Assembly (NCBI RefSeq): GCF_019175365.1
Contig: NZ_CP059572.1
Coordinates: forward strand, 4,650,001 to 4,714,000
Direction of reading: 5' to 3'
Source of the DNA: Actinomadura graeca
GTDB lineage: Bacteria; Actinomycetota; Actinomycetes; Streptosporangiales; Streptosporangiaceae
DNA length: 64,000 nt
The notes beneath the pieces were generated by a model that had not been told where the DNA came from, made no database searches, and saw only the letters and a list, made by a program, of their open reading frames with translations. The position numbers and the translations under genes are program-made. Position 1 is the first letter of the stretch. Each line of letters begins with the position of its first letter. Below are positions 1 to 64,000 of this stretch, piece after piece.

Positions 1-929
<929 letters not shown>

Positions 930-1052
930 TCTCAAGACCTCTTCTGCTTGATGGGAAGGAATACGGTCGCCTGCGGGAGTCAGGTCGACGCGGCGCGGGC
1001 GCGGTGCCCGGCCCCCTGCCCGGGCGCCTCACGGCCGGCCCGGGCCAGTACC

Positions 1053-3580
<2,528 letters not shown>

Positions 3581-4222
3581 TCAGCGGACACGCCAGGCGC
3601 CCGTGCGGCGCGGCCCAGAAGAGGGACCGGTCACCTTGACCCGGCTGACGGTGCCGTGGCCGAGTTCCTCGTTCAGGCGCCGGACGAGTGTGGACGACAG
3701 GAGCCGCAGCTGTGTCGCCCAGGTCGTGGAGTCTGCCGCGACGGTCAGCACACCCTCCTCGAAGTGCTCCGGACGGGTGTGCTCTGCCAATTCCGGGCCG
3801 ACGATCCCCGCCCAGTTCCCGAACACGCCTCCGACGGCCGCCCGCTGCTCCCATCCCCGGGACGACAGGAGCTCGCGGATCGCCGCGCTGAACAGCTTGG
3901 GATCGCCGCCACGTCCCGGCTCCCTCACGCGGACGAGCTTGGTCTGCCTGCGCTTGCCCCCCTGGCCGGGGAGTGTGCCGCGCTTGAGTGCGTCGGCCTT
4001 CGCCTGGGCGAGCGCCTCGCGGGCCATCTCGATCCCCGACTTGGCCGGTGCCGCTGCCGGATCACCGGCCGGATCGCCGGGCGCGGCACCGGCTGCGGCA
4101 CCGGCCGCGTCGCCTGCCGGGGCACCGGGAGTTGGGGATGCGGCCGATTCTGCCGATTCCGCCGATGCCGCGGGATCCACGGGTTCGGGGGAGTTATGCA
4201 CATCCTGTGGATCGTCCGCCAT
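3581..4222 (-). CDS. DciA-type DUF721 protein (likely helicase loader/operator)
   Basis: This 213-aa protein belongs to the DUF721 (DciA) family. Known members interact with the replicative helicase DnaB in bacteria that lack DnaC or DnaI. An acidic, Ala/Pro/Gly-rich segment fills about residues 15-65. It is followed by a basic linker (GGKRRQTKLVRVREPGRG) and a C-terminal DUF721 fold of about 100 residues, starting near FSAAIRELLSSRGWEQ and including LTVAADSTTWATQLRLL. The ATG at 4222 has GGGAGGAG 9 bases upstream. Its position between recF and gyrB matches mycobacterial Rv0004. The loader role is inferred from the family. Confidence 0.85.
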   Translation of the reverse strand: MADDPQDVHNSPEPVDPAASAESAESAASPTPGAPAGDAAGAAAGAAPGDPAGDPAAAPAKSGIEMAREALAQAKADALKRGTLPGQGGKRRQTKLVRVREPGRGGDPKLFSAAIRELLSSRGWEQRAAVGGVFGNWAGIVGPELAEHTRPEHFEEGVLTVAADSTTWATQLRLLSSTLVRRLNEELGHGTVSRVKVTGPSSGPRRTGAWRVR

Positions 4223-4303
4223 GGCGTTCTCTCCTCCCAGGCTGGGACCGGCTCCGGAACAGGTCCGCTTCGCGGGCGTCGCCGCCCGGGATCGCGGTCT
4301 GGA

Positions 4304-5446
4304 TCAAGACTGAGGCCCGGTCCGCTCGCGAACGACCTGACCGTCCGAGACGGTATACGAGCCCCCGGTCAATTCGGCCGGGACGTCCGCGGGGACGGCC
4401 GCCGTGATCAGGACCTGCTCGGCCGGCGCGACCATCTCCGCGAGGCGGCTGCGGCGGCCGGTGTCCAGCTCGGCGAACACGTCGTCCAAGATCAGGACGG
4501 GGTCGTCACCGTCCGCGCGGAGCAGGTCGAACGCGCCGAGCCGCAGCCCGAGCGCGAACGACCACGACTCGCCGTGGCTGGCGTACCCGCGGGCGGGCAG
4601 CTCCCCCAGCCGCAGGACGAGCTCGTCCCGGTGCGGGCCCACAAGGCTGACACCGCGCTCCAGCTCCTGCTTCCGGGCATCGGCCACGGCCGTGAGCATC
4701 TGCTCGGCCAGTTGTCCACGGTCTGTGGACAACTCCGTGTCCCCCAAGGAGCTCTTGTAGTAAAGGTCCACAGCGCTACTGGCAGGCGCAAGGGCCGCAT
4801 ACGCGCGCGCGACGAGTGGACGGATCGCGGCCACCAGGTCCAGGCGCGCGGCCAGCAACTCGGAGCCCGTCCGGGCGAGATGGGAGTCCCACACGTCCAG
4901 CGTGGCCAGCACCTCGGGGCCGGGGGAGCGCCGGTGCGCCGCCGCCGACTTCAGCAGGGCGTTGCGCTGCTTGAGGACACGGTCATAGTCGGACCGGACG
5001 CCGGCGAAGCGCGGGGCACGGGCCGTCAGCAGCTCGTCCATGAACCGCCGCCGCTCCCCCGGATCGCCCTTCACCAGCGTGAGGTCCTCGGGGGCGAACA
5101 GGACCGTCCGCAGCATCCCCAGGATCTCCCGCGGCCTGGGGACGGGGGAGCGGTTCAGCCTGGCCCGGTTCGCCTTCCCGGGGTTGATCTCAAGCTCGAT
5201 CAGCGCCTTGCGGTCGTCCTTCACCACCCCGGCCCGGACGATCGCGCGCGGCGCGCCGTGCCGGACGAGGGGGGCATCGGTGGACGCCCGGTGACTGCCG
5301 TGTGCGGCGACGTAGCCGATGGCCTCGACCAGGTTCGTCTTGCCCTGCCCGTTGGGGCCCACGAACGTGGTCACCCCCGGCTCGATCGCCACCTCGGCAG
5401 TGGCGTACGAGCGGAAGTCCTGGAGGGAGAGGTGGGCGACGTGCAC
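4304..5446 (-). CDS. recF: DNA replication and repair protein RecF
   Basis: RecF is an SMC-like ATPase that acts with RecO and RecR to load RecA at gaps. The GTG at 5446 gives the family N-terminus [14 protein letters not shown] and a 380-aa protein. A GTG at 5491 would add 15 residues with no family resemblance. The ribosome site is weak, so the start rests on homology. Walker A is GPNGQGKT at residues 30-37. Walker B reads [12 protein letters not shown] near the C-terminus, preceded by the ABC-signature-like [14 protein letters not shown]. The coding sequence contains a pair of inverted DnaA-box matches at 4712-4732. It lies 81 bp upstream of dciA on the same strand. Confidence 0.96.
4712..4732. 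promoter_or_regulatory. Inverted pair of DnaA-box matches inside recF
   Basis: TTGTCCACG at 4712-4720 is followed three bases later by TGTGGACAA at 4724-4732, the reverse complement of the exact high-GC DnaA box TTGTCCACA. They lie within recF coding sequence, so they may be a coincidence of codon use or titration sites. The head-to-head spacing and exact match make them worth recording. Confidence 0.5.
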
Positions 5447-5559
5447 GAAACACGAGCGTAGGGCCTTCCGGTGCTCACCCGCCCCACACACCCCCCGCCC
5501 GCCAGCCCGCGTAGCCGGAGCCGGACGCTCCGGCGGGCAGGGGATAAGTCGTCCACGCC

Positions 5560-5568
5560 TGTGGATAA
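5560..5568 (-). promoter_or_regulatory. Exact DnaA box in recF-gnd gap
   Basis: TGTGGATAA is the reverse complement of TTATCCACA, the classical DnaA box. It lies in the 154-bp gap between gnd and recF. A second, weaker site (GTCCACG) lies just before it. It could regulate recF or titrate DnaA. No function is shown by sequence alone. Confidence 0.5.
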
Positions 5569-5600
5569 CTCCGTCCGATCGAGGCTCGGACGGCGCCGGC

Positions 5601-6521
5601 TCACACAGCGGGCGGTTTCACGTCGGCGCCGGGGGAGTCGGCACCCTTCGCCTCCTCCACGGCGTGGCCGCCGAACTGGTTGCGGAGCGCCGCCACCACC
5701 CGCATCGTCGGCGAGTCGTCCTGGCGGGAGGCGAAGCGGGCGTAGAGGGACGCGGTGATCGCCGGCAGCGGGACCGCGTGGTCGACGGCGGCCTGGACGG
5801 TCCAGCGGCCCTCGCCGGAGTCGTTGGCGTAGCCGCGGATGTCGTCCAGCTCCGGATCGTTCGCCAGCGTCCGGTTCATCAGGTCCAGCAGCCAGGACCG
5901 GATGACCGTGCCCTCCTGCCAGCTGCGGAACGTCTCTGGGATGTTCGTGACGACGTCGCTGGCCTCGATCAGCTCGTACCCCTCGCCGAACGCCTGCATC
6001 ATCGCGTACTCGATGCCGTTGTGGACCATCTTCACGAAGTGCCCGGCCCCGATCTTGCCGGAGTGGACGAAGCCGAACTCGCCCTCGGGCTTGAGGGTCT
6101 CGAAGACCGGCATGAGCCGCTTCACGTTGTCCTCGTCGCCGCCGACCATGAGGGCGTAGCCGTTCTCCAGCCCCCACACGCCGCCGCTGACACCGCAGTC
6201 GACGAAGCCGATGCCCTTGGCGGCCAGCTCCTCACCGTGCTTGCGGTCGTCCACATAGTGTGAATTCCCGCCGTCGACGACCAGGTCGCCTCGCTGGAGG
6301 ATCTCCCCCAGCCTGTGGACGGTGTCCGCGGTCGGCTTCCCGGCGGGCACCATCACCCACACGGCGCGCGGCGGTGTCAGCCGTTCGACGAGCTCCTCGA
6401 TCGAGCCGACGTCGCTGACATCGGGATCGCGGTCGTAGCCGACGACCGTGTGGCCGCCCCGGCGCAGCCGCTCGGCCATGTTGCCGCCCATCTTGCCCAG
6501 GCCGATGATCCCCAGTTCCAT
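5601..6521 (-). CDS. gnd: 6-phosphogluconate dehydrogenase, decarboxylating (short type)
   Basis: This enzyme oxidises and decarboxylates 6-phosphogluconate to ribulose 5-phosphate in the pentose phosphate pathway. At 306 aa it is the short bacterial form, compared with about 470 aa for the long form. The Rossmann motif GLGKMGGN is near residue 7. Further motifs are VDGGNSHY, the substrate loop VSGGVWG, and the catalytic lysine in [13 protein letters not shown]. The ATG at 6521 has GGGGAG 7 bases upstream. Placement between dnaN and recF is a known actinobacterial arrangement, so a metabolic gene here is not foreign. Cofactor preference (NAD or NADP) cannot be told safely from sequence. Confidence 0.95.
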
Positions 6522-6642
6522 CGCTCACTCCCCTGCGTAGCCCGTCCGCCCGTGCGCCGGGTCCCATCTCCCGTGCGCGGGCGCCCGCGGGGGCGGCTCC
6601 CCCGCGGGGTGGTCGTCCCCTTGTATGCCCCGGAGACCGGCC

Positions 6643-7785
6643 TTACCCAGACAACCGCACAGGCATGATCAGATAACGGTAGTTCGGGTTCTCCCCGTCC
6701 TGCGGCGGCTTGCCGGTGAGCACGGCGGGCTTGGTCGGGGTCGTGAAGGACAGCCGGGCGACGTCCGAGCCGATCGCGGAGAGCCCGTCGAGCAGGAACC
6801 CGGGGTTGAAGGCGATGTCGATGTCGTCGCCCTCCAGCGTCGCCTCCAGCGCCTCCACGGCCTGTGCCTCGTCGCCGGTCCCGGCCTCCAGGACGACCTC
6901 GCCCTGGCTGAACGAGAGCCGCACAGGGGTGTTCCGCTCGGCGACGAGCGACACGCGCTTGACGGCCTCGATGAACGGGGCGGTCTGGATCTCGGCCAGG
7001 CCCGCGTACTCGCTCGGCAGCAGCGACCGGTACTTGACGAAGTCGCCGTCCAGCAGCCGTGAGGTCGTGCGGCGGCCGCCGCCCTCGAAGCCGATCATGC
7101 CCTCGCCGGTCCCGCCCGTCCCGGCGAGCGCGATCGACACCTCGGCGCCCGAGGTCAGCGACTTGGCGGTGTCGGCCAGCGTCTTCGCCGGGACCAGCGC
7201 GACGGCGGAGAAGTCCGGCCGCTCGGGCTTCCAGTGCAGCTCCCGGACGGCCAGCCGGTAGCGGTCGGTGGACGCGAGCGTGACGGTCTCGCCCTCGATC
7301 TCCACGCGAACGCCGGTCAGCATCGGGATGGTGTCGTCCTTGCCCGCGGCGATGGCGACCTGCGCGACGGCGGCGGCGAACTCGTCGCTGCCCACCGCGC
7401 CCGCGGCCGGCGGCATCTCCGGAAGGGTCGGGTAGTCCTCCACAGGCATGGTGAGGAGTGTGAACTTCGCGCTGCCGCAACGGAGCATCACCTTCGCCCC
7501 GTCGGTGGACACCTCCACAGGGTGGGGAGGAAGGCTGCGCGAGATCTCGGCGAGCAGGCGGCCGGACACCAGCGCGGTGCCCGCCTCCTCCACGTCGATG
7601 TCGGTGGACACCTGGGCGGAGACCTCGTAGTCGAACGCAGAGAGCTTCAGCCGGTCGCTGTGTTCTCCACCCCCGGCGACGATGTGCATGCCCGCGAGCA
7701 CCGGAACCGGGGGCCGGACCGGGAGCGTACGCGCCGTCCAGGCGACGGCGTCGGCAAGGGCGTCTCTGTCGATGCGGAACTTCAA
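6643..7785 (-). CDS. dnaN: DNA polymerase III sliding clamp (beta subunit)
   Basis: The beta clamp is a ring-shaped dimer that tethers polymerase III to DNA. The protein is 380 aa from a TTG at 7785. That start has AGGAGG 9 bases upstream and gives LKFRIDRDALADAVAWTARTLPVRPPVPVLAG, the usual clamp N-terminus. The frame stays open to 7815, but the extra ten residues are not conserved. Three clamp domains follow, ending in the typical TKPAVL...NYRYLIMPVRLSG. It is separated from dnaA by oriC and shares its strand. Confidence 0.96.
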   Translation of the reverse strand: MKFRIDRDALADAVAWTARTLPVRPPVPVLAGMHIVAGGGEHSDRLKLSAFDYEVSAQVSTDIDVEEAGTALVSGRLLAEISRSLPPHPVEVSTDGAKVMLRCGSAKFTLLTMPVEDYPTLPEMPPAAGAVGSDEFAAAVAQVAIAAGKDDTIPMLTGVRVEIEGETVTLASTDRYRLAVRELHWKPERPDFSAVALVPAKTLADTAKSLTSGAEVSIALAGTGGTGEGMIGFEGGGRRTTSRLLDGDFVKYRSLLPSEYAGLAEIQTAPFIEAVKRVSLVAERNTPVRLSFSQGEVVLEAGTGDEAQAVEALEATLEGDDIDIAFNPGFLLDGLSAIGSDVARLSFTTPTKPAVLTGKPPQDGENPNYRYLIMPVRLSG

Positions 7786-8571
7786 GGGGACCCGCCTCCT
7801 GCAGGTTTCGGACAAGGGTGAGGTGGAGAGATCGTGATCGGCGCACCCGGGGCACGTTGTCCCCAGGCCCTGACTTGAGATGGATCTTTTCTTGGATAGA
7901 GAAGTAGAGCAGTACTAGTCATAGGGGCCGTGGATAGTGTGGATATCACGCATCGTCGCAGGTGAGGGCGCGAATCTCTGTCCACGGGGGCTGTGCATGG
8001 GCCGTGGACGGCGCGGCGCCGCCTGGGGACGGCGATTCCGTCCCCACACGTCATCCTCACGTCATCCCCCGGTTGTCCACGAGTTCTCCGCAGGTTCTCC
8101 CCGCCCGGCGCGGTCCCGGCGACAATGACGGGTGATCGTCGAACTCGTCCCCAGGCCGTCCCCAGGAAGTCCCCAGGCTGTCCACGAGTTCGTCCCCATG
8201 ATGCCGGGTGGCCGTCCCCAGCCGTTCCACAATGCGTCCACGAGTCGTCCTCAGGTTGTCCGCAGGTTTTCCCCTGGCTTATCCACGGGGATCCCCAGGG
8301 TTTTCCCCAGGCTGTGAATGGCGTCCCCCGTGATACGTCGCGTTTTTCGGTGTTCCTCCTGCTTTGGACGAGCGAAACGGGGTCGGTCCGGGTCGGAGGC
8401 GGCTCCGCCCGGCCGTCCACAGCCGCCGCGTGGGCTCTTGCGAGCTTTCCACAACCGTCGGACAGCTGTCCGTGAGCCTTCCACAACCGTCAGAGGGGGT
8501 CACCGTCGGCCCGGCATCGGTCCGGCAACACTCGCCCGATGCGAGGCCCCTGCCCCGGCCGGAGGGGGCCG
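7786..8571. other. Chromosomal replication origin oriC
   Basis: This 786-bp noncoding gap between dnaA and dnaN is where actinobacterial oriC lies. It contains many DnaA-box-like sites, mostly reading in one direction on the plus strand. The closest matches are TTGTCCCCA at 7857, ATATCCACA (reverse strand) at 7938-7946, TTGTCCACG at 8073-8081 and TTATCCACG at 8279-8287. Two TTCCACAAC sites lie around 8447-8486, with a dozen or more degenerate GTCCCCAGG or GTCCACGAG copies between 8145 and 8310. An AT-richer patch at about 7871-7925 beside dnaN is the best candidate unwinding element. Open frames across the region are shadows. Confidence 0.88.
7871..7925. other. Candidate DNA unwinding element of oriC
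   Basis: This is the most AT-rich stretch in the dnaA-dnaN gap (TGGATCTTTTCTTGGATAG followed by AGAAGTAGAGCAGTACTAG). It lies at the dnaN end, next to the DnaA-box array. Identification as the unwinding element is inferred from base composition and position. Confidence 0.45.
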
Positions 8572-10845
8572 TCAGCGCTTGCGGGCCTGGTGCTTGATGC
8601 GCCCGGTCAGTTCCGTCACCTGGTTGTAGATGGCGCGGCGCTCGGCCATGAGCGACCGGATCTTGCGCTCGGCGTGCATGACCGTCGTGTGGTCGCGCCC
8701 CCCGAACTGCTGGCCGATCTTGGGGAGGGACAGCTCGGTCAACTCCCGGCACAGGTACATCGCGATCTGCCGGGCCGTCACCAGCATCCGCGACCGCGAC
8801 GGCCCGCAGAGGTCCTCGATCGTCGTCCCGAAGTACTCGACCGTCTGCGCCATGATCATCGCCGCGGTGATCTCCGGGCCGGAGTCGTTGGGGATGAGGT
8901 CCTTCAGGACGATCTCCGCCAGCTTCATGTCCACCGACTGCCGGTTCAGGCTCGCGAACGCCGTGACCCGGATCAGCGCGCCCTCCAGCTCGCGGATGTT
9001 CGTCGCGATCTGCGAGGCGATGAACTCCAGCACGTCGGGCGGCGCGGCGAGTCCCTCCTGCCGCGCCTTCTTCTGCAGGATCGCGATCCGCGTCTCCAGC
9101 TCGGGCGGCTGGACGTCCGTCGTCAGACCCCACTCGAAGCGGTTGCGGAGGCGGTCCTCCAACGTCACCAGCTCCTTAGGGGGACGATCACTGGAGATCA
9201 CGATCTGCTTGCTCGCGTTGTGGAGCGTGTTGAAGGTGTGGAAGAACTCCTCCTGCGTCTGCTCCTTGCCCTCAAGGAACTGGATGTCGTCGACGAGGAG
9301 GATGTCCACATCCCGGTACCGGCGCCGGAAGCCATCGGCCTTTCCGTCCCGGATCGAGTTGATGAAGTCGTTCGTGAACTCCTCAGAGCTTACATAACGG
9401 ACACGCGCGCCATTGAAGAGACTTTGCGCGTAATGCCCGATGGCGTGGAGGAGGTGCGTCTTGCCGAGACCGGAGTCCCCGTAGATGAACAACGGGTTGT
9501 ACGCCTTGGCCGGCTGCTCGGCGACCGCGACGGCGGCGGCATGCGCGAACCGGTTGGACGAACCGATGACGAAGGTCTCGAACGTGTACTTCGGGTTGAG
9601 ACGGGCGTGCTCGGACGCGCCGGACCCCGGGCCTCCGCCGGAGGAACCGGACCCGCCGCCAGGCGCCCCGGAGACACCCGGCGCGACACCCGGCGCACCG
9701 GGGGCGCTTCCGACCGGGCCCGGGCCGCTTCCGCCAGGCCCTGGGCCGCCGCCACCCGGTCCTCCGGGGCCTGGACCGCGGCCGCGCGTGTCGTCGGCCT
9801 CCTCGTCCCGGTAGCCGGCCTCTGCCCGATAGGGCTCTTCTCCGCGGTAGGGCTCTTCCCCGCGATAAGGCTCCTCTGGACGGTACTTATCCGCAGGCCC
9901 GGCGCTCTTGTACGGATCGTCCCCGAGCCCTAGCGGAGGCTCGCCACCCAGCTGGTTCTCTGGCCCCTGCGGGGACTCGGCGCGGCCTGCGGGCCGGAGC
10001 GGTCCCAGAGTCCGGTCGTTCAGATGCGAAGGCGCATGCGGAGGCCGTCCTGGAAGCTCCCCTCCGTAGCCTTCTGCACCTCCTCCGTATCCCTCTGGCC
10101 CGGGACCATAGTTCTCTGGGCCTTTCCCATAACCCTCTGGGCCGCCGTAGCCTTCGGAGCCGCTGTAGCCTTCCGATCCGCCGCCTCCGGGCGGGCGTCC
10201 GCGTCCGCCTGGATATCCCTGGCCGCCTCGTCCGTCGAACGGTGCGCCCCGTCCTCCGTATGCGGGCGGACGCGGAGCGGGCGGATAGCCGCCGCCGTGC
10301 TCGGCCTCCCGCTGCGGCCATCCACGATCCTCGTCCGCCTGTGGATATCCACCGGCGGACCCAGGGTTGTGGGTAACTCCCGACTGCGTCCTGTACCCCG
10401 GATCGTTGTACGGCTGCTCGGGGTAGGACCGGTCCCCATATGACTGGTCCGTGTAGGAACGGTCTCGATCGTGTTCATCGGAGGGACGATCGCTATAAGA
10501 AGGTGCAGATTCGTGCACCGGCGCGGATAGCGGCTCGCTCCCTCCCGCGCGCGCGCCACCGCCGGGGCCCGGCCCAGCTCCACCAGGCGGCTCCGGCTGG
10601 ACGGTCACCGCGACGCGGATCTCCCTGCCCAACTCGCGCGAAAGCGCCTGCGTGATGAGGTTCCGAAGCCGCGTCTCCAGTGCGTCCTTGGCGAACTCGT
10701 TCGGCGCCGCGAGGAGCGCAGTGCCTTCCACAAGGGCCAGCGGACGGACCATCGGCAACCAAGCGCGGTAGCTAGGAGAAAGGTCGCTCTCAGCCAGTGC
10801 AGTGAGGGTGCGGGCCCAGACCGATCCGAGATCCTGACCGTCCAT
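8572..10845 (-). CDS. dnaA: Chromosomal replication initiator DnaA
   Basis: DnaA is the AAA+ ATPase that binds DnaA boxes and opens oriC. The ATG at 10845, with GGGGAGGGG about 10 bases upstream, gives 757 aa. Domain I is residues 1-92 ([17 protein letters not shown]). Domain II is a very long, Gly/Pro/Tyr/Glu-rich linker of about 320 residues with near-repeats such as PYRGEE and EGYGG. Domain III begins near residue 412 ([16 protein letters not shown]), with Walker [10 protein letters not shown] and Walker [11 protein letters not shown]. Domain IV carries the box-recognition signature [15 protein letters not shown]. Streptomyces DnaA is also long, about 650 aa. The upstream region has two exact DnaA boxes, suggesting autoregulation. 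Confidence 0.97.
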
Positions 10846-11536
10846 GCGCAAGGTCCCCTCCCCACGACTCCGCTGAACGGAGTACCTGACTGCCCAGCTC
10901 CCCCACGGGTTGCGACCCGCCTCGGTGGGCACGGCCGCGACGCGGAAGACTTACTCTCTCACGAGTTGTCCACAGAGTTGTCCACATGCTGTGCATGAAC
11001 ATGCGGCACCCTGTGCAAAAGTCCTGGCGCGGACTCGGACAGCTGAGATCGGATCGCTCCCCGTCGGCGCGACGGCCATTGACGGGAGCGGTGACTGGGG
11101 GGTGGTCCTGGAACGGAGTCTCGAACGATGAATGCCGACATCGGATGCTCAGAAGGAGTGTCGGCTCGCCGGAGAGACCCTAACCGCTGCTTGCCCAGCC
11201 CGCAACACACCTGGCCCATCCACACACCCCGCCACTCCTTTCAGCAGGACCGACCCCGGCGGGCGAATGGGCGCGCGGCGGCCTGTGGATACCTCGTCGC
11301 ACCCCCGCAAGGCCGTCCCGTCATTGCCCCAAGCGGCGGCACCCGTTCCGTTTGACCGCGTGCCCGGGTAGCCCGTAACGTTCTGAGGTCGAGTCGCATC
11401 GACGGAGCTGTCGCGTGCCCGCCGGCCGCCCCTCCTGGGAAGCACGGGTGGGCCCCCGCTGCGGGGGACCAGACGCGAACCTCGATGCGAGCTATCGCGC
11501 CTTGAAGACGAACCGACCGCAGCACTGGAGCCTCGA
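10846..11536. promoter_or_regulatory. dnaA-rpmH divergent promoter region
   Basis: This 691-bp noncoding region separates the minus-strand dnaA from the plus-strand rpmH operon, so it must hold promoters for both. Two exact DnaA boxes, 12 bp apart, lie at 10966-10986. No convincing -10/-35 pair was picked for rpmH. Short open frames here have no recognisable content. Confidence 0.7.
10966..10986 (+). promoter_or_regulatory. Two exact DnaA boxes upstream of dnaA
   Basis: TTGTCCACA occurs at 10966-10974 and again at 10978-10986, in the same orientation and 12 bp apart. They lie about 120-140 bp upstream of the dnaA start. This placement fits autoregulation of dnaA as known in Streptomyces. These are better matches than any site inside the dnaA-dnaN gap. 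Confidence 0.75.
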
Positions 11537-11674
11537 GTGAGCAAGCGTACTTTCCAGCCGAACAACCGTCGCCGCCACAAGAAGCACGGCTTCCGGCTGC
11601 GCATGCGCACCCGCGCCGGGCGCGCCATTCTCTCCGGGCGGCGCGGCAAGGGCCGCGCCCGTATCGCGGTCTGA
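11537..11674 (+). CDS. rpmH: 50S ribosomal protein L34
   Basis: This 45-aa, very basic protein is part of the large ribosomal subunit. It reads [20 protein letters not shown] and ends [10 protein letters not shown], matching L34 along its length. The GTG at 11537 has GGAG 7 bases upstream. It is the first gene of the plus-strand rnpA-yidD-yidC-jag run, in the usual bacterial order beside dnaA. It lies 15 bp before rnpA. Confidence 0.97.
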
Positions 11675-11689
11675 TCGACGACCCCTCTC

Positions 11690-12058
11690 ATGCTGCCGTC
11701 CGGGCACCGGATGCGGCGGCGGGACGACTTCACGCTGGCCGTCCGGCGCGGTCGCCGCGCCGGACGGCCGAACGTCGTCGTCCACCTGCTCCACCGGGAA
11801 GGGGACCCCGGAGCGGCCGGACCGCCGCTGGTCGGGTTCATCGTGGCGCGCACGGTGGGGAACGCCGTCGTCCGCAACTCGGTTCGCCGCCGGCTCCGGC
11901 ACCAGGTGCGCGCGCACCTGGACCGTCTCCCAGCGGGTAGCCTGCTCGTAGTGCGCGCCAACCCCGCCGCGGGGAAGGCGCGTCCTGACGAACTGGCCGC
12001 GGATCTGGAGTCGGCGCTCGACCGGCTGCTGCGGCCCGCGTCCAAGGGGCGGAGATGA
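11690..12058 (+). CDS. rnpA: Ribonuclease P protein component
   Basis: This is the protein cofactor of RNase P, which removes 5' leaders from tRNA precursors with the catalytic RNA. The protein is 122 aa, beginning [23 protein letters not shown] as in the family. The RNA-binding RNR signature is seen as [14 protein letters not shown] near residue 62. It overlaps yidD by 4 bp (ATGA), which indicates translational coupling. Confidence 0.95.
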
Positions 12059-12417
12059 GGAGTCGGCAGGGGGACCCGTTCCCCTCCCAGCACGCCACGG
12101 CAGGGGCGCCAGGCCCCGTCGCCACGGTGCTGATCCTCCTCGTCCGCGCCTACCGCCGCTTCTTGAGTCCCCTGCTCGGGCAGCAGTGCCGCTTCCAGCC
12201 CAGTTGCAGCGCCTACGGCCTGGAGGCCCTCCAGACCCACGGCGCACTGCGCGGAACGTGGCTGACCGCCCGCCGGATCGGCCGGTGCCATCCCTTCCAC
12301 CCCGGGGGCTACGACCCGGTACCGCCGAAGAAGGCGTCCACGGCGGCTTCTTCGAACTCCGGCCGCGAGGAGAGCGGCCCCGCCCTAGCAGAGCCCAAGG
12401 AGCTGCCCGGTGCTTGA
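12055..12417 (+). CDS. yidD: Membrane protein insertion efficiency factor YidD
   Basis: This is a small, membrane-associated protein thought to help insertion of membrane proteins together with YidC. It is 120 aa. The family core runs from residue 25 ([29 protein letters not shown]) and includes the conserved cysteines and [12 protein letters not shown]. The first 20 residues and the last 30 are not conserved. It overlaps rnpA by 4 bp and yidC by 8 bp, so the run is one operon. Confidence 0.94.
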
Positions 12418-13402
12418 TTGGCTGTACGAGATCGTCGCTCAGCTCATTGTGTGGATCCACACAGCGCTGAGCACCGTCGTCCCCAAGGACAGTGGATGGG
12501 CCTGGGGCGGCTCCATCATCCTGCTGACCGTCCTGCTACGGCTGGCCATGGTCCCCCTCTTCGTGAAGCAGATCCATGCCTCGCGCAAGATGCAGGAGCT
12601 GAACCCCAAGGTCCAGGCGCTGCGTAAGAAATACAAGAACGACAAGCAGCGACTCAACCAGGAGGTCATGAAGCTCTACCAGGAGAACGGCGCCAACCCG
12701 CTCTCAGGTTGCCTGCCGCTCCTGGTGCAGATGCCGGTCTTCATCGGCCTCTTCCAGACCCTCAAGCGGATCTCGGACGCCAAGGAGGGCCACGACGTCT
12801 TCGCGCTCAAGTGGGAGCTCGTCGAGAGCGCCCAGAACGCGAACATCTTCGGCGCCCACATCCCGGACACCTTCCTCAACGCCTGGGGAGCCGACCCCAA
12901 GAGCTGGACGGCGATCATCGTCACCGCCATCGCGGTGGTGATCAGCTCCTGCACCACGTTCTTCACCGTCCGCGCCAGCATGAAGCGCCAGCCCGTCACC
13001 GACGACGCCAACCCGATGATGCAGGCGCAGAAGATGATGGTCTTCCTCGCTCCCCTCTTCGGCCTCTTCGGACTGGGCTTCCCCCTCGGCGTCCTCATGT
13101 ACTGGGTCACGTCCAACAGCTGGACGCTCGCCCAGCAGCACTACATCTACAAGAAGTACCCGCCACTCGCCGCGAACGGCGACGGGAACGGCACGACCCC
13201 CGCCAAGGGCGCTCCGGCGAAGGGTGCTCCCGTCAAGGGCAAGGCCGGCGCGAAGGGCACGTCCACCTCGTCCGGGGTCAAGGCGAAGCTCAAGAAGGAC
13301 ACCGCACCGGCCCCCGAGCCCGAGGACACCAAGCCCAAGGTCGTCCGGAATCAGCCGACCCGTAAGTCGCGCAGCAAGCGCAGCGGCAGCCAGAAGCGCT
13401 AG
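12410..13402 (+). CDS. yidC: Membrane protein insertase YidC
   Basis: This is the Oxa1/YidC/Alb3 insertase for inner-membrane proteins, acting with or without SecYEG. The 330-aa protein starts at GTG 12410 ([20 protein letters not shown]). It contains the family core from about residue 30, including the positively charged segment [22 protein letters not shown], and the repeated hydrophobic segments up to about residue 245. The large periplasmic domain of Gram-negative YidC is absent, as is usual in Gram-positives. A Lys/Ala/Gly-rich tail (about residues 255-330) resembles the basic tails that contact ribosomes. Confidence 0.95.
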
Positions 13403-13439
13403 TTTGAACCCCGAGCCCCTGCCCGAGAAGGAGACCCCG

Positions 13440-13925
13440 TTGAGCCAGACCGACACCACCGAGGTCGACGTCCAGGCGCTCGAACAGGAAGGCGAGATCG
13501 CCGCCGACTACATCGAGGGCCTGCTGGACATCGGTGACTACGACGGCGACATCGACATGGACGTCGAGGGCGAGCGCGCGATCGTCGCCGTCGTCGGCGG
13601 CTCCCTGGACGAACTGGTCGGCAAGCGCGGTGAGGTCCTGGAGGCGCTGCAGGAGCTGACCCGGCTGGCCGTCCACCGCCAGACCGGCAACCGCACCCGC
13701 CTCATGCTCGACATCGGCGGCTACCGCGAGCGCCGCCGCGCCGAGCTCACCAAGATGGGCACGGACGTCGCCGACGAGGTCAAACAGGGTGGCAAGCCCA
13801 AGCCCCTGGCCCCGATGACCCCGTTCGAACGCAAGGTCGTCCACGACGCGGTCGCCGCCGCGGGCCTGCGCAGCGAGTCCGAGGGCGAGGAGCCCGAGCG
13901 CTACGTCGTCGTCTACCCCGCCTGA
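13440..13925 (+). CDS. jag: Jag/KhpB-type RNA-binding protein (KH and R3H domains)
   Basis: This 161-aa protein pairs a KH-like domain (about residues 30-95, with GSLDELVGKRGEVLEALQELTRLAV) with a C-terminal R3H domain (FERKVVHDAVAAAGLRSESEG). Family members bind RNA and affect cell elongation and division in Gram-positives. The TTG at 13440 is preferred because AAGGAG lies 8 bases upstream. The frame is open further upstream, but that part overlaps yidC. It is the last gene of the rpmH run. In most actinomycetes rsmG follows at once, but here 7.7 kb intervenes. Confidence 0.92.
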   Translation: MSQTDTTEVDVQALEQEGEIAADYIEGLLDIGDYDGDIDMDVEGERAIVAVVGGSLDELVGKRGEVLEALQELTRLAVHRQTGNRTRLMLDIGGYRERRRAELTKMGTDVADEVKQGGKPKPLAPMTPFERKVVHDAVAAAGLRSESEGEEPERYVVVYPA

Positions 13926-14905
13926 CACGCCCGGCACGTCCCCGCCTCCCGGTCGCCCCGCCCCCTGACCGCGCACATCCCGGCCCAGGGGGACCCGCCC
14001 GTCCCCGCCACGCGGGCGAACGCTCCCGCATTCCTGTAATCCGGCCCGCTGCGCGTGGCCGACGCCGATCGTCGTCTCCCACGCGGCGTCGCCCAGGACG
14101 CGACAGCCCCTTCCCAAAGCGATAGACGCCATCGCTCATAGGACACGGCGATCCGGCTGACCAGTGAGCAAGCCACACGCCGCTCGATCTCCCGACGGCT
14201 GCCGTCAATCACGACGATGCCGCCCCGGCCACGAGCGAGCCCGCCACGCATCCTGTACGGCGGCGAGCGCCGCGCGCTGCCATGCAGCGGAACCCACTCT
14301 CCAGATGCCGAACGAGCTCCCCGGTGTGGCTTCTTCCACGCCCTCCGCAAGAACACACCGACTTCTCAGATCGGTGGATGCGTGACGCCGTCAGCGCCAA
14401 GTCCGGACCTGATGTCACCAACTCTGATGACGACGGTCTTCGGTCGAAACCGCCACTGTGAAAGGGTTCCCCTGACGACCGACAGGAACCTCTCCATGAC
14501 CGGACAGACTGCTCCGTTGCCAGCTCGTCACCGCCGTAGGAACCTGCCCCAGACCGTCGCGATCAGAGGCACCGTCTCGCGATCACCTGGTGTCCTGGAG
14601 CACCTCCGAAGCGCACGCGGCGCGGTGCGGCAGGCCTTGGACCTGGACCTCGGACCTGTACCTCGGACGTAGAGCAGCAGTGGGCGCCGCAGTGGCCGGG
14701 CCAGGGCGTCCGCAGCAGTCTCACGCGCAGATTCAGCTGTGACCAGCTCACGGCCACACCGAGAGAAGTAGCGCAACGGAGCCGTCCGTCTCCCTGAAGC
14801 TCATGCGTTGCAAACAGACACACACTAGACATTTGAGTTCCCTTAAGGAACTTCAGATGCTAGGGTCACAGAGTCTCTTGAAGGAACTTCGAAAGGATGA
14901 CGCAG
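13926..14905. other. Gene-poor stretch after jag
   Basis: This roughly 980-bp segment carries no convincing gene on either strand. Its open frames lack ribosome sites and recognisable domains. It marks the left edge of an accessory block that separates jag from rsmG. Base composition seems less GC-biased than the neighbouring genes. The last 70 bp hold repeated AAGGAACTTC motifs, likely controlling the next operon. Confidence 0.5.
14836..14890 (+). promoter_or_regulatory. Candidate operator: AGTTCC palindrome and AAGGAACTTC repeat
   Basis: AGTTCC at 14836-14841 and GGAACT at 14847-14852 form an inverted repeat around CTTAA. The 10-mer AAGGAACTTC occurs at 14845-14854 and again at 14881-14890, 36 bp apart, the second copy ending 16 bases before the reductase start. 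This looks like a repressor-binding arrangement for the three-gene operon. No regulator gene is adjacent apart from the Lrp homologue at the far end. Confidence 0.45.
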
Positions 14906-15499
14906 ATGAGCAAGGTCATTTGCGCCCACGCGGTGTCGGTCGACGGTTACATCACCGGGCGTGACCCTGACGCCGGACGCGGACTGGGTGACGCGACGAT
15001 GCTGTTCGACTGGTACTTCGATGGCGACACGCCCAGCACGGTGTTCGACGGATTCAAGCTGAGCGGACCCAGCGCCCAGATCTTCGACGCCCTCGCCGGA
15101 AACGTCGGCGCGATCGTGGCGGGACGCAACACCTACGACGACTCCGAGCATTTCGGAGGCGGCAGCCCGCACCCGACGGCCCGGTTGTTCGTCCTGAGCC
15201 ACCGGACGGCCCCGCAGATCTCCGACCGGCAGACCCTGGTCACCACCGGTATCCGGGACGCGATCGCGGCGGCCCGGGAGGCCGCAGGCGACAAGAACGT
15301 CGGGCTCATGGGCGGGGGCGTCGTGACCGAGGCGCTGAAGGAGGGACTCGTCGACGAGCTGGTCCTCCACCAGGTGCCCATCCTGCTCGGCGGCGGCCGG
15401 CCCTTCTTCCAGACGCTGCCCGAGCACGTGCAGCTTCACCGGCTCGACGTCATTGCGGCGCCCGGCGTGACCCACCTGCGCTACGAGGTGGCCCGATGA
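14906..15499 (+). CDS. Dihydrofolate reductase-family / RibD C-terminal-type reductase
   Basis: This 197-aa protein resembles the stand-alone RibD C-terminal-domain (DHFR-like) reductases of actinomycetes, which bind NADPH but whose substrates are mostly unknown. It opens with [18 protein letters not shown] and has [14 protein letters not shown] and the nucleotide-binding [35 protein letters not shown]. The ATG at 14906 is preferred over one at 14897 because AAAGGA lies at proper distance only from the former. It overlaps the epimerase gene by 4 bp. It is not expected to be the essential folate enzyme. Confidence 0.85.
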
Positions 15500-16416
15500 T
15501 CCTCGTCACCGGAGGGCTCGGCATGATCGGCGCCCACACCGCCCGCGCGCTCGTCGACCTCGGCCACGAAGTCGTCGTCACGTCCCACCGCCGGACCGAG
15601 GCGCCCTCGTTCCTGGCAGGACGGGTCACCGTGGAACCCCTCGACGTCACCGACCGGGACGCCTTCCTCGCCCTCGCCGACCGCCACCCCATCAGCGACA
15701 TCGTCCACCTTGCCGGGACCATCCCCGACCAGGACCCGGTCCGCTACTTCCGTACCGACACGACCGGTCTGCTGAACGCGCTGGAGGCCGCCCGCACCTG
15801 GGGCGTGCGCAGGTTCGCCGTCGCCAGCAGCCTCGGCGTCTACATCGGCCGGACCGAGACGCGCTGGCATGAGGACCTCGCGCTGCCCACCGTCGACCTG
15901 CCGCACCTGATCATCGCCTTCAAGAAGGCCGTCGAGCCGCTCACCACCCACAGCCTCCAGGGCAGCGGCGTCCAGCCTGTCGTACTCCGGATCGGAAGCA
16001 TCTGGGGACCGTTGATGGACCCGGAATCACCGTTCAACCCCATCCCGCCCTACATCAGCGCGGCTCTGCGCGGGGAGCAGCCGCCGGCGCTGTACGCCGA
16101 CGACGGCGGCGACACCTGCTACGCACCCGACGCCGGGCGTGCCATCGCCCTGCTGACGGCCGCGGGAAGCCTGCAGCACACCACCTACAACGTCTCCAGC
16201 GGCCGACCGTTCACGAACCGCGAACTCGCCGACGCCGTGCGAGAGGTCACCCCAGCCCAGCGTTTCGATCTCCTGCCTGGACGGCCGACCGGCCCCGGCG
16301 AGAACCCCTACCTCGACATCACGCGGCTCTCCCGCGAAACCGGCTTCACTCCCACCTTCGACATGACCACGGCGGTCGCCGACTACGTCGCCTGGCGCGC
16401 CGCCAACCCCCGCTAG
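15496..16416 (+). CDS. NAD-dependent epimerase/dehydratase-like SDR protein
   Basis: This is an extended short-chain dehydrogenase-like protein of 306 aa. The N-terminal Rossmann motif TGGLGMIG is at residues 5-12, followed by an acidic DVTD pocket, HLAGT and VASSLGVY. The usual YxxxK active site is not intact. The segment reads [11 protein letters not shown], with Lys143/Lys144 present but isoleucine at the tyrosine position. The protein may therefore be inactive as a classical epimerase or use another residue. Overlap of its start (ATGA) with the reductase gene and a gap of only 13 bp to the next gene indicate one operon. The substrate cannot be predicted. Confidence 0.85.
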
Positions 16417-16429
16417 AAGGAGAACACCG

Positions 16430-16813
16430 ATGCTCGACCCCGAAGTGCGCCGCGTCCTCGACGGCACCTCGATCGCACACCTGGCCACCGTCATGCCGGA
16501 CGGCTCGCCCCACACCACCCCCGTCTACGTCGGCGCCCATGGTGACCAGATCGTCTTCTTCACCGGCCCGGGCATGCGCAAAGCCCGCAACCTGCGCCGC
16601 GACCCCCGGCTGGCGTTGTCCATCGCACCGGTCGACAACCCCTTCCAGCCCGTCGTCATTCGCGGACGGGTCGTCGACTGGCTCGACGGCGACAGCGCCT
16701 GGGAGATCATCGACGGCCTGGCCATGAAGTACACCGGCTCGCCCTACCCCCGAGGACAGGAGCGCGTCGTAGCCGTGATCGAACCGGAACGGCAGACCGT
16801 CGGCGTCGCCTGA
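16430..16813 (+). CDS. PPOX-class (F420/FMN) split-barrel oxidoreductase
   Basis: This small 127-aa protein belongs to the pyridoxamine-phosphate-oxidase-like split barrel family. In actinomycetes many short members use coenzyme F420. Its opening, VRRVLDGTSIAHLATVMPDGSPHTTPVYV, and the later GMRKARNLRRDPRLALSI and YTGSPYPRGQERVVAVIEPE are typical. AGAAGGAG precedes the ATG by about 8 bases. As the third gene of the reductase-epimerase operon it may act on the same small molecule. The cofactor is inferred, not shown. Confidence 0.88.
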   Translation: MLDPEVRRVLDGTSIAHLATVMPDGSPHTTPVYVGAHGDQIVFFTGPGMRKARNLRRDPRLALSIAPVDNPFQPVVIRGRVVDWLDGDSAWEIIDGLAMKYTGSPYPRGQERVVAVIEPERQTVGVA

Positions 16814-16850
16814 CCAGCCCCGAGAGGCGCACCACCAACGGCCCGCGTCC

Positions 16851-17303
16851 TCAGGTGGGAAGTGGACGGTCGCTCACGATGTGCTTCATGACGAGAGTGG
16901 AGTTCAACCGCTGCACGCCCGGCAGTGCCGACAGCACATCGTCTTCCAACTCCTGGTAGGCGGTCAGGTCCGCTGTGACGATACGCAGCAGATAGTCAGG
17001 GTCCCCGAAGAGCCGCTGAGCCTGCACCACCTCCGGCACCTGGGCGACGGCGGCCTCGAAGCCGAGCAAGGTCTCGCGGTCCTCCTGGCGCATGGTCACG
17101 AACACCAACGCCTGGAACGTGAGACCGAGCGCGGTGGGATTGACCACCGCCCGATAGCCGCGGATGGTCCCGTCGCGTTCCAACTCCCTCAGCCGCCGAT
17201 GGCACGGCGACACGCTGAGCCCGACTCGCGCCGCCAACTCCGTGATCGTTAGGCGACCGTCCTCCTGAAGCGCAGCAAGGATCTTCCGATTGATCGCATC
17301 CAT
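16851..17303 (-). CDS. Lrp/AsnC-family transcriptional regulator
   Basis: This 150-aa regulator has an N-terminal winged helix-turn-helix (AINRKILAALQEDGRLTITELAARVGLSVSPCHRRLRELE) and a C-terminal amino-acid-sensing RAM domain (LGLTFQALVFVTMRQ... to LVMKHIVSD). It reads away from the LysE-type exporter across a 109-bp gap. This divergent pair is a common arrangement in which an Lrp protein senses an amino acid and controls its export. Its stop is 37 bp from the convergent PPOX gene. Confidence 0.93.
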   Translation of the reverse strand: MDAINRKILAALQEDGRLTITELAARVGLSVSPCHRRLRELERDGTIRGYRAVVNPTALGLTFQALVFVTMRQEDRETLLGFEAAVAQVPEVVQAQRLFGDPDYLLRIVTADLTAYQELEDDVLSALPGVQRLNSTLVMKHIVSDRPLPT

Positions 17304-17412
17304 ATAGAAGATCCTTCCACTACAGGCGCGCTATCGAGCAAAAGTTAGAACCATCTTCGCGCTGATCGAAAGTATCCTCCCCTCAACTGCCGTTTCGGGG
17401 GAGGTTGTACTC

Positions 17413-20400
17413 ATGGCCGTCGGTTCCCTGCTCGCTTTCTGGACGGTCGCCCTGCTGCTCATCGTCGTCCCGGGGGCGGACTGGGCGTTCATCATCAGCG
17501 CCGGACTACGAGGCCGCTCGGTGCTCTCGGCGGTCGGCGGGCTGGTCGTCGGCTACGCCCTGGTCACCCTTGTCGTCGCAGCCGGCGTCGGCGCCCTCGT
17601 CGCTGGATCCCCCGCTCTGCTGACCGGCCTGACGATCGTCGGTGGCCTCTACCTGATGTGGCATGGCGCAACGACCTTCGTACAGCCCGCGTCCCCTCAC
17701 CCAGCCAAATCCGACAACCCACCAGACAACGCCTCGCGGCCAGCATCCGCCACCGCGACGCACCAGATACCGGCGCCCCCGGCGCCGAGCACCATGTCGC
17801 CTCGGGCATCGCGACCCGCGTCGAGTACCGCTTCGCCGACCCTGGGGAACATCTCCTTGCTCACGGCGCCGGGTACCGTACCGCCTACCACGCTGCGAAC
17901 GACGTCGGAAGCCGCGCCGCATGGCCCGCGCACAAAGTCGGGCCCTGCGACGCGCGCGGTGTCGCACCGTCTTCCGCCGTCGAGCCTCGTGCCCCGGACG
18001 GTGTCTGGTGTCGCCTTGCGCCCAATGTCGCCTACCACCTCACGCTTGGCGTCGGACACCGCGTTGCCTACGTTGAACACCGGGTTGCGTGCCCTGCGGA
18101 CGCGGTCGAGCTCGATGTTGCGCGGGATGTGGAGCGGTGCTTTGCCGCCGTTGAGCATCGTGTCGCCGACAAACCCTGGTGTCACCTTGCGTCCGAGGTG
18201 GCCGATCACCTTCCGCTCGGTAATGAGCACCGCGCTGCGTAGCCTGCGCGGGTGGTCGAGCTCTGTGTTGCGTGGGATGTGGAGCGGCGCTTCGCCGGCG
18301 TTGAGCTTCGTGTCGCCGATGGACTGTGGTGTCGCGTTGCGTCCAAGGTCGCCCAGTACCTCCCGCTCGGTGATGAGCACCGCGCTGCTTACCGTGTCGG
18401 GCTCCGCGTTGCGCAGCCTGCGCGCGAAGTCGGGTGCCGCGACGCGCGCGGTGTCGGGCATCGCCTCGCGGCCGACGTCCGGTACCGCCTTGCGTCCGAC
18501 GACGTCGAGCACCGCGTCGCGGCCAGCGTCGAACGCCGCCTTGCGGCTGCCGTCGGGTACAGCATCGCGGTCAGCGTTGAGCACCATGTCCCGGACAGCG
18601 TCGATTACTTCACCGCGTATCGCGTGGCTGATCGTCTCGCGGCCCACGTCGGATACCGCTTCGCGGACCATAAGGAACGTCCCCTTGCCCAGGGCGCCGG
18701 GTACCGCGTCGTGTGGCCAGCGCACGAGATCGGACACTGTCTCGCGCGCGCCGTCGGCTACCGCGTCGCGAACGCCGTGGGGTACCGCGTCGCGTGGCCT
18801 GCGCGCGAGGTCGGACACTGTCTCGCGCGCGCCGTCGGCTACCGCGTCGCGAACGCCGTGGGGTACCGCGTCGCGTGGCCTGCGCGCGAGTTTGGACGCT
18901 GCGTCGCGCGCGTCGTCGAGCGCTGCGTCGCGGTCCGCATCGAGCACCGCGTTGCGACTGACGTCCGTCACCGCTTGGCGGTGGACGTCGAGTGCCGCCG
19001 TGCGCGCGTTGTCGGGCATTACGCGGCGGTCGGCGTTGACCACCGCGTCGAGCATGGTGTCGAGGACCATGTCGCGCCCGACGTCGCGCACCGTGTCGCG
19101 GCCCGCACCGGGTACCGCTTGTCCGGCGGTGTGGGGAAGCCCCCTGCGTATTGTGACGGGTACCGCGTCGCCTGGCCTGCGCGCGAAGTCAGCCACTCTG
19201 TCACACGCGAAGACGGAAGCTGCGTGCGCACCGTCGAGCATCAGTTTGCGGCCAGCGTCGAGCGCTGCGCTGCGGTTGACGTCCATTGCCGCTTGGCGGT
19301 GGGCGTCGAGCGCTGCCTTGCGCGCGTTGCCGTGCATCGCGCCGCGGTCGGCGTTGACCACCGCGTCGGGCATGGTGTCGAGCACCTCGTTCCGCTCGAC
19401 GTCGCGCGCCACGTCGCAGCCAGTGTTGGGTACCGCTTGGCGGACGGTGGGGGGCGGCCTCTTGCGTATCGTGTCGGGCTCCGTGTCGCGTGGCCTGTGC
19501 GCGAGGTCGGACGCTGCGTCGCGCGCGTCGTCGAGCGCTGCGTCGCAGCCAGTGTTGGGTACCGCTTGGCGGACGGTGTGGGGCGGCCTCTTGCGTATCG
19601 TGTCGGGCTCCGTGTCGCGTGGCCTGTGCGCGAAGTCGAGCGCTGCGTCGCGCGCGTCGTCGAGCGCTGCGTCGCGGTCCGTGTCGAGCGCCGCGTTGCG
19701 ACTGACAGTCGTTACCGCCTGGCGGTGGGCGTCGAGCGCTGCCTTGCGCGCGTTGCCGTGCATCGCGCCGCGGTCGGCGTCGATTGCTGCGCCGCGCATG
19801 CTGTCGCGCCCGACGTCGCGCATCGTTTCGCGGCCAGTGTTGGGTACCGCTCGGCGGACGGTGTGGAGCAGCTCCCTGCGTACCGTGGCGGGTACCGCAT
19901 CGCGTGGCTTGCGCGTGGAGTCGGGCGCTCTGTCGCGCGCGGTGTGGGGCACCGCCTTGCGGCTGACGTCGGGCACTGCGTTGCAGTTGGGGTCGGCTAC
20001 CGCGTTCCGGTCGAAGTCGGGTGTCGTGTTGCGAACGGGTCGAGGTGCCGTGCTGCGGCCGGCATCGGGCAGAGTTTTGTACTTCGTCCTGGGGAGACGG
20101 CTGCGACCCTCCTTTGTTTGGTATGGCACTTTTGTTACGAGCCCGCCCGGGGTGTCGTGTGGTGGCTCGGCTGATTTGCCGGGCGTGATGGTGGGCGGGT
20201 CTCTGCGGGATGAATCGGTTGACGGGATGTGCGGCTTTCAGGGCGAAGGGGGGCCTGGCCTGCCGTCCGGGGATCTGCTTGAAGCAGTGAGCGACGCGGA
20301 CAGGAGCGCTGACCGGAGAGCTTTCTTGCGTGGGATCGGTGTCAGCGGGCTTAACCCCAAGGGATTGTTGATCTTCCTCGCGTTGCTTCCCCAGTTCACG

Positions 20401-20625
20401 GACGCGGGCGGCTCGTGGCCGATCGCCGTGCAGATCGGCGTGCTTGGGTCGGCCTTCATGGCCACGTGCGCCTTGTTCTACCTGTGCTTGGGCACGCTTA
20501 CGCGCACGGCTCTGCACTCGCGGCCCGCTGCGGCGCGTCTGATCAGCCGGTTGTCGGGCACTGCCATGGTCGGCATCGGAGCGTGGCTACTGATTGATCA
20601 CCTCGTGGGCCAGGCTCTGGGCTGA
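17413..20625 (+). CDS. LysE/RhtB-type amino-acid exporter with a giant in-frame repeat insertion
   Basis: The ends are a normal LysE-family exporter. Residues 1-95 carry the first three membrane segments (WTVALLLIVVPGADWAFIIS, a VVGYALVTLVV helix and LTIVGGLYLMWHGA). Residues about 970-1070 carry the last three (GLNPKGLLIFLALLPQF, ALFYLCLGTL, MVGIGAWLLIDHL). Family members are about 205 aa, but here the frame runs 1070 codons. Some 860 residues of Ser/Thr/Ala/Arg-rich octapeptide repeats (such as SATASRTP) fill the loop between segments three and four. The frame is never broken. The gene could encode a transporter with an enormous loop, or be a disrupted exporter whose insertion happens to lack stops. 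It is divergent from an Lrp regulator. Confidence 0.75.
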   Translation: MAVGSLLAFWTVALLLIVVPGADWAFIISAGLRGRSVLSAVGGLVVGYALVTLVVAAGVGALVAGSPALLTGLTIVGGLYLMWHGATTFVQPASPHPAKSDNPPDNASRPASATATHQIPAPPAPSTMSPRASRPASSTASPTLGNISLLTAPGTVPPTTLRTTSEAAPHGPRTKSGPATRAVSHRLPPSSLVPRTVSGVALRPMSPTTSRLASDTALPTLNTGLRALRTRSSSMLRGMWSGALPPLSIVSPTNPGVTLRPRWPITFRSVMSTALRSLRGWSSSVLRGMWSGASPALSFVSPMDCGVALRPRSPSTSRSVMSTALLTVSGSALRSLRAKSGAATRAVSGIASRPTSGTALRPTTSSTASRPASNAALRLPSGTASRSALSTMSRTASITSPRIAWLIVSRPTSDTASRTIRNVPLPRAPGTASCGQRTRSDTVSRAPSATASRTPWGTASRGLRARSDTVSRAPSATASRTPWGTASRGLRASLDAASRASSSAASRSASSTALRLTSVTAWRWTSSAAVRALSGITRRSALTTASSMVSRTMSRPTSRTVSRPAPGTACPAVWGSPLRIVTGTASPGLRAKSATLSHAKTEAACAPSSISLRPASSAALRLTSIAAWRWASSAALRALPCIAPRSALTTASGMVSSTSFRSTSRATSQPVLGTAWRTVGGGLLRIVSGSVSRGLCARSDAASRASSSAASQPVLGTAWRTVWGGLLRIVSGSVSRGLCAKSSAASRASSSAASRSVSSAALRLTVVTAWRWASSAALRALPCIAPRSASIAAPRMLSRPTSRIVSRPVLGTARRTVWSSSLRTVAGTASRGLRVESGALSRAVWGTALRLTSGTALQLGSATAFRSKSGVVLRTGRGAVLRPASGRVLYFVLGRRLRPSFVWYGTFVTSPPGVSCGGSADLPGVMVGGSLRDESVDGMCGFQGEGGPGLPSGDLLEAVSDADRSADRRAFLRGIGVSGLNPKGLLIFLALLPQFTDAGGSWPIAVQIGVLGSAFMATCALFYLCLGTLTRTALHSRPAAARLISRLSGTAMVGIGAWLLIDHLVGQALG
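17780..20060 (+). repeat. 24-bp tandem repeat array (minisatellite) inside the exporter gene
   Basis: This is about 2.3 kb of degenerate 24-bp units, roughly 95 copies. Read in the frame offset from the exporter, they give an octapeptide close to V-G-Y-R-V-A-x-x or V-E-H-R-V-A-x-D. In the exporter frame they give xxTASRxx, and on the minus strand R-D-A-V-P-D-x-x. Some units are 33 bp, encoding WPAREVGRC-like variants. Higher-order copies exist. One 81-bp block beginning near 18729 recurs exactly near 18810, and a CAGCCAGTGTTGGGTACC block near 19417 recurs about 129 bp later. The array is open in one plus frame and in a minus frame for over 800 codons. Confidence 0.9.
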
Positions 20626-20933
20626 GGGCGGCGGCCGCGGGGCCGGAGGGTGAGAGGCCCGTGGGGTGATGTCGTCGCGACGCTGCGGTTGCTCCCGGGG
20701 TGAAGAACAGCGGCACTGTTGTGATGCACCTGGTGTGGGTGCTCGCCCTCGCGGACGAGGGCAATGGCCTCGCCGTCCAGGCCGCGGGGGCTGCTGATCG
20801 GAATGGGTGGGATCCTGCGAGAGCGGTGGGAGGGCGGCGATGAGGCTGGTTGTGGTTGGTAGTCCCTGGGGGGTGCTGCGGAAGGCGTTCGGGCTCATGT
20901 GTCAATGGTCGGGGCTGGCGGAGATGCCGGGAA

Positions 20934-20956
20934 GTAGAACGGAATTCTGTGGATAG
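20934..20956 (+). repeat. Dispersed 23-bp element, copy 1
   Basis: GTAGAAC is followed by four bases (GGAA) and TTCTGTGGATAG. It matches two other copies in this window at GTAGAAC and TTCTGTGGATA. It contains an imperfect AGAAC/ATTCT dyad and a TGTGGATAG resembling a DnaA box. It lies in the gap after the exporter gene. Confidence 0.6.
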
Positions 20957-20962
20957 GCATGG

Positions 20963-21045
20963 GCAGGGACCCCGTGTCCTGGCCGATACGGGGTCCCTGC
21001 GGAGCTCGGTGTGTACCGCCGCCCACTACACACCGAGCCGGTTTT
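20963..21045. terminator. Two adjacent transcription-terminator hairpins
   Basis: GCAGGGACCCCGT at 20963-20975 pairs perfectly with ACGGGGTCCCTGC at 20988-21000. GCTCGGTGTGTA at 21004-21015 pairs with TACACACCGAGC at 21027-21038, followed by CGGTTTT. They lie just beyond the stop of the minus-strand DUF6458 gene and downstream of the exporter, so they can serve both directions. Confidence 0.75.
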
Positions 21046-21048
21046 CGC

Positions 21049-21498
21049 CTACCTTCGTCCGCGTCCGCGTGGGATTCGGCGAGTGTTGGACGCGACCGAC
21101 GTGGTGTTCTGCTCTGCCGGATCCTGGGCGAGGGCGGGATCCTGCGCGTAGGCCGGATCCTGGGCCAGGTGTCCGTGGGATGTGGCCTCGTCCGCCGGGT
21201 GCTCGATCACCCGCTCGACACGCTGGGCCGGGCCGCCGCCGGGTGGCGGGTCCTGAATGATGTGCTCTTCGCGGACGATCGTCCCCGGCTCGTCGCCATA
21301 TGCCGGGTCCGTGCCGACCACTCGACCGGCGCGACGCCGGGGGCGGGTGTACTTGAGAGTGAAGCCCATACTGATCAGCCCGACCAGGATCAGGATCCAG
21401 CCGACCAGGTGAATGTCAACGCCGCTGAGATCGACGCGAAGGGCGAACGCGAGGATCGCGCCGAGGGCGATGAACGCAAGACTGACTCCGATTCCCAT
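21049..21498 (-). CDS. DUF6458 family small membrane protein
   Basis: This 149-aa protein has two N-terminal membrane segments (GIGVSLAFIALGAILAFAL and IHLVGWILILVGLISMGFTL) joined by VDLSGVD. That pattern is typical of DUF6458 proteins found widely in actinomycetes. A basic stretch (KYTRPRRRAGR) and a polar cytoplasmic tail follow, with short AQDPA repeats near residues 110-128. CGGAAGGAG lies just upstream of the ATG at 21498. The function is unknown. It is divergent from rsmG. Confidence 0.8.
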   Translation of the reverse strand: MGIGVSLAFIALGAILAFALRVDLSGVDIHLVGWILILVGLISMGFTLKYTRPRRRAGRVVGTDPAYGDEPGTIVREEHIIQDPPPGGGPAQRVERVIEHPADEATSHGHLAQDPAYAQDPALAQDPAEQNTTSVASNTRRIPRGRGRR

Positions 21499-21634
21499 GT
21501 GCCGGAGCTCCTTCCGGGGGGAGGCGGGGTGACACTGATCCTCCCTCTACCCGTAGTGCGGCGAATATGCGGAGGGGTAGGCGGTCCTGACCATCTCGCA
21601 AGGGTCAGGTGGTCTCTGGGCTGGGACGTTTCGT

Positions 21635-22363
21635 GTGTACGCCGACACTGGTTTTTGTGGAACGATTCGTACGGTGGGGATCGCACGGGAGGTTTTCGGT
21701 GACGCGCTGCCGGTCGCGGAGCGCTATGCGGCGTTCCTCGCCGACGCCGGTGTCGAGCGCGGGCTGATCGGGCCCCGCGAGGTCGACCGGCTCTGGGAAC
21801 GGCACCTGATCAACTGCGCCGTGGTGGCCGAGGCGATACCGGACGGAGCGCAGGTCGTGGACATCGGATCGGGCGCCGGTCTGCCGGGTGTCGTCCTCGC
21901 GATCGTCCGGCCCGATCTGCGGGTCACGCTGCTGGAGCCGTTGCTCCGGCGTACGACGTTCCTCAACGAGTGCGTTGACATGCTGCGGCTGCCGAACGTC
22001 GAGGTCCGCCGGGCCAGGGCGGAGGACGTGGCTGACGAGTTCTCCGTGGACGTGGCCACGGCGCGGGCCGTGGCGCCCCTCGAACGGCTTGCGAAATGGG
22101 CGCTTCCGCTGCTTCGTCCGGGTGGGGAACTGCTGGCATTGAAAGGTGAGCGGGCAGCCGCGGAGCTTGAGGAAGCCCGTCCCGTACTGACGCGGTTCGG
22201 AGTGCGGACCACCGAACTGCTTCAAGTCGGGCGCGGTATGGTCGATCCGCCGACAACGCTCATCCGTGTGGTCGCCGACCGCGAGGTCGTCCGGGATGGG
22301 GCGGTCGGGCGACAACAACGCGCGCCCCGGCGCGCTAAAGGGTCGAGGAAGAGGTCTTCATGA
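21635..22363 (+). CDS. rsmG: 16S rRNA (guanine527-N7) methyltransferase RsmG
   Basis: RsmG (GidB) methylates the N7 of G527 in 16S rRNA using S-adenosylmethionine, and its loss gives low-level streptomycin resistance. The protein is up to 242 aa. The family core begins AREVFGDALPVAERYAAFLADAGVERGLIGPREVDRLWERHLINC, and the SAM-binding motif is VVDIGSGAGLPGVVLAI. The start is uncertain. The GTG at 21635 has a weak GGGA, and a GTG at 21674 would shorten the protein by 13 residues. Its stop overlaps the parA start by 4 bp (ATGA). Confidence 0.93.
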   Translation: MYADTGFCGTIRTVGIAREVFGDALPVAERYAAFLADAGVERGLIGPREVDRLWERHLINCAVVAEAIPDGAQVVDIGSGAGLPGVVLAIVRPDLRVTLLEPLLRRTTFLNECVDMLRLPNVEVRRARAEDVADEFSVDVATARAVAPLERLAKWALPLLRPGGELLALKGERAAAELEEARPVLTRFGVRTTELLQVGRGMVDPPTTLIRVVADREVVRDGAVGRQQRAPRRAKGSRKRSS

Positions 22364-23532
22364 GCACGGGACCAGGGCCGGGCTGGCCTGACCGCGCCGA
22401 CGAATCCCCCGACGACAAGCCGTCCGGACAAGCCGGACCCGGTGAAGGCATGGACGGCCAGGACAAGGCTGTTCCGGACGAGGCCACCGCCGGACAGCCG
22501 GGGGAGGCGGGCCCGGGCACCGCGCCGTCCGGACACGCCATGTGGAGTACCACGACGTCCGGTACCGCGGAGAACGTCGGTTATGTGCCGACGCACGTCG
22601 GCGCGCAACCGCCGGGTCCGCGCAAGGGACCATCTCAGGGGGAGTCAGAACTCGTGCGCGAGGCGCTCAAGGACGCCAAGGTTTCACATGAAACACCGGT
22701 CACCGGACTCAAGGTGATGTCGGGCCGCAGGGACAAGGAGTGGCCTCGGCCGGGTCAGTGCCGGATCATCACGATCGCCAACCAGAAGGGCGGCGTCGGC
22801 AAGACCACCAGCTCGGTGAACCTTGCCGCTTCCCTCGCCATGCACGGCGCCCAGGTACTCGTGGTCGACCTCGACCCGCAAGGGAACGCCTCCACCGCGT
22901 TGGGAGTCGAGCACCACGCCGAGATCCCCTCGATCTACGACGTGCTGATCGAGGACATGGCACTGGCCGACATCGTCGTCCCGGCTCCTGAGATCCCCAA
23001 CCTCTTCTGCGCGCCGGCGACGCTCAACCTCGCCGGCGCGGAGATCGAACTCGTCTCCAAGGTGGCCCGGGAGTCGCGGCTGCGCCGCGCGTTGGACGCC
23101 TACGAGACCGAGAAGTTCGACTATGTACTGATCGACTGCCCGCCTTCGCTCGGCCTCCTCACGGTGAACGCCCTCGTCGGTGGCGACGAGCTGCTCATCC
23201 CGATCCAGTGCGAGTACTACGCGCTGGAGGGACTCGGTCAGCTGATCCGCACCGTCGACCTCGTGAAGGCGCACCTCAATCCGAAGCTGCACGTCACGAC
23301 GATCCTGCTGACGATGTACGACGCCCGGACGCGCCTCGCCGCGCAGGTAGCGGAGGACGTCCGGAACCATTTCGGCGACGTCGTCCTCAACACCGTGATC
23401 CCCCGCAGCGTGCGGGTCTCCGAGGCACCGAGCTACGGCCAATCCGTCATGACCTACGATCCCGGTTCGAGCGGTGCGCTCGCCTACAGTGAGGCCGCCT
23501 CGGAGATGGCTCACCGAGGAGCGGCCAAGTGA
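22360..23532 (+). CDS. parA: Chromosome partitioning ATPase ParA
   Basis: ParA is a Walker-type ATPase that moves ParB-bound origins. The protein is 390 aa. The first 130 residues are a Pro/Gly-rich extension common in actinomycetes. The deviant Walker A KGGVGKTT is at 143-150, followed by [11 protein letters not shown] and [18 protein letters not shown] parS-like site is embedded in the coding sequence at 22681-22694 (codons for VSHET). The gene overlaps rsmG and parB by 4 bp each, giving a coupled operon. Confidence 0.96.
22681..22694. other. parS-like site inside parA
   Basis: GTTTCACATGAAAC differs by one base from the bacterial parS consensus GTTTCACGTGAAAC. It lies in parA coding sequence and is palindromic except at the centre. 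ParB would be the expected binder. Confidence 0.75.
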
Positions 23533-24521
23533 GCCAGCAGCGACGCGGCCTGGGCAAGGGGCTGGGTGCCCTCATCCCCACCGCCCCGCCTCCTCCCACG
23601 CCCGAGGAACCGGGCGCTTCGGGTGAGCCGGGCTTCCCGGGTGGCCCGCACGGCCCTGGGTCGGACGTCGGCCCGGACATGAAGCCGGTCGCCGGCGCCC
23701 ATTTCGCCGAGCTGCCCGTCCGGTCGATCACGGTGAACCCGCGTCAGCCGCGTGAGCATTTCGACGAGCAGGCCCTGGAGGAACTGGCCGAGTCGATCGG
23801 CATCGTAGGACTCCTCCAGCCGATCGTCGTCCGTAAGGCGGACGGTCCCGGCGAGCACGACTATGAGCTCATCATGGGCGAGCGCCGCTGGCGGGCGTCC
23901 CAGATGGCCGGGCTGGACGTCATCCCCGCCATCGTCCGCGACACCGGTGACAACGACTTGCTCCGTGACGCGCTCATGGAGAACCTGCACCGGCAGCAAC
24001 TGAACCCCCTCGAAGAGGCCGCCGCCTATCAGCAGCTCCTCCAGGATTTCGGCGCCACCCATGAGCAGCTCGCCGGTCGGATCGGGCGTTCCCGTCCGCA
24101 CATCACGAACACGCTGCGGCTCCTGAACCTGCCGCCCGCGGTGCAGCGACGTGTTGCCGCGGGAGTTCTGTCCGCCGGGCACGCGCGGGCGCTGTTGTCG
24201 CTGGACAGCGTTGAGGCGCAGGAGCACCTGGCGCAGCGCATCGTCCAGGAGGGTTTGTCCGTCCGGGCGCTGGAGGAGCTCATCGCCCTCCGCGAGGTGG
24301 ACGACGGGCCGAAGGCTCCGCGGCAGGGACGTCGCAAGCAGCCCGTCGCACCGGGCCTCAAGGAGATCGCGGACCGGCTCTCCGACCGCTACGAGACACG
24401 CGTCCGCGTCGACATGGGCCGCAGCAAGGGCAAGATCGTCGTCGAGTTCGCCACCCTGGAGGACCTCGACCGCATCATCAAGTCGATGGTTCCCGATGAG
24501 GCCGTGGACGAGCCGGAGTAG
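23529..24521 (+). CDS. parB: Chromosome partitioning protein ParB
   Basis: ParB is a CTP-binding clamp that loads at parS and spreads. The protein is 330 aa from a GTG overlapping the parA stop (GTGA). The opening [16 protein letters not shown] is family-typical. The N-terminal domain carries [21 protein letters not shown] and the CTP-binding [26 protein letters not shown] and the helix-turn-helix ([29 protein letters not shown]) follow. The C-terminal dimer domain ends near [21 protein letters not shown] strong terminator lies 15 bp after the stop. Confidence 0.96.
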
Positions 24522-24536
24522 CCTTCCTTGGCGTTG

Positions 24537-24572
24537 AGCGCCCCGGGCCTGGTGGCCTTCGGGGCGCTTTTT
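24537..24572 (+). terminator. Rho-independent terminator of the rsmG-parAB operon
   Basis: AGCGCCCCG at 24537-24545 pairs with CGGGGCGCT at 24560-24568, followed by a run of five T residues to 24572. The stem is nine pairs of mainly G-C. It lies immediately after the parB stop. Confidence 0.9.
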
Positions 24573-25646
24573 GCTTCTGCTTAAGTCTTTGTTTGGCGGG
24601 TGCGGATCTCGGTGGGCTCAGCGGCCAGTGCCGACCGGTGACTTCTCGGTCGAGGCCCTCCCCCCGTCGTCTCGCTGGTCGCTCCCGCCGGGTCGCCTTC
24701 TCTGCCTTCTCTGTGTCCGCCTGTGCGGACGGAGGTAAGAGGTGAAAACGGGCGATGGTTGGTGCGCCTGGCCGTCCATCCTCTTCGGTGCCGGGTAGCG
24801 GCGGAGGTCTCCCCCGGATGGGCCGGTCGGCCTAGCGCGTTTGACCCGGCTGTCGCGTCCGCCTTGCTCGCCCAGCGGTCGTCGTCACGATCCGGCGCGC
24901 GACAGATGACCGGTCGACACTTTGGATTACCGACAGCGGGTGGTCGTCGGGGCGGAGCGGTGACGGGTCAGGATCGGTGGGTGGGCAGCTTCTGATCTGA
25001 CGGTGACAAGCCCGTTCGAGCGCGGCTGACGGGGGCCGCACGGTGATCCATGGCTTTGGTGGCTACTGGACGAGGTGGGCTCGTGTGGTGGACGACCGTT
25101 GGTAGGTGATGGGCTGCGACCGTCTCATGGGTGTCGTCGGCTCGCCGCTTTGCTGTGATTTGCGGTGACGATGCTCGCTCGCAAGCATCTCTTGGCCGAC
25201 CCGCTCCGATGCAGGCGGCCTGTGGTGGAGATCCAGTGCTGACCGGCCGCGCTCGACGGATCGGTCACTTCGGTTTGGGATGAGCGATCTGCTTGGGTTG
25301 CGCTCGACGCTCAGAGCTCCCTAAGTAGCGGTGCTGATGAGAGGGCGTCATCTGCCATGGTCGTGACCGCTAGGACGAAGATCCGCTGCGGCTCGAGGTC
25401 GAGCCGTTGCGGTCAGGTCCTCCAGCGCCTTATCTACCGCGGACTTTAGGGCAGACTGCCCGCAGCGGATCGTGTGCACGAACGACGGCGCCGACGACTT
25501 CGGCTCGACAAGGTGGTCGAATTCTGGTGGTCGAGGTGGCCTGGAGTCGACGACGAGTTGGGGGCTCGCCTCCCTTCGGGTGCGGGGCGTCAGATCGACT
25601 TCGTTTGCGGTGGGCGATCGGTGGGGCCGACAGGAGGCGCTGGGAG

Positions 25647-25660
25647 GTTTCACGGGAAAC
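25647..25660. other. parS-like site
   Basis: GTTTCACGGGAAAC differs from the parS consensus by one base. It lies about 1.1 kb downstream of parB in noncoding sequence. Confidence 0.75.
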
Positions 25661-26066
25661 ACGTGAGGCGATCTTGGAGGGCCGTGCGGGCTTTTCCTGG
25701 GCGAGCGGCATCCGCCGCCATCGTCAGGTGCCGCTGCGTGGGTGCCAGCTCAATGGTTATACGGGTCCGGGGTGGGCCCGGGGGCGGGGCCTCTTCGGTG
25801 CCATCCGGTGAGCCGGGCTTGTGGGCTCTATTGCAGGGCGAACCCTTGAGCGTCCGCCTCGTAGGGGCGGCAAGTAGATCGCTGACGGCTGCCCTCCGGC
25901 CCGGCCCACCCGCACTTGATGGGAACTCGCGTCTCGATCGCGGTCGGATGAGGCTCGCCGTGTTTCGGTTTTGACCGGCACAGGGTGATTTGCGTGTCGC
26001 CTGCGGAGCAGGCATCGCCCTCGGAGACGGCCGGGCCCGGATCGTCGAGGCTAGTTCTCCTCTCAT

Positions 26067-26080
26067 GTTTCGCGTGAAAC
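26067..26080. other. parS-like site
   Basis: GTTTCGCGTGAAAC differs from the parS consensus by one base. The flanking A/T extends it to CATGTTTCGCGTGAAACATG, a 20-bp stretch palindromic except at one central pair. It lies about 1.5 kb downstream of parB in noncoding sequence. Confidence 0.8.
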
Positions 26081-26432
26081 ATGGCTTGGCTGAGTGGCAC
26101 TTGAGATGAAGCACGTGAGTACGGGTGGCCGAGCCGACGGGCAGAGAGGCGGGGAGGAGCGCGGCCGGATCCGGGTCCTCGTCTTCGCGCTTTCCGTCTT
26201 CTGGGGATGCGCGGAGCGATCTTCATTAGGGGTTGGAGGTGGCGTCTCGGAGCTAGCGCTCGCAGCGGGGGCGATCAAGGTGTGGGGAGTGCGTGATGAG
26301 CGCACGCTGGCCGCCAGGCGCTTGGAGCCGTCTGGCGGCCTTGGTGGTGGGCCATCGAGTGAGCCTGTCGGTCCTGGATCGCGCCGGGCGTCCAGGGTGG
26401 GTCGGGTTCGATTGTCTGGTCGGCTGGCGTGG

Positions 26433-27371
26433 TCAGAAGCGGGCGAGGATGAGGTCTCGGCAGACTTCGCCGAGATCGAGGCCGGCGACGCTGACGGCGC
26501 GGGGGAGAAGGCTCGTCTCTGTCATGCCGGGGGCGACGTTGACCTCAAGGAAATGAACCTCCCCCTCGTCGTCGACGATGAGGTCCGTTCGGGAGACGTC
26601 GCGGAGGCCGAGGGCGTGGTGGGCGGTCACGGCGGCGGCGGTGGCGCGTTCGGCCGCTTCGGGCGTGAGTCGAGCCGGGGTGACGAACTCGGTGTCGCCG
26701 GCGTCGTAGCGGGCGGTGTAGTCGTACAGTCCGCCAGGCGCGACGATCTCGACGGCCGGGAGGGCGGTGGCCTTTCCTCCGCGCTCGATGACGCTGACCG
26801 CGATCTCCGTCCCGGGGACGTAGCGTTCGACGAGGGCGGCGTCTCCGTACGCGAAACAGCCGACCATGGCGGCGGAGAGCTCGGACGCGTCGTGGACGGC
26901 GGAGGCACCAAGAGCCGAGCCGCCGCGGGTGGGCTTGACGAAGAGGGGGAGCCCAAGACTCCGGACGATCTGGTCCAGGACGGACGCGGCTCCGAGATCG
27001 TGGAAGACCTCTTTGGGGAGCGCGACGGAGTCGGGAGTCTGGAGTCCCGCGCGGCGGACGACGGACTTGGCGGTCGGCTTGTCCCAGGCGACCCGGCAGG
27101 CGTCCGGGCGCGCACCGATATAGCGGACATCAAGGAGCTCAAGGACATCGCGAATCGAGCCATCCTCCCCCGCCGCGCCGTGCAGGACGGGGAACACCGC
27201 ATCTGGGGGGTCGTCGGTCAAGGAGTCCAGGAGGGTGGCGTCGGCATCGCGAAGTTCGACGGGGATCTCCAGGGCGCGTAGGGCGTCCGCGACTCGTCGT
27301 CCGGAGCGGAGTGAGACCTCGCGCTCATACGACAGACCCCCAGCGAGTACGACGACATGCCCGAGTTCCAA
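26433..27371 (-). CDS. D-alanine-D-alanine ligase family protein
   Basis: This ATP-grasp protein of 312 aa would join two D-alanines for peptidoglycan synthesis if it is a true Ddl. Motifs seen are VVVLAGGLSYEREVSLRSG at the N-terminus, HGAAGEDGSI (normally HGxxGEDG), KPTRGGSALGAS for ATP binding, and EVNVAPGMTETSLLPRA near the end. The last is usually EVNTLPGMT, so the substrate loop differs slightly. The length is at the short end for the family. The TTG at 27371 has AAGGG 9 bases upstream. It is on the same strand as the aminotransferase, with a parS between them. Confidence 0.85.
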   Translation of the reverse strand: MELGHVVVLAGGLSYEREVSLRSGRRVADALRALEIPVELRDADATLLDSLTDDPPDAVFPVLHGAAGEDGSIRDVLELLDVRYIGARPDACRVAWDKPTAKSVVRRAGLQTPDSVALPKEVFHDLGAASVLDQIVRSLGLPLFVKPTRGGSALGASAVHDASELSAAMVGCFAYGDAALVERYVPGTEIAVSVIERGGKATALPAVEIVAPGGLYDYTARYDAGDTEFVTPARLTPEAAERATAAAVTAHHALGLRDVSRTDLIVDDEGEVHFLEVNVAPGMTETSLLPRAVSVAGLDLGEVCRDLILARF

Positions 27372-27418
27372 TGCAATTGCCCTTCAGAGAACGTAAAATG
27401 CGCCGGGGAGCCCGGCGC

Positions 27419-27432
27419 GTTTCACGTGAAAC
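27419..27432. other. parS site, exact consensus
   Basis: GTTTCACGTGAAAC is an exact parS palindrome. It lies in the 68-bp gap between the aminotransferase stop and the D-Ala ligase start, about 2.9 kb from parB. Confidence 0.95.
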
Positions 27433-27439
27433 ATGAGGC

Positions 27440-28732
27440 TCAGACGACGTCAGGCCCCGGCGTGTGGACACCGGTGGAGCCGCTCCGAGCCGCTCCACCG
27501 AAAGTGTCTCGCAGCTGGATCTCCTGTTCCACCACCGCCGCCAGCCGCCGGACGCCTTCACGGATCCGGTGTGGTTCCGGGAAGCAGTAGGACAACCGCA
27601 TGTGTTGGCGGCCTCCGCCGTCCGCGTAGAAGCCGGTGCCGGGGACATAGGCGACCCGGTCGGCTATGGCGCGCGGCGCCATAGCCTTGGAATCGAGGCC
27701 CTCGGGGAGGGTCAGCCAGACGAAGAAGCCGCCGGCGGGTTTCGTCCAGGTGCAGCCGTCCGGCATCAGCTGGTCGAGTGACTCCAGCATCGCGTCGCGG
27801 CGAGCGCGGTACAGCTCACGGAAGTTCTTGATCTGTGCGCGCCACGGCTGGGTGGCCAGATACTCGCGGACGGCGAGCTGGGAGAAGTTCGACGGGCAGA
27901 GGATCGCGGATTCGGCGGCCAGGACGAGCTTGGTCCGCACCGCGTGCGGGGCCAGCACCCAGCCGACGCGGAGCCCGGAGGCGATCGTCTTGGAGAACGA
28001 ACCGAGGTAGATCACCCGGTCGGCGTCGTCCGCGCGAAGGGCGCGCATCGGGTCGCCGTCGAAGCCGAGGAGACCGTACGGGTTGTCTTCGACGATCAGT
28101 ACGTCGTACTCGGCGCAGATCTCGAGGATCTGGGCCCGGCGGGCCTGGGTGAGGGTGACGCCCGCGGGATTCTGGAACGTCGGGACGGTGTAGATGAACT
28201 TGACCCGGCGGCCTTCCTTGTCGAGGCGGGAGAGAGCCTCGCGGAGTGCCGCGGGGATCAGGCCGCCTTCGTCCAGCGGGACGTGGACGACGTCCGCCTG
28301 GTATGCGGCGAACGTGCCGAGCGCTCCGACGTAGGACGGCGCCTCGGCGAGGATGACGTCCCCCGGATCGATGAAGATCTTGGTGATGAGGTCGAGTGCC
28401 TGCTGGGCTCCGACGGTGACGACCACGTCGTCCGCGGACGCCTGGACCCCTTCGAGGGCCATCACCTCGCAGATGTGCTCGCGCAGCTGCTCGTCCCCCT
28501 GCGCCGAGCCGTACTGGAGCACCTCCGCGCCTTTGCCCGCGACCAGGTCGCCGACCATCTCGCCGACCGCGTCGAGGGGGAGCGCCGAGACGTACGGCGC
28601 GCCGCCCGCGAGCGACACGACCTCGGGGCGGGCCACCATCGCGAACAGAGCCCGGATCTCCGACGGCACCATGCCGGCGGCACGGGCAGCGTAGCGGTCG
28701 GTGTAGGCATCTGTCCGCGAGTGCTGTTCCAC
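27440..28732 (-). CDS. PLP-dependent class I/II aminotransferase (2-aminoadipate-type)
   Basis: This 430-aa fold-type I aminotransferase resembles the LysN/2-aminoadipate and MocR-like catalytic group, here without a DNA-binding domain. The sequence shows VSLAGGAPYVSALPLD, YGSAQGDEQLREHI, YTVPTFQNPAGVTL, the EDNPYGLLGF aspartate region, and the PLP lysine in GSFSKTIASGLRVGW. The GTG at 28732 is chosen because GGAGG lies 6 bases upstream. The frame is open to 28762. The substrate is unknown. Homologues are commonly found near parAB in actinomycetes. Confidence 0.9.
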   Translation of the reverse strand: MEQHSRTDAYTDRYAARAAGMVPSEIRALFAMVARPEVVSLAGGAPYVSALPLDAVGEMVGDLVAGKGAEVLQYGSAQGDEQLREHICEVMALEGVQASADDVVVTVGAQQALDLITKIFIDPGDVILAEAPSYVGALGTFAAYQADVVHVPLDEGGLIPAALREALSRLDKEGRRVKFIYTVPTFQNPAGVTLTQARRAQILEICAEYDVLIVEDNPYGLLGFDGDPMRALRADDADRVIYLGSFSKTIASGLRVGWVLAPHAVRTKLVLAAESAILCPSNFSQLAVREYLATQPWRAQIKNFRELYRARRDAMLESLDQLMPDGCTWTKPAGGFFVWLTLPEGLDSKAMAPRAIADRVAYVPGTGFYADGGGRQHMRLSYCFPEPHRIREGVRRLAAVVEQEIQLRDTFGGAARSGSTGVHTPGPDVV

Positions 28733-30579
28733 GAGGTACCTCCGAGGTGGATCGGCTTTCAAGCAAACTACGTCATCGGCTTATGGACGCGTCCGGTGAA
28801 CCCCGCCTAAGACGCCACACCGTTGCCCGGACCGCCGCGCCGCGCTGAGCCGCCGCGTCCGGCGTGTTTCTCGATGGGTGGTTCCGTACGCGAAGTCGTG
28901 AGGTGAGGTTCGGGCCGCGCCCAGAGGGGGCTTCGGATCGCTGGTTCGGTGTCGTTGGTGTGATCGTGTTGTTCGGGACGGTGCTGTCGTCCAGTGGATG
29001 TCTCGTCCCGGGCGGCGTGGCCGGTGGGAAGGGGCCTTGAAGGAGGGGCGCTTCGGACGGCTTGGTCTCCGAGCTGTCTGAACCCAGCTGATCCCACGAG
29101 CGAGCAGGAGATGCCGCGGCGCTGGCGGGCGGGTGGACCCGGAGCCGTCCCAGATGGAGGGCGAATCGGGTTGGTCGGCGCAGATATGCGTGAGGCGCAG
29201 CCGCCAGAAAGGCAAGGATGCGGATCGCCCGGGGAGGTGGAGGTACGGGGGCAGGCAGTGCGGTCGGAAGGTCGATGATGCTGCTCGCCGCATGAGCGTG
29301 GTGCTGAGTGTCGAGGCTGGCTTTGTGATCGGAGGGCGCGCTTGGGGCGCGCCGGGTTGCGGAGCGAGTTTGGGCGTCAATGGGCGTGCTGGACGTGCTG
29401 GGCGTGGAGAGAGGCGTGCCGTTCACCGGGCTGAGGGTGGGAGCTGCGGAGGGCGGGATGTGCGGTCGGTCGTGCTGGGGGACGGAGCCGGACTCGGAAG
29501 GGCCGCCGGTCGGAGATCGATAGCGCGCCAAGTCGTCGTGTCGATGAGGAGCGGCGCGCTGAGTTGTGGGAGCAGTGTGATCGGAAGGACACCATGGCTC
29601 GCTCGCCATGCTGTGCGGACGGAGGGGCGGAGCGACGCGGTTGTCGCTTCGGAGTTGGGCGTTGGGTTGAGGGTCGCTCTGGTGGTCGGGGGTCGTGTCG
29701 TCTGACGGGTGGGGCCAGCCGCGCTGGCTGAAGTGGATTCCCTGCCGAAGTCGTGTCGTCAGAGAGGCCGGGCTGACCGGAAGGTCGCGCCGTCGGGGGA
29801 CGCGGGAGACAGGGAATTGGGGTGTGCGGAAGTCGGCGTCTCCCTGAACGAGTGTGTCGCGCAGCGACTCCGGCGCGGGGCATGCCGCTGGTGTGAGTCG
29901 GGTGGCATCGCGGCGTGGAGGCGCAGTTTCGATCTCGCTCCTGTCGTCGTCGCCGCCCACCAGGCGCATCCTCGTCGAGGACGGGAGGTTCGGGGTCGCT
30001 CGTTCCGAGCGCTTTGCTGAGTGGGAAGCCGGGGCGCCCAGAGTGGACGCGCTTCGAGTCGAGGTGCCCCGTGGTGACGTCTGAGCGTCGTGCTGGGCGG
30101 TCGCGCCGTCTCGCGAGCGAAGATCGGAGGGGCGTCGTTCCGGGGGGATGTCGCCTTGGAGTCCGGTGTCGCTTCGTCCAGAGGGACGCGTCGCGTGGGG
30201 ATGGCGCGTCCGATCGGCCGCCGTGTCGCACGGTGGTGTCCGACGGGAGAGGGCGGCGCGTCGGGAGGGGGCGGCGCGTCGGTCGTCAGTGTCGTGGGGT
30301 CCGGGTGTGCCTGCCGTCATCACATCCCCCCGTTCTTGAGGGTGCGGCTCTGGAGTCTCCGTGCGGCTGCCGGTCTGCGCGTGATCGTCGGCGCTGGCGT
30401 GCCGGGCACGGGTGGGAACTTCCCTGTCCGATACGATGCCCGCGGGGCCCGGAATGTTGCCGGGAACTTCTGCGGAGTGTCGTTCCGCCCGAGAAGCCCG
30501 CGCAAGCGTTCCGCGTCACTGCGGCCGTTTCGTGGACTTCGGCCGGCGGGCGAGGATCGCAACAGGGGGTGCCGACCCG
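28733..30579. other. 1.85-kb stretch without a recognisable gene
   Basis: Between the aminotransferase and the GNAT gene no family is recognisable. A minus-strand frame of 516 codons (28773-30323) is open, but its product is a run of Arg/Pro/Ser/Thr/His with no domain, ribosome site or membrane segment. A low-complexity shadow is more likely than a gene. Plus-strand frames are equally featureless. No parS was found here. Confidence 0.5.
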
Positions 30580-31197
30580 GTGTCGCGTCGTCTCGTCAAT
30601 ATCACGCTGGACAATCTGGACGATCTACCGCATCGCTGTCGCGGCTGTGTCTTCTGGGAGCTGGACCCCGTGAGCCGCGACCGGGCCTTGGAGAGCGGGG
30701 GCTCCGGCCTGGAGAAGGAGGCGTGGATCTCCTCCACGCTGCTGGAGTGGGGCAGCTGCGGCAAGATCGTTTACGTCGACAACGTTCCGGCGGGTTTCGT
30801 GCTGTATGCGCCGCCGCTCTACGTGCCGCGTTCGGTCGCGTTCCCGACGAGTCCTGTGAGCGCGGACGCCGTGCTGCTAATGACGGCCCACATCCTGCCG
30901 GAGTTCTCCGGCGGCGGACTCGGCCGGATGCTCGTCCAGGGGATCGCGAAGGACCTCACCCGGCGCGCCGTCAAGGCCATCGAGGCGTTCGGTGATCTCA
31001 AGGTGGAGGACGGCGGCTGCATGGTGCCCGCCGACTACCTTCTCTCCGTCGGGTTCAAGACCATCCGCCCGCACCACCGCTACCCGCGACTGCGGCTGGA
31101 GCTCAAGTCCGCCCTGTCGTGGCGTGAGGACGTCGAGGTCGCCCTGGAACGGCTCCTCGGCTCCATGAGTCCGGAAGGCGCGCTCCGACCCGTCTAG
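30580..31197 (+). CDS. GNAT-family N-acetyltransferase
   Basis: This 205-aa protein opens with VSRRLVNITLDNLDDLPHRCRGCVFWELDPV. That cysteine-containing start is characteristic of a GNAT protein conserved near the origin in Streptomyces and relatives. The acetyl-CoA fold includes the ILPEFSGGGLGRMLVQGI motif. The GTG at 30580 has a GGGGG run about 10 bases upstream. The frame is open to 30412 without conserved content. The acceptor substrate is unknown. A perfect 16-bp hairpin follows. Confidence 0.88.
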   Translation: MSRRLVNITLDNLDDLPHRCRGCVFWELDPVSRDRALESGGSGLEKEAWISSTLLEWGSCGKIVYVDNVPAGFVLYAPPLYVPRSVAFPTSPVSADAVLLMTAHILPEFSGGGLGRMLVQGIAKDLTRRAVKAIEAFGDLKVEDGGCMVPADYLLSVGFKTIRPHHRYPRLRLELKSALSWREDVEVALERLLGSMSPEGALRPV

Positions 31198-31221
31198 GGC
31201 GTTCTCAGCCGTTTTGTACGA

Positions 31222-31256
31222 GTGGGCCTGCACTCCGAGCCGGAGTGCAGGCCCAC
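31222..31256. terminator. Perfect 16-bp hairpin between convergent genes
   Basis: GTGGGCCTGCACTCCG at 31222-31237 pairs exactly with its complement at 31241-31256 across a three-base AGC loop. No T-run follows. It lies 25 bp after the GNAT stop and downstream of trxB, so it probably acts as a bidirectional terminator. Confidence 0.8.
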
Positions 31257-31480
31257 ACGCTTTCGCGCTCGCCGCGGGAGACGGCGTGGTCTTCGCGCTC
31301 GGCCAGCGCCCGCCGCGCCGACGTTGGCCGTCTGCGATGTCTGCTTTCGCGGCCGCGTCATCCGGTCTACGTGGCGCGGCGTCGCGGCGTCGTTCGCAGT
31401 CGCACCGGATCGTGCCGGGCGCGGGTGCATCCGCCGCGGGCGCGTCGGAAGGCGGCGCGTCGGTCGCGCTGGGCGTCCGA

Positions 31481-32434
31481 TCAGGGCTGGGGGACGTTGT
31501 CGGCGGCGTCCTGGTCCTGGAGCCAGCGTTCGGCGTCGATCGCGGCGGAGCAGCCGCTGCCCGCGGCCGTGATCGCCTGACGGTAGATGTGGTCGACCAC
31601 GTCGCCGCAGGCGAACACCCCGGGGATCTTCGTCCTCGTCGTCGGCGAGTCCACGAGGAGGTAGCCGTCGGTGTCGGACTCCAGCTGGCCGGCGAACAGT
31701 TCGCTGCGCGGGTCATGCCCGATCGCGATGAAGAGTCCCGTGATCTCCAGCGGGGTCTCCTCGCCGGTCAGGACGTTGCGGGTCTGGACGCCGGTGACGC
31801 GGTCCTCGCCGTGGATCTCGACGACCTCGCTGTTCCACAGGAACTTGATCTTCTCGTTGGCGAACGCGCGCTCCTGCATGATCTTGGACGCGCGGAGCTC
31901 GGCGCGGCGGTGGACCACCGTGACCGACCGCGCGAACTTGGTGAGGAAGATCGCCTCCTCCATCGCGGTGTCGCCGCCGCCCACGATGGCGATGTCCTGC
32001 TCGCGGAAGAAGAACCCGTCGCAGGTCGCGCACCAGGAGACGCCTCGTCCGGACAGCCGCTTCTCGTTCTCCAGCCCCAGCTCGCGGTAGCCCGAGCCGG
32101 TCGCGACGATCACCGACCTGGCGAGGTACGTCTCGTCCCCGACCTTGACGACCTTGGGGTCGGCGGTCAGGTCGACCTCGGTGACGTCGTCGGTGATGAG
32201 CTCGGCGCCGAACCGCTCGGCCTGCTTGCGCAGGTTGTCCATCAGGTCGGGGCCCATGACGCCGTCCGGGAAGCCGGGGAAGTTCTCCACGTCGGTGGTG
32301 TTCATCAGCGCACCGCCGGCGGTCACCGACCCCTCGAACACCAGCGGCTTCAGGTCACCGCGGGCCGCGTAGATCGCGGCCGTGTAGCCCGCGGGGCCCG
32401 AGCCGATGACGATGACGTTACGGACGTCGCTCAC
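31481..32434 (-). CDS. trxB: Thioredoxin reductase
   Basis: This FAD- and NADPH-dependent enzyme reduces thioredoxin. It is 317 aa from the GTG at 32434, preceded by GAGGAGAGG. The N-terminal FAD motif is [20 protein letters not shown], the redox pair is Cys135-Cys138 in WCATCDG, the NADPH motif is [11 protein letters not shown], and the closing FAD motif is [34 protein letters not shown]. In mycobacteria and Streptomyces trxB is followed by a thioredoxin gene near sigM, but none is present here. A sulfenate or peroxide role through SigM is possible from context. Confidence 0.95.
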
Positions 32435-32797
32435 TGTTCTGTGCCTCTCCTCGTTGACCTTCGGCGCTGGACGACGTGCGGTGGCCGCCACGGTGTCCAC
32501 CCGCCGCACCCATCCGGCGCAGCGTTCGGGGATGCGTTCGTCCGGCACGACCCGGCCTGCCAGTCGCGTCAACCGATCCTAGGCCCCGGGGATTCCCGTC
32601 GCCCGTGCTCGGCGTGCCCGTCCGGCGACCGGGTCGGTTCCGTCATGCTCGGCCGCCGACGCCAGGGCCGGGATGGGCGCCCATAGCGTGCCCGCCCACG
32701 CGGCCGGTCACGTGCCGTTCGTGGGCTGACCGATGGGGGTGTCGCCCTGGTGGCATGCCGGACGCGGCGTGTCCTGCCCCAGCCCTAGGCTGTGCGC
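32435..32797. other. trxB-hydrolase divergent promoter gap
   Basis: This 363-bp noncoding region lies between the divergent trxB and hydrolase genes. A TAGGCT shortly before the hydrolase start may be a -10 element, which would make that mRNA nearly leaderless. Nothing else was recognised. Confidence 0.4.
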
Positions 32798-33370
32798 ATG
32801 GCTCGGATTCTGCTTCTCCACTCGATGTACGGGCTCCGCCCCGCCGTCCACCAAGCGGCGGACCTGATGCGGGAGGCCGGGCACGACGTCCATGTCCCGG
32901 ATCTCTACGACGGCCGGGTCGTGGACACCGCGGAGGAGGGCATCGCGATCAAGGAGGAGATCGGCCGGGACGAGCTGCTCCGCCGCGCGGTCGCGGCCGC
33001 GGCGCCCCTGACCGGGGGCGGCGGGGTCGTGTACGCCGGGTTCTCGCTCGGCGGCGCCCTCGCCCAGAATCTCGCGTTCGCGGACGACAAGGCGCTCGGG
33101 CTGCTGCAGATGCACGGCACATCCGACATCGCGGACGACGCGTCCGGCGACTTCCCGGTGCAGCTGCACGTCGCCGATCCCGACACCTACGAGCCTGTCG
33201 ACTGGGTAACCGCCTGGTACCTGCGGATGCGCAAGGCCGGGACGGACGTGGAGGTCTTCCGGTACCGCGGTGCCGGGCACCTGTTCACCGACCCGGAGCT
33301 CCCCGATCACGACCCCGAGGCCACCGAACGCGCCTGGACGATCGCACTGGACTTCCTCGCCGACCTCTGA
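32798..33370 (+). CDS. Dienelactone hydrolase family alpha/beta hydrolase
   Basis: This 190-aa alpha/beta hydrolase begins MARILLLHSMYGLRPAVHQAADLMREAGHDVHVPDLYDG. The nucleophile elbow reads YAGFSLGGALAQ (serine at the centre, whereas classical dienelactone hydrolases use cysteine). The acid is probably in HVADPD, and the histidine is in GAGHLFTDPE. The ATG at 32798 is chosen. A GTG lies 6 bp upstream, and neither has a clear ribosome site. The substrate is unknown. Confidence 0.87.
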   Translation: MARILLLHSMYGLRPAVHQAADLMREAGHDVHVPDLYDGRVVDTAEEGIAIKEEIGRDELLRRAVAAAAPLTGGGGVVYAGFSLGGALAQNLAFADDKALGLLQMHGTSDIADDASGDFPVQLHVADPDTYEPVDWVTAWYLRMRKAGTDVEVFRYRGAGHLFTDPELPDHDPEATERAWTIALDFLADL

Positions 33371-33708
33371 CCCGTCCGGCCTGCCCGCCTCGACCCCTCC
33401 GAACCCCGCGGCCCTGAGCACGTCACCCGGGCGGTACCGCCGCCTTACAGTATCTGAGAAGACCCACGAATCCGCAGTTCACAGCCCCACATCGCACCTC
33501 AGCGGGAGCGCCCGAGGCGTCGTCCGTCCAGCCGTGCCTTGATCGCTCACACAGGTCGCCACGGCTCCGGAGGGGCGCCTTCTGACCGGGCATAGCAGAA
33601 GGCCGCGGGCGGCTTCGTCTGCCGTCCGCGGCCTTTGCTATGGATCACGCCTTACCAGGAGGCGGTTTTGATCATGAGATTGATGGGCGGAGCCGTCAGG
33701 GCGACGGC
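33371..33708. other. Gap between convergent hydrolase and anti-sigma genes
   Basis: This 338-bp gap is noncoding. It contains a long interrupted hairpin at 33591-33642 that acts as a likely terminator. Nothing else was recognised. Confidence 0.5.
33591..33642. terminator. Interrupted hairpin terminator
   Basis: CATAGC with AAGGCCGCGG at 33591-33608 pairs with CCGCGGCCTT and GCTATG at 33626-33642, apart from one unpaired base on each side. It lies between convergent genes. Confidence 0.7.
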
Positions 33709-34497
33709 TCAGGCTGTCTCTTGCTTGAGAAGGTGCGAGTTCTGGGCGTCGCAGCCGGGCCCGACCACCCAGACGTTCCAGCTGCCCGCCTTGTCGCCAC
33801 GTACGGCGATCACCGTGGCCTGCCGTCCTTCGAACATGGCCTGGTCGACGAACGCGGGCGGCGCTCCCCGGGTGACGCTGTTGACGCAGCCGACGAGCTG
33901 CTGACCGGGCGGCGTGCCACGCGACTTCAGGACCTCGCCCTTGCCCATCAGCCGGCTGACCTGGCCACTCAGGTCTCCAGCCCTGTAGTCGGTGCCGCTG
34001 TGGGCGACGGTGTAGGACGGGGCGCTCAGCATGGTCTCCCCGCTGGTCGCCTGCGGAGCCGCGCCCTTCGCCGCTCCACGTCCCTCACTCGCGTCCTGCA
34101 CGGGGCTCTGCGCGGCGCCCCGGTGATCGCCGCCGCCCGATTCGTCCAAGGCAATCTTGCCGACCATCGCTCCGCCGCCGAGCACGACCACCGTCGCCGC
34201 GGCGGCCGACAGTATCCGCCAATGCCGCCTTCCGCGCCGCTGTTCCAGGCTCACCACGGTGGCGTTGTTCAACGACTCCGCCGCTATGGCGGTGTCGATG
34301 CGCTCGGCCAGCTCCGCGGGCATGGACGGGACGGGTGCCTCCGCCAGGATCCGGGAGACGTCCGCAAGGTCGGCGGAGCGATCCCGGCATTCGGCGCAGG
34401 TGTCGAGGTGCGCGTTGACGGAGGCGGCTTCGTCGTCTTCGAGGAGCCCCTCGGCCAGATCGGCCAGGACGTCGTAGTCAAGATGAGCGGGGTTCAT
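33709..34497 (-). CDS. Membrane anti-sigma factor with zinc-finger domain
   Basis: This 262-aa protein has an N-terminal zf-HC2 type zinc-binding anti-sigma domain, seen as VNAHLDTCAECRD around residues 27-39. One membrane segment (LSAAAATVVVLGGGAMVGKIAL) lies near residues 96-117, followed by an extracytoplasmic domain of about 140 residues. It overlaps the sigma factor gene by 4 bp (ATGA), so it should bind and inhibit that sigma factor until an envelope or redox signal arrives. It corresponds in position to mycobacterial RsmA. Confidence 0.88.
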   Translation of the reverse strand: MNPAHLDYDVLADLAEGLLEDDEAASVNAHLDTCAECRDRSADLADVSRILAEAPVPSMPAELAERIDTAIAAESLNNATVVSLEQRRGRRHWRILSAAAATVVVLGGGAMVGKIALDESGGGDHRGAAQSPVQDASEGRGAAKGAAPQATSGETMLSAPSYTVAHSGTDYRAGDLSGQVSRLMGKGEVLKSRGTPPGQQLVGCVNSVTRGAPPAFVDQAMFEGRQATVIAVRGDKAGSWNVWVVGPGCDAQNSHLLKQETA

Positions 34498-35117
34498 TTG
34501 GGCATGCCACCTCCTTCCACACCTCCGACGTTCCTGGGGTCCCGTCGGTTCCGGTGATGGACGAGAAGTGGCGCGAGCCTCGCCCGGCCGCGTGCGCAGC
34601 GGCTCTTGATCGTTCCAGGAGGGACCTCCAGGACGTTCGCCGCGTCGTCGACCGAGTAGCCCATCATGTCGACGAGGATGAGCGCCGCGCGCTGCTCGAA
34701 CGGCAGCTGCAGCAGGGCGGTCCGGACGTCGAGGGACACGCCGTGCGCGTCGGTCGGATCCGGCATCTTCGGTGCGACGGCGTCGAAGGTGGCGTCGTCC
34801 CCCATCGGGGTCGCGGGACGGACGGACTTGCGCCGGATCCGGTCCAGGCAGGCGTTCACCACGATCCGGTGCAACCAGGTGGTGACGGCCGCGTCACCAC
34901 GGAACCGCCCGGCCGCGCGGAACGCCGACAGGCACGCGTCCTGCAGCGCGTCCGCGGCCTCCTCCGGATCACCGAGCGTCCGCAGCGCGACCGCCCACAT
35001 GCGGTCGCGGTGCCGGTGCACCAGCTCGGCGAAGGCGTGCGGATCCCCCTCCGCGTGGCGTGCGAGGAGCTCCTTGTCGGGTACCTCGTCCACGCGACGC
35101 ATGCTCACCGACGTCAT
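34494..35117 (-). CDS. sigM: ECF RNA polymerase sigma factor, SigM-like
   Basis: This 207-aa extracytoplasmic-function sigma factor has region 2 at about residues 25-95 (FAELVHRHRDRMWAVALRTLGDPEEAADALQDACLSAF) and region 4 at 135-185 (QLPFEQRAALILVDMMGYSVDDAANVLEVPPGTIKSRCARGRARL). The ATG at 35117 is chosen. The ribosome site is weak, and another ATG at 35102 (MRRVDEVPDKELL) is possible. The linked anti-sigma factor and nearby trxB, MurJ and pseudokinase match the mycobacterial sigM locus. Confidence 0.88.
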   Translation of the reverse strand: MTSVSMRRVDEVPDKELLARHAEGDPHAFAELVHRHRDRMWAVALRTLGDPEEAADALQDACLSAFRAAGRFRGDAAVTTWLHRIVVNACLDRIRRKSVRPATPMGDDATFDAVAPKMPDPTDAHGVSLDVRTALLQLPFEQRAALILVDMMGYSVDDAANVLEVPPGTIKSRCARGRARLAPLLVHHRNRRDPRNVGGVEGGGMPK

Positions 35118-35338
35118 GAGCAACCGCTTTCTCGTACGGGACGCCCGGTCGGTGCCGGGCGTCTGCGACCGGCCGCGCCTGCTGGGGTAGACACCACAGG
35201 TTCCTGGGGAGAGGGGACATTCTGTTTACAGGCACGATACAGACAAGCGGTACCCCACGTCACAGCTCGCGACCCCCGTCCGTTCCCTCGCCCGGTCGCC
35301 GAATGCCCTGCTCTTCCGGACGGCGCCCCCGCCTCCGG

Positions 35339-35361
35339 CTATCCACAGAACGACGTTCTAC
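35339..35361 (-). repeat. Dispersed 23-bp element, copy 3
   Basis: Read on the minus strand, it is GTAGAAC, then GTCG, then TTCTGTGGATAG. It includes a perfect AGAAC/GTTCT dyad with a three-base centre. It lies in the sigM upstream region and points toward sigM. Confidence 0.6.
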
Positions 35362-35590
35362 GTCCCGTCCCGGCCCGAATATTTGACCATGAACGTAGCG
35401 GGTCCGGCGAGGTTAGGGCACCTCGCCGGAGTCAGAGAAGGCTGACGCGGAGAGCGAGATCCTGATCCGCGAAAGGTGGTGAGCGGGTACGTCAACGTCC
35501 GACGTCCCGGTGTTGGGCAAGGCGGGTTGAGGACTGTGAGCGGCGGCCGACGCGGCGGCCGACCCGGCGGGCGGGGACGGCCGGGACCAG

Positions 35591-35622
35591 GTGGGACGGG
35601 TGGGACGGGTGGGACGGGTGGG
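35591..35622 (+). repeat. 9-bp G-rich tandem repeat
   Basis: GTGGGACGG is repeated three times, followed by GTGGG. It abuts the stop codon of the pseudokinase gene. On the plus strand there are seven GGG runs, so a G-quadruplex is possible. It may act as a 3' end element. Confidence 0.6.
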
Positions 35623-37245
35623 TCAGCTTGGGGAACCGTAGACGGCGACCTCGCCCAGCTTGCCCTTGAGGGAGGCGGGAAGCTTGGTGAACCAGACCAG
35701 CACGTACTGACCCGAGACCTGCGGGGACACCGGGACCGTCAGCTCGCCGCCGTTGCCCTGCTGGCGTCCGACGGACTTCAGGTCGGCCCCGGACTGCGAG
35801 TTTCCGATCTTTATCTGGAGGATCCCGCCGACCTGCGGAGTGATGATCTTGACGCTGGAGACCTTGACCGGGCGGCCCATGTCGAGGAGGACGCCGATGC
35901 CCTTGGAGTAGTTGCCGAAGCTGGGGTCGGCGTAGCTCTGCGTCTCCCAGGCGGTGCCGGGTTTGCCGTCGATGACCAGATTGGTGTTCCTGTTGACGGC
36001 CTCGTCGTGGTGGCCGCCGATCGGCTTCTCGAAGCCGGTCACGGCCTGGACGTTCAGCCGGACGGCGGTCGGCTTCGGCGGGGCCGACGTCTTGCCCTGG
36101 TCGGTGACGCGGGCGCCGTTGGGTTTCTCCTTCGAGCCGTTGTCGACCAGCGCCCAGGCTCCGAGACCGACGATGACGGTCAGCGCCGCGGCGGCCACGC
36201 CGAGGAGGGCGCGGTTGGCGGGCCGGCGCGGCACGCCGGTAGTGCCGTGGGCCGAGGAGACCGGAGGCGGCGCGGTGTTGCGCCGCGTGCGTGTCCGGGG
36301 CTCCGGGATCCGCGTGGTCGGCTGGCTGACGGGCGGCTGGTGCTGCTGCGAGGGCGCACCGGCATGATGCGTCGGCGCACCGGCGTGATGCGTCGCGGGA
36401 CGCTTCGGCGCCGGGGCCGGAGCGGGGCGCGGCGCGGCGGTGTGGGGCGGAGGCGGTGCGCTGCCGAGCCCGGCGAACAGAGGCAGTGGCGTGCGGGGGA
36501 CGCCGCGCAGAGCCTTGGCGACTTCGGCGGGTGTGGTCAGTGCCTCCGCACCGCCCAGGCCGAGGCAGCGGCAGACGATCGCGTCGACGGCATGGGAGAT
36601 GCCGGCCTGCACCTGGCGGGGAGCGTGGGGAACGCCACCGGTTCCGGGCGCGGACGGCAGGTCGGAGCCCTCGTCGTCGCCGGGCCAGTGCGCGGTGAGC
36701 GCCGCGTACAGCATGCGGCCGAGCCCCCGGACGTCCTCGCCGGCCGGGTCGTCGGCGTAGCGGTCGCAGAGGACCGCGTCGGTGGCGATGCCGAGCAGCT
36801 TCACCGTGCCGCCGGTCGTCCAGACGAGGTCGCGGGGGGTGAGGCACAGGTGGGCCAGCCCGGCGGCGTGCGCGGCGGCCATGGCCTCGGCGGCCTCGTA
36901 GAGCAGGGTCGCGGCGCGTCCCGGCTCCAGCGGCGCCTTCCCGAGCATCTGCTCCAGGGTCTCGCCGACGACCCACTCGCTCACGACGTAGGCGCTCTCG
37001 CCGCTGTCGTCGGCGTCGAACACCTGGGTGAGGCGCGGGTCGGTGAGGCGGCTGGCGGCGCGGGCCGAGGTGACGACCTCGTGGACGCGGGGGAAGTCGG
37101 GATCGAACGTACGGACGGCGACGGCCCTGGCGAGGATCTCGTCGATGGCCTTCCAGAGCGAAGATCCGCCGGTGTCGCTGATGCGTTCTTCAAGGCGGTA
37201 GCGGCCGGCGAGACGGGTACCGGGCTCGATGACTGACGTGCTCAC
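35623..37245 (-). CDS. MurJ-associated pseudokinase with C-terminal discoidin-like domain
   Basis: This 540-aa protein starts at a GTG with AGGA 7 bases upstream. Residues 10-255 are a Ser/Thr kinase fold (GRYRLEERISDTGGSSLWKAID), but the catalytic residues are gone. The VAIK lysine is replaced (AVAVRTF), the HRD loop reads HLCLTPRDLVW, and DFG reads LLGIA. A Pro/His-rich linker follows, then a membrane segment (LLGVAAAALTVIVGLGAWALV, near residue 360) and an extracellular F5/8-C-like beta domain (IDGKPGTAWETQSYADP). The mycobacterial equivalent is fused to MviN (Rv3910), where it binds FhaA and controls lipid II flipping. Here it is a separate gene downstream of murJ. Confidence 0.85.
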   Translation of the reverse strand: MSTSVIEPGTRLAGRYRLEERISDTGGSSLWKAIDEILARAVAVRTFDPDFPRVHEVVTSARAASRLTDPRLTQVFDADDSGESAYVVSEWVVGETLEQMLGKAPLEPGRAATLLYEAAEAMAAAHAAGLAHLCLTPRDLVWTTGGTVKLLGIATDAVLCDRYADDPAGEDVRGLGRMLYAALTAHWPGDDEGSDLPSAPGTGGVPHAPRQVQAGISHAVDAIVCRCLGLGGAEALTTPAEVAKALRGVPRTPLPLFAGLGSAPPPPHTAAPRPAPAPAPKRPATHHAGAPTHHAGAPSQQHQPPVSQPTTRIPEPRTRTRRNTAPPPVSSAHGTTGVPRRPANRALLGVAAAALTVIVGLGAWALVDNGSKEKPNGARVTDQGKTSAPPKPTAVRLNVQAVTGFEKPIGGHHDEAVNRNTNLVIDGKPGTAWETQSYADPSFGNYSKGIGVLLDMGRPVKVSSVKIITPQVGGILQIKIGNSQSGADLKSVGRQQGNGGELTVPVSPQVSGQYVLVWFTKLPASLKGKLGEVAVYGSPS

Positions 37246-38033
37246 GGCAACGTCCTGCACAGGTGGTCAGATCCCATGTTCGTGGCGTGGCAGCTTACGC
37301 CTCCGACCCTCCTCTTTGCGTTCCCCAGGGTGTCGCCCCGCAAGCCGTAGTCCCCCACATGGTAGTGGCTACTCGCACGAGTGGCCGCCTTATCGCCGCG
37401 CGTCCTGTGTACTTTGCCTCGCTTTACCCTTGGGTCCAAGGACGGTGACCGCCCGGACACTCTTCGCAGCGAACCGGGTGGTCCGCCGCCTCCGGCGAAG
37501 CCGTGGCCGTCCGCGCCGAGGCTCGGATGCCGCCCGCCGGGACGGCGTGAGGGCTTCACTCGGCACCGCTCTTACAGGCTGTCATATGGCCCCCATTGCC
37601 CGACTGCCGGCAAAAGACACTGTCACCAATAGACCATGACAAGTGCAGCGTGGCGGTGAGGCCGGGCCGCGTCGAGGTCTGTCATGTCATACCAGGCGAT
37701 GCGGCTGGCGGCGTGGTGATTGTCATGTCCACACCGGTCGGCGAAGCCTGGCGGTGGAGCGAGCTGTCACGTGTTCGTTCAGAGGGTCGGCCCCCAGCGG
37801 ACGGTGTCCGTCCGCGATGCGTCGCCGCCGGGTGAGGCGAGCGCCGGAAGGCGGCGAGCGGGTGACTCTGTTTGGGAGCGGCGGGGGGCGGTCATCGGTT
37901 GTACGTACCGGAGGGCAGGACTGGCCGAGTCTCGAACCGAATCGCATGCCGTCTTGCGTGACACCACCGCCGGGACCGTGCGGGGATGCGATGACGCGGG
38001 TTCCCGCCTGTGGGTCGTGTCGGGACGCGTGGG
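37246..38033. other. 790-bp gap between murJ and the pseudokinase gene
   Basis: No credible gene is seen. In relatives the pseudokinase lies fused to or directly after murJ, so a gap of this size is unexpected. It may hold a separate pseudokinase promoter. Short open frames have no recognisable domain. Confidence 0.5.
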
Positions 38034-39740
38034 TCAGCGGCCGGGGAGTCGTCTGGTGATGGTGGTGACCATGGTCTGGACCTCGCCCACGCGTAGAAGC
38101 TTGGCGAAGAACAGGTAGAGAATCCCTCCTCCGGCGCTGCCCACGACCAGCACGGCCAGGCCGGGGAGGAGGCCCTCGCCCATGGCGGCGTCCACGATCG
38201 CATGGACGGCGTAGGCGAACCCGAGCAGTGGCCAGAGGGCGACGGCCAGTTTCAGGTAGGTGACGGCGATCCGGCGGCCGTCCATGCCGCCGAGCCGGCG
38301 ACGCAGGATGGCCCAGCCGACGAGCGCGCCCACGGTCTGGGCCAGGGCGAACCCGCCCGCGATCCCCACGATGATCTTGTCGGTGGGGAGGACCTTGTAG
38401 GCGGTGAACGCCATCGCGATGTTGGTGATGACCACGGCCACGCTGACGAACGCGGGCGTCCGGGTGTCCTGCATCGCGTAGAAGACGCGGAGCATGAGCT
38501 GGTAGGCGGCGAAGGGGACGAGGGCGATCGCGAACATCTCCAGGACGTTCGCGATGACCTGGGCGTTCGACACGGTGGTCTGGCCGTGTGCGAACAGGAC
38601 CGTCGTGATCTCACCGGCGAGCGTGGCCATCAGCGCGGCGGCGGGCAGGATGATCACCGAGCAGAGGCGCAGCCCGCTGGAGAAGTCGTCGCGGACCTCG
38701 TGCATGCGGTTCGCCGCGGCGTGCTCGCTCATCCGGGGCAGCAGCGCCGTGATCACCGAGACGCCGATGATCGCGTACGGGAGCTGGAACAGCTGGTAGG
38801 CGTTGAAGTAGGGGGTGTAGCCGACGTCGCCGAGGTGCTCCTTGCGGCCGAGCACGCCGGCGGCGTTGCTGAGCGACGTCGTCACCGCGAAGCCGATCTG
38901 GGTGATGACGACGTAGCTGAGCGTCCACACGGCCATCCGGCCCATCTGCCCGAGCTCGCCCTTGCGGAAGTCGAGCCGGGGCCGCCAGCGGAAGCCTGAG
39001 CCGCGCAGCGACGGCCACAGGGCGATGGTCTGGAGTGCCATGCCGCCGATCGTGCCGCCCGCCAGCAGCGCGACCTCCGCGTCCGTGATGGATCCGGGCG
39101 TCACCGTCCCGGTGCTGACCAGCAGGAAAGCGGCGGCCGTGCCGCAGATCACGATGTTGTTGAGCACTGGCGCCCACATCGGCGCGCCGAACCGTTTGCG
39201 CGTGTTGAGGATCGCGCCGGAGAAGGCGCTGACGCCGAGGAAGAAGATCTGCACCGCGAACAGTCGCGCGAACAGGACCGCGAGGTCGCGCTGCGCGCCT
39301 TCCATCGCGCCGCCGTAGATCGTGATGAAGACCGGCCCGAGGAGCACCGCGGCGACGGTGATCACCGCGAGGCCCAGGACGGCCAGGGTGAACAGCCGCT
39401 GCTCGTAGCGGGCGCCGTACTCGGCGTCCCGCTCCCGGGCCCGGACGATCAGCGGCACGACCACCGCGGTGAGGACGCCGCCGAGCAGCAGGTCGTAGAC
39501 GATGAACGGGACCGTGTTCGCGGTGTTGTAGCCGTCCGCGAGCGCTCCGGTGCCGAGGGCCGCGACCAGCATGGCCGTCCGGAGGAAGCCGGTGACGCGG
39601 GACGCGAGTGTGCCCACGGCCATGATCGCACCGGAGCGCAGGATCCCGGAGGCGCCCTTGCCGCCGGAGTCCGAACCGCCGCCGGAGCCCGAAGCGCCCC
39701 CGGACGGGTCGTCCCCGGGCGGGAGGTCCACGGCCGTCAT
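38034..39740 (-). CDS. murJ: Lipid II flippase MurJ (MviN family)
   Basis: MurJ moves lipid II across the membrane for peptidoglycan synthesis. From the ATG at 39740 the protein is 568 aa, with 14 expected membrane helices. The core starts SGILRSGAIMAVGTLASRVTGFLRTAMLVAALG and includes ADGYNTANTVPFIVYDLLLGGVL. Polar loops and the closing TMVTTITRRLPGR follow. The start is uncertain. The same frame is open upstream to 41246, giving a possible Pro/Gln/Gly-rich extension of up to about 450 residues, as seen in some actinobacterial MurJ proteins. That extension would overlap the DUF6049 gene in another frame. The ATG at 39740 lacks a good ribosome site and lies 34 bp after the DUF6049 stop. Confidence 0.88.
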   Translation of the reverse strand: MTAVDLPPGDDPSGGASGSGGGSDSGGKGASGILRSGAIMAVGTLASRVTGFLRTAMLVAALGTGALADGYNTANTVPFIVYDLLLGGVLTAVVVPLIVRARERDAEYGARYEQRLFTLAVLGLAVITVAAVLLGPVFITIYGGAMEGAQRDLAVLFARLFAVQIFFLGVSAFSGAILNTRKRFGAPMWAPVLNNIVICGTAAAFLLVSTGTVTPGSITDAEVALLAGGTIGGMALQTIALWPSLRGSGFRWRPRLDFRKGELGQMGRMAVWTLSYVVITQIGFAVTTSLSNAAGVLGRKEHLGDVGYTPYFNAYQLFQLPYAIIGVSVITALLPRMSEHAAANRMHEVRDDFSSGLRLCSVIILPAAALMATLAGEITTVLFAHGQTTVSNAQVIANVLEMFAIALVPFAAYQLMLRVFYAMQDTRTPAFVSVAVVITNIAMAFTAYKVLPTDKIIVGIAGGFALAQTVGALVGWAILRRRLGGMDGRRIAVTYLKLAVALWPLLGFAYAVHAIVDAAMGEGLLPGLAVLVVGSAGGGILYLFFAKLLRVGEVQTMVTTITRRLPGR

Positions 39741-39774
39741 GTCCGCGGGGGCCCCGCCGCCGGGCAGAGGGACG

Positions 39775-42700
39775 TCAATCGCGGTTTTCGCCGCGGTGTT
39801 TGCCCCTGCGGCCGGTGGGACGCCCATCGGATGCGGGCCTGGCCTCGGAGTCGCGGCCCACTCGGCCGGATTCCCTTGAGGCGGGCTTCCCTGAGGCGGG
39901 CTCCCCTGAGGCGGGCTCCCCTGAAGCGGACTCCCCTGAGACGGGCTCCCTTGAGGCGGGCTCGGCTGGGCCGGGTTCGGTTGCGGTCGGGAGTTCGCTC
40001 GTCCCTGTCCCTGGGGCAGTGGTGCCTGGGCCTGGTAGCCCTGGTTCGGACGGTTCCATCCCGGCGGCCCCTGGCTCGGAGGTGCCTGGCCAGGCGGACT
40101 CTGCTCCGGGTTGCTCTGGGGGTGTCCCTGGTGTGGATATCCCTGTGCCGGGGAACCCTGGTTTCGAGAATTCTGGCCTGGGAAGCGGTCCGGTGGGTTC
40201 TGGCCTGGTGTCCGTCCAGGCGCCGGGGAGGTCGGAGCCTGCGGCCCCTGCTGTCCCATTGGGCCCGGCTGTGGTCGGGGCGGAACCGGGAAGCTCACCG
40301 TACGCCCCTGGGACTCCTCCTGCTCCGGTGTCGTCCAGCCCGGTTGCCCCAGAGGAGTCTGACTCGGGCCAGGTGGTCTCCGGTCGTGCTGCGGCCTCGG
40401 GGTCGGTGGCGAAGCCTGGGGCGAGGGGGTCTGCCAGCCAGGACTCTCCGGTGGGTTCTGGCCACCCGGGCCCTGCTGACGGGTCTGGTCCGGGGTCGGC
40501 GGCTGACCCGGGGTCGAGGGGAACGCTTGGTTCCAGCCCGGCGTCTCGGGACTCTGTCCCGACCCTTGTCGTCCCTGGGGCGGTCCGCCATGGCTTGGAG
40601 GTGGTGTCCAGCCGGGTCCAGGGGTCTGGGTCATCGGCTGCTGAGGGTTCTGTTCCTGACCCGGCCAGTCCTGTTGTGTCGGTGGCTCCGCGTAGAACTG
40701 ATTCTGGGCCGGGGGACGGCTCGGAGGCGTGTTCGGCGTCCCAGGGGGCGGATAGGCCGGGGTCTGTGGTGGACGGCCTCGGCTGGGGTCCTGTCCTGAA
40801 CTCGGCATGCCCGACGGGGGCGGAGAGGAGGGATTCCGGCTCGGCTCGCCGCCTTGGGGCTGGTTCCACGTCGGCTCCGGGGACGGAGCCGGAGCCGGGG
40901 CTTGCGGCGTGCCCTGCGGCGACGGAGGAAATGCCTGGTAGGGAGTCTGACCAGGATTCTGCGGCGGGAGCTCCGGGCCCGGAGGCGCCGGGGCCGGGGA
41001 ATCCGTTTCCCGATCCTCCGGGTGTTGCTGGTCCCATTCCGGTCGACCCGTCACCGGCTGCCTCCGCTTTCCGGCGGCGCCTTGCTCTGATGGCCCGCAC
41101 TCCGACGCCCACGAAGAGTACGGCAAGCCCGCCGCTGGTGATGAGGAGGGCAAGACGCCCGTACCCGGTGGTGCGGACGGTGATGTCCTGCCCGTTGCCG
41201 AATCGCTTGCCCCCCGAGTTGGGGATCTCCAGCTGCAGGTGGACACCGAAGTTGCCGTTGCCCGCCGCCTTCGCCGGGATCCACCGCTGCTTGAGTTCGC
41301 CCGCCCGCAGGTCGATCGTCTCGTCCTCGGCGTCGAGACGTCCGAGCTGCAGTTTGGTGCTGTTGTCCGCGATGGCGGTGAGGCGGACCCTGACCGACTG
41401 GTCGGACAGCTTGTTCTCGATGGTCACCGGCAGCTTGCCCGAGCTGCCCGCCATGTTGACGCGTTTGCTGTTCGCGGTGACGATGCGGACCTTGCCCATC
41501 TCGCGTTCCAGCTCGAACGACAGCTCGTCTCTGGCCCGCTTGGCGAGCGTGCCCCGGGAGCGCCAGGCCGTCGACTCGGTCCTGAGGAGGGCGCGCTGAT
41601 AGGAGATCCTGATCGGGTCCGTCATCACGGCCTCGAAGGAGGCGGCGCGCCGGGCGATGTTGCGCACCTGGGCGAGGTACGGCGAACCGAGCTCGTACGG
41701 CAGGTAGTCGTCGGAGTAGCCGTTGAACACCCTGTTCTGCGGCTGCGCGGCCTCGAACCTGCTCAGCGGGGTCGGGCTCGTCCACGCGGACCTGGTGTAG
41801 GTCAGCAGGTTCTTCGCGAGCCCGGGCGCGGGGTTCCAGTGCCGGTCGGGGGCGATGATCACCGTGCGCTGGAGGTTCGGCGTCTCCGCGGCGATCATCG
41901 CGGTCTCGGCGAGGAAGCGCTGCTCGGTCAGCAGCGCGCCGGCCCCGGAGCGCGAGCCCCCGCTGACGATCTCGTTGAGCTTGTCGTCGTAGAGGAGGGT
42001 CTTTTTGGTGCCCTGCGTGGCCGTGGGCAGCGCCGTGACGGCGTTCGCCGCCGCTCCCTGGACCGGCGGCTGGAACTGGTTGCTGCTCATGAGGAAGGAC
42101 CCGTTCGGCTTCAGGGCGAGCCTGGCGAGCAGGTCGAGGGTCCCCGGGCCGGCGGCGCCCGCCGCGGGCCAGGCGATGTGCGCGTTCGCCTGACGGCCGA
42201 GGACCTCCGCGACGAGACCGGTGTTCTTGGTGTCGTAGGCGGTGACGACGTCGTGCGACATCTTGTAGCGGACGAGCGCCAGGACGTCGGGGTCGGCGTA
42301 CGGGACGGTGAAGTAGGGGTCGTTCTTGGCGGCCTGCTTCAGGGCCGTCAGCCAGGCCGCGGCCGGTGCGCTCTTGCGCTTCTCGGTGCCCTTCCTCGCG
42401 CCCGGGGACTTCACCGTGTAGTTGCTGCCCGCCATCTGCTGGACGTCGTCCAGGAGCGCCGGGTCGATCCCCCAGGTGATCGGCGTGTTCGTGGACGAGG
42501 CCGCGCCGACGAGCTCGCTGAGCCGGCCGCCGGGCGCCATGTCCTTGCTGAGCTGGTCGTCGAGGAAGGTCTGGTCGTCGGCCCGGTGCTGCCGGTCGAT
42601 CAGCGGCCAGACCCAGCCGACGGCCACCTTCTTGAAGTTGCCCCGGTTCGGGACGAACGTCAGGAACGTCGTGACGCCGCCGACGACCTGCCGGGCGGAG

Positions 42701-43329
42701 TTGAGCACCTCGACACCCACCGGGTACACGCCGGGGGCGGTACCTAGGGCCTGCAGTCCCAGGGCCTTCGCGGTGGTCTTGAACTGCCAGTTCTGCTTGC
42801 CCCCCGGCCCGGTCACCTGGACAAGGGGCACCGGGCGTCCGACCCCGGGCAGCGCGGACGGCTGCCCCGTGGCGATCCGGTCCAGCTCACTGCGGCTCGT
42901 GATCGGCTGCGACCGGTAGCGGAGCCGTATGGTCAGCCCGGGGAGCTGGTGACCTGAGCGGTTCTGGGCCAGCCCGGCGATGTCGATCCTCGAGTTCGCT
43001 CGGACGGCCTTCGGTGTGACCTTCGTGAGAGCCAAGCCGACCTGCGCGCGCGCCCCCGCCTGCCGTGACGAGCGTTCCAGGTCCGGTTGCGTAGGCGAGT
43101 CAGGCTGTGCGGGCGATTCCGGTAGGGCGGGCGAGTCCGGTAGAGCGGGTGATTCCGGTAGGGCGGGCGAACCCTGTCGTGCCGCCGTGCCGAACTGCGC
43201 CGTACCGCCGGGCAGTACAGACGCCGCGCGTGGGGCGGCGAGCACGGGAGTCGTGCCCACCGGTGCCGTGGCCGCGATGACACAGGGCACCAGGGCGGCC
43301 AGCGCGGCCGCGCGTCCGACCGTCCTCAC
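39775..43329 (-). CDS. DUF6049 family surface protein with long low-complexity tail
   Basis: This 1184-aa protein corresponds to the gene upstream of MviN in mycobacteria (Rv3909-like). A signal peptide (VRTVGRAAALAALVPCVIAATAPVGTTPVLAAP) is followed by a Pro/Ser-rich segment. A large extracytoplasmic region of about 630 residues leads to a membrane segment (LALLITSGGLAVLFVGVGVRAI) near residue 750 and a basic stop-transfer RARRRRK. Homologues end soon after this. Here an additional 400-residue Pro/Gly/Ser/Thr/Glu tail continues in frame, with GEPAS repeats near the end. There is no earlier stop, so the tail should be translated. Its role is unknown but probably linked to the cell wall, with MurJ next door. 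Confidence 0.85.
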   Translation of the reverse strand: MRTVGRAAALAALVPCVIAATAPVGTTPVLAAPRAASVLPGGTAQFGTAARQGSPALPESPALPDSPALPESPAQPDSPTQPDLERSSRQAGARAQVGLALTKVTPKAVRANSRIDIAGLAQNRSGHQLPGLTIRLRYRSQPITSRSELDRIATGQPSALPGVGRPVPLVQVTGPGGKQNWQFKTTAKALGLQALGTAPGVYPVGVEVLNSARQVVGGVTTFLTFVPNRGNFKKVAVGWVWPLIDRQHRADDQTFLDDQLSKDMAPGGRLSELVGAASSTNTPITWGIDPALLDDVQQMAGSNYTVKSPGARKGTEKRKSAPAAAWLTALKQAAKNDPYFTVPYADPDVLALVRYKMSHDVVTAYDTKNTGLVAEVLGRQANAHIAWPAAGAAGPGTLDLLARLALKPNGSFLMSSNQFQPPVQGAAANAVTALPTATQGTKKTLLYDDKLNEIVSGGSRSGAGALLTEQRFLAETAMIAAETPNLQRTVIIAPDRHWNPAPGLAKNLLTYTRSAWTSPTPLSRFEAAQPQNRVFNGYSDDYLPYELGSPYLAQVRNIARRAASFEAVMTDPIRISYQRALLRTESTAWRSRGTLAKRARDELSFELEREMGKVRIVTANSKRVNMAGSSGKLPVTIENKLSDQSVRVRLTAIADNSTKLQLGRLDAEDETIDLRAGELKQRWIPAKAAGNGNFGVHLQLEIPNSGGKRFGNGQDITVRTTGYGRLALLITSGGLAVLFVGVGVRAIRARRRRKAEAAGDGSTGMGPATPGGSGNGFPGPGASGPGAPAAESWSDSLPGISSVAAGHAASPGSGSVPGADVEPAPRRRAEPESLLSAPVGHAEFRTGPQPRPSTTDPGLSAPWDAEHASEPSPGPESVLRGATDTTGLAGSGTEPSAADDPDPWTRLDTTSKPWRTAPGTTRVGTESRDAGLEPSVPLDPGSAADPGPDPSAGPGWPEPTGESWLADPLAPGFATDPEAAARPETTWPESDSSGATGLDDTGAGGVPGAYGELPGSAPTTAGPNGTAGAAGSDLPGAWTDTRPEPTGPLPRPEFSKPGFPGTGISTPGTPPEQPGAESAWPGTSEPGAAGMEPSEPGLPGPGTTAPGTGTSELPTATEPGPAEPASREPVSGESASGEPASGEPASGKPASRESGRVGRDSEARPASDGRPTGRRGKHRGENRD

Positions 43330-43771
43330 GCCACGTCCGCCCAGGGGCCGTCCGTCCGGACCGCCTCGGGACGACGGGGTTCGATTTCCCGCACCACGGC
43401 CTCGATGGTAGTCCCGACACCGGTGCCTTCAGACCTTCCTGCCCATCTCTGGCACGGATTCTGGTCGTCCGGATGCCGAACCCGAGCATCACCGTGGCGG
43501 ACGGGACGGACGAGGCCCACGATCCTGACCAAGCGCTCGACCGTGTAAGCGGGTTCACCGTACGGAGCCGCCACGTGGCAGCCGTGTCGCAGCGGTCTCG
43601 GGGCGCTGTCCCCTTCGTCTCGCGACGAGCTGGCCCGATGTCGGAAAGATCGGCTATCGACGGCAGATCTCCGGCTCGGTACCGGTCCGGGGAAGGCCGC
43701 TCGGGTAGGCGACGGCCGGGCCGATCTCAAGCCGAGCGGCCGTCCGACTCGCCGGGACCGGGGTCTCCGAG
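43330..43771. other. Gap upstream of the DUF6049 gene
   Basis: This 442-bp noncoding region lies between the DUF6049 start and the YbaK stop, same strand. A NUDIX gene often occupies this position in relatives but is not visible here. No promoter was picked. Confidence 0.45.
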
Positions 43772-44326
43772 TCAGGCGACAGGGTGACGGAACTCTGGCG
43801 TATTCGGACGGCTCGCATGCCCCTTCTCAGAGGGATGGAACAGGTCCACCGGCGTGGCGCCGCAGAGCTCGTACAGGGAGCGGCCCCGGATGCCCAGCGC
43901 CGTCGACGGCTCACCCGTCGCCGTGTAGACCACATCGTCGCCGGCGTGATCGTCCATCAGGCGCCGGTCGATCAGCAGCCGCATGGAGTCGGGCAGCAGC
44001 AGCGGGCAGACGAGGTCCGCCGCGTACTCGGTGACGCTGTTGATCAGTCCCGCGCGTGCCGGCCGGACGACCCGGGCGCCGGTGGCGAGCCGTACGGCCT
44101 CGGTAGAGGGCCGTCCGCCCGCCGGGACGATCACTCCCGTCAGCAGGCGAGGTCCCCGGAAGACGTCGCCGCAGGAGAAGACGCGCGTCACCAGGCACCG
44201 TTCCGCCGGGAGGCCGAGCGCCTTGGGCAGCTCGTCGGCGTGGCCCATCGCGATGGGCAGGCGCACGATCTCGTGCACGGCCTCCCATCCGAGCAGGGCG
44301 CGGTGGATGGTGAGAGCGTCTTTCAT
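43772..44326 (-). CDS. YbaK/EbsC-type aminoacyl-tRNA deacylase
   Basis: This 184-aa protein has the YbaK/ProX editing fold. It begins MKDALTIHRALLGWEAVHEIVRLP and includes LPKALGLPAERCLVTRVFSCGD, TGVIVPAGGRPSTEAVRLATGARVVRPA and the closing YTATGEPSTALGIRGRSLYELC. Family members hydrolyse mischarged tRNA (Cys-tRNA-Pro or Ala-tRNA-Pro). GGGAGGAG lies 8 bases before the ATG at 44326. The exact editing target cannot be told. Confidence 0.85.
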   Translation of the reverse strand: MKDALTIHRALLGWEAVHEIVRLPIAMGHADELPKALGLPAERCLVTRVFSCGDVFRGPRLLTGVIVPAGGRPSTEAVRLATGARVVRPARAGLINSVTEYAADLVCPLLLPDSMRLLIDRRLMDDHAGDDVVYTATGEPSTALGIRGRSLYELCGATPVDLFHPSEKGHASRPNTPEFRHPVA

Positions 44327-44824
44327 GGTCGGCTCCTCCCGCGGGATCTTCCCGCTCATCCCGTTTCCGGTTTCTCCGCCCCCGTTCAGGTCCCTCCATG
44401 AGGGGATTGCCACATACCCACGACGTCCGGTCTAATCCTCGCCTCACGGCCCGTCACGCCGCGCGATGCCGCCCGCGCCGCACCTGCGGTGCGCCTCCGG
44501 TGCGCCTGTGCGGTGCCCGGGTGGAGCCTGAGTGGAGCCTGAGTGGCGCCTCTGCCGTGGCCGGCCGCACCCCGCGGCGGACCGCGGCCCTGTCGGATCC
44601 CGCTACCGTTGTCTTAACGGGAGGCTTACCGGGGGTCGCGCCAGCGTCATCGGGGTGTCCAGAACGTAACCCGCGGTTCGTGCCATGTGAAGGGTCCGCG
44701 TCCTCCTTCCGGCGGTCTCCGGACCGCGCGACGGTCCGGCGCGTGCCCCGCAAGGACTCTCGCGCACGCCCCCGGGAATCGCCGAAAGTCCTTTGTCAGC
44801 CTGCTTACCAAGGAAATACGCTCG
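44327..44824. promoter_or_regulatory. Divergent promoter region of YbaK-type gene and CCA enzyme gene
   Basis: This 498-bp noncoding region lies between divergent genes. It includes an 11-bp tandem repeat, GTGGAGCCTGA twice with a third partial copy, at 44521-44550. No -10/-35 pair was chosen with confidence. Confidence 0.4.
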
Positions 44825-46771
44825 ATGGCCGTGCCCAACCAGAACGTGTCCCCAGAGTCCTCGCCGACGCGGCGGACCGCCATCGCCGAGCTGCTCCGCA
44901 AGATCGCGCCCGTCGCCGACGAGCTCGGCGGCCGGTTCGCGGCGGCCGGGCACGAGCTGGCGCTGGTCGGCGGACCGGTGCGGGACGCGTTGCTGCGCCG
45001 TCCGACCAAGGACATCGATCTCACCACCGACGCGCCGCCCGAGCGGATCCTGGAGATCATCCGCGGCTGGGCGGACGCCCTGTGGACGATCGGGATCGAG
45101 TTCGGCACGGTCGGGCTCCGCAAGGACGGCGTCGAGCTGGAGATCACCACCTACCGCAGCGAGTCGTACGACCCGAAGTCCCGCAAGCCGGACGTGTCGT
45201 ACGGAACCTCGCTGGTGGAGGATCTGCGCCGGAGGGACTTCGCGGTCAACGCCATGGCCGCGCGGCTCCCGGGCTACGACTTCGTCGACCCGTTCGGGGG
45301 CCTCGCCGACCTTCAGCGCAAGGTCCTGCGGACGCCGGGCCGTCCCGAGGACTCCTTCAGCGACGACCCGCTGAGGATGCTGCGCGCCGCGCGGTTCGCC
45401 TCGCAGCTCGGCTTCACGGTCGCGCCCGACGTCATTCAGGCGATGGGCGCCATGGCGGGACGAATCGAGATCGTCTCGGCCGAGCGGGTCCGGGACGAGC
45501 TGTCCAAGCTGCTCTGCGGCCGGTACCCGCGGGAGGGGCTGGCGCTGCTCGTCGACACCGGGCTCGCGGAACAGGTCCTGCCCGAGCTGCCGAGGCTGCG
45601 GCTGGAGATCGACGAGCACCACCGGCACAAGGACGTCTACGAGCACTCGCTGATCGTCCTGGAGCAGGCGATCGCCCAGGAGGAGGAGGGCCCCGACCTC
45701 GTCCTGCGGCTCGCGGCACTGCTCCACGACATCGGCAAGCCGCGCACGCGACGGTTCGAACCCGGCGGGCGGGTGTCGTTCCACCACCACGAGGTCGTCG
45801 GCGCGAAGATGACGCGCAAGCGGCTGACCGCCCTCCGGTACCCCAAGGACGTCATCGCGGACGTGTCGCGCCTGGTGGAGCTGCATCTGCGGTTCCACGG
45901 TTACGGCACCGGCGAGTGGACGGATTCGGCCGTCCGCCGCTATGTCCGGGACGCAGGGCCGCTGCTCTCACGCCTGCACAAGCTCACCCGGGCCGACTGC
46001 ACCACGCGGAACAAGCGCAAGGCCGACCGGCTCAGGCGGACCTACGACGATCTGGAGGTGCGGATCGACCGGCTCGCGCAGGAGGAGGAGCTGGCCGCGA
46101 TCCGCCCGGAGATCGACGGGAACGAGATCCAGGAGATCCTCGGCGTCAAGCCGGGCCCGCTGGTCGGCCGGGCCTACCGGTTCCTGCTGGACCTGCGCCT
46201 CGACCGGGGCATCATCGGCAAGGACGCCGCCGCCGACGAGCTGCGCCGCTGGGCCGCCACCGAGGGAATCACCTCACCGGGCGGCAAGGAGTCTCTTCCG
46301 TCCGGGACCGGCGCGAGCGACAAAGCCGATGAGAAAGCCTCTGGCGGCAAAGTACCCAAGGGCCGCATAGCGCCCAAGAGCAGCGCGTCCGAGGACGGCG
46401 CGTCCACAGGCGGCGCGCAAGGTGGGGCCTCCAAAGGTCGCGCGTCCAAGGGTGGCGCGTCCAAGGGCAGTGCGGTTAAGGGCGGCGCGTCTGAAGGTGG
46501 CGCGCAGGGTAGCGCGTCCAGGGGTGATGGGTCCGAGGGCGGCGCGCGGGGTCGGGCGTCCGCGGGCGGCACTCGCAAGGATGGCGCGTCTACGGGCGAC
46601 GTCCGCCAGGGCGAAGCGCCGATAGGCGACGCGTCCGAGGCCAAGGCGTCTACGGGCGACGGGCTGTCCGCAGGTGGTGCGTCCGAGACGGGAGGTCGGT
46701 CCAAGGGCGACGCGCCTGAGGGCGACGGTGTGTCCGATGACGGCCGTGGGCCGGAGGGTGGACGGGCATGA
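44825..46771 (+). CDS. pcnA: CCA tRNA nucleotidyltransferase with low-complexity tail
   Basis: This is a class II nucleotidyltransferase that adds or repairs the 3' CCA of tRNAs. The 648-aa protein starts at ATG 44825, preceded by AAGGAA. The head carries [28 protein letters not shown] (DxD motif), then [31 protein letters not shown], and an HD domain ([14 protein letters not shown]). The enzyme ends near residue 490 ([10 protein letters not shown]). The last 150 residues are a repetitive tail of Gly/Ala/Ser/Lys five-residue units such as GGASK. The tail is not in typical CCA enzymes. Its stop overlaps the bioA start by 4 bp. Confidence 0.93.
46380..46767 (+). repeat. Degenerate 15-bp repeats coding the GGASK-like tail of the CCA enzyme
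   Basis: These are imperfect repeats of about 15 bp reading A-S-K-G-G or A-S-E-G-G in the CCA enzyme frame, densest between 46400 and 46560. They code for the poorly conserved tail. Another frame gives runs like [11 protein letters not shown], and the minus strand gives PPLDAPPLD, so the long antisense frame here is a shadow. Confidence 0.65.
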
Positions 46772-48081
46772 TCCCTCTTCAGCTGGGGCGGATGAGCCCC
46801 GACCAGACCGAGCGGATGCTGGCGTTCGACCGCGACCATATCTGGCACCCGTACGCGCCGATACCCGCGTCCGTGCCCGTCCTCCCGGTCGTGTCGGCGG
46901 ACGGCGTGCGGCTGACCCTCGCGGACGGCACCGAGCTGATCGACGGCATGTCGTCCTGGTGGGCGGCCGTCCACGGCTACAACCACCCGAAGCTGAACGC
47001 GGCCGTCACCGGGCAGCTCGGCAAGATGGCGCACGTGATGTTCGGCGGCCTCACGCATCCGCCCGCCGTGCGGCTCGCCGAGACACTCGTCGAGATCACC
47101 CCCGAGCCGCTGACCAAGGTCTTCTTCGCCGACTCGGGCTCGGTCGCCGTCGAGGTCGCGATCAAGATGTCGCTGCAGTACTGGCGGTCGCAGGGACGTC
47201 CGGAACGGCATCGGCTGCTGACCGTCCGCGGCGGCTACCACGGCGACACCTTCGGCGACATGGCCGTCTGCGACCCGGTCAACGGGATGCACCACATCTT
47301 CAGCGACGTCCTCGCCCGCCACGTTTTCGCGCCGGCTCCCCCGCTCGGCTACGCGGCCGCCCCGGACCAGGCATACCTGGACGAGCTGTCCGCCCTCGCC
47401 GCCGCCCACGCGGACGAGCTCGCCGGGATCATCGTCGAGCCGATCGTGCAGGGCGCCGGCGGCATGCGGTTCTACGCCCCCGAGTACCTGCGGGCGCTGC
47501 GCGACATCGCGGACGAGCACGGCATCCTTCTCGTCCTGGACGAGATCGCCACCGGGCTTGGCCGGACGGGGGAGCTGTGGGGCTGCGACCACGCCGAGGT
47601 CGTCCCGGACATCATGTGCCTCGGCAAGGCTCTGACCGGCGGTTACATGACCATGGCGGCGACGCTGTGCACCGACCGTGTCGCCCATGGGATCACCTCC
47701 GGTGAGGCGGGCGTCCTCATGCACGGCCCGACGTACATGGCGAACCCGCTGGCCGCGGCCGTCGCGTCCGCCTCGATCGATCTCCTCATGTCGCGTGACT
47801 GGCGGGACGAGGTGGACGCGATCGAGGCGATCCTGACCAGCGAGCTGTCGGGCGCGGCGTCGCTGCCCGGTGTCGCCGACGTCCGCGTGCTGGGCGCGAT
47901 CGGCGTCATCGAGGCCCGCGAGCCCGTGGACGTCGCGTCCGTCCAGGATCTGGCCATGGTGCACGGCGTGTGGCTCCGCCCCTTCGGGAAGCTGATCTAC
48001 GCGATGCCGCCGTACATCTGCACCGAGGACGAGACGACACATATCGCCGCCGCGATGAACGCGGTCGCGGAGTCGCTCTAG
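46768..48081 (+). CDS. bioA: Adenosylmethionine-8-amino-7-oxononanoate aminotransferase
   Basis: BioA makes 7,8-diaminopelargonate in biotin synthesis, with S-adenosylmethionine as amino donor. The protein is 437 aa. It begins [16 protein letters not shown] and contains [48 protein letters not shown] (Asp for PLP) and the PLP lysine in [11 protein letters not shown]. The [11 protein letters not shown] motif follows. The ATG at 46768 overlaps the CCA enzyme stop (ATGA). The remaining biotin genes are not nearby. Two tandem MFS/SBP genes follow on the opposite strand. Confidence 0.95.
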
Positions 48082-48166
48082 GACGTCGCGCAGGTGGCGG
48101 CCATGCGGGTGCGGACCCGACATGGGCGTCGACGGCGTGGATGTGGGCGACGCAGCGCCGAAAGTG

Positions 48167-49642
48167 TCAGCGGACGGCGGTGACCGGCTCGCGGACCCGC
48201 GACGCGGCGGCGCGGTAGACGACCGCCCCCACCGCGTAGGCGGTGATCACTCCGGCGAGCGCGAGGTGCGCGCGGCCGTCGGACGGCAGCAGCGCCGCGG
48301 CCACGGCCGCCGACGCCGCGAACGTCGCGTTGAAGAGCATGTCGTACACGGCGAAGACCCGGCCGCGGTAGGCGTCGTCGATCGATTCCTGGAGCGTCGT
48401 GTCGACGCAGAGCTTGACGCCCTGCGACACGACGCCGAGCGCGAACGCGCCGGCCGCCCAGGCGGGTTCGGTGTAGGGCAAGCCGAAGAGGAGCAGGCTC
48501 GCCGCCGCCCCGCCGAGCAGGCACGCGACCCAGGCGGGCTTGCTGATCCGGCGCACCACGGCCGGGGTGATCAGCGCGGCGGCGAAGTATCCGGCGCCCG
48601 ACACGCCGAGCATGACCGCGAACGTCGTGAGCCCTTCGTCGGCGTCGTCGCTGAAGGTGTTCCGGCAGAGCAGCAACGTCATGATCAGGATGACGCCGTA
48701 CAGGAGCCGGTGAAAGGAGATCGCCCCGAGCGCCAGTGCCGCCTGCCGCCGCCGCATGATGTGCCGCCCCCCGTCCGCGAGGCCGCTCAGCACCGTCCCG
48801 AGCGCCTCCCGGACCTGGGGCGCGGTGGTGGACGAGGAGCCCTTCTTGGCGACATCCCCGTCCAGGTCGCCACCGGCCACGACCCTTCCAGACATAGCGT
48901 TCGGTCCGGCTGGACTTCCCTGATCATTTGGGGAGGCGTCCTCCAGGGGACGGATGTTCCCCCCTTGAGAGGCATCCTCCGACGAACGGGCATTCCTGGG
49001 CGAGTACGGATTCTCGGACGGATAAGGACCGAGCAGCCGTCGCGGCAGCGAGGTCGCGATGATGCCCGCGGCGAGGAAGAGCGCGGCGGCGGACACGAGG
49101 ATCAGCGCCGTCCCGTCCGTCCCGCCGCCGAAGAGCCGCCGGAGCAGGTAGCCGAGCCCGGCGCCTGTGAACGCGATGATCGTCCCTGAGGTGACCGCGA
49201 ACGCGTTGGCCGTGACCAGATGGTCGCGCCGCACCACGTGCGGGAGGGCCGCCGACAGCGCCGCGAGGAAGAAACGGTTGACGCCGAGCACCACGAGGAC
49301 GCCCAGGAAGAACACCACGCCGTCCTCGCCCGCCATGACCAGCCCCGCGACGAACAGCACGAGCACGGCCCGCAGGATCGGCGTCCACAGGAGGATCTGC
49401 CGCCGCTGCCACCGGTCGATGAACACCCCCGCGAACGGGCCGAGGGCCGAGTACGGCAGCAGCGTCACCGCGAACGCCGCGGCGGCCTTGCCCGCCGTCG
49501 TCTGCCGTTCCGGAGAGAAGAAGACATATCCGGCGAGGGCCACCTGGAAGACCCCGTCGGTGAGCTGCGAGGTCAGCCGGGTCGCGTACAGGCGCCGGAA
49601 GTTCCGGCCCCGCAGGATCTCCCGCAGTTCCCTAGCCCTCAC
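48167..49642 (-). CDS. Major facilitator superfamily permease
   Basis: This 491-aa protein has about 12 hydrophobic helices. After the first six (ending near LFLAAGIIATSLPRRLLG), a polar loop of about 100 residues with repeated EDASP/EDASQ follows before the second half. The loop between helices 2 and 3 is FIDRWQRRQILLWTPILRA, a typical MFS signature. The start ATG at 49642 follows the GGTGA-type region. Homologues lie near ino1 in Streptomyces and are annotated as MFS exporters of unknown substrate. The gene converges on bioA. Confidence 0.85.
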   Translation of the reverse strand: MRARELREILRGRNFRRLYATRLTSQLTDGVFQVALAGYVFFSPERQTTAGKAAAAFAVTLLPYSALGPFAGVFIDRWQRRQILLWTPILRAVLVLFVAGLVMAGEDGVVFFLGVLVVLGVNRFFLAALSAALPHVVRRDHLVTANAFAVTSGTIIAFTGAGLGYLLRRLFGGGTDGTALILVSAAALFLAAGIIATSLPRRLLGPYPSENPYSPRNARSSEDASQGGNIRPLEDASPNDQGSPAGPNAMSGRVVAGGDLDGDVAKKGSSSTTAPQVREALGTVLSGLADGGRHIMRRRQAALALGAISFHRLLYGVILIMTLLLCRNTFSDDADEGLTTFAVMLGVSGAGYFAAALITPAVVRRISKPAWVACLLGGAAASLLLFGLPYTEPAWAAGAFALGVVSQGVKLCVDTTLQESIDDAYRGRVFAVYDMLFNATFAASAAVAAALLPSDGRAHLALAGVITAYAVGAVVYRAAASRVREPVTAVR

Positions 49643-49750
49643 CCGATCACCCTATGCGCCTTCCGGTCCCACCGATTCCCATGTCCCGGAAGGGACCGAT
49701 CCGCACGGCCGCCCTCCGTCCGTCCGCGGGCTTGCCGGGAGCGGTCGGGG

Positions 49751-51526
49751 TCAGTCGTCGGCCAGCCAGAGACGCGTGTAGTCGTAACCGGCCGCGGTTG
49801 GGACGAAACGGGCGCCGCGCACGCGGGACGAGCGGAAGATCGTGTGCGCGCGGTCGAGCAGCGGCACGATCGCGGCGTCCTCCATGATCTTCTGGTCGGC
49901 CCGCTGCCAGAACCCGGCGGCCCGGGAGGCGTCATCGGCGGTGAGCGCCGCGTCGATCAGGTCGTTGACCTGGGAGTTGTTGTAGCCGCCGTAGTTGGTG
50001 GAGTTCGGCCCGTAGGCGCGGCCGTCAAAGAGCGGCTGGATGACCGACCGGCCGTTGTTGCCGTACCAGTCGGGGGTCCAGCCGGGGGCTGCGATGTCCC
50101 ACCGGCCTTCGCCTGCCTGCGCGGGCGTGACGAGCGTGCTGGAGTAGAAGGAACCGCCCGTGTCGGCCGTCAGTTCGGTCCGGACACCGCAGGCGGCCAG
50201 GTTCTGCTGGATCGACTGGGCGATCAACCTGTGGACGCTGTTGGTGCGGTACGGGAATCTCAGCGTGAGGCCCGGCCGACCCGCCTTGCCGAGCAACTCG
50301 CGGCATTTGGCCGGATCGCCCGACGCACCCGGTGTCGCATACCGGTCGGACGGCGCATAGCCCGCGCTCCCCGGCGGGATCACCGTGTGGAGCGGCCGCG
50401 CGACGGACGGCCCACCGACGATCTTGACGAGCGCGCTCCGGTCGATCGCGTACTCCAGTGCCTGCCTGACCTCCCGCTTGCCGAGGGCCCCGCCGTTGTT
50501 GGGGCTGCGCGTGTTGAACACGAGGTACGGGCTATTGCTCGGTGCGTCGCGGATCGCGAACCGCGGATCGTCGCGCAGCCGCGGGATCGCCTGTGTCGGG
50601 ACGGGCTGGTCCCACGCCAGGTCCGCGGAGCCCTGTTCGATCTGGCCCTGGACGGTCTCCGGCGAGTCCTGCCCGAGGGTGATCCGGATCTTCTCCACAT
50701 GCCGCTCGCGGAGCGGATCGGTGTCCTGACGCCAGGCCGGGTTCCGGGTGAGCAGATACGACATCCCCGGCCTGTACTCGCTGATCTGGTAGGGGCCGTC
50801 GGAGATCGTGTGCTGGCGGAAATCCCGTCCGTCCGGCACATACCGCTCGTACTCCTGCGGCGCGGCGGCGGTGAACGGCAACGACAGCAGGTTGAGGAAG
50901 TCGCTGGCGGGACGCTTCAGCCTGAACACCAGCGTCTCGTCGTCCTTTGCATGGATGCCCTCGATGTCTCGCTTCTGCTGATATTCGGCGATGGCACCGG
51001 GGTCCTTCGCGTCGACGCCGCCGAAGCCCCGGCAGAAGGCGTCCATCCCCTCGATGGTGGAGGTGTAGTAGCCCTTGGCGGGTGACGGCGAGGCGGGATT
51101 GCAAAGCCGCTCGAACCCACGCACGAAGTCCGGCGCGGTCACCGCCCGCACCGGGCGGGTGTTCCACAGGACTCCCTTGCGCAGCCGTACCGTGTAGGTC
51201 CGTCCGTCCTTGCCGATGTCGCCGTTCTCCCGTGTGGGAAGACGGACCGCGACGTCGGCACGCACGGGGACGGTCTCGTTGAAGTCGTTGGACGCGCGAG
51301 TCCCGAACAGGGTGCGCGCGTAGATCCGCGCCAGGCCGTACGCGCCGACGCTGGCCACCGACGCGGTGTCGAGATGCTCGACGTCGGACGAGCCGACGAC
51401 CCTCAGCGTCCCCCCGTCGCGCGGTGGCCCGTCCGCACCCGAGGCGGTCTCCCCCCCGCCGCACGCCGTCAGCCCGACCGCGAGCCCGGCGAGACCCGCC
51501 GCCACTCTGATCACATCGCGTGCCAT
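49751..51526 (-). CDS. Peptide/solute ABC-transporter binding lipoprotein (family 5)
   Basis: This 591-aa lipoprotein has a signal peptide ending in the lipobox LTACGGG. The SBP_bac_5 fold follows, including GGTLRVVGSSDVEHLDTAS, RKGVLWNTRPVRAVTAPDFVRGFERL and SDGPYQISEYRPGMSYLLTRNPAWRQDTDPLRE. GGAGG lies 5 bases before the ATG at 51526. Such proteins bind peptides, nickel or other solutes for DppA/OppA-type transporters. No permease or ATPase genes are adjacent, so it is an orphan here and may use a remote transporter. Confidence 0.9.
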   Translation of the reverse strand: MARDVIRVAAGLAGLAVGLTACGGGETASGADGPPRDGGTLRVVGSSDVEHLDTASVASVGAYGLARIYARTLFGTRASNDFNETVPVRADVAVRLPTRENGDIGKDGRTYTVRLRKGVLWNTRPVRAVTAPDFVRGFERLCNPASPSPAKGYYTSTIEGMDAFCRGFGGVDAKDPGAIAEYQQKRDIEGIHAKDDETLVFRLKRPASDFLNLLSLPFTAAAPQEYERYVPDGRDFRQHTISDGPYQISEYRPGMSYLLTRNPAWRQDTDPLRERHVEKIRITLGQDSPETVQGQIEQGSADLAWDQPVPTQAIPRLRDDPRFAIRDAPSNSPYLVFNTRSPNNGGALGKREVRQALEYAIDRSALVKIVGGPSVARPLHTVIPPGSAGYAPSDRYATPGASGDPAKCRELLGKAGRPGLTLRFPYRTNSVHRLIAQSIQQNLAACGVRTELTADTGGSFYSSTLVTPAQAGEGRWDIAAPGWTPDWYGNNGRSVIQPLFDGRAYGPNSTNYGGYNNSQVNDLIDAALTADDASRAAGFWQRADQKIMEDAAIVPLLDRAHTIFRSSRVRGARFVPTAAGYDYTRLWLADD

Positions 51527-51644
51527 CACGTCCTCCACTCGGTCCTCGGAAGCGGGCGCGCAATCACTGGCGGTGTCACAGTAGGGCCGGAGCGTGACGA
51601 AGAGCCGCTACATCACCGTTTTCCTCTGGGAGCTCTCAAGAAGT

Positions 51645-51687
51645 AAGGACGCGCTGACAGTGCGATGTCCACTGTCCAGGCGTCCTT
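51645..51687. terminator. Two-stem hairpin upstream of the lipoprotein gene
   Basis: An outer 8-bp stem AAGGACGC/GCGTCCTT encloses an ACAGTG/CACTGT stem. The element lies about 120 bp upstream of the lipoprotein ATG. It could be a terminator of ino1 read-through or a leader structure. Confidence 0.5.
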
Positions 51688-51850
51688 TGAAGACTTCGTG
51701 ATCGGATTCTCAACCTCTCACGACCCGCACCCCGCGACGAGCCCCCGCCCGCCCACAACACCCTCCCCGAACCGCTCCATGCCCCTCACCCGACCAGGCC
51801 GTCCACGAAACGTGGACGCTCGCCCCCGACCACACCGCGGGCGGAACGGC

Positions 51851-51883
51851 AAGGCCGCCCTGCCTGGTGGGCAGGGCGGCCTT
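51851..51883. terminator. Perfect 14-bp hairpin, ino1 terminator
   Basis: AAGGCCGCCCTGCC at 51851-51864 pairs with its complement at 51870-51883 around a five-base loop. It is 25 bp after the ino1 stop. A T-run is lacking. Confidence 0.75.
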
Positions 51884-51908
51884 GTGATGCCGTGTTCGGG
51901 GGACGACC

Positions 51909-52988
51909 TCAGCGGTCGACCTCACCGCGGATGAACCTCTCGACGGCCTCGCGGGCCTGGTCGTCGTTGTACTGCTCCGGCGGGGACTTCATGAAGTACG
52001 AGCTGGCCGACAGGATCGGGCCGCCGATGCCGCGGTCCTTGGCGATCTTCGCGGCGCGGACGGCGTCGATGATGACGCCGGCGGAGTTCGGAGAGTCCCA
52101 GACCTCCAGCTTGTACTCCAGGTTGAGGGGGGTGTCGCCGAACGACTTGCCCTCCAGGCGGACGTAGGCCCACTTGCGGTCGTCCAGCCACGGCACGTGG
52201 TCGGACGGGCCGATGTGCACGTCGGCCTTGGCCATCTCGTGCGGGATCTGCGACGTGACCGACTGGGTCTTGGAGATCTTCTTGGACTGGAGGCGCTTAC
52301 GCTCCAGCATGTTCATGAAGTCCATGTTGCCGCCGAAGTTGAGCTGGTAGGTGCGCAGCAGCTCGACGCCGCGGTCCTCGAACAGCTTGGCCATCACGCG
52401 GTGGGTGATGGTCGCGCCGACCTGGGACTTGATGTCGTCACCGACGATCGGGACGCCGGCGTCGGCGAACTTCTGGGCCCACTCGGGGTCGCTGGCGATG
52501 AAGACCGGCAGCGCGTTCACGAACGCGACCTTGGCGTCGATCGCGCACTGGGCGTAGAAGCGGTCGGCTTCCTCCGAGCCCACGGGCAGGTAGGACACCA
52601 GGACGTCGACCTCGGCGTCCTTCAGCGCCTGCACCACGTCGACGGGCGCGGCGTCGGACTCCTCGACCATGTCGAGGTAGTACTCGCCAAGGCCGTCGAA
52701 GGTGTGGCCGCGCTGGACGATCACGCCGGTCGGCGGGACGTCGGCGAACTTGATGGTGTTGTTCTCGCTGGCGTGGATGGCCTCGGACAGGTCCATCCCG
52801 ACCTTCTTGGCGTCGACGTCGAACGCCGCGACGAACTCGACGTCGCCGACGTGGTAGTCGCCGAACTGGACGTGCATGAGGCCGGGGACTCGCGTCTCGG
52901 GGGCCGCGTCCTTGTAGAACTCGACACCCTGGACGAGCGAAGAGGCGCAGTTGCCCACACCCACGATGGCTACGCGCACCGAACCCAT
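51909..52988 (-). CDS. ino1: Inositol-3-phosphate synthase
   Basis: This enzyme makes myo-inositol 3-phosphate from glucose 6-phosphate, feeding phosphatidylinositol and mycothiol. It is 359 aa from the ATG at 52988 with AAGGAG 8 bases upstream. The NAD motif [20 protein letters not shown] opens the protein. Further on are [18 protein letters not shown] and the strongly conserved [25 protein letters not shown] and [26 protein letters not shown]. It lies 68 bp downstream of a PadR gene on the same strand, a conserved actinobacterial pair (Rv0046c/Rv0047c). Confidence 0.96.
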
Positions 52989-53055
52989 CCGGTTGCTCCT
53001 TCTCTCTAGCGGAACATGTGGTGTTTCTTCACCCGACCTCGAAGGCACGGGGCCG

Positions 53056-53676
53056 TCAGCGGCCCTTGTCCCGAGGCATGTCCTGATTAGCCGAAGATGA
53101 CTTTGCTTGTTGTTCCTGCTCCGCCCGCTCGCGCCCGATGAGCTCGTTGAGCCACCTGACCTCGCGTTCGACGGACTCCAGCCCGTGGTTCTGCAGCTCA
53201 AGGGTGTAGGAGTCGACCCGCTCCCGGGTCCGCGCCAGGGCGGCGCGCACGCTTTCGAGCCGCTCCTCCAGCCGGCTGCGCCGGCCTTCGAGGATCCTCA
53301 GCCGGACGTCCGCGCGGGTGTGCGAGAAGAAGGCGAAGTGCACGCCGAACCCCTCGTCCTCCCATGACGCCGGGCCGGCCTCGGTGAGGAGCTGCTGGAG
53401 CCGCTCCTTGCCGTCGGCGGTGAGCTTGTAGACGATCTTCGATCGGCGGCTCTGCAACGCCAGCGCCGTGTTCGGCTCCTCCGGCCGGTCCTCCATGATC
53501 AGCCCGCTGGTGAGGAGCTGCTTGAGGCACGGGTAGAGCGATCCGTACGAGAAGGCGCGGAACATGCCCAGCAGGGCGTTGAGCCGCTTGCGCAGCTCGT
53601 ACCCGTGCATCGGGGATTCGTGCAGCAGGCCGAGCACGGCGAGCTCCAGCACGCCCGCGCCCTTCTTGCCCGCCAT
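53056..53676 (-). CDS. PadR-family transcriptional regulator next to ino1
   Basis: This 206-aa regulator has an N-terminal PadR winged helix ([52 protein letters not shown]) with dimerisation helices at the C-terminus (residues 130-200, many Arg/Glu). It lies immediately upstream of ino1 and probably controls it and itself. A long inverted repeat just before the gene (53713-53748) is a likely operator. The ligand is unknown. Confidence 0.92.
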
Positions 53677-53712
53677 CCCGGTTCCCTCTTCCGCCGAGCC
53701 GATGTCTCAATC

Positions 53713-53748
53713 CGATGTATCGAGCGAATGTATCGCTTCGATACATCG
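53713..53748. promoter_or_regulatory. Inverted-repeat operator for the PadR gene
   Basis: CGATGTATCGA at 53713-53723 pairs with TCGATACATCG at 53738-53748. The 14-bp spacer contains a third GTATCG half-site. It lies 37-72 bp upstream of the PadR start, a position typical for autorepression. The TGTATCGA/TCGATACA half-sites resemble PadR-type operators. Confidence 0.75.
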
Positions 53749-53868
53749 CAAAGATACGTACGCGCGCGCCTCCTGGCAAGTCCACCCTCTGTCCGCTGGT
53801 CAGGAAGCTGCCGGGTCGTTCGCCGAACCCCGTCACACCATGGTCGAACCCAGCCCCGGAGCGCGAAA

Positions 53869-53891
53869 GTAGAACCGCGTTCTGTGGATAA
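53869..53891 (+). repeat. Dispersed 23-bp element, copy 2
   Basis: GTAGAAC, then CGCG, then TTCTGTGGATAA. It carries a perfect AGAAC/GTTCT dyad and, at 53883-53891, an exact DnaA box on the reverse strand. It lies 71 bp upstream of the DUF5318 start, in a divergent gap with PadR. Confidence 0.6.
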
Positions 53892-53961
53892 CCGGCCGTC
53901 GTGGTTCCCCGAGGTCGACCCGCGAGGCTTACGCTGCTGACATGTGGGGTCGGAGCCGCCG

Positions 53962-54339
53962 GTGAGACCGAGATCGGTGGTCGACTACGGACTCGCGAAG
54001 CGGGCGGCGCTCGCGGAATTGCGGTCCGGCTCCGTGACCAGGGACGACGCGTGCGACGCCCATCCCTACCTGCTTCGTGCGGCCAGGTATCACGGCGAGC
54101 CCACCGACCAGCGGTGCCCCGTCTGTGACCGGGAGCGGCTCACCCACGTGACCTACGTATACGGGGACGAACTGGGGCGTTACGAAGGTCGTGTCAGAGC
54201 CACTGCCGAGCTCGCCGAGATGGATCGCGAATACGGCGAATTCCGGGTGTATGTGGTGGAAGTGTGTCAAAGTTGCGCTTGGAACCACCTGGCCGTGTCC
54301 TACGTCCTCGGTCACGGGGAGCAGAGCCCCGAGCGGTAG
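53962..54339 (+). CDS. DUF5318 family protein
   Basis: This 125-aa conserved actinobacterial protein of unknown role reads VRPRSVVDYGLAKRAALAELRSGSVTRDDACDAHPYLLRAARYHGE. Four cysteines in two pairs (QRCPVCDRE and VCQSCAW) suggest a small zinc ribbon. The GTG at 53962 has GGAG 6 bases upstream. A GTG at 53944 is also in frame. In mycobacteria a homologue precedes ponA1 (Rv0050), as here, suggesting a link with cell-wall synthesis. Confidence 0.82.
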   Translation: MRPRSVVDYGLAKRAALAELRSGSVTRDDACDAHPYLLRAARYHGEPTDQRCPVCDRERLTHVTYVYGDELGRYEGRVRATAELAEMDREYGEFRVYVVEVCQSCAWNHLAVSYVLGHGEQSPER

Positions 54340-54437
54340 ACAGCGAGGGAGGATTTCGCCGACCGCACCGTTGGTCAGGGCGTTGACCAGCCGGAACACA
54401 GGTTCACCGTGCATTGCGCTCCCCCCGCTCACCAGCC

Positions 54438-54497
54438 CGCACAGTACTCTTCGGACGGCGCACGAGTCGTTGTCCCCTGTCGATGAGGTCGCGTGAG
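54438..54497 (+). promoter_or_regulatory. Leader shared by the two PBP genes, copy 1
   Basis: The sequence from CACAGTACTC to TGATGAGGTCGCGTGAG is repeated before the second PBP at about 58408-58461, with near-identity in CAGTACTCT, CGGACG, CGCAC and GATGAGGTCGC. It probably holds a shared promoter and ribosome site carried along in the gene duplication. Confidence 0.6.
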
Positions 54498-57400
54498 TAA
54501 TCCAAGCCAGCCCCGACCGGAGTCCGGGTCGCAGTGGCCGGGCGGGCAGCAGGTCCCCCGTCTTGGCCGCTCAAGTGATCCGGAGTTGCCGGATGCCCAG
54601 AGCGAGGAGAATCCGGACGGCGGTCCATCACCCCTCGCCGGCGGAGCCGTCCCCGGGCCGTCCGCCGTTCCGTCTTCCGCTCCCGCGGACGGCGAGGGCG
54701 CTCTGGAACCGGACGCCACGGCCATCTTCGGCCCACCGCCGCCGTCATCCGGCGAGCACCTCTCCAGGGGGCCACAATCCCCTGGCGTCCCCGCTCGCCC
54801 TTCCGGTGACCCTCTGGCAGAGGATCCCCTCACTCCTGGCTTCATGGGCGCACCTGCGGCACCTTCCGCCGCAGATGGTCTCAGCGCCCAGTCGGGTTCG
54901 TTCCGCAGCGGGACAAGCGGGCCGGGTGCTGCGGGCGTTCCGGGCGGGCCGGGCGTTCCGAGCGGGCCGGGCGTTCCGAACGGGCTGAGTGGGGCTAGCG
55001 CGCCGCCGTCCGGTCTGCTGAACGGACCGGCCCCCTCCGCGTCCTCAGGAGCCTTCGGCATCGCCCCGGACGGGCCGAGGCCCTCTGACGGTCTCTCCAA
55101 ACCCGCGTCTACCGGTACCGGCGGTCCGTCCGTGAGCGGGCCCGCCGGTCCGAGTGGCCTGGGCACGCCTCCACCTTCGCCTCCCCCGGCCACAAGTGCG
55201 TCTGGCGGTTCGGTCAAGGACGATGCGCTGGGCAGCTTCGACACGACGCGAACCGACATAGGAAGCAGCGCTTCGAGCGCTCCCGGTGACGGTGCTGCTG
55301 TAGGTGGGCCGACGATGTCGGCGGGTCCCTCCGGCATCGGCATCCCGAATGGACTCGGCGGTGGGGGAAGCGGTGCCATCCCTTTCCCACCGCCCGGCAC
55401 CCCTGGCCCGGGTTCGTCGAGCGGGCCGACGCCGGTCACGGGCCCTGGGCGTGACATGCCGCCTAGCGGACCCGGTGTCTTCAATGCTCCGGGTCCGGTC
55501 GCCGGCCCTGGAGCTGTCGGCGGTGTGGGGCCTGGCATGGCCGCCGGGCCGCCCTCTATGAGACCGCCCGAGCGATCCGGGAGCATTCCGATCGGTGGAC
55601 CGGGCGGCCCTGTTGGGCCTAACGGACCTATTGGTCCGGGCGGCCCTGTTGGACTCGGCGGGCCCGGCGGAATGGGGCCGGGCGGTCCTGGTCCTTCTGG
55701 TTCCTTCGGGGTGGGTGGCGCAGCGCCCGGCCCCGGGTTCGGCATGCCCGGGACACCTCCCGGGCCCGGGCATCGAGCCGCCGGAGGCGGAGCCGGGCTG
55801 GCCGGTGGCCTCGGCGCGGTCAAGGCACGGCTCGCCAATGTCAGTGTTCCGGGCGTTTCGAAGAAGTCCGGCGGCAAGGGGCAGCGTGGGTCTTCTGGCC
55901 CCGGCCACCCCGGCGCCTTCTTGAGCCCCGCAGGCCCGGGTGGCCCCGGCATGCCCGGCGGCCCCGGACCCGGTGGCCCCGGTGGTCCGGGCGGGCCGGG
56001 GGGTCCTGGTGGGCCCAGCGGCCCTGGTGGGCCCGGAAAGCCTCCGGCCCGGAAGCGGAGCTTCGTCGATCATCTTCGGTCGCGGAACACGGGGTGGCGG
56101 CGTTTCATCCCCTCGTGGAAGATCGTGGCCGGCGTCTGCGCGCTCGGATTCGTCAGCTTCCTCACGCTGATCTGGGTCGCGTACGCGAACACGCCCACTC
56201 CGGCCGAGCCGACCGTGGCCGGCGTCGAGGACCAGGCGTCGATCTTCTACTTCACCGACCGCACCGAGATCGGACGGATCGGGAAGAAGCGGCAGAGCGT
56301 CGAGCTGAAGCAGGTGCCGCCGATCGTCCAGGACGCGGTGCTGGCCGCGGAGAACCGGAGCTTCCGCACCGACCCGGGTTTCTCGGTGAAGGGGACGACC
56401 CGGGCGGTGTGGGCGAACCTGACCGGCGGGTCGGGCGGCGGATCCACGATCACGCAGCAGCTCGCGAAGAACTACTACTCCGATCCGGCCAACCGGACCA
56501 TGAGCCGGAAGTTCCAGGAGCTGTTCATCTCGCTGAAGCTGGAGGACAAGTACTCCAAGGACGAGATCCTCAAGCTCTACCTGAACACCATCTACTTCGG
56601 CCGTGACACCTACGGCATCCAGGCGGCGTCCCGGGAGTACTTCGGCAAGGACGTGTGGGAGCTGAAGCCGGACCAGGCGGCCGTCCTCGGCGGGATCATC
56701 CAGAACCCGAACCGGGACCCGGGCGAGAAGGCGAACCGGGCGTGGGCGAACGAGCGGTACCAGTACACGCTCAAGGGCCTGGTCTCGATGAAGAAGCTCA
56801 GCGAGGCCGACGCGAACCGGTACATGGCGAAGCTCCCCAAGATCAACAAGGCGGGGACCGGCGACCAGCTCTACAGCGGCCAGCGCGGCTACATGCTGAT
56901 GCGGGCCAAGGAGGAGCTGCGCAGGCTGAAGATCGACAACAAGGAGCTGACGACCAAGGGCCTGCGCGTCTACACGACCTTCGACAGCAGGAAGATGAAG
57001 CAGGCCGAGCGGGCGGCGCAGCGCACCGTCCCGCAGGTGGACCCGAAGAAGCTCGCGAAGAAGAAGATCCGTGTCGGGCTGGTGTCGGTGAACACGGCCA
57101 ACGGCGAGGTCGTCGCGTTCTACGGCGGGCCGGACTACCTGGCGCAGGCGTTCGACAACGTGTGGTCTGGGTCGGCGCAGGCGGGGTCGGCGATGAAGCC
57201 GTACGTGCTGGCGACCGCGCTCAAGCAGGGCTACAGCCTGAAGAGCATGGTCGAGGGCAGGTCGATGACGCCGATCGACCCGAACGGGAACGTGGTGCCG
57301 AGGGGCACCGCGAACGCCACGGTCGTCCCGAACAGCCATGACGAGGGACCGGCGATCGACCTCGTCAAGGCGACGCAGGACTCGGTGAACACGGCGTTCC

Positions 57401-58368
57401 TCCAGCTGATGGGCAAGGTCGGCATCCCCGAGGTGATCAAGACCGAGACGGACGCGGGCATCGCGTCCGACCTGCTCAAGCCGCACTCCTGCTGCATCAA
57501 CCTCGCCCTCGGCGTCAACAACATCCGTCCGATCGAGCAGGCGGCGGGGTACGCGGCGTTCGCCAACGGCGGCGTCTACCACCAGCCGCACGTGATCCGT
57601 ACCGTCAAGATGAGCGATAACAAGACGGTGCGCCTGAAGCCGCGGTACGAGTCGCGCCGCATCTTCGACCGCAAGGTCGCGGCGAACGCGACCTACGCGA
57701 TGCAGCAGGTCATCCGGGGCGGGACCGCGACGGCGGCGGCGCTGCCGGACGGCCGTCCCGCCGCGGGCAAGACCGGCACGACCGACCGGAACGTCGCGAC
57801 GTGGTTCGTCGGGTACGTGCCGCAGATGTCGACGGCCGTCACCTTGTACAACGACGCGACCGGTCCGGACGGGAAGAAGAAGTCGCTCATCCTGCCGGGC
57901 ATCGGCGAAGTCCAAGGCGGGACGATCCCGGCCCGCATCTGGCGCACCTACATGTCGAACGCGACGCAGGGGATGAGCCCCGAGGCGTTCCCGCAGCCGG
58001 TGTGGGACGGGATCGTGCAGAGATGGGCGAAGCCACCGCCCAAGAGAGAGGACGACGGAAGGCCGCCGTGGTGCGATGGTCCGTTCGGTCAGTTCGACCC
58101 GCGGTGCCAGGACGACGACGACGGCGGTTCCGGCGACGGTGACAAGCCGCCGTGCCAGTCGCCGTTCCCGGATGGGAACTGCGACCCGAACAAGCCGCCG
58201 GGCAACCCGCCACCGCGTTGGTGGTGCGGCCTCCACCGTGGCGATCCGTCGTGCCGTTTCGGCGGCGGCGGGCGTCAGCCGCGGGCGGAGGGCACGGCGC
58301 AGCTGCTACCGCTCACAAGGCCGCCCGAACGGGCTGGGACGGCCGCTGGGAAAGGCGGTGTGAGATGA
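54493..58368 (+). CDS. Class A penicillin-binding protein (bifunctional transglycosylase/transpeptidase), copy 1
   Basis: This protein polymerises and crosslinks peptidoglycan. At 1291 aa it is unusually long. Residues 1-530 are a Gly/Pro/Ser-rich, collagen-like cytoplasmic stretch, and a membrane helix lies at about 541-565 (WKIVAGVCALGFVSFLTLIWVAY). The GT51 domain follows (LAAENRSFRTDPGF near 618, GGSTITQQLAKNYY). Its first motif has EN where most have ED. The transpeptidase has Ser899 (GSAMKPYV), SVN at 964 and KTGTT at 1093. The C-terminus is Pro/Asp/Cys-rich. The GTG start has GATGAGG upstream. The leader resembles that of the next gene, indicating tandem duplication. Confidence 0.94.
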   Translation: MSNPSQPRPESGSQWPGGQQVPRLGRSSDPELPDAQSEENPDGGPSPLAGGAVPGPSAVPSSAPADGEGALEPDATAIFGPPPPSSGEHLSRGPQSPGVPARPSGDPLAEDPLTPGFMGAPAAPSAADGLSAQSGSFRSGTSGPGAAGVPGGPGVPSGPGVPNGLSGASAPPSGLLNGPAPSASSGAFGIAPDGPRPSDGLSKPASTGTGGPSVSGPAGPSGLGTPPPSPPPATSASGGSVKDDALGSFDTTRTDIGSSASSAPGDGAAVGGPTMSAGPSGIGIPNGLGGGGSGAIPFPPPGTPGPGSSSGPTPVTGPGRDMPPSGPGVFNAPGPVAGPGAVGGVGPGMAAGPPSMRPPERSGSIPIGGPGGPVGPNGPIGPGGPVGLGGPGGMGPGGPGPSGSFGVGGAAPGPGFGMPGTPPGPGHRAAGGGAGLAGGLGAVKARLANVSVPGVSKKSGGKGQRGSSGPGHPGAFLSPAGPGGPGMPGGPGPGGPGGPGGPGGPGGPSGPGGPGKPPARKRSFVDHLRSRNTGWRRFIPSWKIVAGVCALGFVSFLTLIWVAYANTPTPAEPTVAGVEDQASIFYFTDRTEIGRIGKKRQSVELKQVPPIVQDAVLAAENRSFRTDPGFSVKGTTRAVWANLTGGSGGGSTITQQLAKNYYSDPANRTMSRKFQELFISLKLEDKYSKDEILKLYLNTIYFGRDTYGIQAASREYFGKDVWELKPDQAAVLGGIIQNPNRDPGEKANRAWANERYQYTLKGLVSMKKLSEADANRYMAKLPKINKAGTGDQLYSGQRGYMLMRAKEELRRLKIDNKELTTKGLRVYTTFDSRKMKQAERAAQRTVPQVDPKKLAKKKIRVGLVSVNTANGEVVAFYGGPDYLAQAFDNVWSGSAQAGSAMKPYVLATALKQGYSLKSMVEGRSMTPIDPNGNVVPRGTANATVVPNSHDEGPAIDLVKATQDSVNTAFLQLMGKVGIPEVIKTETDAGIASDLLKPHSCCINLALGVNNIRPIEQAAGYAAFANGGVYHQPHVIRTVKMSDNKTVRLKPRYESRRIFDRKVAANATYAMQQVIRGGTATAAALPDGRPAAGKTGTTDRNVATWFVGYVPQMSTAVTLYNDATGPDGKKKSLILPGIGEVQGGTIPARIWRTYMSNATQGMSPEAFPQPVWDGIVQRWAKPPPKREDDGRPPWCDGPFGQFDPRCQDDDDGGSGDGDKPPCQSPFPDGNCDPNKPPGNPPPRWWCGLHRGDPSCRFGGGGRQPRAEGTAQLLPLTRPPERAGTAAGKGGVR

Positions 58369-58407
58369 AGCGGGACCTCGCTCCTCCGGCCCCCCTGCCC
58401 CCACGTG

Positions 58408-58461
58408 CGCAGTACTCTCGGACGACGCACAGCCGTACCCCAGTTGATGAGGTCGCGTGAG
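58408..58461 (+). promoter_or_regulatory. Leader shared by the two PBP genes, copy 2
   Basis: This region repeats CAGTACTCTCGGACG, CGCACAG and GATGAGGTCGCGTGAG from in front of the first PBP. The copy spans the 88-bp gap between the tandem genes. Preservation between the copies suggests a functional element. Confidence 0.6.
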
Positions 58462-61090
58462 CAACCCAAGCCGTTACGGACCCGAATACGGAGAGAGCCC
58501 TGGCAGAAGGGGCTCGCCCCGTCCCGCCTCGTCGGGCATGCCCGGCGGTGTGCCGCGTGGCGCACCGGCAGGTTCGCCGACACCGGGACGGGTGGCGCGC
58601 CCGGGCGCGAGGCCCGGCGGACGCGGCGCGGGTCCCTCACGAGCCGGATCCCCCGGAGCCCCACCCGGGGCGGGTGCGCCCGGCGCGCGTCGCCGCGGAG
58701 GGCCGACGGCGGTGCGCACCGGTCCCGGCGGTCCTGGAGGACCCGGTGGCCTGGGAGGGCCGGGTGGACGCGGTGGTCCCGGAGGCCCGGGCGGTCCCGG
58801 CGGTCCTTGGGACGGCGGCAGGGACGGCGGCAGGGGCCGGCGCGGCAAGCGGTCCGACAAGCCCCGGAAGACCGGATGGCGCCGGTACGTACCGTCCTGG
58901 AAGATCGTGCTGGGCGTCTTCACGGTGATGGTGCTCGGCCTGGCGACGCTCGTCTTCGTCGCGTACCAGAACACCCCGATCCCGGACGAGGCGCAGCAGG
59001 ACGCGATCAAGCAGGAGTCGGTGATCACCTACCGGGACGGGTCGGCGCTGGCCCGGATCGGGACGCACCGCGAGAGCCTCCCGCTGGAGAAGATCCCGAG
59101 GCACGTGCAGAACGCGGTGCTCGCCGCCGAGGACCGCAACTTCTGGAATGAGCCGGGCATCTCGCCGACGGGCGTCGCGCGGGCGCTGGTCAAGACGGCG
59201 ACCGGAGGCGACGTCCAGGGCGGTTCGACGATCACCCAGCAGCTCGCCCGCAACTACTTCGAGGGCCTGAGCCAGGACCGCACGATCAGCCGCAAGCTCA
59301 AGGAGATCCTGATCTCCATCCGGGCCGGCCAGGAGATCGACAAGAAGGAGATCCTGAAGCTCTACCTCAACACGGTCTACTTCGGGCGCAGCGCGTACGG
59401 CATCCAGGCCGCCTCCCGCGCCTACTTCCACACCACCGTCGACAAGATCGACGAGTCGCAGGCGGCGATGCTGGCCGCGATGATCCAGCGTCCGACCTAC
59501 TTCGCCTCCTACGGTCCCGCCAGCAACCCGGCGAAGAAGGCGCTGATCGAGCGCTGGAACTACGTCCTGGACGGGATGGAGAAGGAAGAGTGGATCGACC
59601 CGGCGAAGCGCGCGTCGGCGAAGTTCCCGCAGACGCAGAAGCAGTGGAGTGACGTCAAGGGCGGCCCCCAGGACGGCTACCTCCAGGACCGGGTCATGCG
59701 CGAGCTGAAGGTCCTCGGCATCGACGAGAAGCAGGTCGAGACCGGCGGTCTGAAGATCACGACGACCTTCGACAAGCGGCTCCAGGACACCACCGCCGCG
59801 GTGGTGAACCAGGTCAAGCGCGAGTCCAACCTCGGCAACGACATCCACTTCGGGCTCACCGCGATCGACCCGAAGACCGGTGGCGTGGTGGCCTCCTACG
59901 GTGGCCGCAGCTACGCGCGGCAGCAGTTCGACGACTCCTTCCAGGGCACCGTGCAGCCGGGCTCGTCGTTCAAGCCGATCGTGCTGGCGACGGCCCTCGA
60001 CCAGGGCGTCAGCCTCCAGACCACGATGGACGGCAGCTACCGCCGGACGATCGGCGGGGCGACCTTCACCAACGACAGCCGTTCCGAGAACGGCGTGTAC
60101 AACCTCAAGCAGATGACGGCGATGTCCATCAACACCGCCTACGTCGAGCTGGGGCAGAAGGTCGGGCTCGACAAGGTGGCCGAGATGGCCGTCAAGATGG
60201 GCGTCCCCAAGGACACCCAGAACCTCAAGAGCGGCTTCACCAGCCTCCCGCTCGGTGTCATCGACGCCAGCTCGGTCACGATGGCCTCGGTGTACTCGAC
60301 GTTCGCCGCGGAGGGCGTGCACCGCAAGCCGCACGTCATCTCCAAGATCGTGGACAAGGACGGCAAGCGGATCAGGCTGCCGTGGGACAAGGAGGAGCGG
60401 GTCTTCTCCCAGGGCGTCGCCCGCGACGCGACGGCGGCGATGCGCGCGGTCGTCACGTCCGGTACCGGTAAGGGCGCGAGCCTCGGCATCCGCCCGGTCG
60501 CCGGCAAGACCGGCACCACCGACGAGAACAAGTCGGCCTGGTTCGTCGGGTACACGCCGGAGTACGCGACCTCGGTCGCGATGTGGCGCGAGGACAAGAA
60601 CCGGAACCGCAAGTCGCTGATCGGGGTCGGCGGCTACAACCAGGTCTACGGTGGTACGGTTCCGGCCGACATCTTCCAGCGCTTCATGATGAAGGCGCTG
60701 GAGGGCAAGGAGATCTCGCAGTTCGGCCCGCCCGCCAACGGCGGGAGCATCGCGCCGTGGGCCGCGCCGAAGCCGACGCCCACCCCCTCGAACACGCCGA
60801 CCGCGACCACGTCCCCGACGTGCCAGCCGAACACCCCCGGACGGCAGCAGCCCGGAACGGGCGGCGTCACCGGCAGGCCCTGCTCGTCGCGGAGCCCGGA
60901 CCCGACCACCACCCCGACGCCCACCAACCCGGGCGGCGTGCCCTGTAACCAGGCGGGTCTTCCGCTCGGCTGCGACCCGAACCTCCCGCCGGAGGGCGAC
61001 GACATCAGCTGGTGGTGCCAGCAAGGCCACATGAACCACCCGAAGTGCAGGGACCAGAAGCCCGGGGGAGACCCGCCGAACCCTCCGTGA
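58457..61090 (+). CDS. Class A penicillin-binding protein (bifunctional), copy 2
   Basis: This is a second 877-aa PBP. A Gly/Pro/Arg-rich cytoplasmic region of about 135 residues precedes the membrane helix (WKIVLGVFTVMVLGLATLVFVAY, about 148-170). The GT51 domain has EDRNFWNEPG near 225 and GGSTITQQLARNYF. The transpeptidase has Ser503 (PGSSFKPIVL), SIN at 557 and KTGTT at 684, all intact. The tail is Pro/Thr-rich, with a cysteine-containing end. It starts 88 bp after the first PBP, again with GATGAGGTCGCGTGAG at the start. The first PBP has this same sequence at its start. Confidence 0.95.
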   Translation: MSNPSRYGPEYGESPGRRGSPRPASSGMPGGVPRGAPAGSPTPGRVARPGARPGGRGAGPSRAGSPGAPPGAGAPGARRRGGPTAVRTGPGGPGGPGGLGGPGGRGGPGGPGGPGGPWDGGRDGGRGRRGKRSDKPRKTGWRRYVPSWKIVLGVFTVMVLGLATLVFVAYQNTPIPDEAQQDAIKQESVITYRDGSALARIGTHRESLPLEKIPRHVQNAVLAAEDRNFWNEPGISPTGVARALVKTATGGDVQGGSTITQQLARNYFEGLSQDRTISRKLKEILISIRAGQEIDKKEILKLYLNTVYFGRSAYGIQAASRAYFHTTVDKIDESQAAMLAAMIQRPTYFASYGPASNPAKKALIERWNYVLDGMEKEEWIDPAKRASAKFPQTQKQWSDVKGGPQDGYLQDRVMRELKVLGIDEKQVETGGLKITTTFDKRLQDTTAAVVNQVKRESNLGNDIHFGLTAIDPKTGGVVASYGGRSYARQQFDDSFQGTVQPGSSFKPIVLATALDQGVSLQTTMDGSYRRTIGGATFTNDSRSENGVYNLKQMTAMSINTAYVELGQKVGLDKVAEMAVKMGVPKDTQNLKSGFTSLPLGVIDASSVTMASVYSTFAAEGVHRKPHVISKIVDKDGKRIRLPWDKEERVFSQGVARDATAAMRAVVTSGTGKGASLGIRPVAGKTGTTDENKSAWFVGYTPEYATSVAMWREDKNRNRKSLIGVGGYNQVYGGTVPADIFQRFMMKALEGKEISQFGPPANGGSIAPWAAPKPTPTPSNTPTATTSPTCQPNTPGRQQPGTGGVTGRPCSSRSPDPTTTPTPTNPGGVPCNQAGLPLGCDPNLPPEGDDISWWCQQGHMNHPKCRDQKPGGDPPNPP

Positions 61091-61258
61091 CCTGACCCGG
61101 TGCACGCCGGTATGGCCCAGAGCCCACGATGGCTCTGGGCCACACCCGTTTCCACAGCCGTTTGCTACGACGGGCTCCTCTCACGGCCTCTTCCCCAAAA
61201 AGGACCTCGATCGCCGAGTACGGGCAGCCGGACGTGAGCGACCAATAGTCTGCTGTCC

Positions 61259-62698
61259 ATGTCGTCTTCGGAAAGGCTCGGTATGTCCACCGCACGCACG
61301 GACGGTGACGTGTGGGACGGACACGGGCGACTGGCGAGGGTGGCTCCGGTCCTGACCGGCGTCACAGCGCTGGTATGCCTCATGGGCTGGCTGCAGAAGC
61401 AGCCCTGCGCGTCGACGAGATTCGACTTCATCAAGACGACGACACGGGCGTGCTACACCGACGTCTACCCGCTCTATTACGTACGCGGGCTGAGCGACGG
61501 GAAGGTCCCCTACTTCGACACGTTCAACGCCGCGGGGTCCGACATCCACCATGTGGAGTACCCGGTGTTGAGCGGCGGCTTCATGCAGATCGCCGCCTTG
61601 CTCGTCCGTCCGTTCGGTGTGGACGAGCGTGGGATGGCCTTCTACAACGTCACTGTTTTCCTTCTCGCGCTGCTCGCGGTAGTGGCCGTTCTGGCGACGG
61701 CGTACGTGGCCGGTCGGCGATCCCTCAGGGTGGGTCTGATGGTCGCGCTGTCCCCCGCGCTGCTGCTGACCGCGTACATCAACTGGGATCTGCTGGCGGT
61801 GGCCCTGTCCGCGTTGTCGCTGGCGGCCTGGTCGGCGCGCCGTCCGGCGCTGGCGGGCGCGATGCTGGGACTCGCGATCGCGGCGAAGTTCTACCCGCTG
61901 CTGTTCCTGGGACCGCTCGTCCTGCTGTGCGTCCGGGCGGGGCAGTGGCGCGCCATGGGACGGATGCTCGCCGGCACGGCGGGCGCGTGGCTGTTGGTGA
62001 ACCTGCCCGTCATGCTCTTCGCGTGGGACGGCTGGAAGGAGTTCTACACCTTCAGCCAGAAACGCGGCATCGACTGGGGATCCATCTTCTTCTTCCTCCA
62101 GGACCACGGGATGACGGGCCTGGACGACACGGACCGCCTGAACATGCTCGGTACGGGGACGTTCCTGGTCCTCGCGGCGGGGATCGCCGTTCTGACGCTG
62201 ACCGCACCGAGACGTCCGCGGCTGCCGCAGCTGCTGTTCTTGGTGATTGTCGCGTTCATGCTTCCGAACAAGGTCTGGTCGCCGCAGTACGTCCTGTGGC
62301 TGCTGCCGTTGGCGGTGTTGGCCCGTCCTAAGCTGCCCGCCTTCCTCCTATGGCAACTCGGCGAGATCGTGTACTTCTTCGGCATCTGGTGGTACCTGCT
62401 GTCGGTGTCCAGTCAGACGCCAGGGGCCGGCCTGGGCGACACCCTTTCCGCGGTGCTGAGCCTTGACGCACCGGATGGCGGGATCAGTCACGACGTCTAT
62501 GGAGTCGCGCTTCTGGCACGGTTCTCGACCGTCCTGCTGCTGGCGATGCTGGTGGTGTGGGACATTCTGCGTCCGTCCAGTGACCTCGTCCGTAGCGACG
62601 GTGTGGACGACCCTGCCGGTGGCGTTCTGGAGGACGCGGACGACGTGTTCTCGTTGCGTCGCTGGCGCAGACCCCGTCACGCGGTGCCCGTCACGTGA
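61259..62698 (+). CDS. GT87-type polytopic membrane glycosyltransferase
   Basis: This 479-aa integral membrane protein has about 11 hydrophobic helices. Its loop FDFIKTTTRACYTDVYPLYYVRGLSDGKVPYFDTF carries an acidic pair typical of GT-C enzymes. It resembles the GT87 family of polyprenol-phosphate-mannose-dependent mannosyltransferases and mycobacterial Rv0051, which also follows a PBP gene. Other helices include LLFLGPLVLLCV and WSPQYVLWLLPLAVLA. The ATG at 61259 lacks a clear ribosome site. Another lies at 61283. The acceptor is unknown. Its stop lies in a GTCACGTGAC palindrome. Confidence 0.83.
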   Translation: MSSSERLGMSTARTDGDVWDGHGRLARVAPVLTGVTALVCLMGWLQKQPCASTRFDFIKTTTRACYTDVYPLYYVRGLSDGKVPYFDTFNAAGSDIHHVEYPVLSGGFMQIAALLVRPFGVDERGMAFYNVTVFLLALLAVVAVLATAYVAGRRSLRVGLMVALSPALLLTAYINWDLLAVALSALSLAAWSARRPALAGAMLGLAIAAKFYPLLFLGPLVLLCVRAGQWRAMGRMLAGTAGAWLLVNLPVMLFAWDGWKEFYTFSQKRGIDWGSIFFFLQDHGMTGLDDTDRLNMLGTGTFLVLAAGIAVLTLTAPRRPRLPQLLFLVIVAFMLPNKVWSPQYVLWLLPLAVLARPKLPAFLLWQLGEIVYFFGIWWYLLSVSSQTPGAGLGDTLSAVLSLDAPDGGISHDVYGVALLARFSTVLLLAMLVVWDILRPSSDLVRSDGVDDPAGGVLEDADDVFSLRRWRRPRHAVPVT

Positions 62699-62734
62699 CC
62701 GTCCCTGTCACGTGACGGTGCCCCGTCACGTGAC
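62690..62734. promoter_or_regulatory. Three GTCACGTGAC palindromes in tandem
   Basis: The perfect 10-bp palindrome GTCACGTGAC occurs at 62690-62699, 62707-62716 and 62725-62734, spaced 17 and 18 bp apart. The first includes the stop codon of the GT87 gene. Spacing near 1.7 helical turns suggests cooperative binding or a multi-hairpin 3' end. Confidence 0.7.
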
Positions 62735-62804
62735 CGTCCTCGTTCTGGGCACATGAGCGGCGAGTGCCGCACCGCAGGAGCAATGCGCACTCGCCGGATG
62801 TCGT

Positions 62805-63290
62805 TCAGGAGACGCGTGTGGGGTCGTCCACGGTGGGGAACGTGCCGTCCTTGTGGGCGCGACGGACGTCCTTGACGTACTCGCGGGAGAACATCGCCGA
62901 GAGGGTCGCGATCCCACCTCGGTGAACGCGGATCTCGGCGTGCCGCATCTCGCCGGTGATGCGGATGCGTCGTCCCTCGCCGTTGTGGCCGGTCCAGTCC
63001 TTGACGCGGCCGCGGCCGGTGTAGCGCAGGTCCCAGTGGTCGACGTCGGCGTCCTCGGGCACCAGCAGCTTGAGCATCGAGTGGTCCAAGGCGACGTCGA
63101 TCTCGATGTCGCCGTCCTCGATGTGCGGCGAGCGCAGATCGAGGACGGCCGAGCCGCGGCGGACGCGGACCTCGAACCGGCGGGACTCCGTCCACTGGCC
63201 GAGCTTCTTGACCGAGTCGTAGTGCGCCTGGACGCGGGTGGCGGGCACGGCAGCGGGCACCGTAGCGGACACTGTCGGCGTGGTGTTCAT
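62805..63290 (-). CDS. LiaF-like (DUF2154-type) beta-rich protein
   Basis: This 161-aa protein has alternating hydrophobic and polar strands such as FEVRVRRGSAVLDLRSPHIEDGDIEIDVALDHSMLKLLVPEDADVDH and RIRITGEMRHAEIRVHRGGIATLSAM. This resembles C-terminal LiaF/DUF2154 domains linked to cell-envelope stress. No membrane segment or signal is evident. The ATG at 63290 with GAGAGG upstream is preferred over a TTG nine codons earlier. Family assignment is by pattern only. Upstream, direct and inverted CTCT/AGAG repeats may be an operator. Confidence 0.6.
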   Translation of the reverse strand: MNTTPTVSATVPAAVPATRVQAHYDSVKKLGQWTESRRFEVRVRRGSAVLDLRSPHIEDGDIEIDVALDHSMLKLLVPEDADVDHWDLRYTGRGRVKDWTGHNGEGRRIRITGEMRHAEIRVHRGGIATLSAMFSREYVKDVRRAHKDGTFPTVDDPTRVS

Positions 63291-63320
63291 CTCTGTGTTC
63301 CTCTCGGAATCGGGCAACTA

Positions 63321-63370
63321 CCTCGCTCGAAGAGCAACTCTTCTTGAGAGTCTCTCCGAAATAGAGAGTA
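63321..63370. promoter_or_regulatory. CTCT/AGAG repeats upstream of LiaF-like gene
   Basis: GAAGAGCAACTCTTC and a following CTCTCCGAAATAGAGAG form nested inverted repeats 40-75 bp before the gene start. This is a plausible repressor operator, but no regulator gene is adjacent in the window. Confidence 0.4.
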
Positions 63371-63533
63371 GATGGATGCGGAAGGGACGTCAAGCGGCAG
63401 AGCCGGCGCGACGTCTGTGCAGAAGGAGTCCCCGGTCGCGAACCGGGAAGGAACACCGCCGGTAGAGCCGGTTGCCCGACGTCCCGACGTCCCGACGCTC
63501 GGCGACGTGGGGACACGGAGAGCGGGAGAGGAC

Positions 63534-64000
63534 GTGGACGCGGAACAGGCACTGGACGACCTGCTCGCGGGGCGGGTGAATCCGGGCGTCTACCAGTGGA
63601 CGACCCGTCCGGCGCCCGACGCGGACAGTGGCACGAGCTGGAGGGAACGGGCCGAGCGTGCAGGCTGGCGCGGGTTCCACCTCGATGGGCACCACGTCCG
63701 CGACAAGGAAGCGTTCCTGCGTCTCTGCGCGGAGGTCTTCGACTTCCCCGAGTGGTTCGGTGGCAACTGGGACGCCCTGGCGGACTGCCTTGCAGACCTC
63801 TCGTGGACGTCCGCGCGTCATAGTCGTGTCGTGCTGTACGAGTCGTGGCCCGAACTGGCCGAGGCAGAACCGGAGTCGTTCCGGACGGTCCTGGACGTCT
63901 TCGCAGATGCGGTGGAGGTGTGGCGGGACACCCCCACCCCCATGACGGTCATCCTGTCGAGCGTTGGAGTGGAGGCGGAGGGCGTCCCCCGGATCGCCTG
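63534..64000 (+). CDS. Barstar-family ribonuclease inhibitor-like protein (cut by window edge)
   Basis: A GTG at 63534 begins an open frame of at least 155 codons reaching the window end. The core FHLDGHHVRDKEAFLRLCAEVFDFPEWFGGNWDALADCLADLSW is the barstar fold, including the NWDAL motif of the barnase-binding helix and the preceding acidic residues. Family members inhibit extracellular-type ribonucleases, although many actinobacterial members stand alone. The last visible codons (VPRIA) look close to a natural end. No ribonuclease gene is visible nearby. An in-frame GTG at 63507 is also possible. Confidence 0.8.
   Translation, partial: MDAEQALDDLLAGRVNPGVYQWTTRPAPDADSGTSWRERAERAGWRGFHLDGHHVRDKEAFLRLCAEVFDFPEWFGGNWDALADCLADLSWTSARHSRVVLYESWPELAEAEPESFRTVLDVFADAVEVWRDTPTPMTVILSSVGVEAEGVPRIA

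Follow-up and report, generated by a model that had tools for sequence, protein, structure and literature searches.

An exporter gene of the LysE/RhtB type in Actinomadura graeca carries an in-frame insert of 875 residues, built mostly of 24-bp repeats, between the two three-helix halves of the transporter. The gene lies in the window analysed here, a 64-kb stretch of the A. graeca chromosome. We consider that the exporter is probably still working, with the insert as a predicted disordered tether, because both halves are conserved relative to the gene of a sister species (G024) that itself bears an insert at the same site. The best reading of the linker between the halves is that of a permissive site, at which in-frame minisatellites may grow.

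The exporter ORF (17413..20625, plus strand) begins with ATG and runs for 1070 codons. Its product matched the PF01810 (LysE) profile in two stretches with a score of 66.8 bits, against a cut-off of 25.6, and scored under every listed cut-off in NCBIfam. The N-half, residues 1-95 (17413..17697, plus strand), comprises the first three-helix unit; the C-half, residues 971-1070 (20323..20622, plus strand), comprises the second and contains the motif GVSGLNPK. AlphaFold2 runs, which used 52 relatives, predicted well-scored helices in the 1070-residue protein at residues 3-18, 22-32, 37-64 and 67-90 in the N-half (block pLDDT 76-95) and at residues 955-979, 982-995, 1004-1034 and 1038-1069 in the C-half (block pLDDT 79-95), with residues 110-949 mostly below 50. 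As nothing structured was predicted between the two helix blocks, the insert was placed between helices 3 and 4, in agreement with the original prediction made from the DNA letters. The pTM of the full model was 0.48, and the packing of the two halves together therefore gets no support from it. An ordinary homologue gave a six-helix model with a pLDDT of 88.9 and its linker between helices 3 and 4, so that the 3+3 arrangement of six helices was found in the predicted models of both the ordinary homologue and the full protein. Searches for a solved structure of a relative returned none by sequence (E 1) and none by fold (E 0.001). All 26 of the 26 columns that are invariant in the 52 relatives are kept in the A. 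graeca protein. Its length of 1070 residues, compared with 201-276 in 86 homologues, is far from the ~200 residues of the LysE/RhtB family, a size that is typical of the family rather than strictly defining.

The insert between the halves is 2625 nt long, or 875 codons. Its autocorrelation was strongest at lag 24 (z 20.9), followed by lag 48 (z 16.3), lag 12 (z 12.8) and then lag 36. The core array (17998..20047, plus strand) is a phased stretch of 2050 nt, ~85 x 24, with 9-bp register offsets; simple arithmetic adds ~10 more units in the degenerate edges, giving the ~95 units that had been predicted. Repeated expansion had also been proposed from higher-order copies of 81 and about 129 bp, and Tandem Repeats Finder recovered both (92% and 94% matches, respectively) along with copies of 150 bp (84%) and 318 bp (78%). 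Most copies in the array differ, with a median best 48-mer identity of 0.81. The left edge (17698..17997, plus strand) is degenerate and more weakly periodic (24-lag identity 0.41-0.46), and every plus frame across it is free of stops. The right spacer (20048..20322, plus strand) consists of the tail of the array and a non-repetitive stretch; it is open, among the plus frames, only in the LysE frame, and ends just before the C-half with the residues ADRRA, common to G024. The core translates as octapeptides rich in S, A, R and T, and the composition of the insert (S 161, A 130, R 105 and T 89 of 875 residues) comes with a net charge of +90. No 19-residue window of the insert reached a hydropathy of at least 1.6, no Pfam family matched the insert at its cut-off, and the array contained no pairs of inverted repeats (minimum length 24, seed 12). 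A non-coding RNA in the array was also considered and rejected, as nothing in 16800-21200 matched Rfam at its gathering score.

A cyclic 24-state register model fitted to 17998-20047 placed 16 register jumps in the core, all 16 of them multiples of 3, and the phase modulo 3 was constant over 2050 of 2050 bases. Many of these jumps are copies that arose by higher-order duplication, and the independent kinds may number only three or four. With a unit of 24 bp and every jump a multiple of 3, a change in copy number leaves the frame as it is, which argues against the suggestion that the gene is a contingency locus controlled by repeat number. Across the whole insert the LysE frame contains no stops. 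One minus frame contains a single stop, at 20238, which lies to the right of the array; a second plus frame contains six, one of them (18240) inside the array. The original statement that the repeat can be read in three stop-free frames is thus nearly, but not fully, right. The number of stops expected depends on the model used. Dinucleotide shuffles, which ignore periodicity, expect 13.4 in A. graeca and 6.1 in G024, compared with 2.3 expected from the periodic profile in the LysE frame of the core (none observed, P 0.10) and 3.2 in the C-half frame of the G024 insert (none observed, P 0.04). The same periodic-profile test applied to non-gene frames gave P 0.11 for a plus frame in A. graeca, and 0.06 and 0.09 in G024. 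Since periodicity, once modelled, leaves few stops to be expected, the open LysE frame alone is little evidence of selection; and since the non-gene frames are equally stop-poor, the evidence for selection keeping the array frame itself open is weak.

We compared the linker between the halves across relatives. Within the genus, a C-half match at E 1e-15 was present in 25 of 65 genomes including A. graeca, with 26 matches in total, and in 23 of these 26 genes the linker is 12-18 residues long. The exceptions are A. graeca (875 residues), G024 (1525 nt) and G037 (84 residues), in which the linker is for the most part an array of 15-bp units that encode QPGAV or variants of it. Family-wide, matches at E 1e-25 were found in 66 of 341 genomes. 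The homologue input of 105 loci comprised 86 distinct proteins, 12 duplicates, four loci in which a stop interrupted the region read (L111, L120, L124 and L140) and three without one half (L075, L077 and L091); the 86 are a sample among the matches listed, and some may be non-orthologues. Among these 86, the G037 linker of 84 residues stands apart, the other 85 being 12-44 residues long. In one of the 86, L121, the halves lie in different frames with a linker of ordinary length. Linkers of at least 25 residues occur in eight of the 86, and short repeats are visible by eye in L112, L131 and L081. Searches with each half found no giant-loop proteins among proteins of ~590-1870 aa compared by shared 5-residue words, and six matches among proteins of ~375-1190 aa, for which the best 7996 candidates by shared 5-residue words were scored; all six were N-terminal extensions or fusions with ordinary loops. 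Titles and abstracts of the open-access literature contained no report of a repeat-expanded LysE loop. The original prediction knew of no LysE protein with such an insertion, and none of the 86 homologues, with linkers of at most 84 residues, supplies one.

Uninterrupted exporters in close relatives, with the repeat located elsewhere, had been named in advance as evidence against an expansion in this gene. Ordinary linkers are indeed the rule in the genus, but the gene of G024 is interrupted at the same place. As for the repeat, the rest of the A. graeca genome yielded one weak match of 30 nt (E 8.9e-4; 40 of 253 first-look candidates scored). Some match to the array at E 1e-3 was found in 35 of 64 congeners, with four candidates scored per genome and a best score of 54.5 bits over 54-71 nt; we take these matches as scattered GC-rich similarity. 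No plasmid DNA matched the array, and a tblastn search of plasmids with the whole protein returned 41 records, none spanning 80%, in which the matches listed fall in the C-half region.

The congeners closest to A. graeca by rsmG identity are G024 (94%), G059 (93%), G020 (91%), and G038 and G037 (90%), and the exporters of G024 and A. graeca group together in the tree with a support of 0.948. In G024, the regulator and exporter occupy the same locus beside rsmG. This pair is absent beside rsmG in six of six fetched stretches (G059, G020, G038, G037, G051 and G010; 10.5-13 kb each, containing rsmG and its neighbour), and the genomes of G059, G020 and G038 contain no C-half match at E 1e-15 anywhere. 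The G024 insert sits at the same codon site as that of A. graeca, is 1525 nt long and shows periodicities of 12 and 24 nt (z 9.7 for each). In the assembly, the two halves of the G024 gene are read in different frames. The C-half frame starts before the insert and is open across all 1525 nt, and the N-half frame closes 405 nt into the insert; as these two open frames overlap, one frame change inside the overlap separates the halves. This frame change may be real or an assembly error. The register model for the G024 array contains one jump that is not a multiple of three and five that are. Read in the C-half frame, the G024 insert has a net charge of -3, compared with +90 in A. graeca.

A single ancestry for the two large inserts is unproven. 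They resemble each other in their codon site, their 12/24 periodicity and the ADRRA residues before the C-half. Neither alignment nor unit profiles gave significant evidence of homology: the local alignment score was 34, with a mean of 28.2 and a maximum of 38 in 100 shuffles, and the unit profiles had a forward correlation of 0.39 (P 0.08), lower than the 0.44 on the reverse strand. Because the inserts cannot be aligned and their profiles show no significant likeness, the array may postdate the split of the two species, and the constraint on the halves may be partly older than the array. If the origins were separate, the argument for continued function would depend to a greater degree on the frame being open and the invariant residues intact, and a recurrent expansion site, with three separate expansions, would become more probable. 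The distance between neighbouring units is 1.16 in the G024 array and 0.85 in the A. graeca array, compared with 0.88 between the genes (117 fourfold sites); this suggests that the G024 array is older than the split and is consistent with either order for that of A. graeca, on the understanding that copies need not be adjacent duplicates and that rates may differ.

By codon comparison of A. graeca with G024, both halves are under strong purifying selection. We obtained dN/dS values of 0.111 for the N-half (bootstrap 0.049-0.209) and 0.086 for the C-half (0.039-0.162), which are approximate because dS is 0.6-0.9, near saturation. Both are lower than every pair at similar dS among 35 other genes, which include L038, the G037 gene with the 84-residue loop (444 pairs for the N-half, median 0.28; 182 pairs for the C-half, median 0.30). 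The upper bootstrap bounds speak against a long-standing loss of constraint on either coding half, as in a pseudogene, a recent loss being possible. Amino-acid changes are divided in similar numbers between the branches, with four on A. graeca's own, four on that of G024 and four unresolved in the N-half, and five, six and three, respectively, in the C-half. The divergent regulator has a dN/dS of 0.054 in the same comparison. The idea that a minisatellite had removed the transporter is therefore at odds with a dN/dS of ~0.1 against an insert-bearing sister and with the intact invariant residues.

The array itself has a pN/pS of 1.08 in the LysE frame, measured on seven partly overlapping ungapped copy pairs. 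The first, second and third codon positions show 124, 94 and 87 differences, respectively, so there is no third-position excess, and the amino acids of the array, as far as its copies record, are drifting neutrally. Over all six frames pN/pS ranged from 0.70 to 1.15, and as the two lowest values belong to frames containing stops, they carry no coding signal; this pattern ruled out coding in another frame of the array, and neither of the other two long ORFs there matched a Pfam family at its cut-off. From the dN/dS of ~0.1 in the halves, the pN/pS of the array and the contrast in charge between the two inserts, we conclude that the halves are held by selection and that the wording of the array is not.

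Upstream of the exporter gene, and divergent from it, lies a gene for an Lrp/AsnC-type regulator (16851..17303, minus strand). It matched the NCBIfam Lrp model with E 9e-33 and 113 bits, under the cut-off of 233 for that model, and 48 of 50 loci, some of them duplicates, carry a relative of it close to LysE. Elsewhere in the window are ORFs that we take, by eye, to be homologues of parA, parB, rsmG, jag and yidC. Four matches to the partition site, each with no more than one mismatch, lie between 22681 and 27432, where none is expected by chance. The window is read as adjoining the replication origin.

Several other explanations were weighed against a working exporter. The exporter might be functionally dead or recently lost, with a minisatellite in a superfluous gene that stays open simply through the scarcity of stops in GC-rich 24-bp units. 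This would suit a stop-free frame that is just mildly unexpected (P 0.10) and is equalled by a non-gene plus frame (P 0.11), a minus frame that is also open through the array, the neutral drift of the array residues, the frame change between the G024 halves, and the 40 of 65 genus genomes without a C-half match at E 1e-15. We nevertheless think it unlikely, given the low dN/dS of both halves with change equal on both branches, the retention of 26 of 26 invariant residues and a register in which every jump is a multiple of 3. The long loop could instead be functional, an arginine-rich tether gained for regulation or for binding a partner or the membrane, as its S, A, R and T composition, its charge of +90 and its open frame might suggest. 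A pN/pS of 1.08 indicates no purifying selection on the array, the sister insert has a quite different chemistry with a charge of -3, and the insert lacks a Pfam family at its cut-off; a functional loop, and with it the repeat-expanded regulatory loop of the original prediction, is thus quite improbable.

It is very unlikely that two separately made half-proteins assemble, with the array as a site of chain cutting or of translation restart, since the A. graeca gene is one open frame and a simple scan for one promoter type found no promoter-like site in 17300-21000. Such an arrangement would nonetheless fit the location of the array where the first three-helix unit gives way to the second, a division found in our models and in PMC4608589, and the conservation of both G024 halves in different frames. 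Repeats commonly cause misassembly, and an assembly or collapse artefact would be a simple account of the array; we give it hardly any weight, as the contig is 8.94 Mb long in a 3-contig assembly, the copies mostly differ (median best 48-mer identity 0.81), and the sister species, assembled separately, is also interrupted at this site.

Returning to the permissive linker of a working exporter, we propose that short direct repeats in a GC-rich linker would slip, or undergo unequal recombination, and so seed a repeat. In-frame growth would be tolerated, since each half would fold by itself and find the other in the membrane, and frame-breaking growth would usually be removed. The repeat would then drift in sequence as blocks of 81-318 bp keep being copied. 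Array length would be expected to vary among strains, and the full-length protein would be expected to export an amino acid.

In-frame repeat expansion has occurred at the inter-half site in three of 26 genes of one genus. If the exporter works, the junction of the halves tolerates almost nine hundred arbitrary residues while the frame stays open, and the idea that the three-helix units of 3+3 transporters were once separate becomes testable in natural constructs. It is possible, though doubtful, that the halves have long been evolving as two proteins would, held together by a repeat tether that renews itself, is indifferent to sequence and has reached 875 residues in A. graeca and ~1.5 kb of coding-like repeat in G024. 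If true, the gene would be a test set by nature of the length and the arbitrariness that the link between the halves of a 3+3 membrane protein can reach, and would point to one way in which such proteins might come apart into two.

Repeat-number contingency (phase-variable) loci carry unstable tandem repeats inside a gene; the A. graeca array differs from them in that its unit of 24 bp and its jumps in multiples of 3 do not switch the frame. Intragenic expansion of tandem repeats (minisatellites) occurs in bacterial coding genes, and the array resembles such cases in its unit length, which is divisible by 3, in its higher-order copying and in its open frame. It differs from them in lying inside a polytopic transporter, between two conserved halves, and in comprising ~95 eroded units whose wording drifts neutrally. 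PARCEL repeats, as described in PMC2996958, occur in microbial membrane-targeted ORFs; their units are amphipathic, span 25 residues and show dyad symmetry at the DNA level. The array shares with these, as there described, the association of tandem coding repeats with membrane proteins, and differs in its units of 8 residues and its freedom from inverted repeats (minimum length 24). For the LysE superfamily, PMC4608589 describes a 3-TMS unit that has been duplicated, with TMS3 and TMS4 separated by a large hydrophilic region. The A. graeca protein agrees with LysE/RhtB exporters (PF01810; TC 2.A.75/2.A.76) in both halves, the predicted 3+3 helices, all of the residues invariant in 52 relatives and the divergent Lrp-type regulator; it differs in a linker of 875 residues, compared with 12-44.

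An open reading frame of 810 aa (17697-20129) runs through the whole 24-bp repeat array on the strand opposite to the exporter gene. A Pfam search with this ORF returned no family at the cut-off, and no sign of selection was found in its frame.

Upstream of the array-bearing gene, three genes (14897-16813) separate the jag-like ORF from the divergent Lrp/AsnC-type regulator: a 200-aa ORF at 14897 without an NCBIfam match, an epimerase-like NAD-binding protein at 15496, and an F420-dependent PPOX-class protein at 16430. None of the three has a match within the corresponding stretch of G024, the nearest congener, where the regulator adjoins the jag-like ORF. Four partition-site-like sequences, where chance would give none, lie at 22681-27432; one, at 27419, is exact, and one of the four is contained in the parA-like ORF.

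Tandem repeats also occur elsewhere in the window. Several with units of 9, 18 and 27 bp, G/C-rich and of a coding-like type, are found at 54899-58835. At 62687-62743, a 17-bp unit that contains the palindrome GTCACGTGAC is present in about three tandem copies; these lie where a plus-strand ORF ends and face a minus-strand ORF, and either an operator array or a terminator is a possible reading.

The exporter of a third congener, G037 (964-1791 of locus L038), carries its own in-frame array, built of 15-bp units that read QPGAV or QSGAV. This gene and rsmG are on different contigs of that genome, and its array occupies the same loop as that of the window gene.
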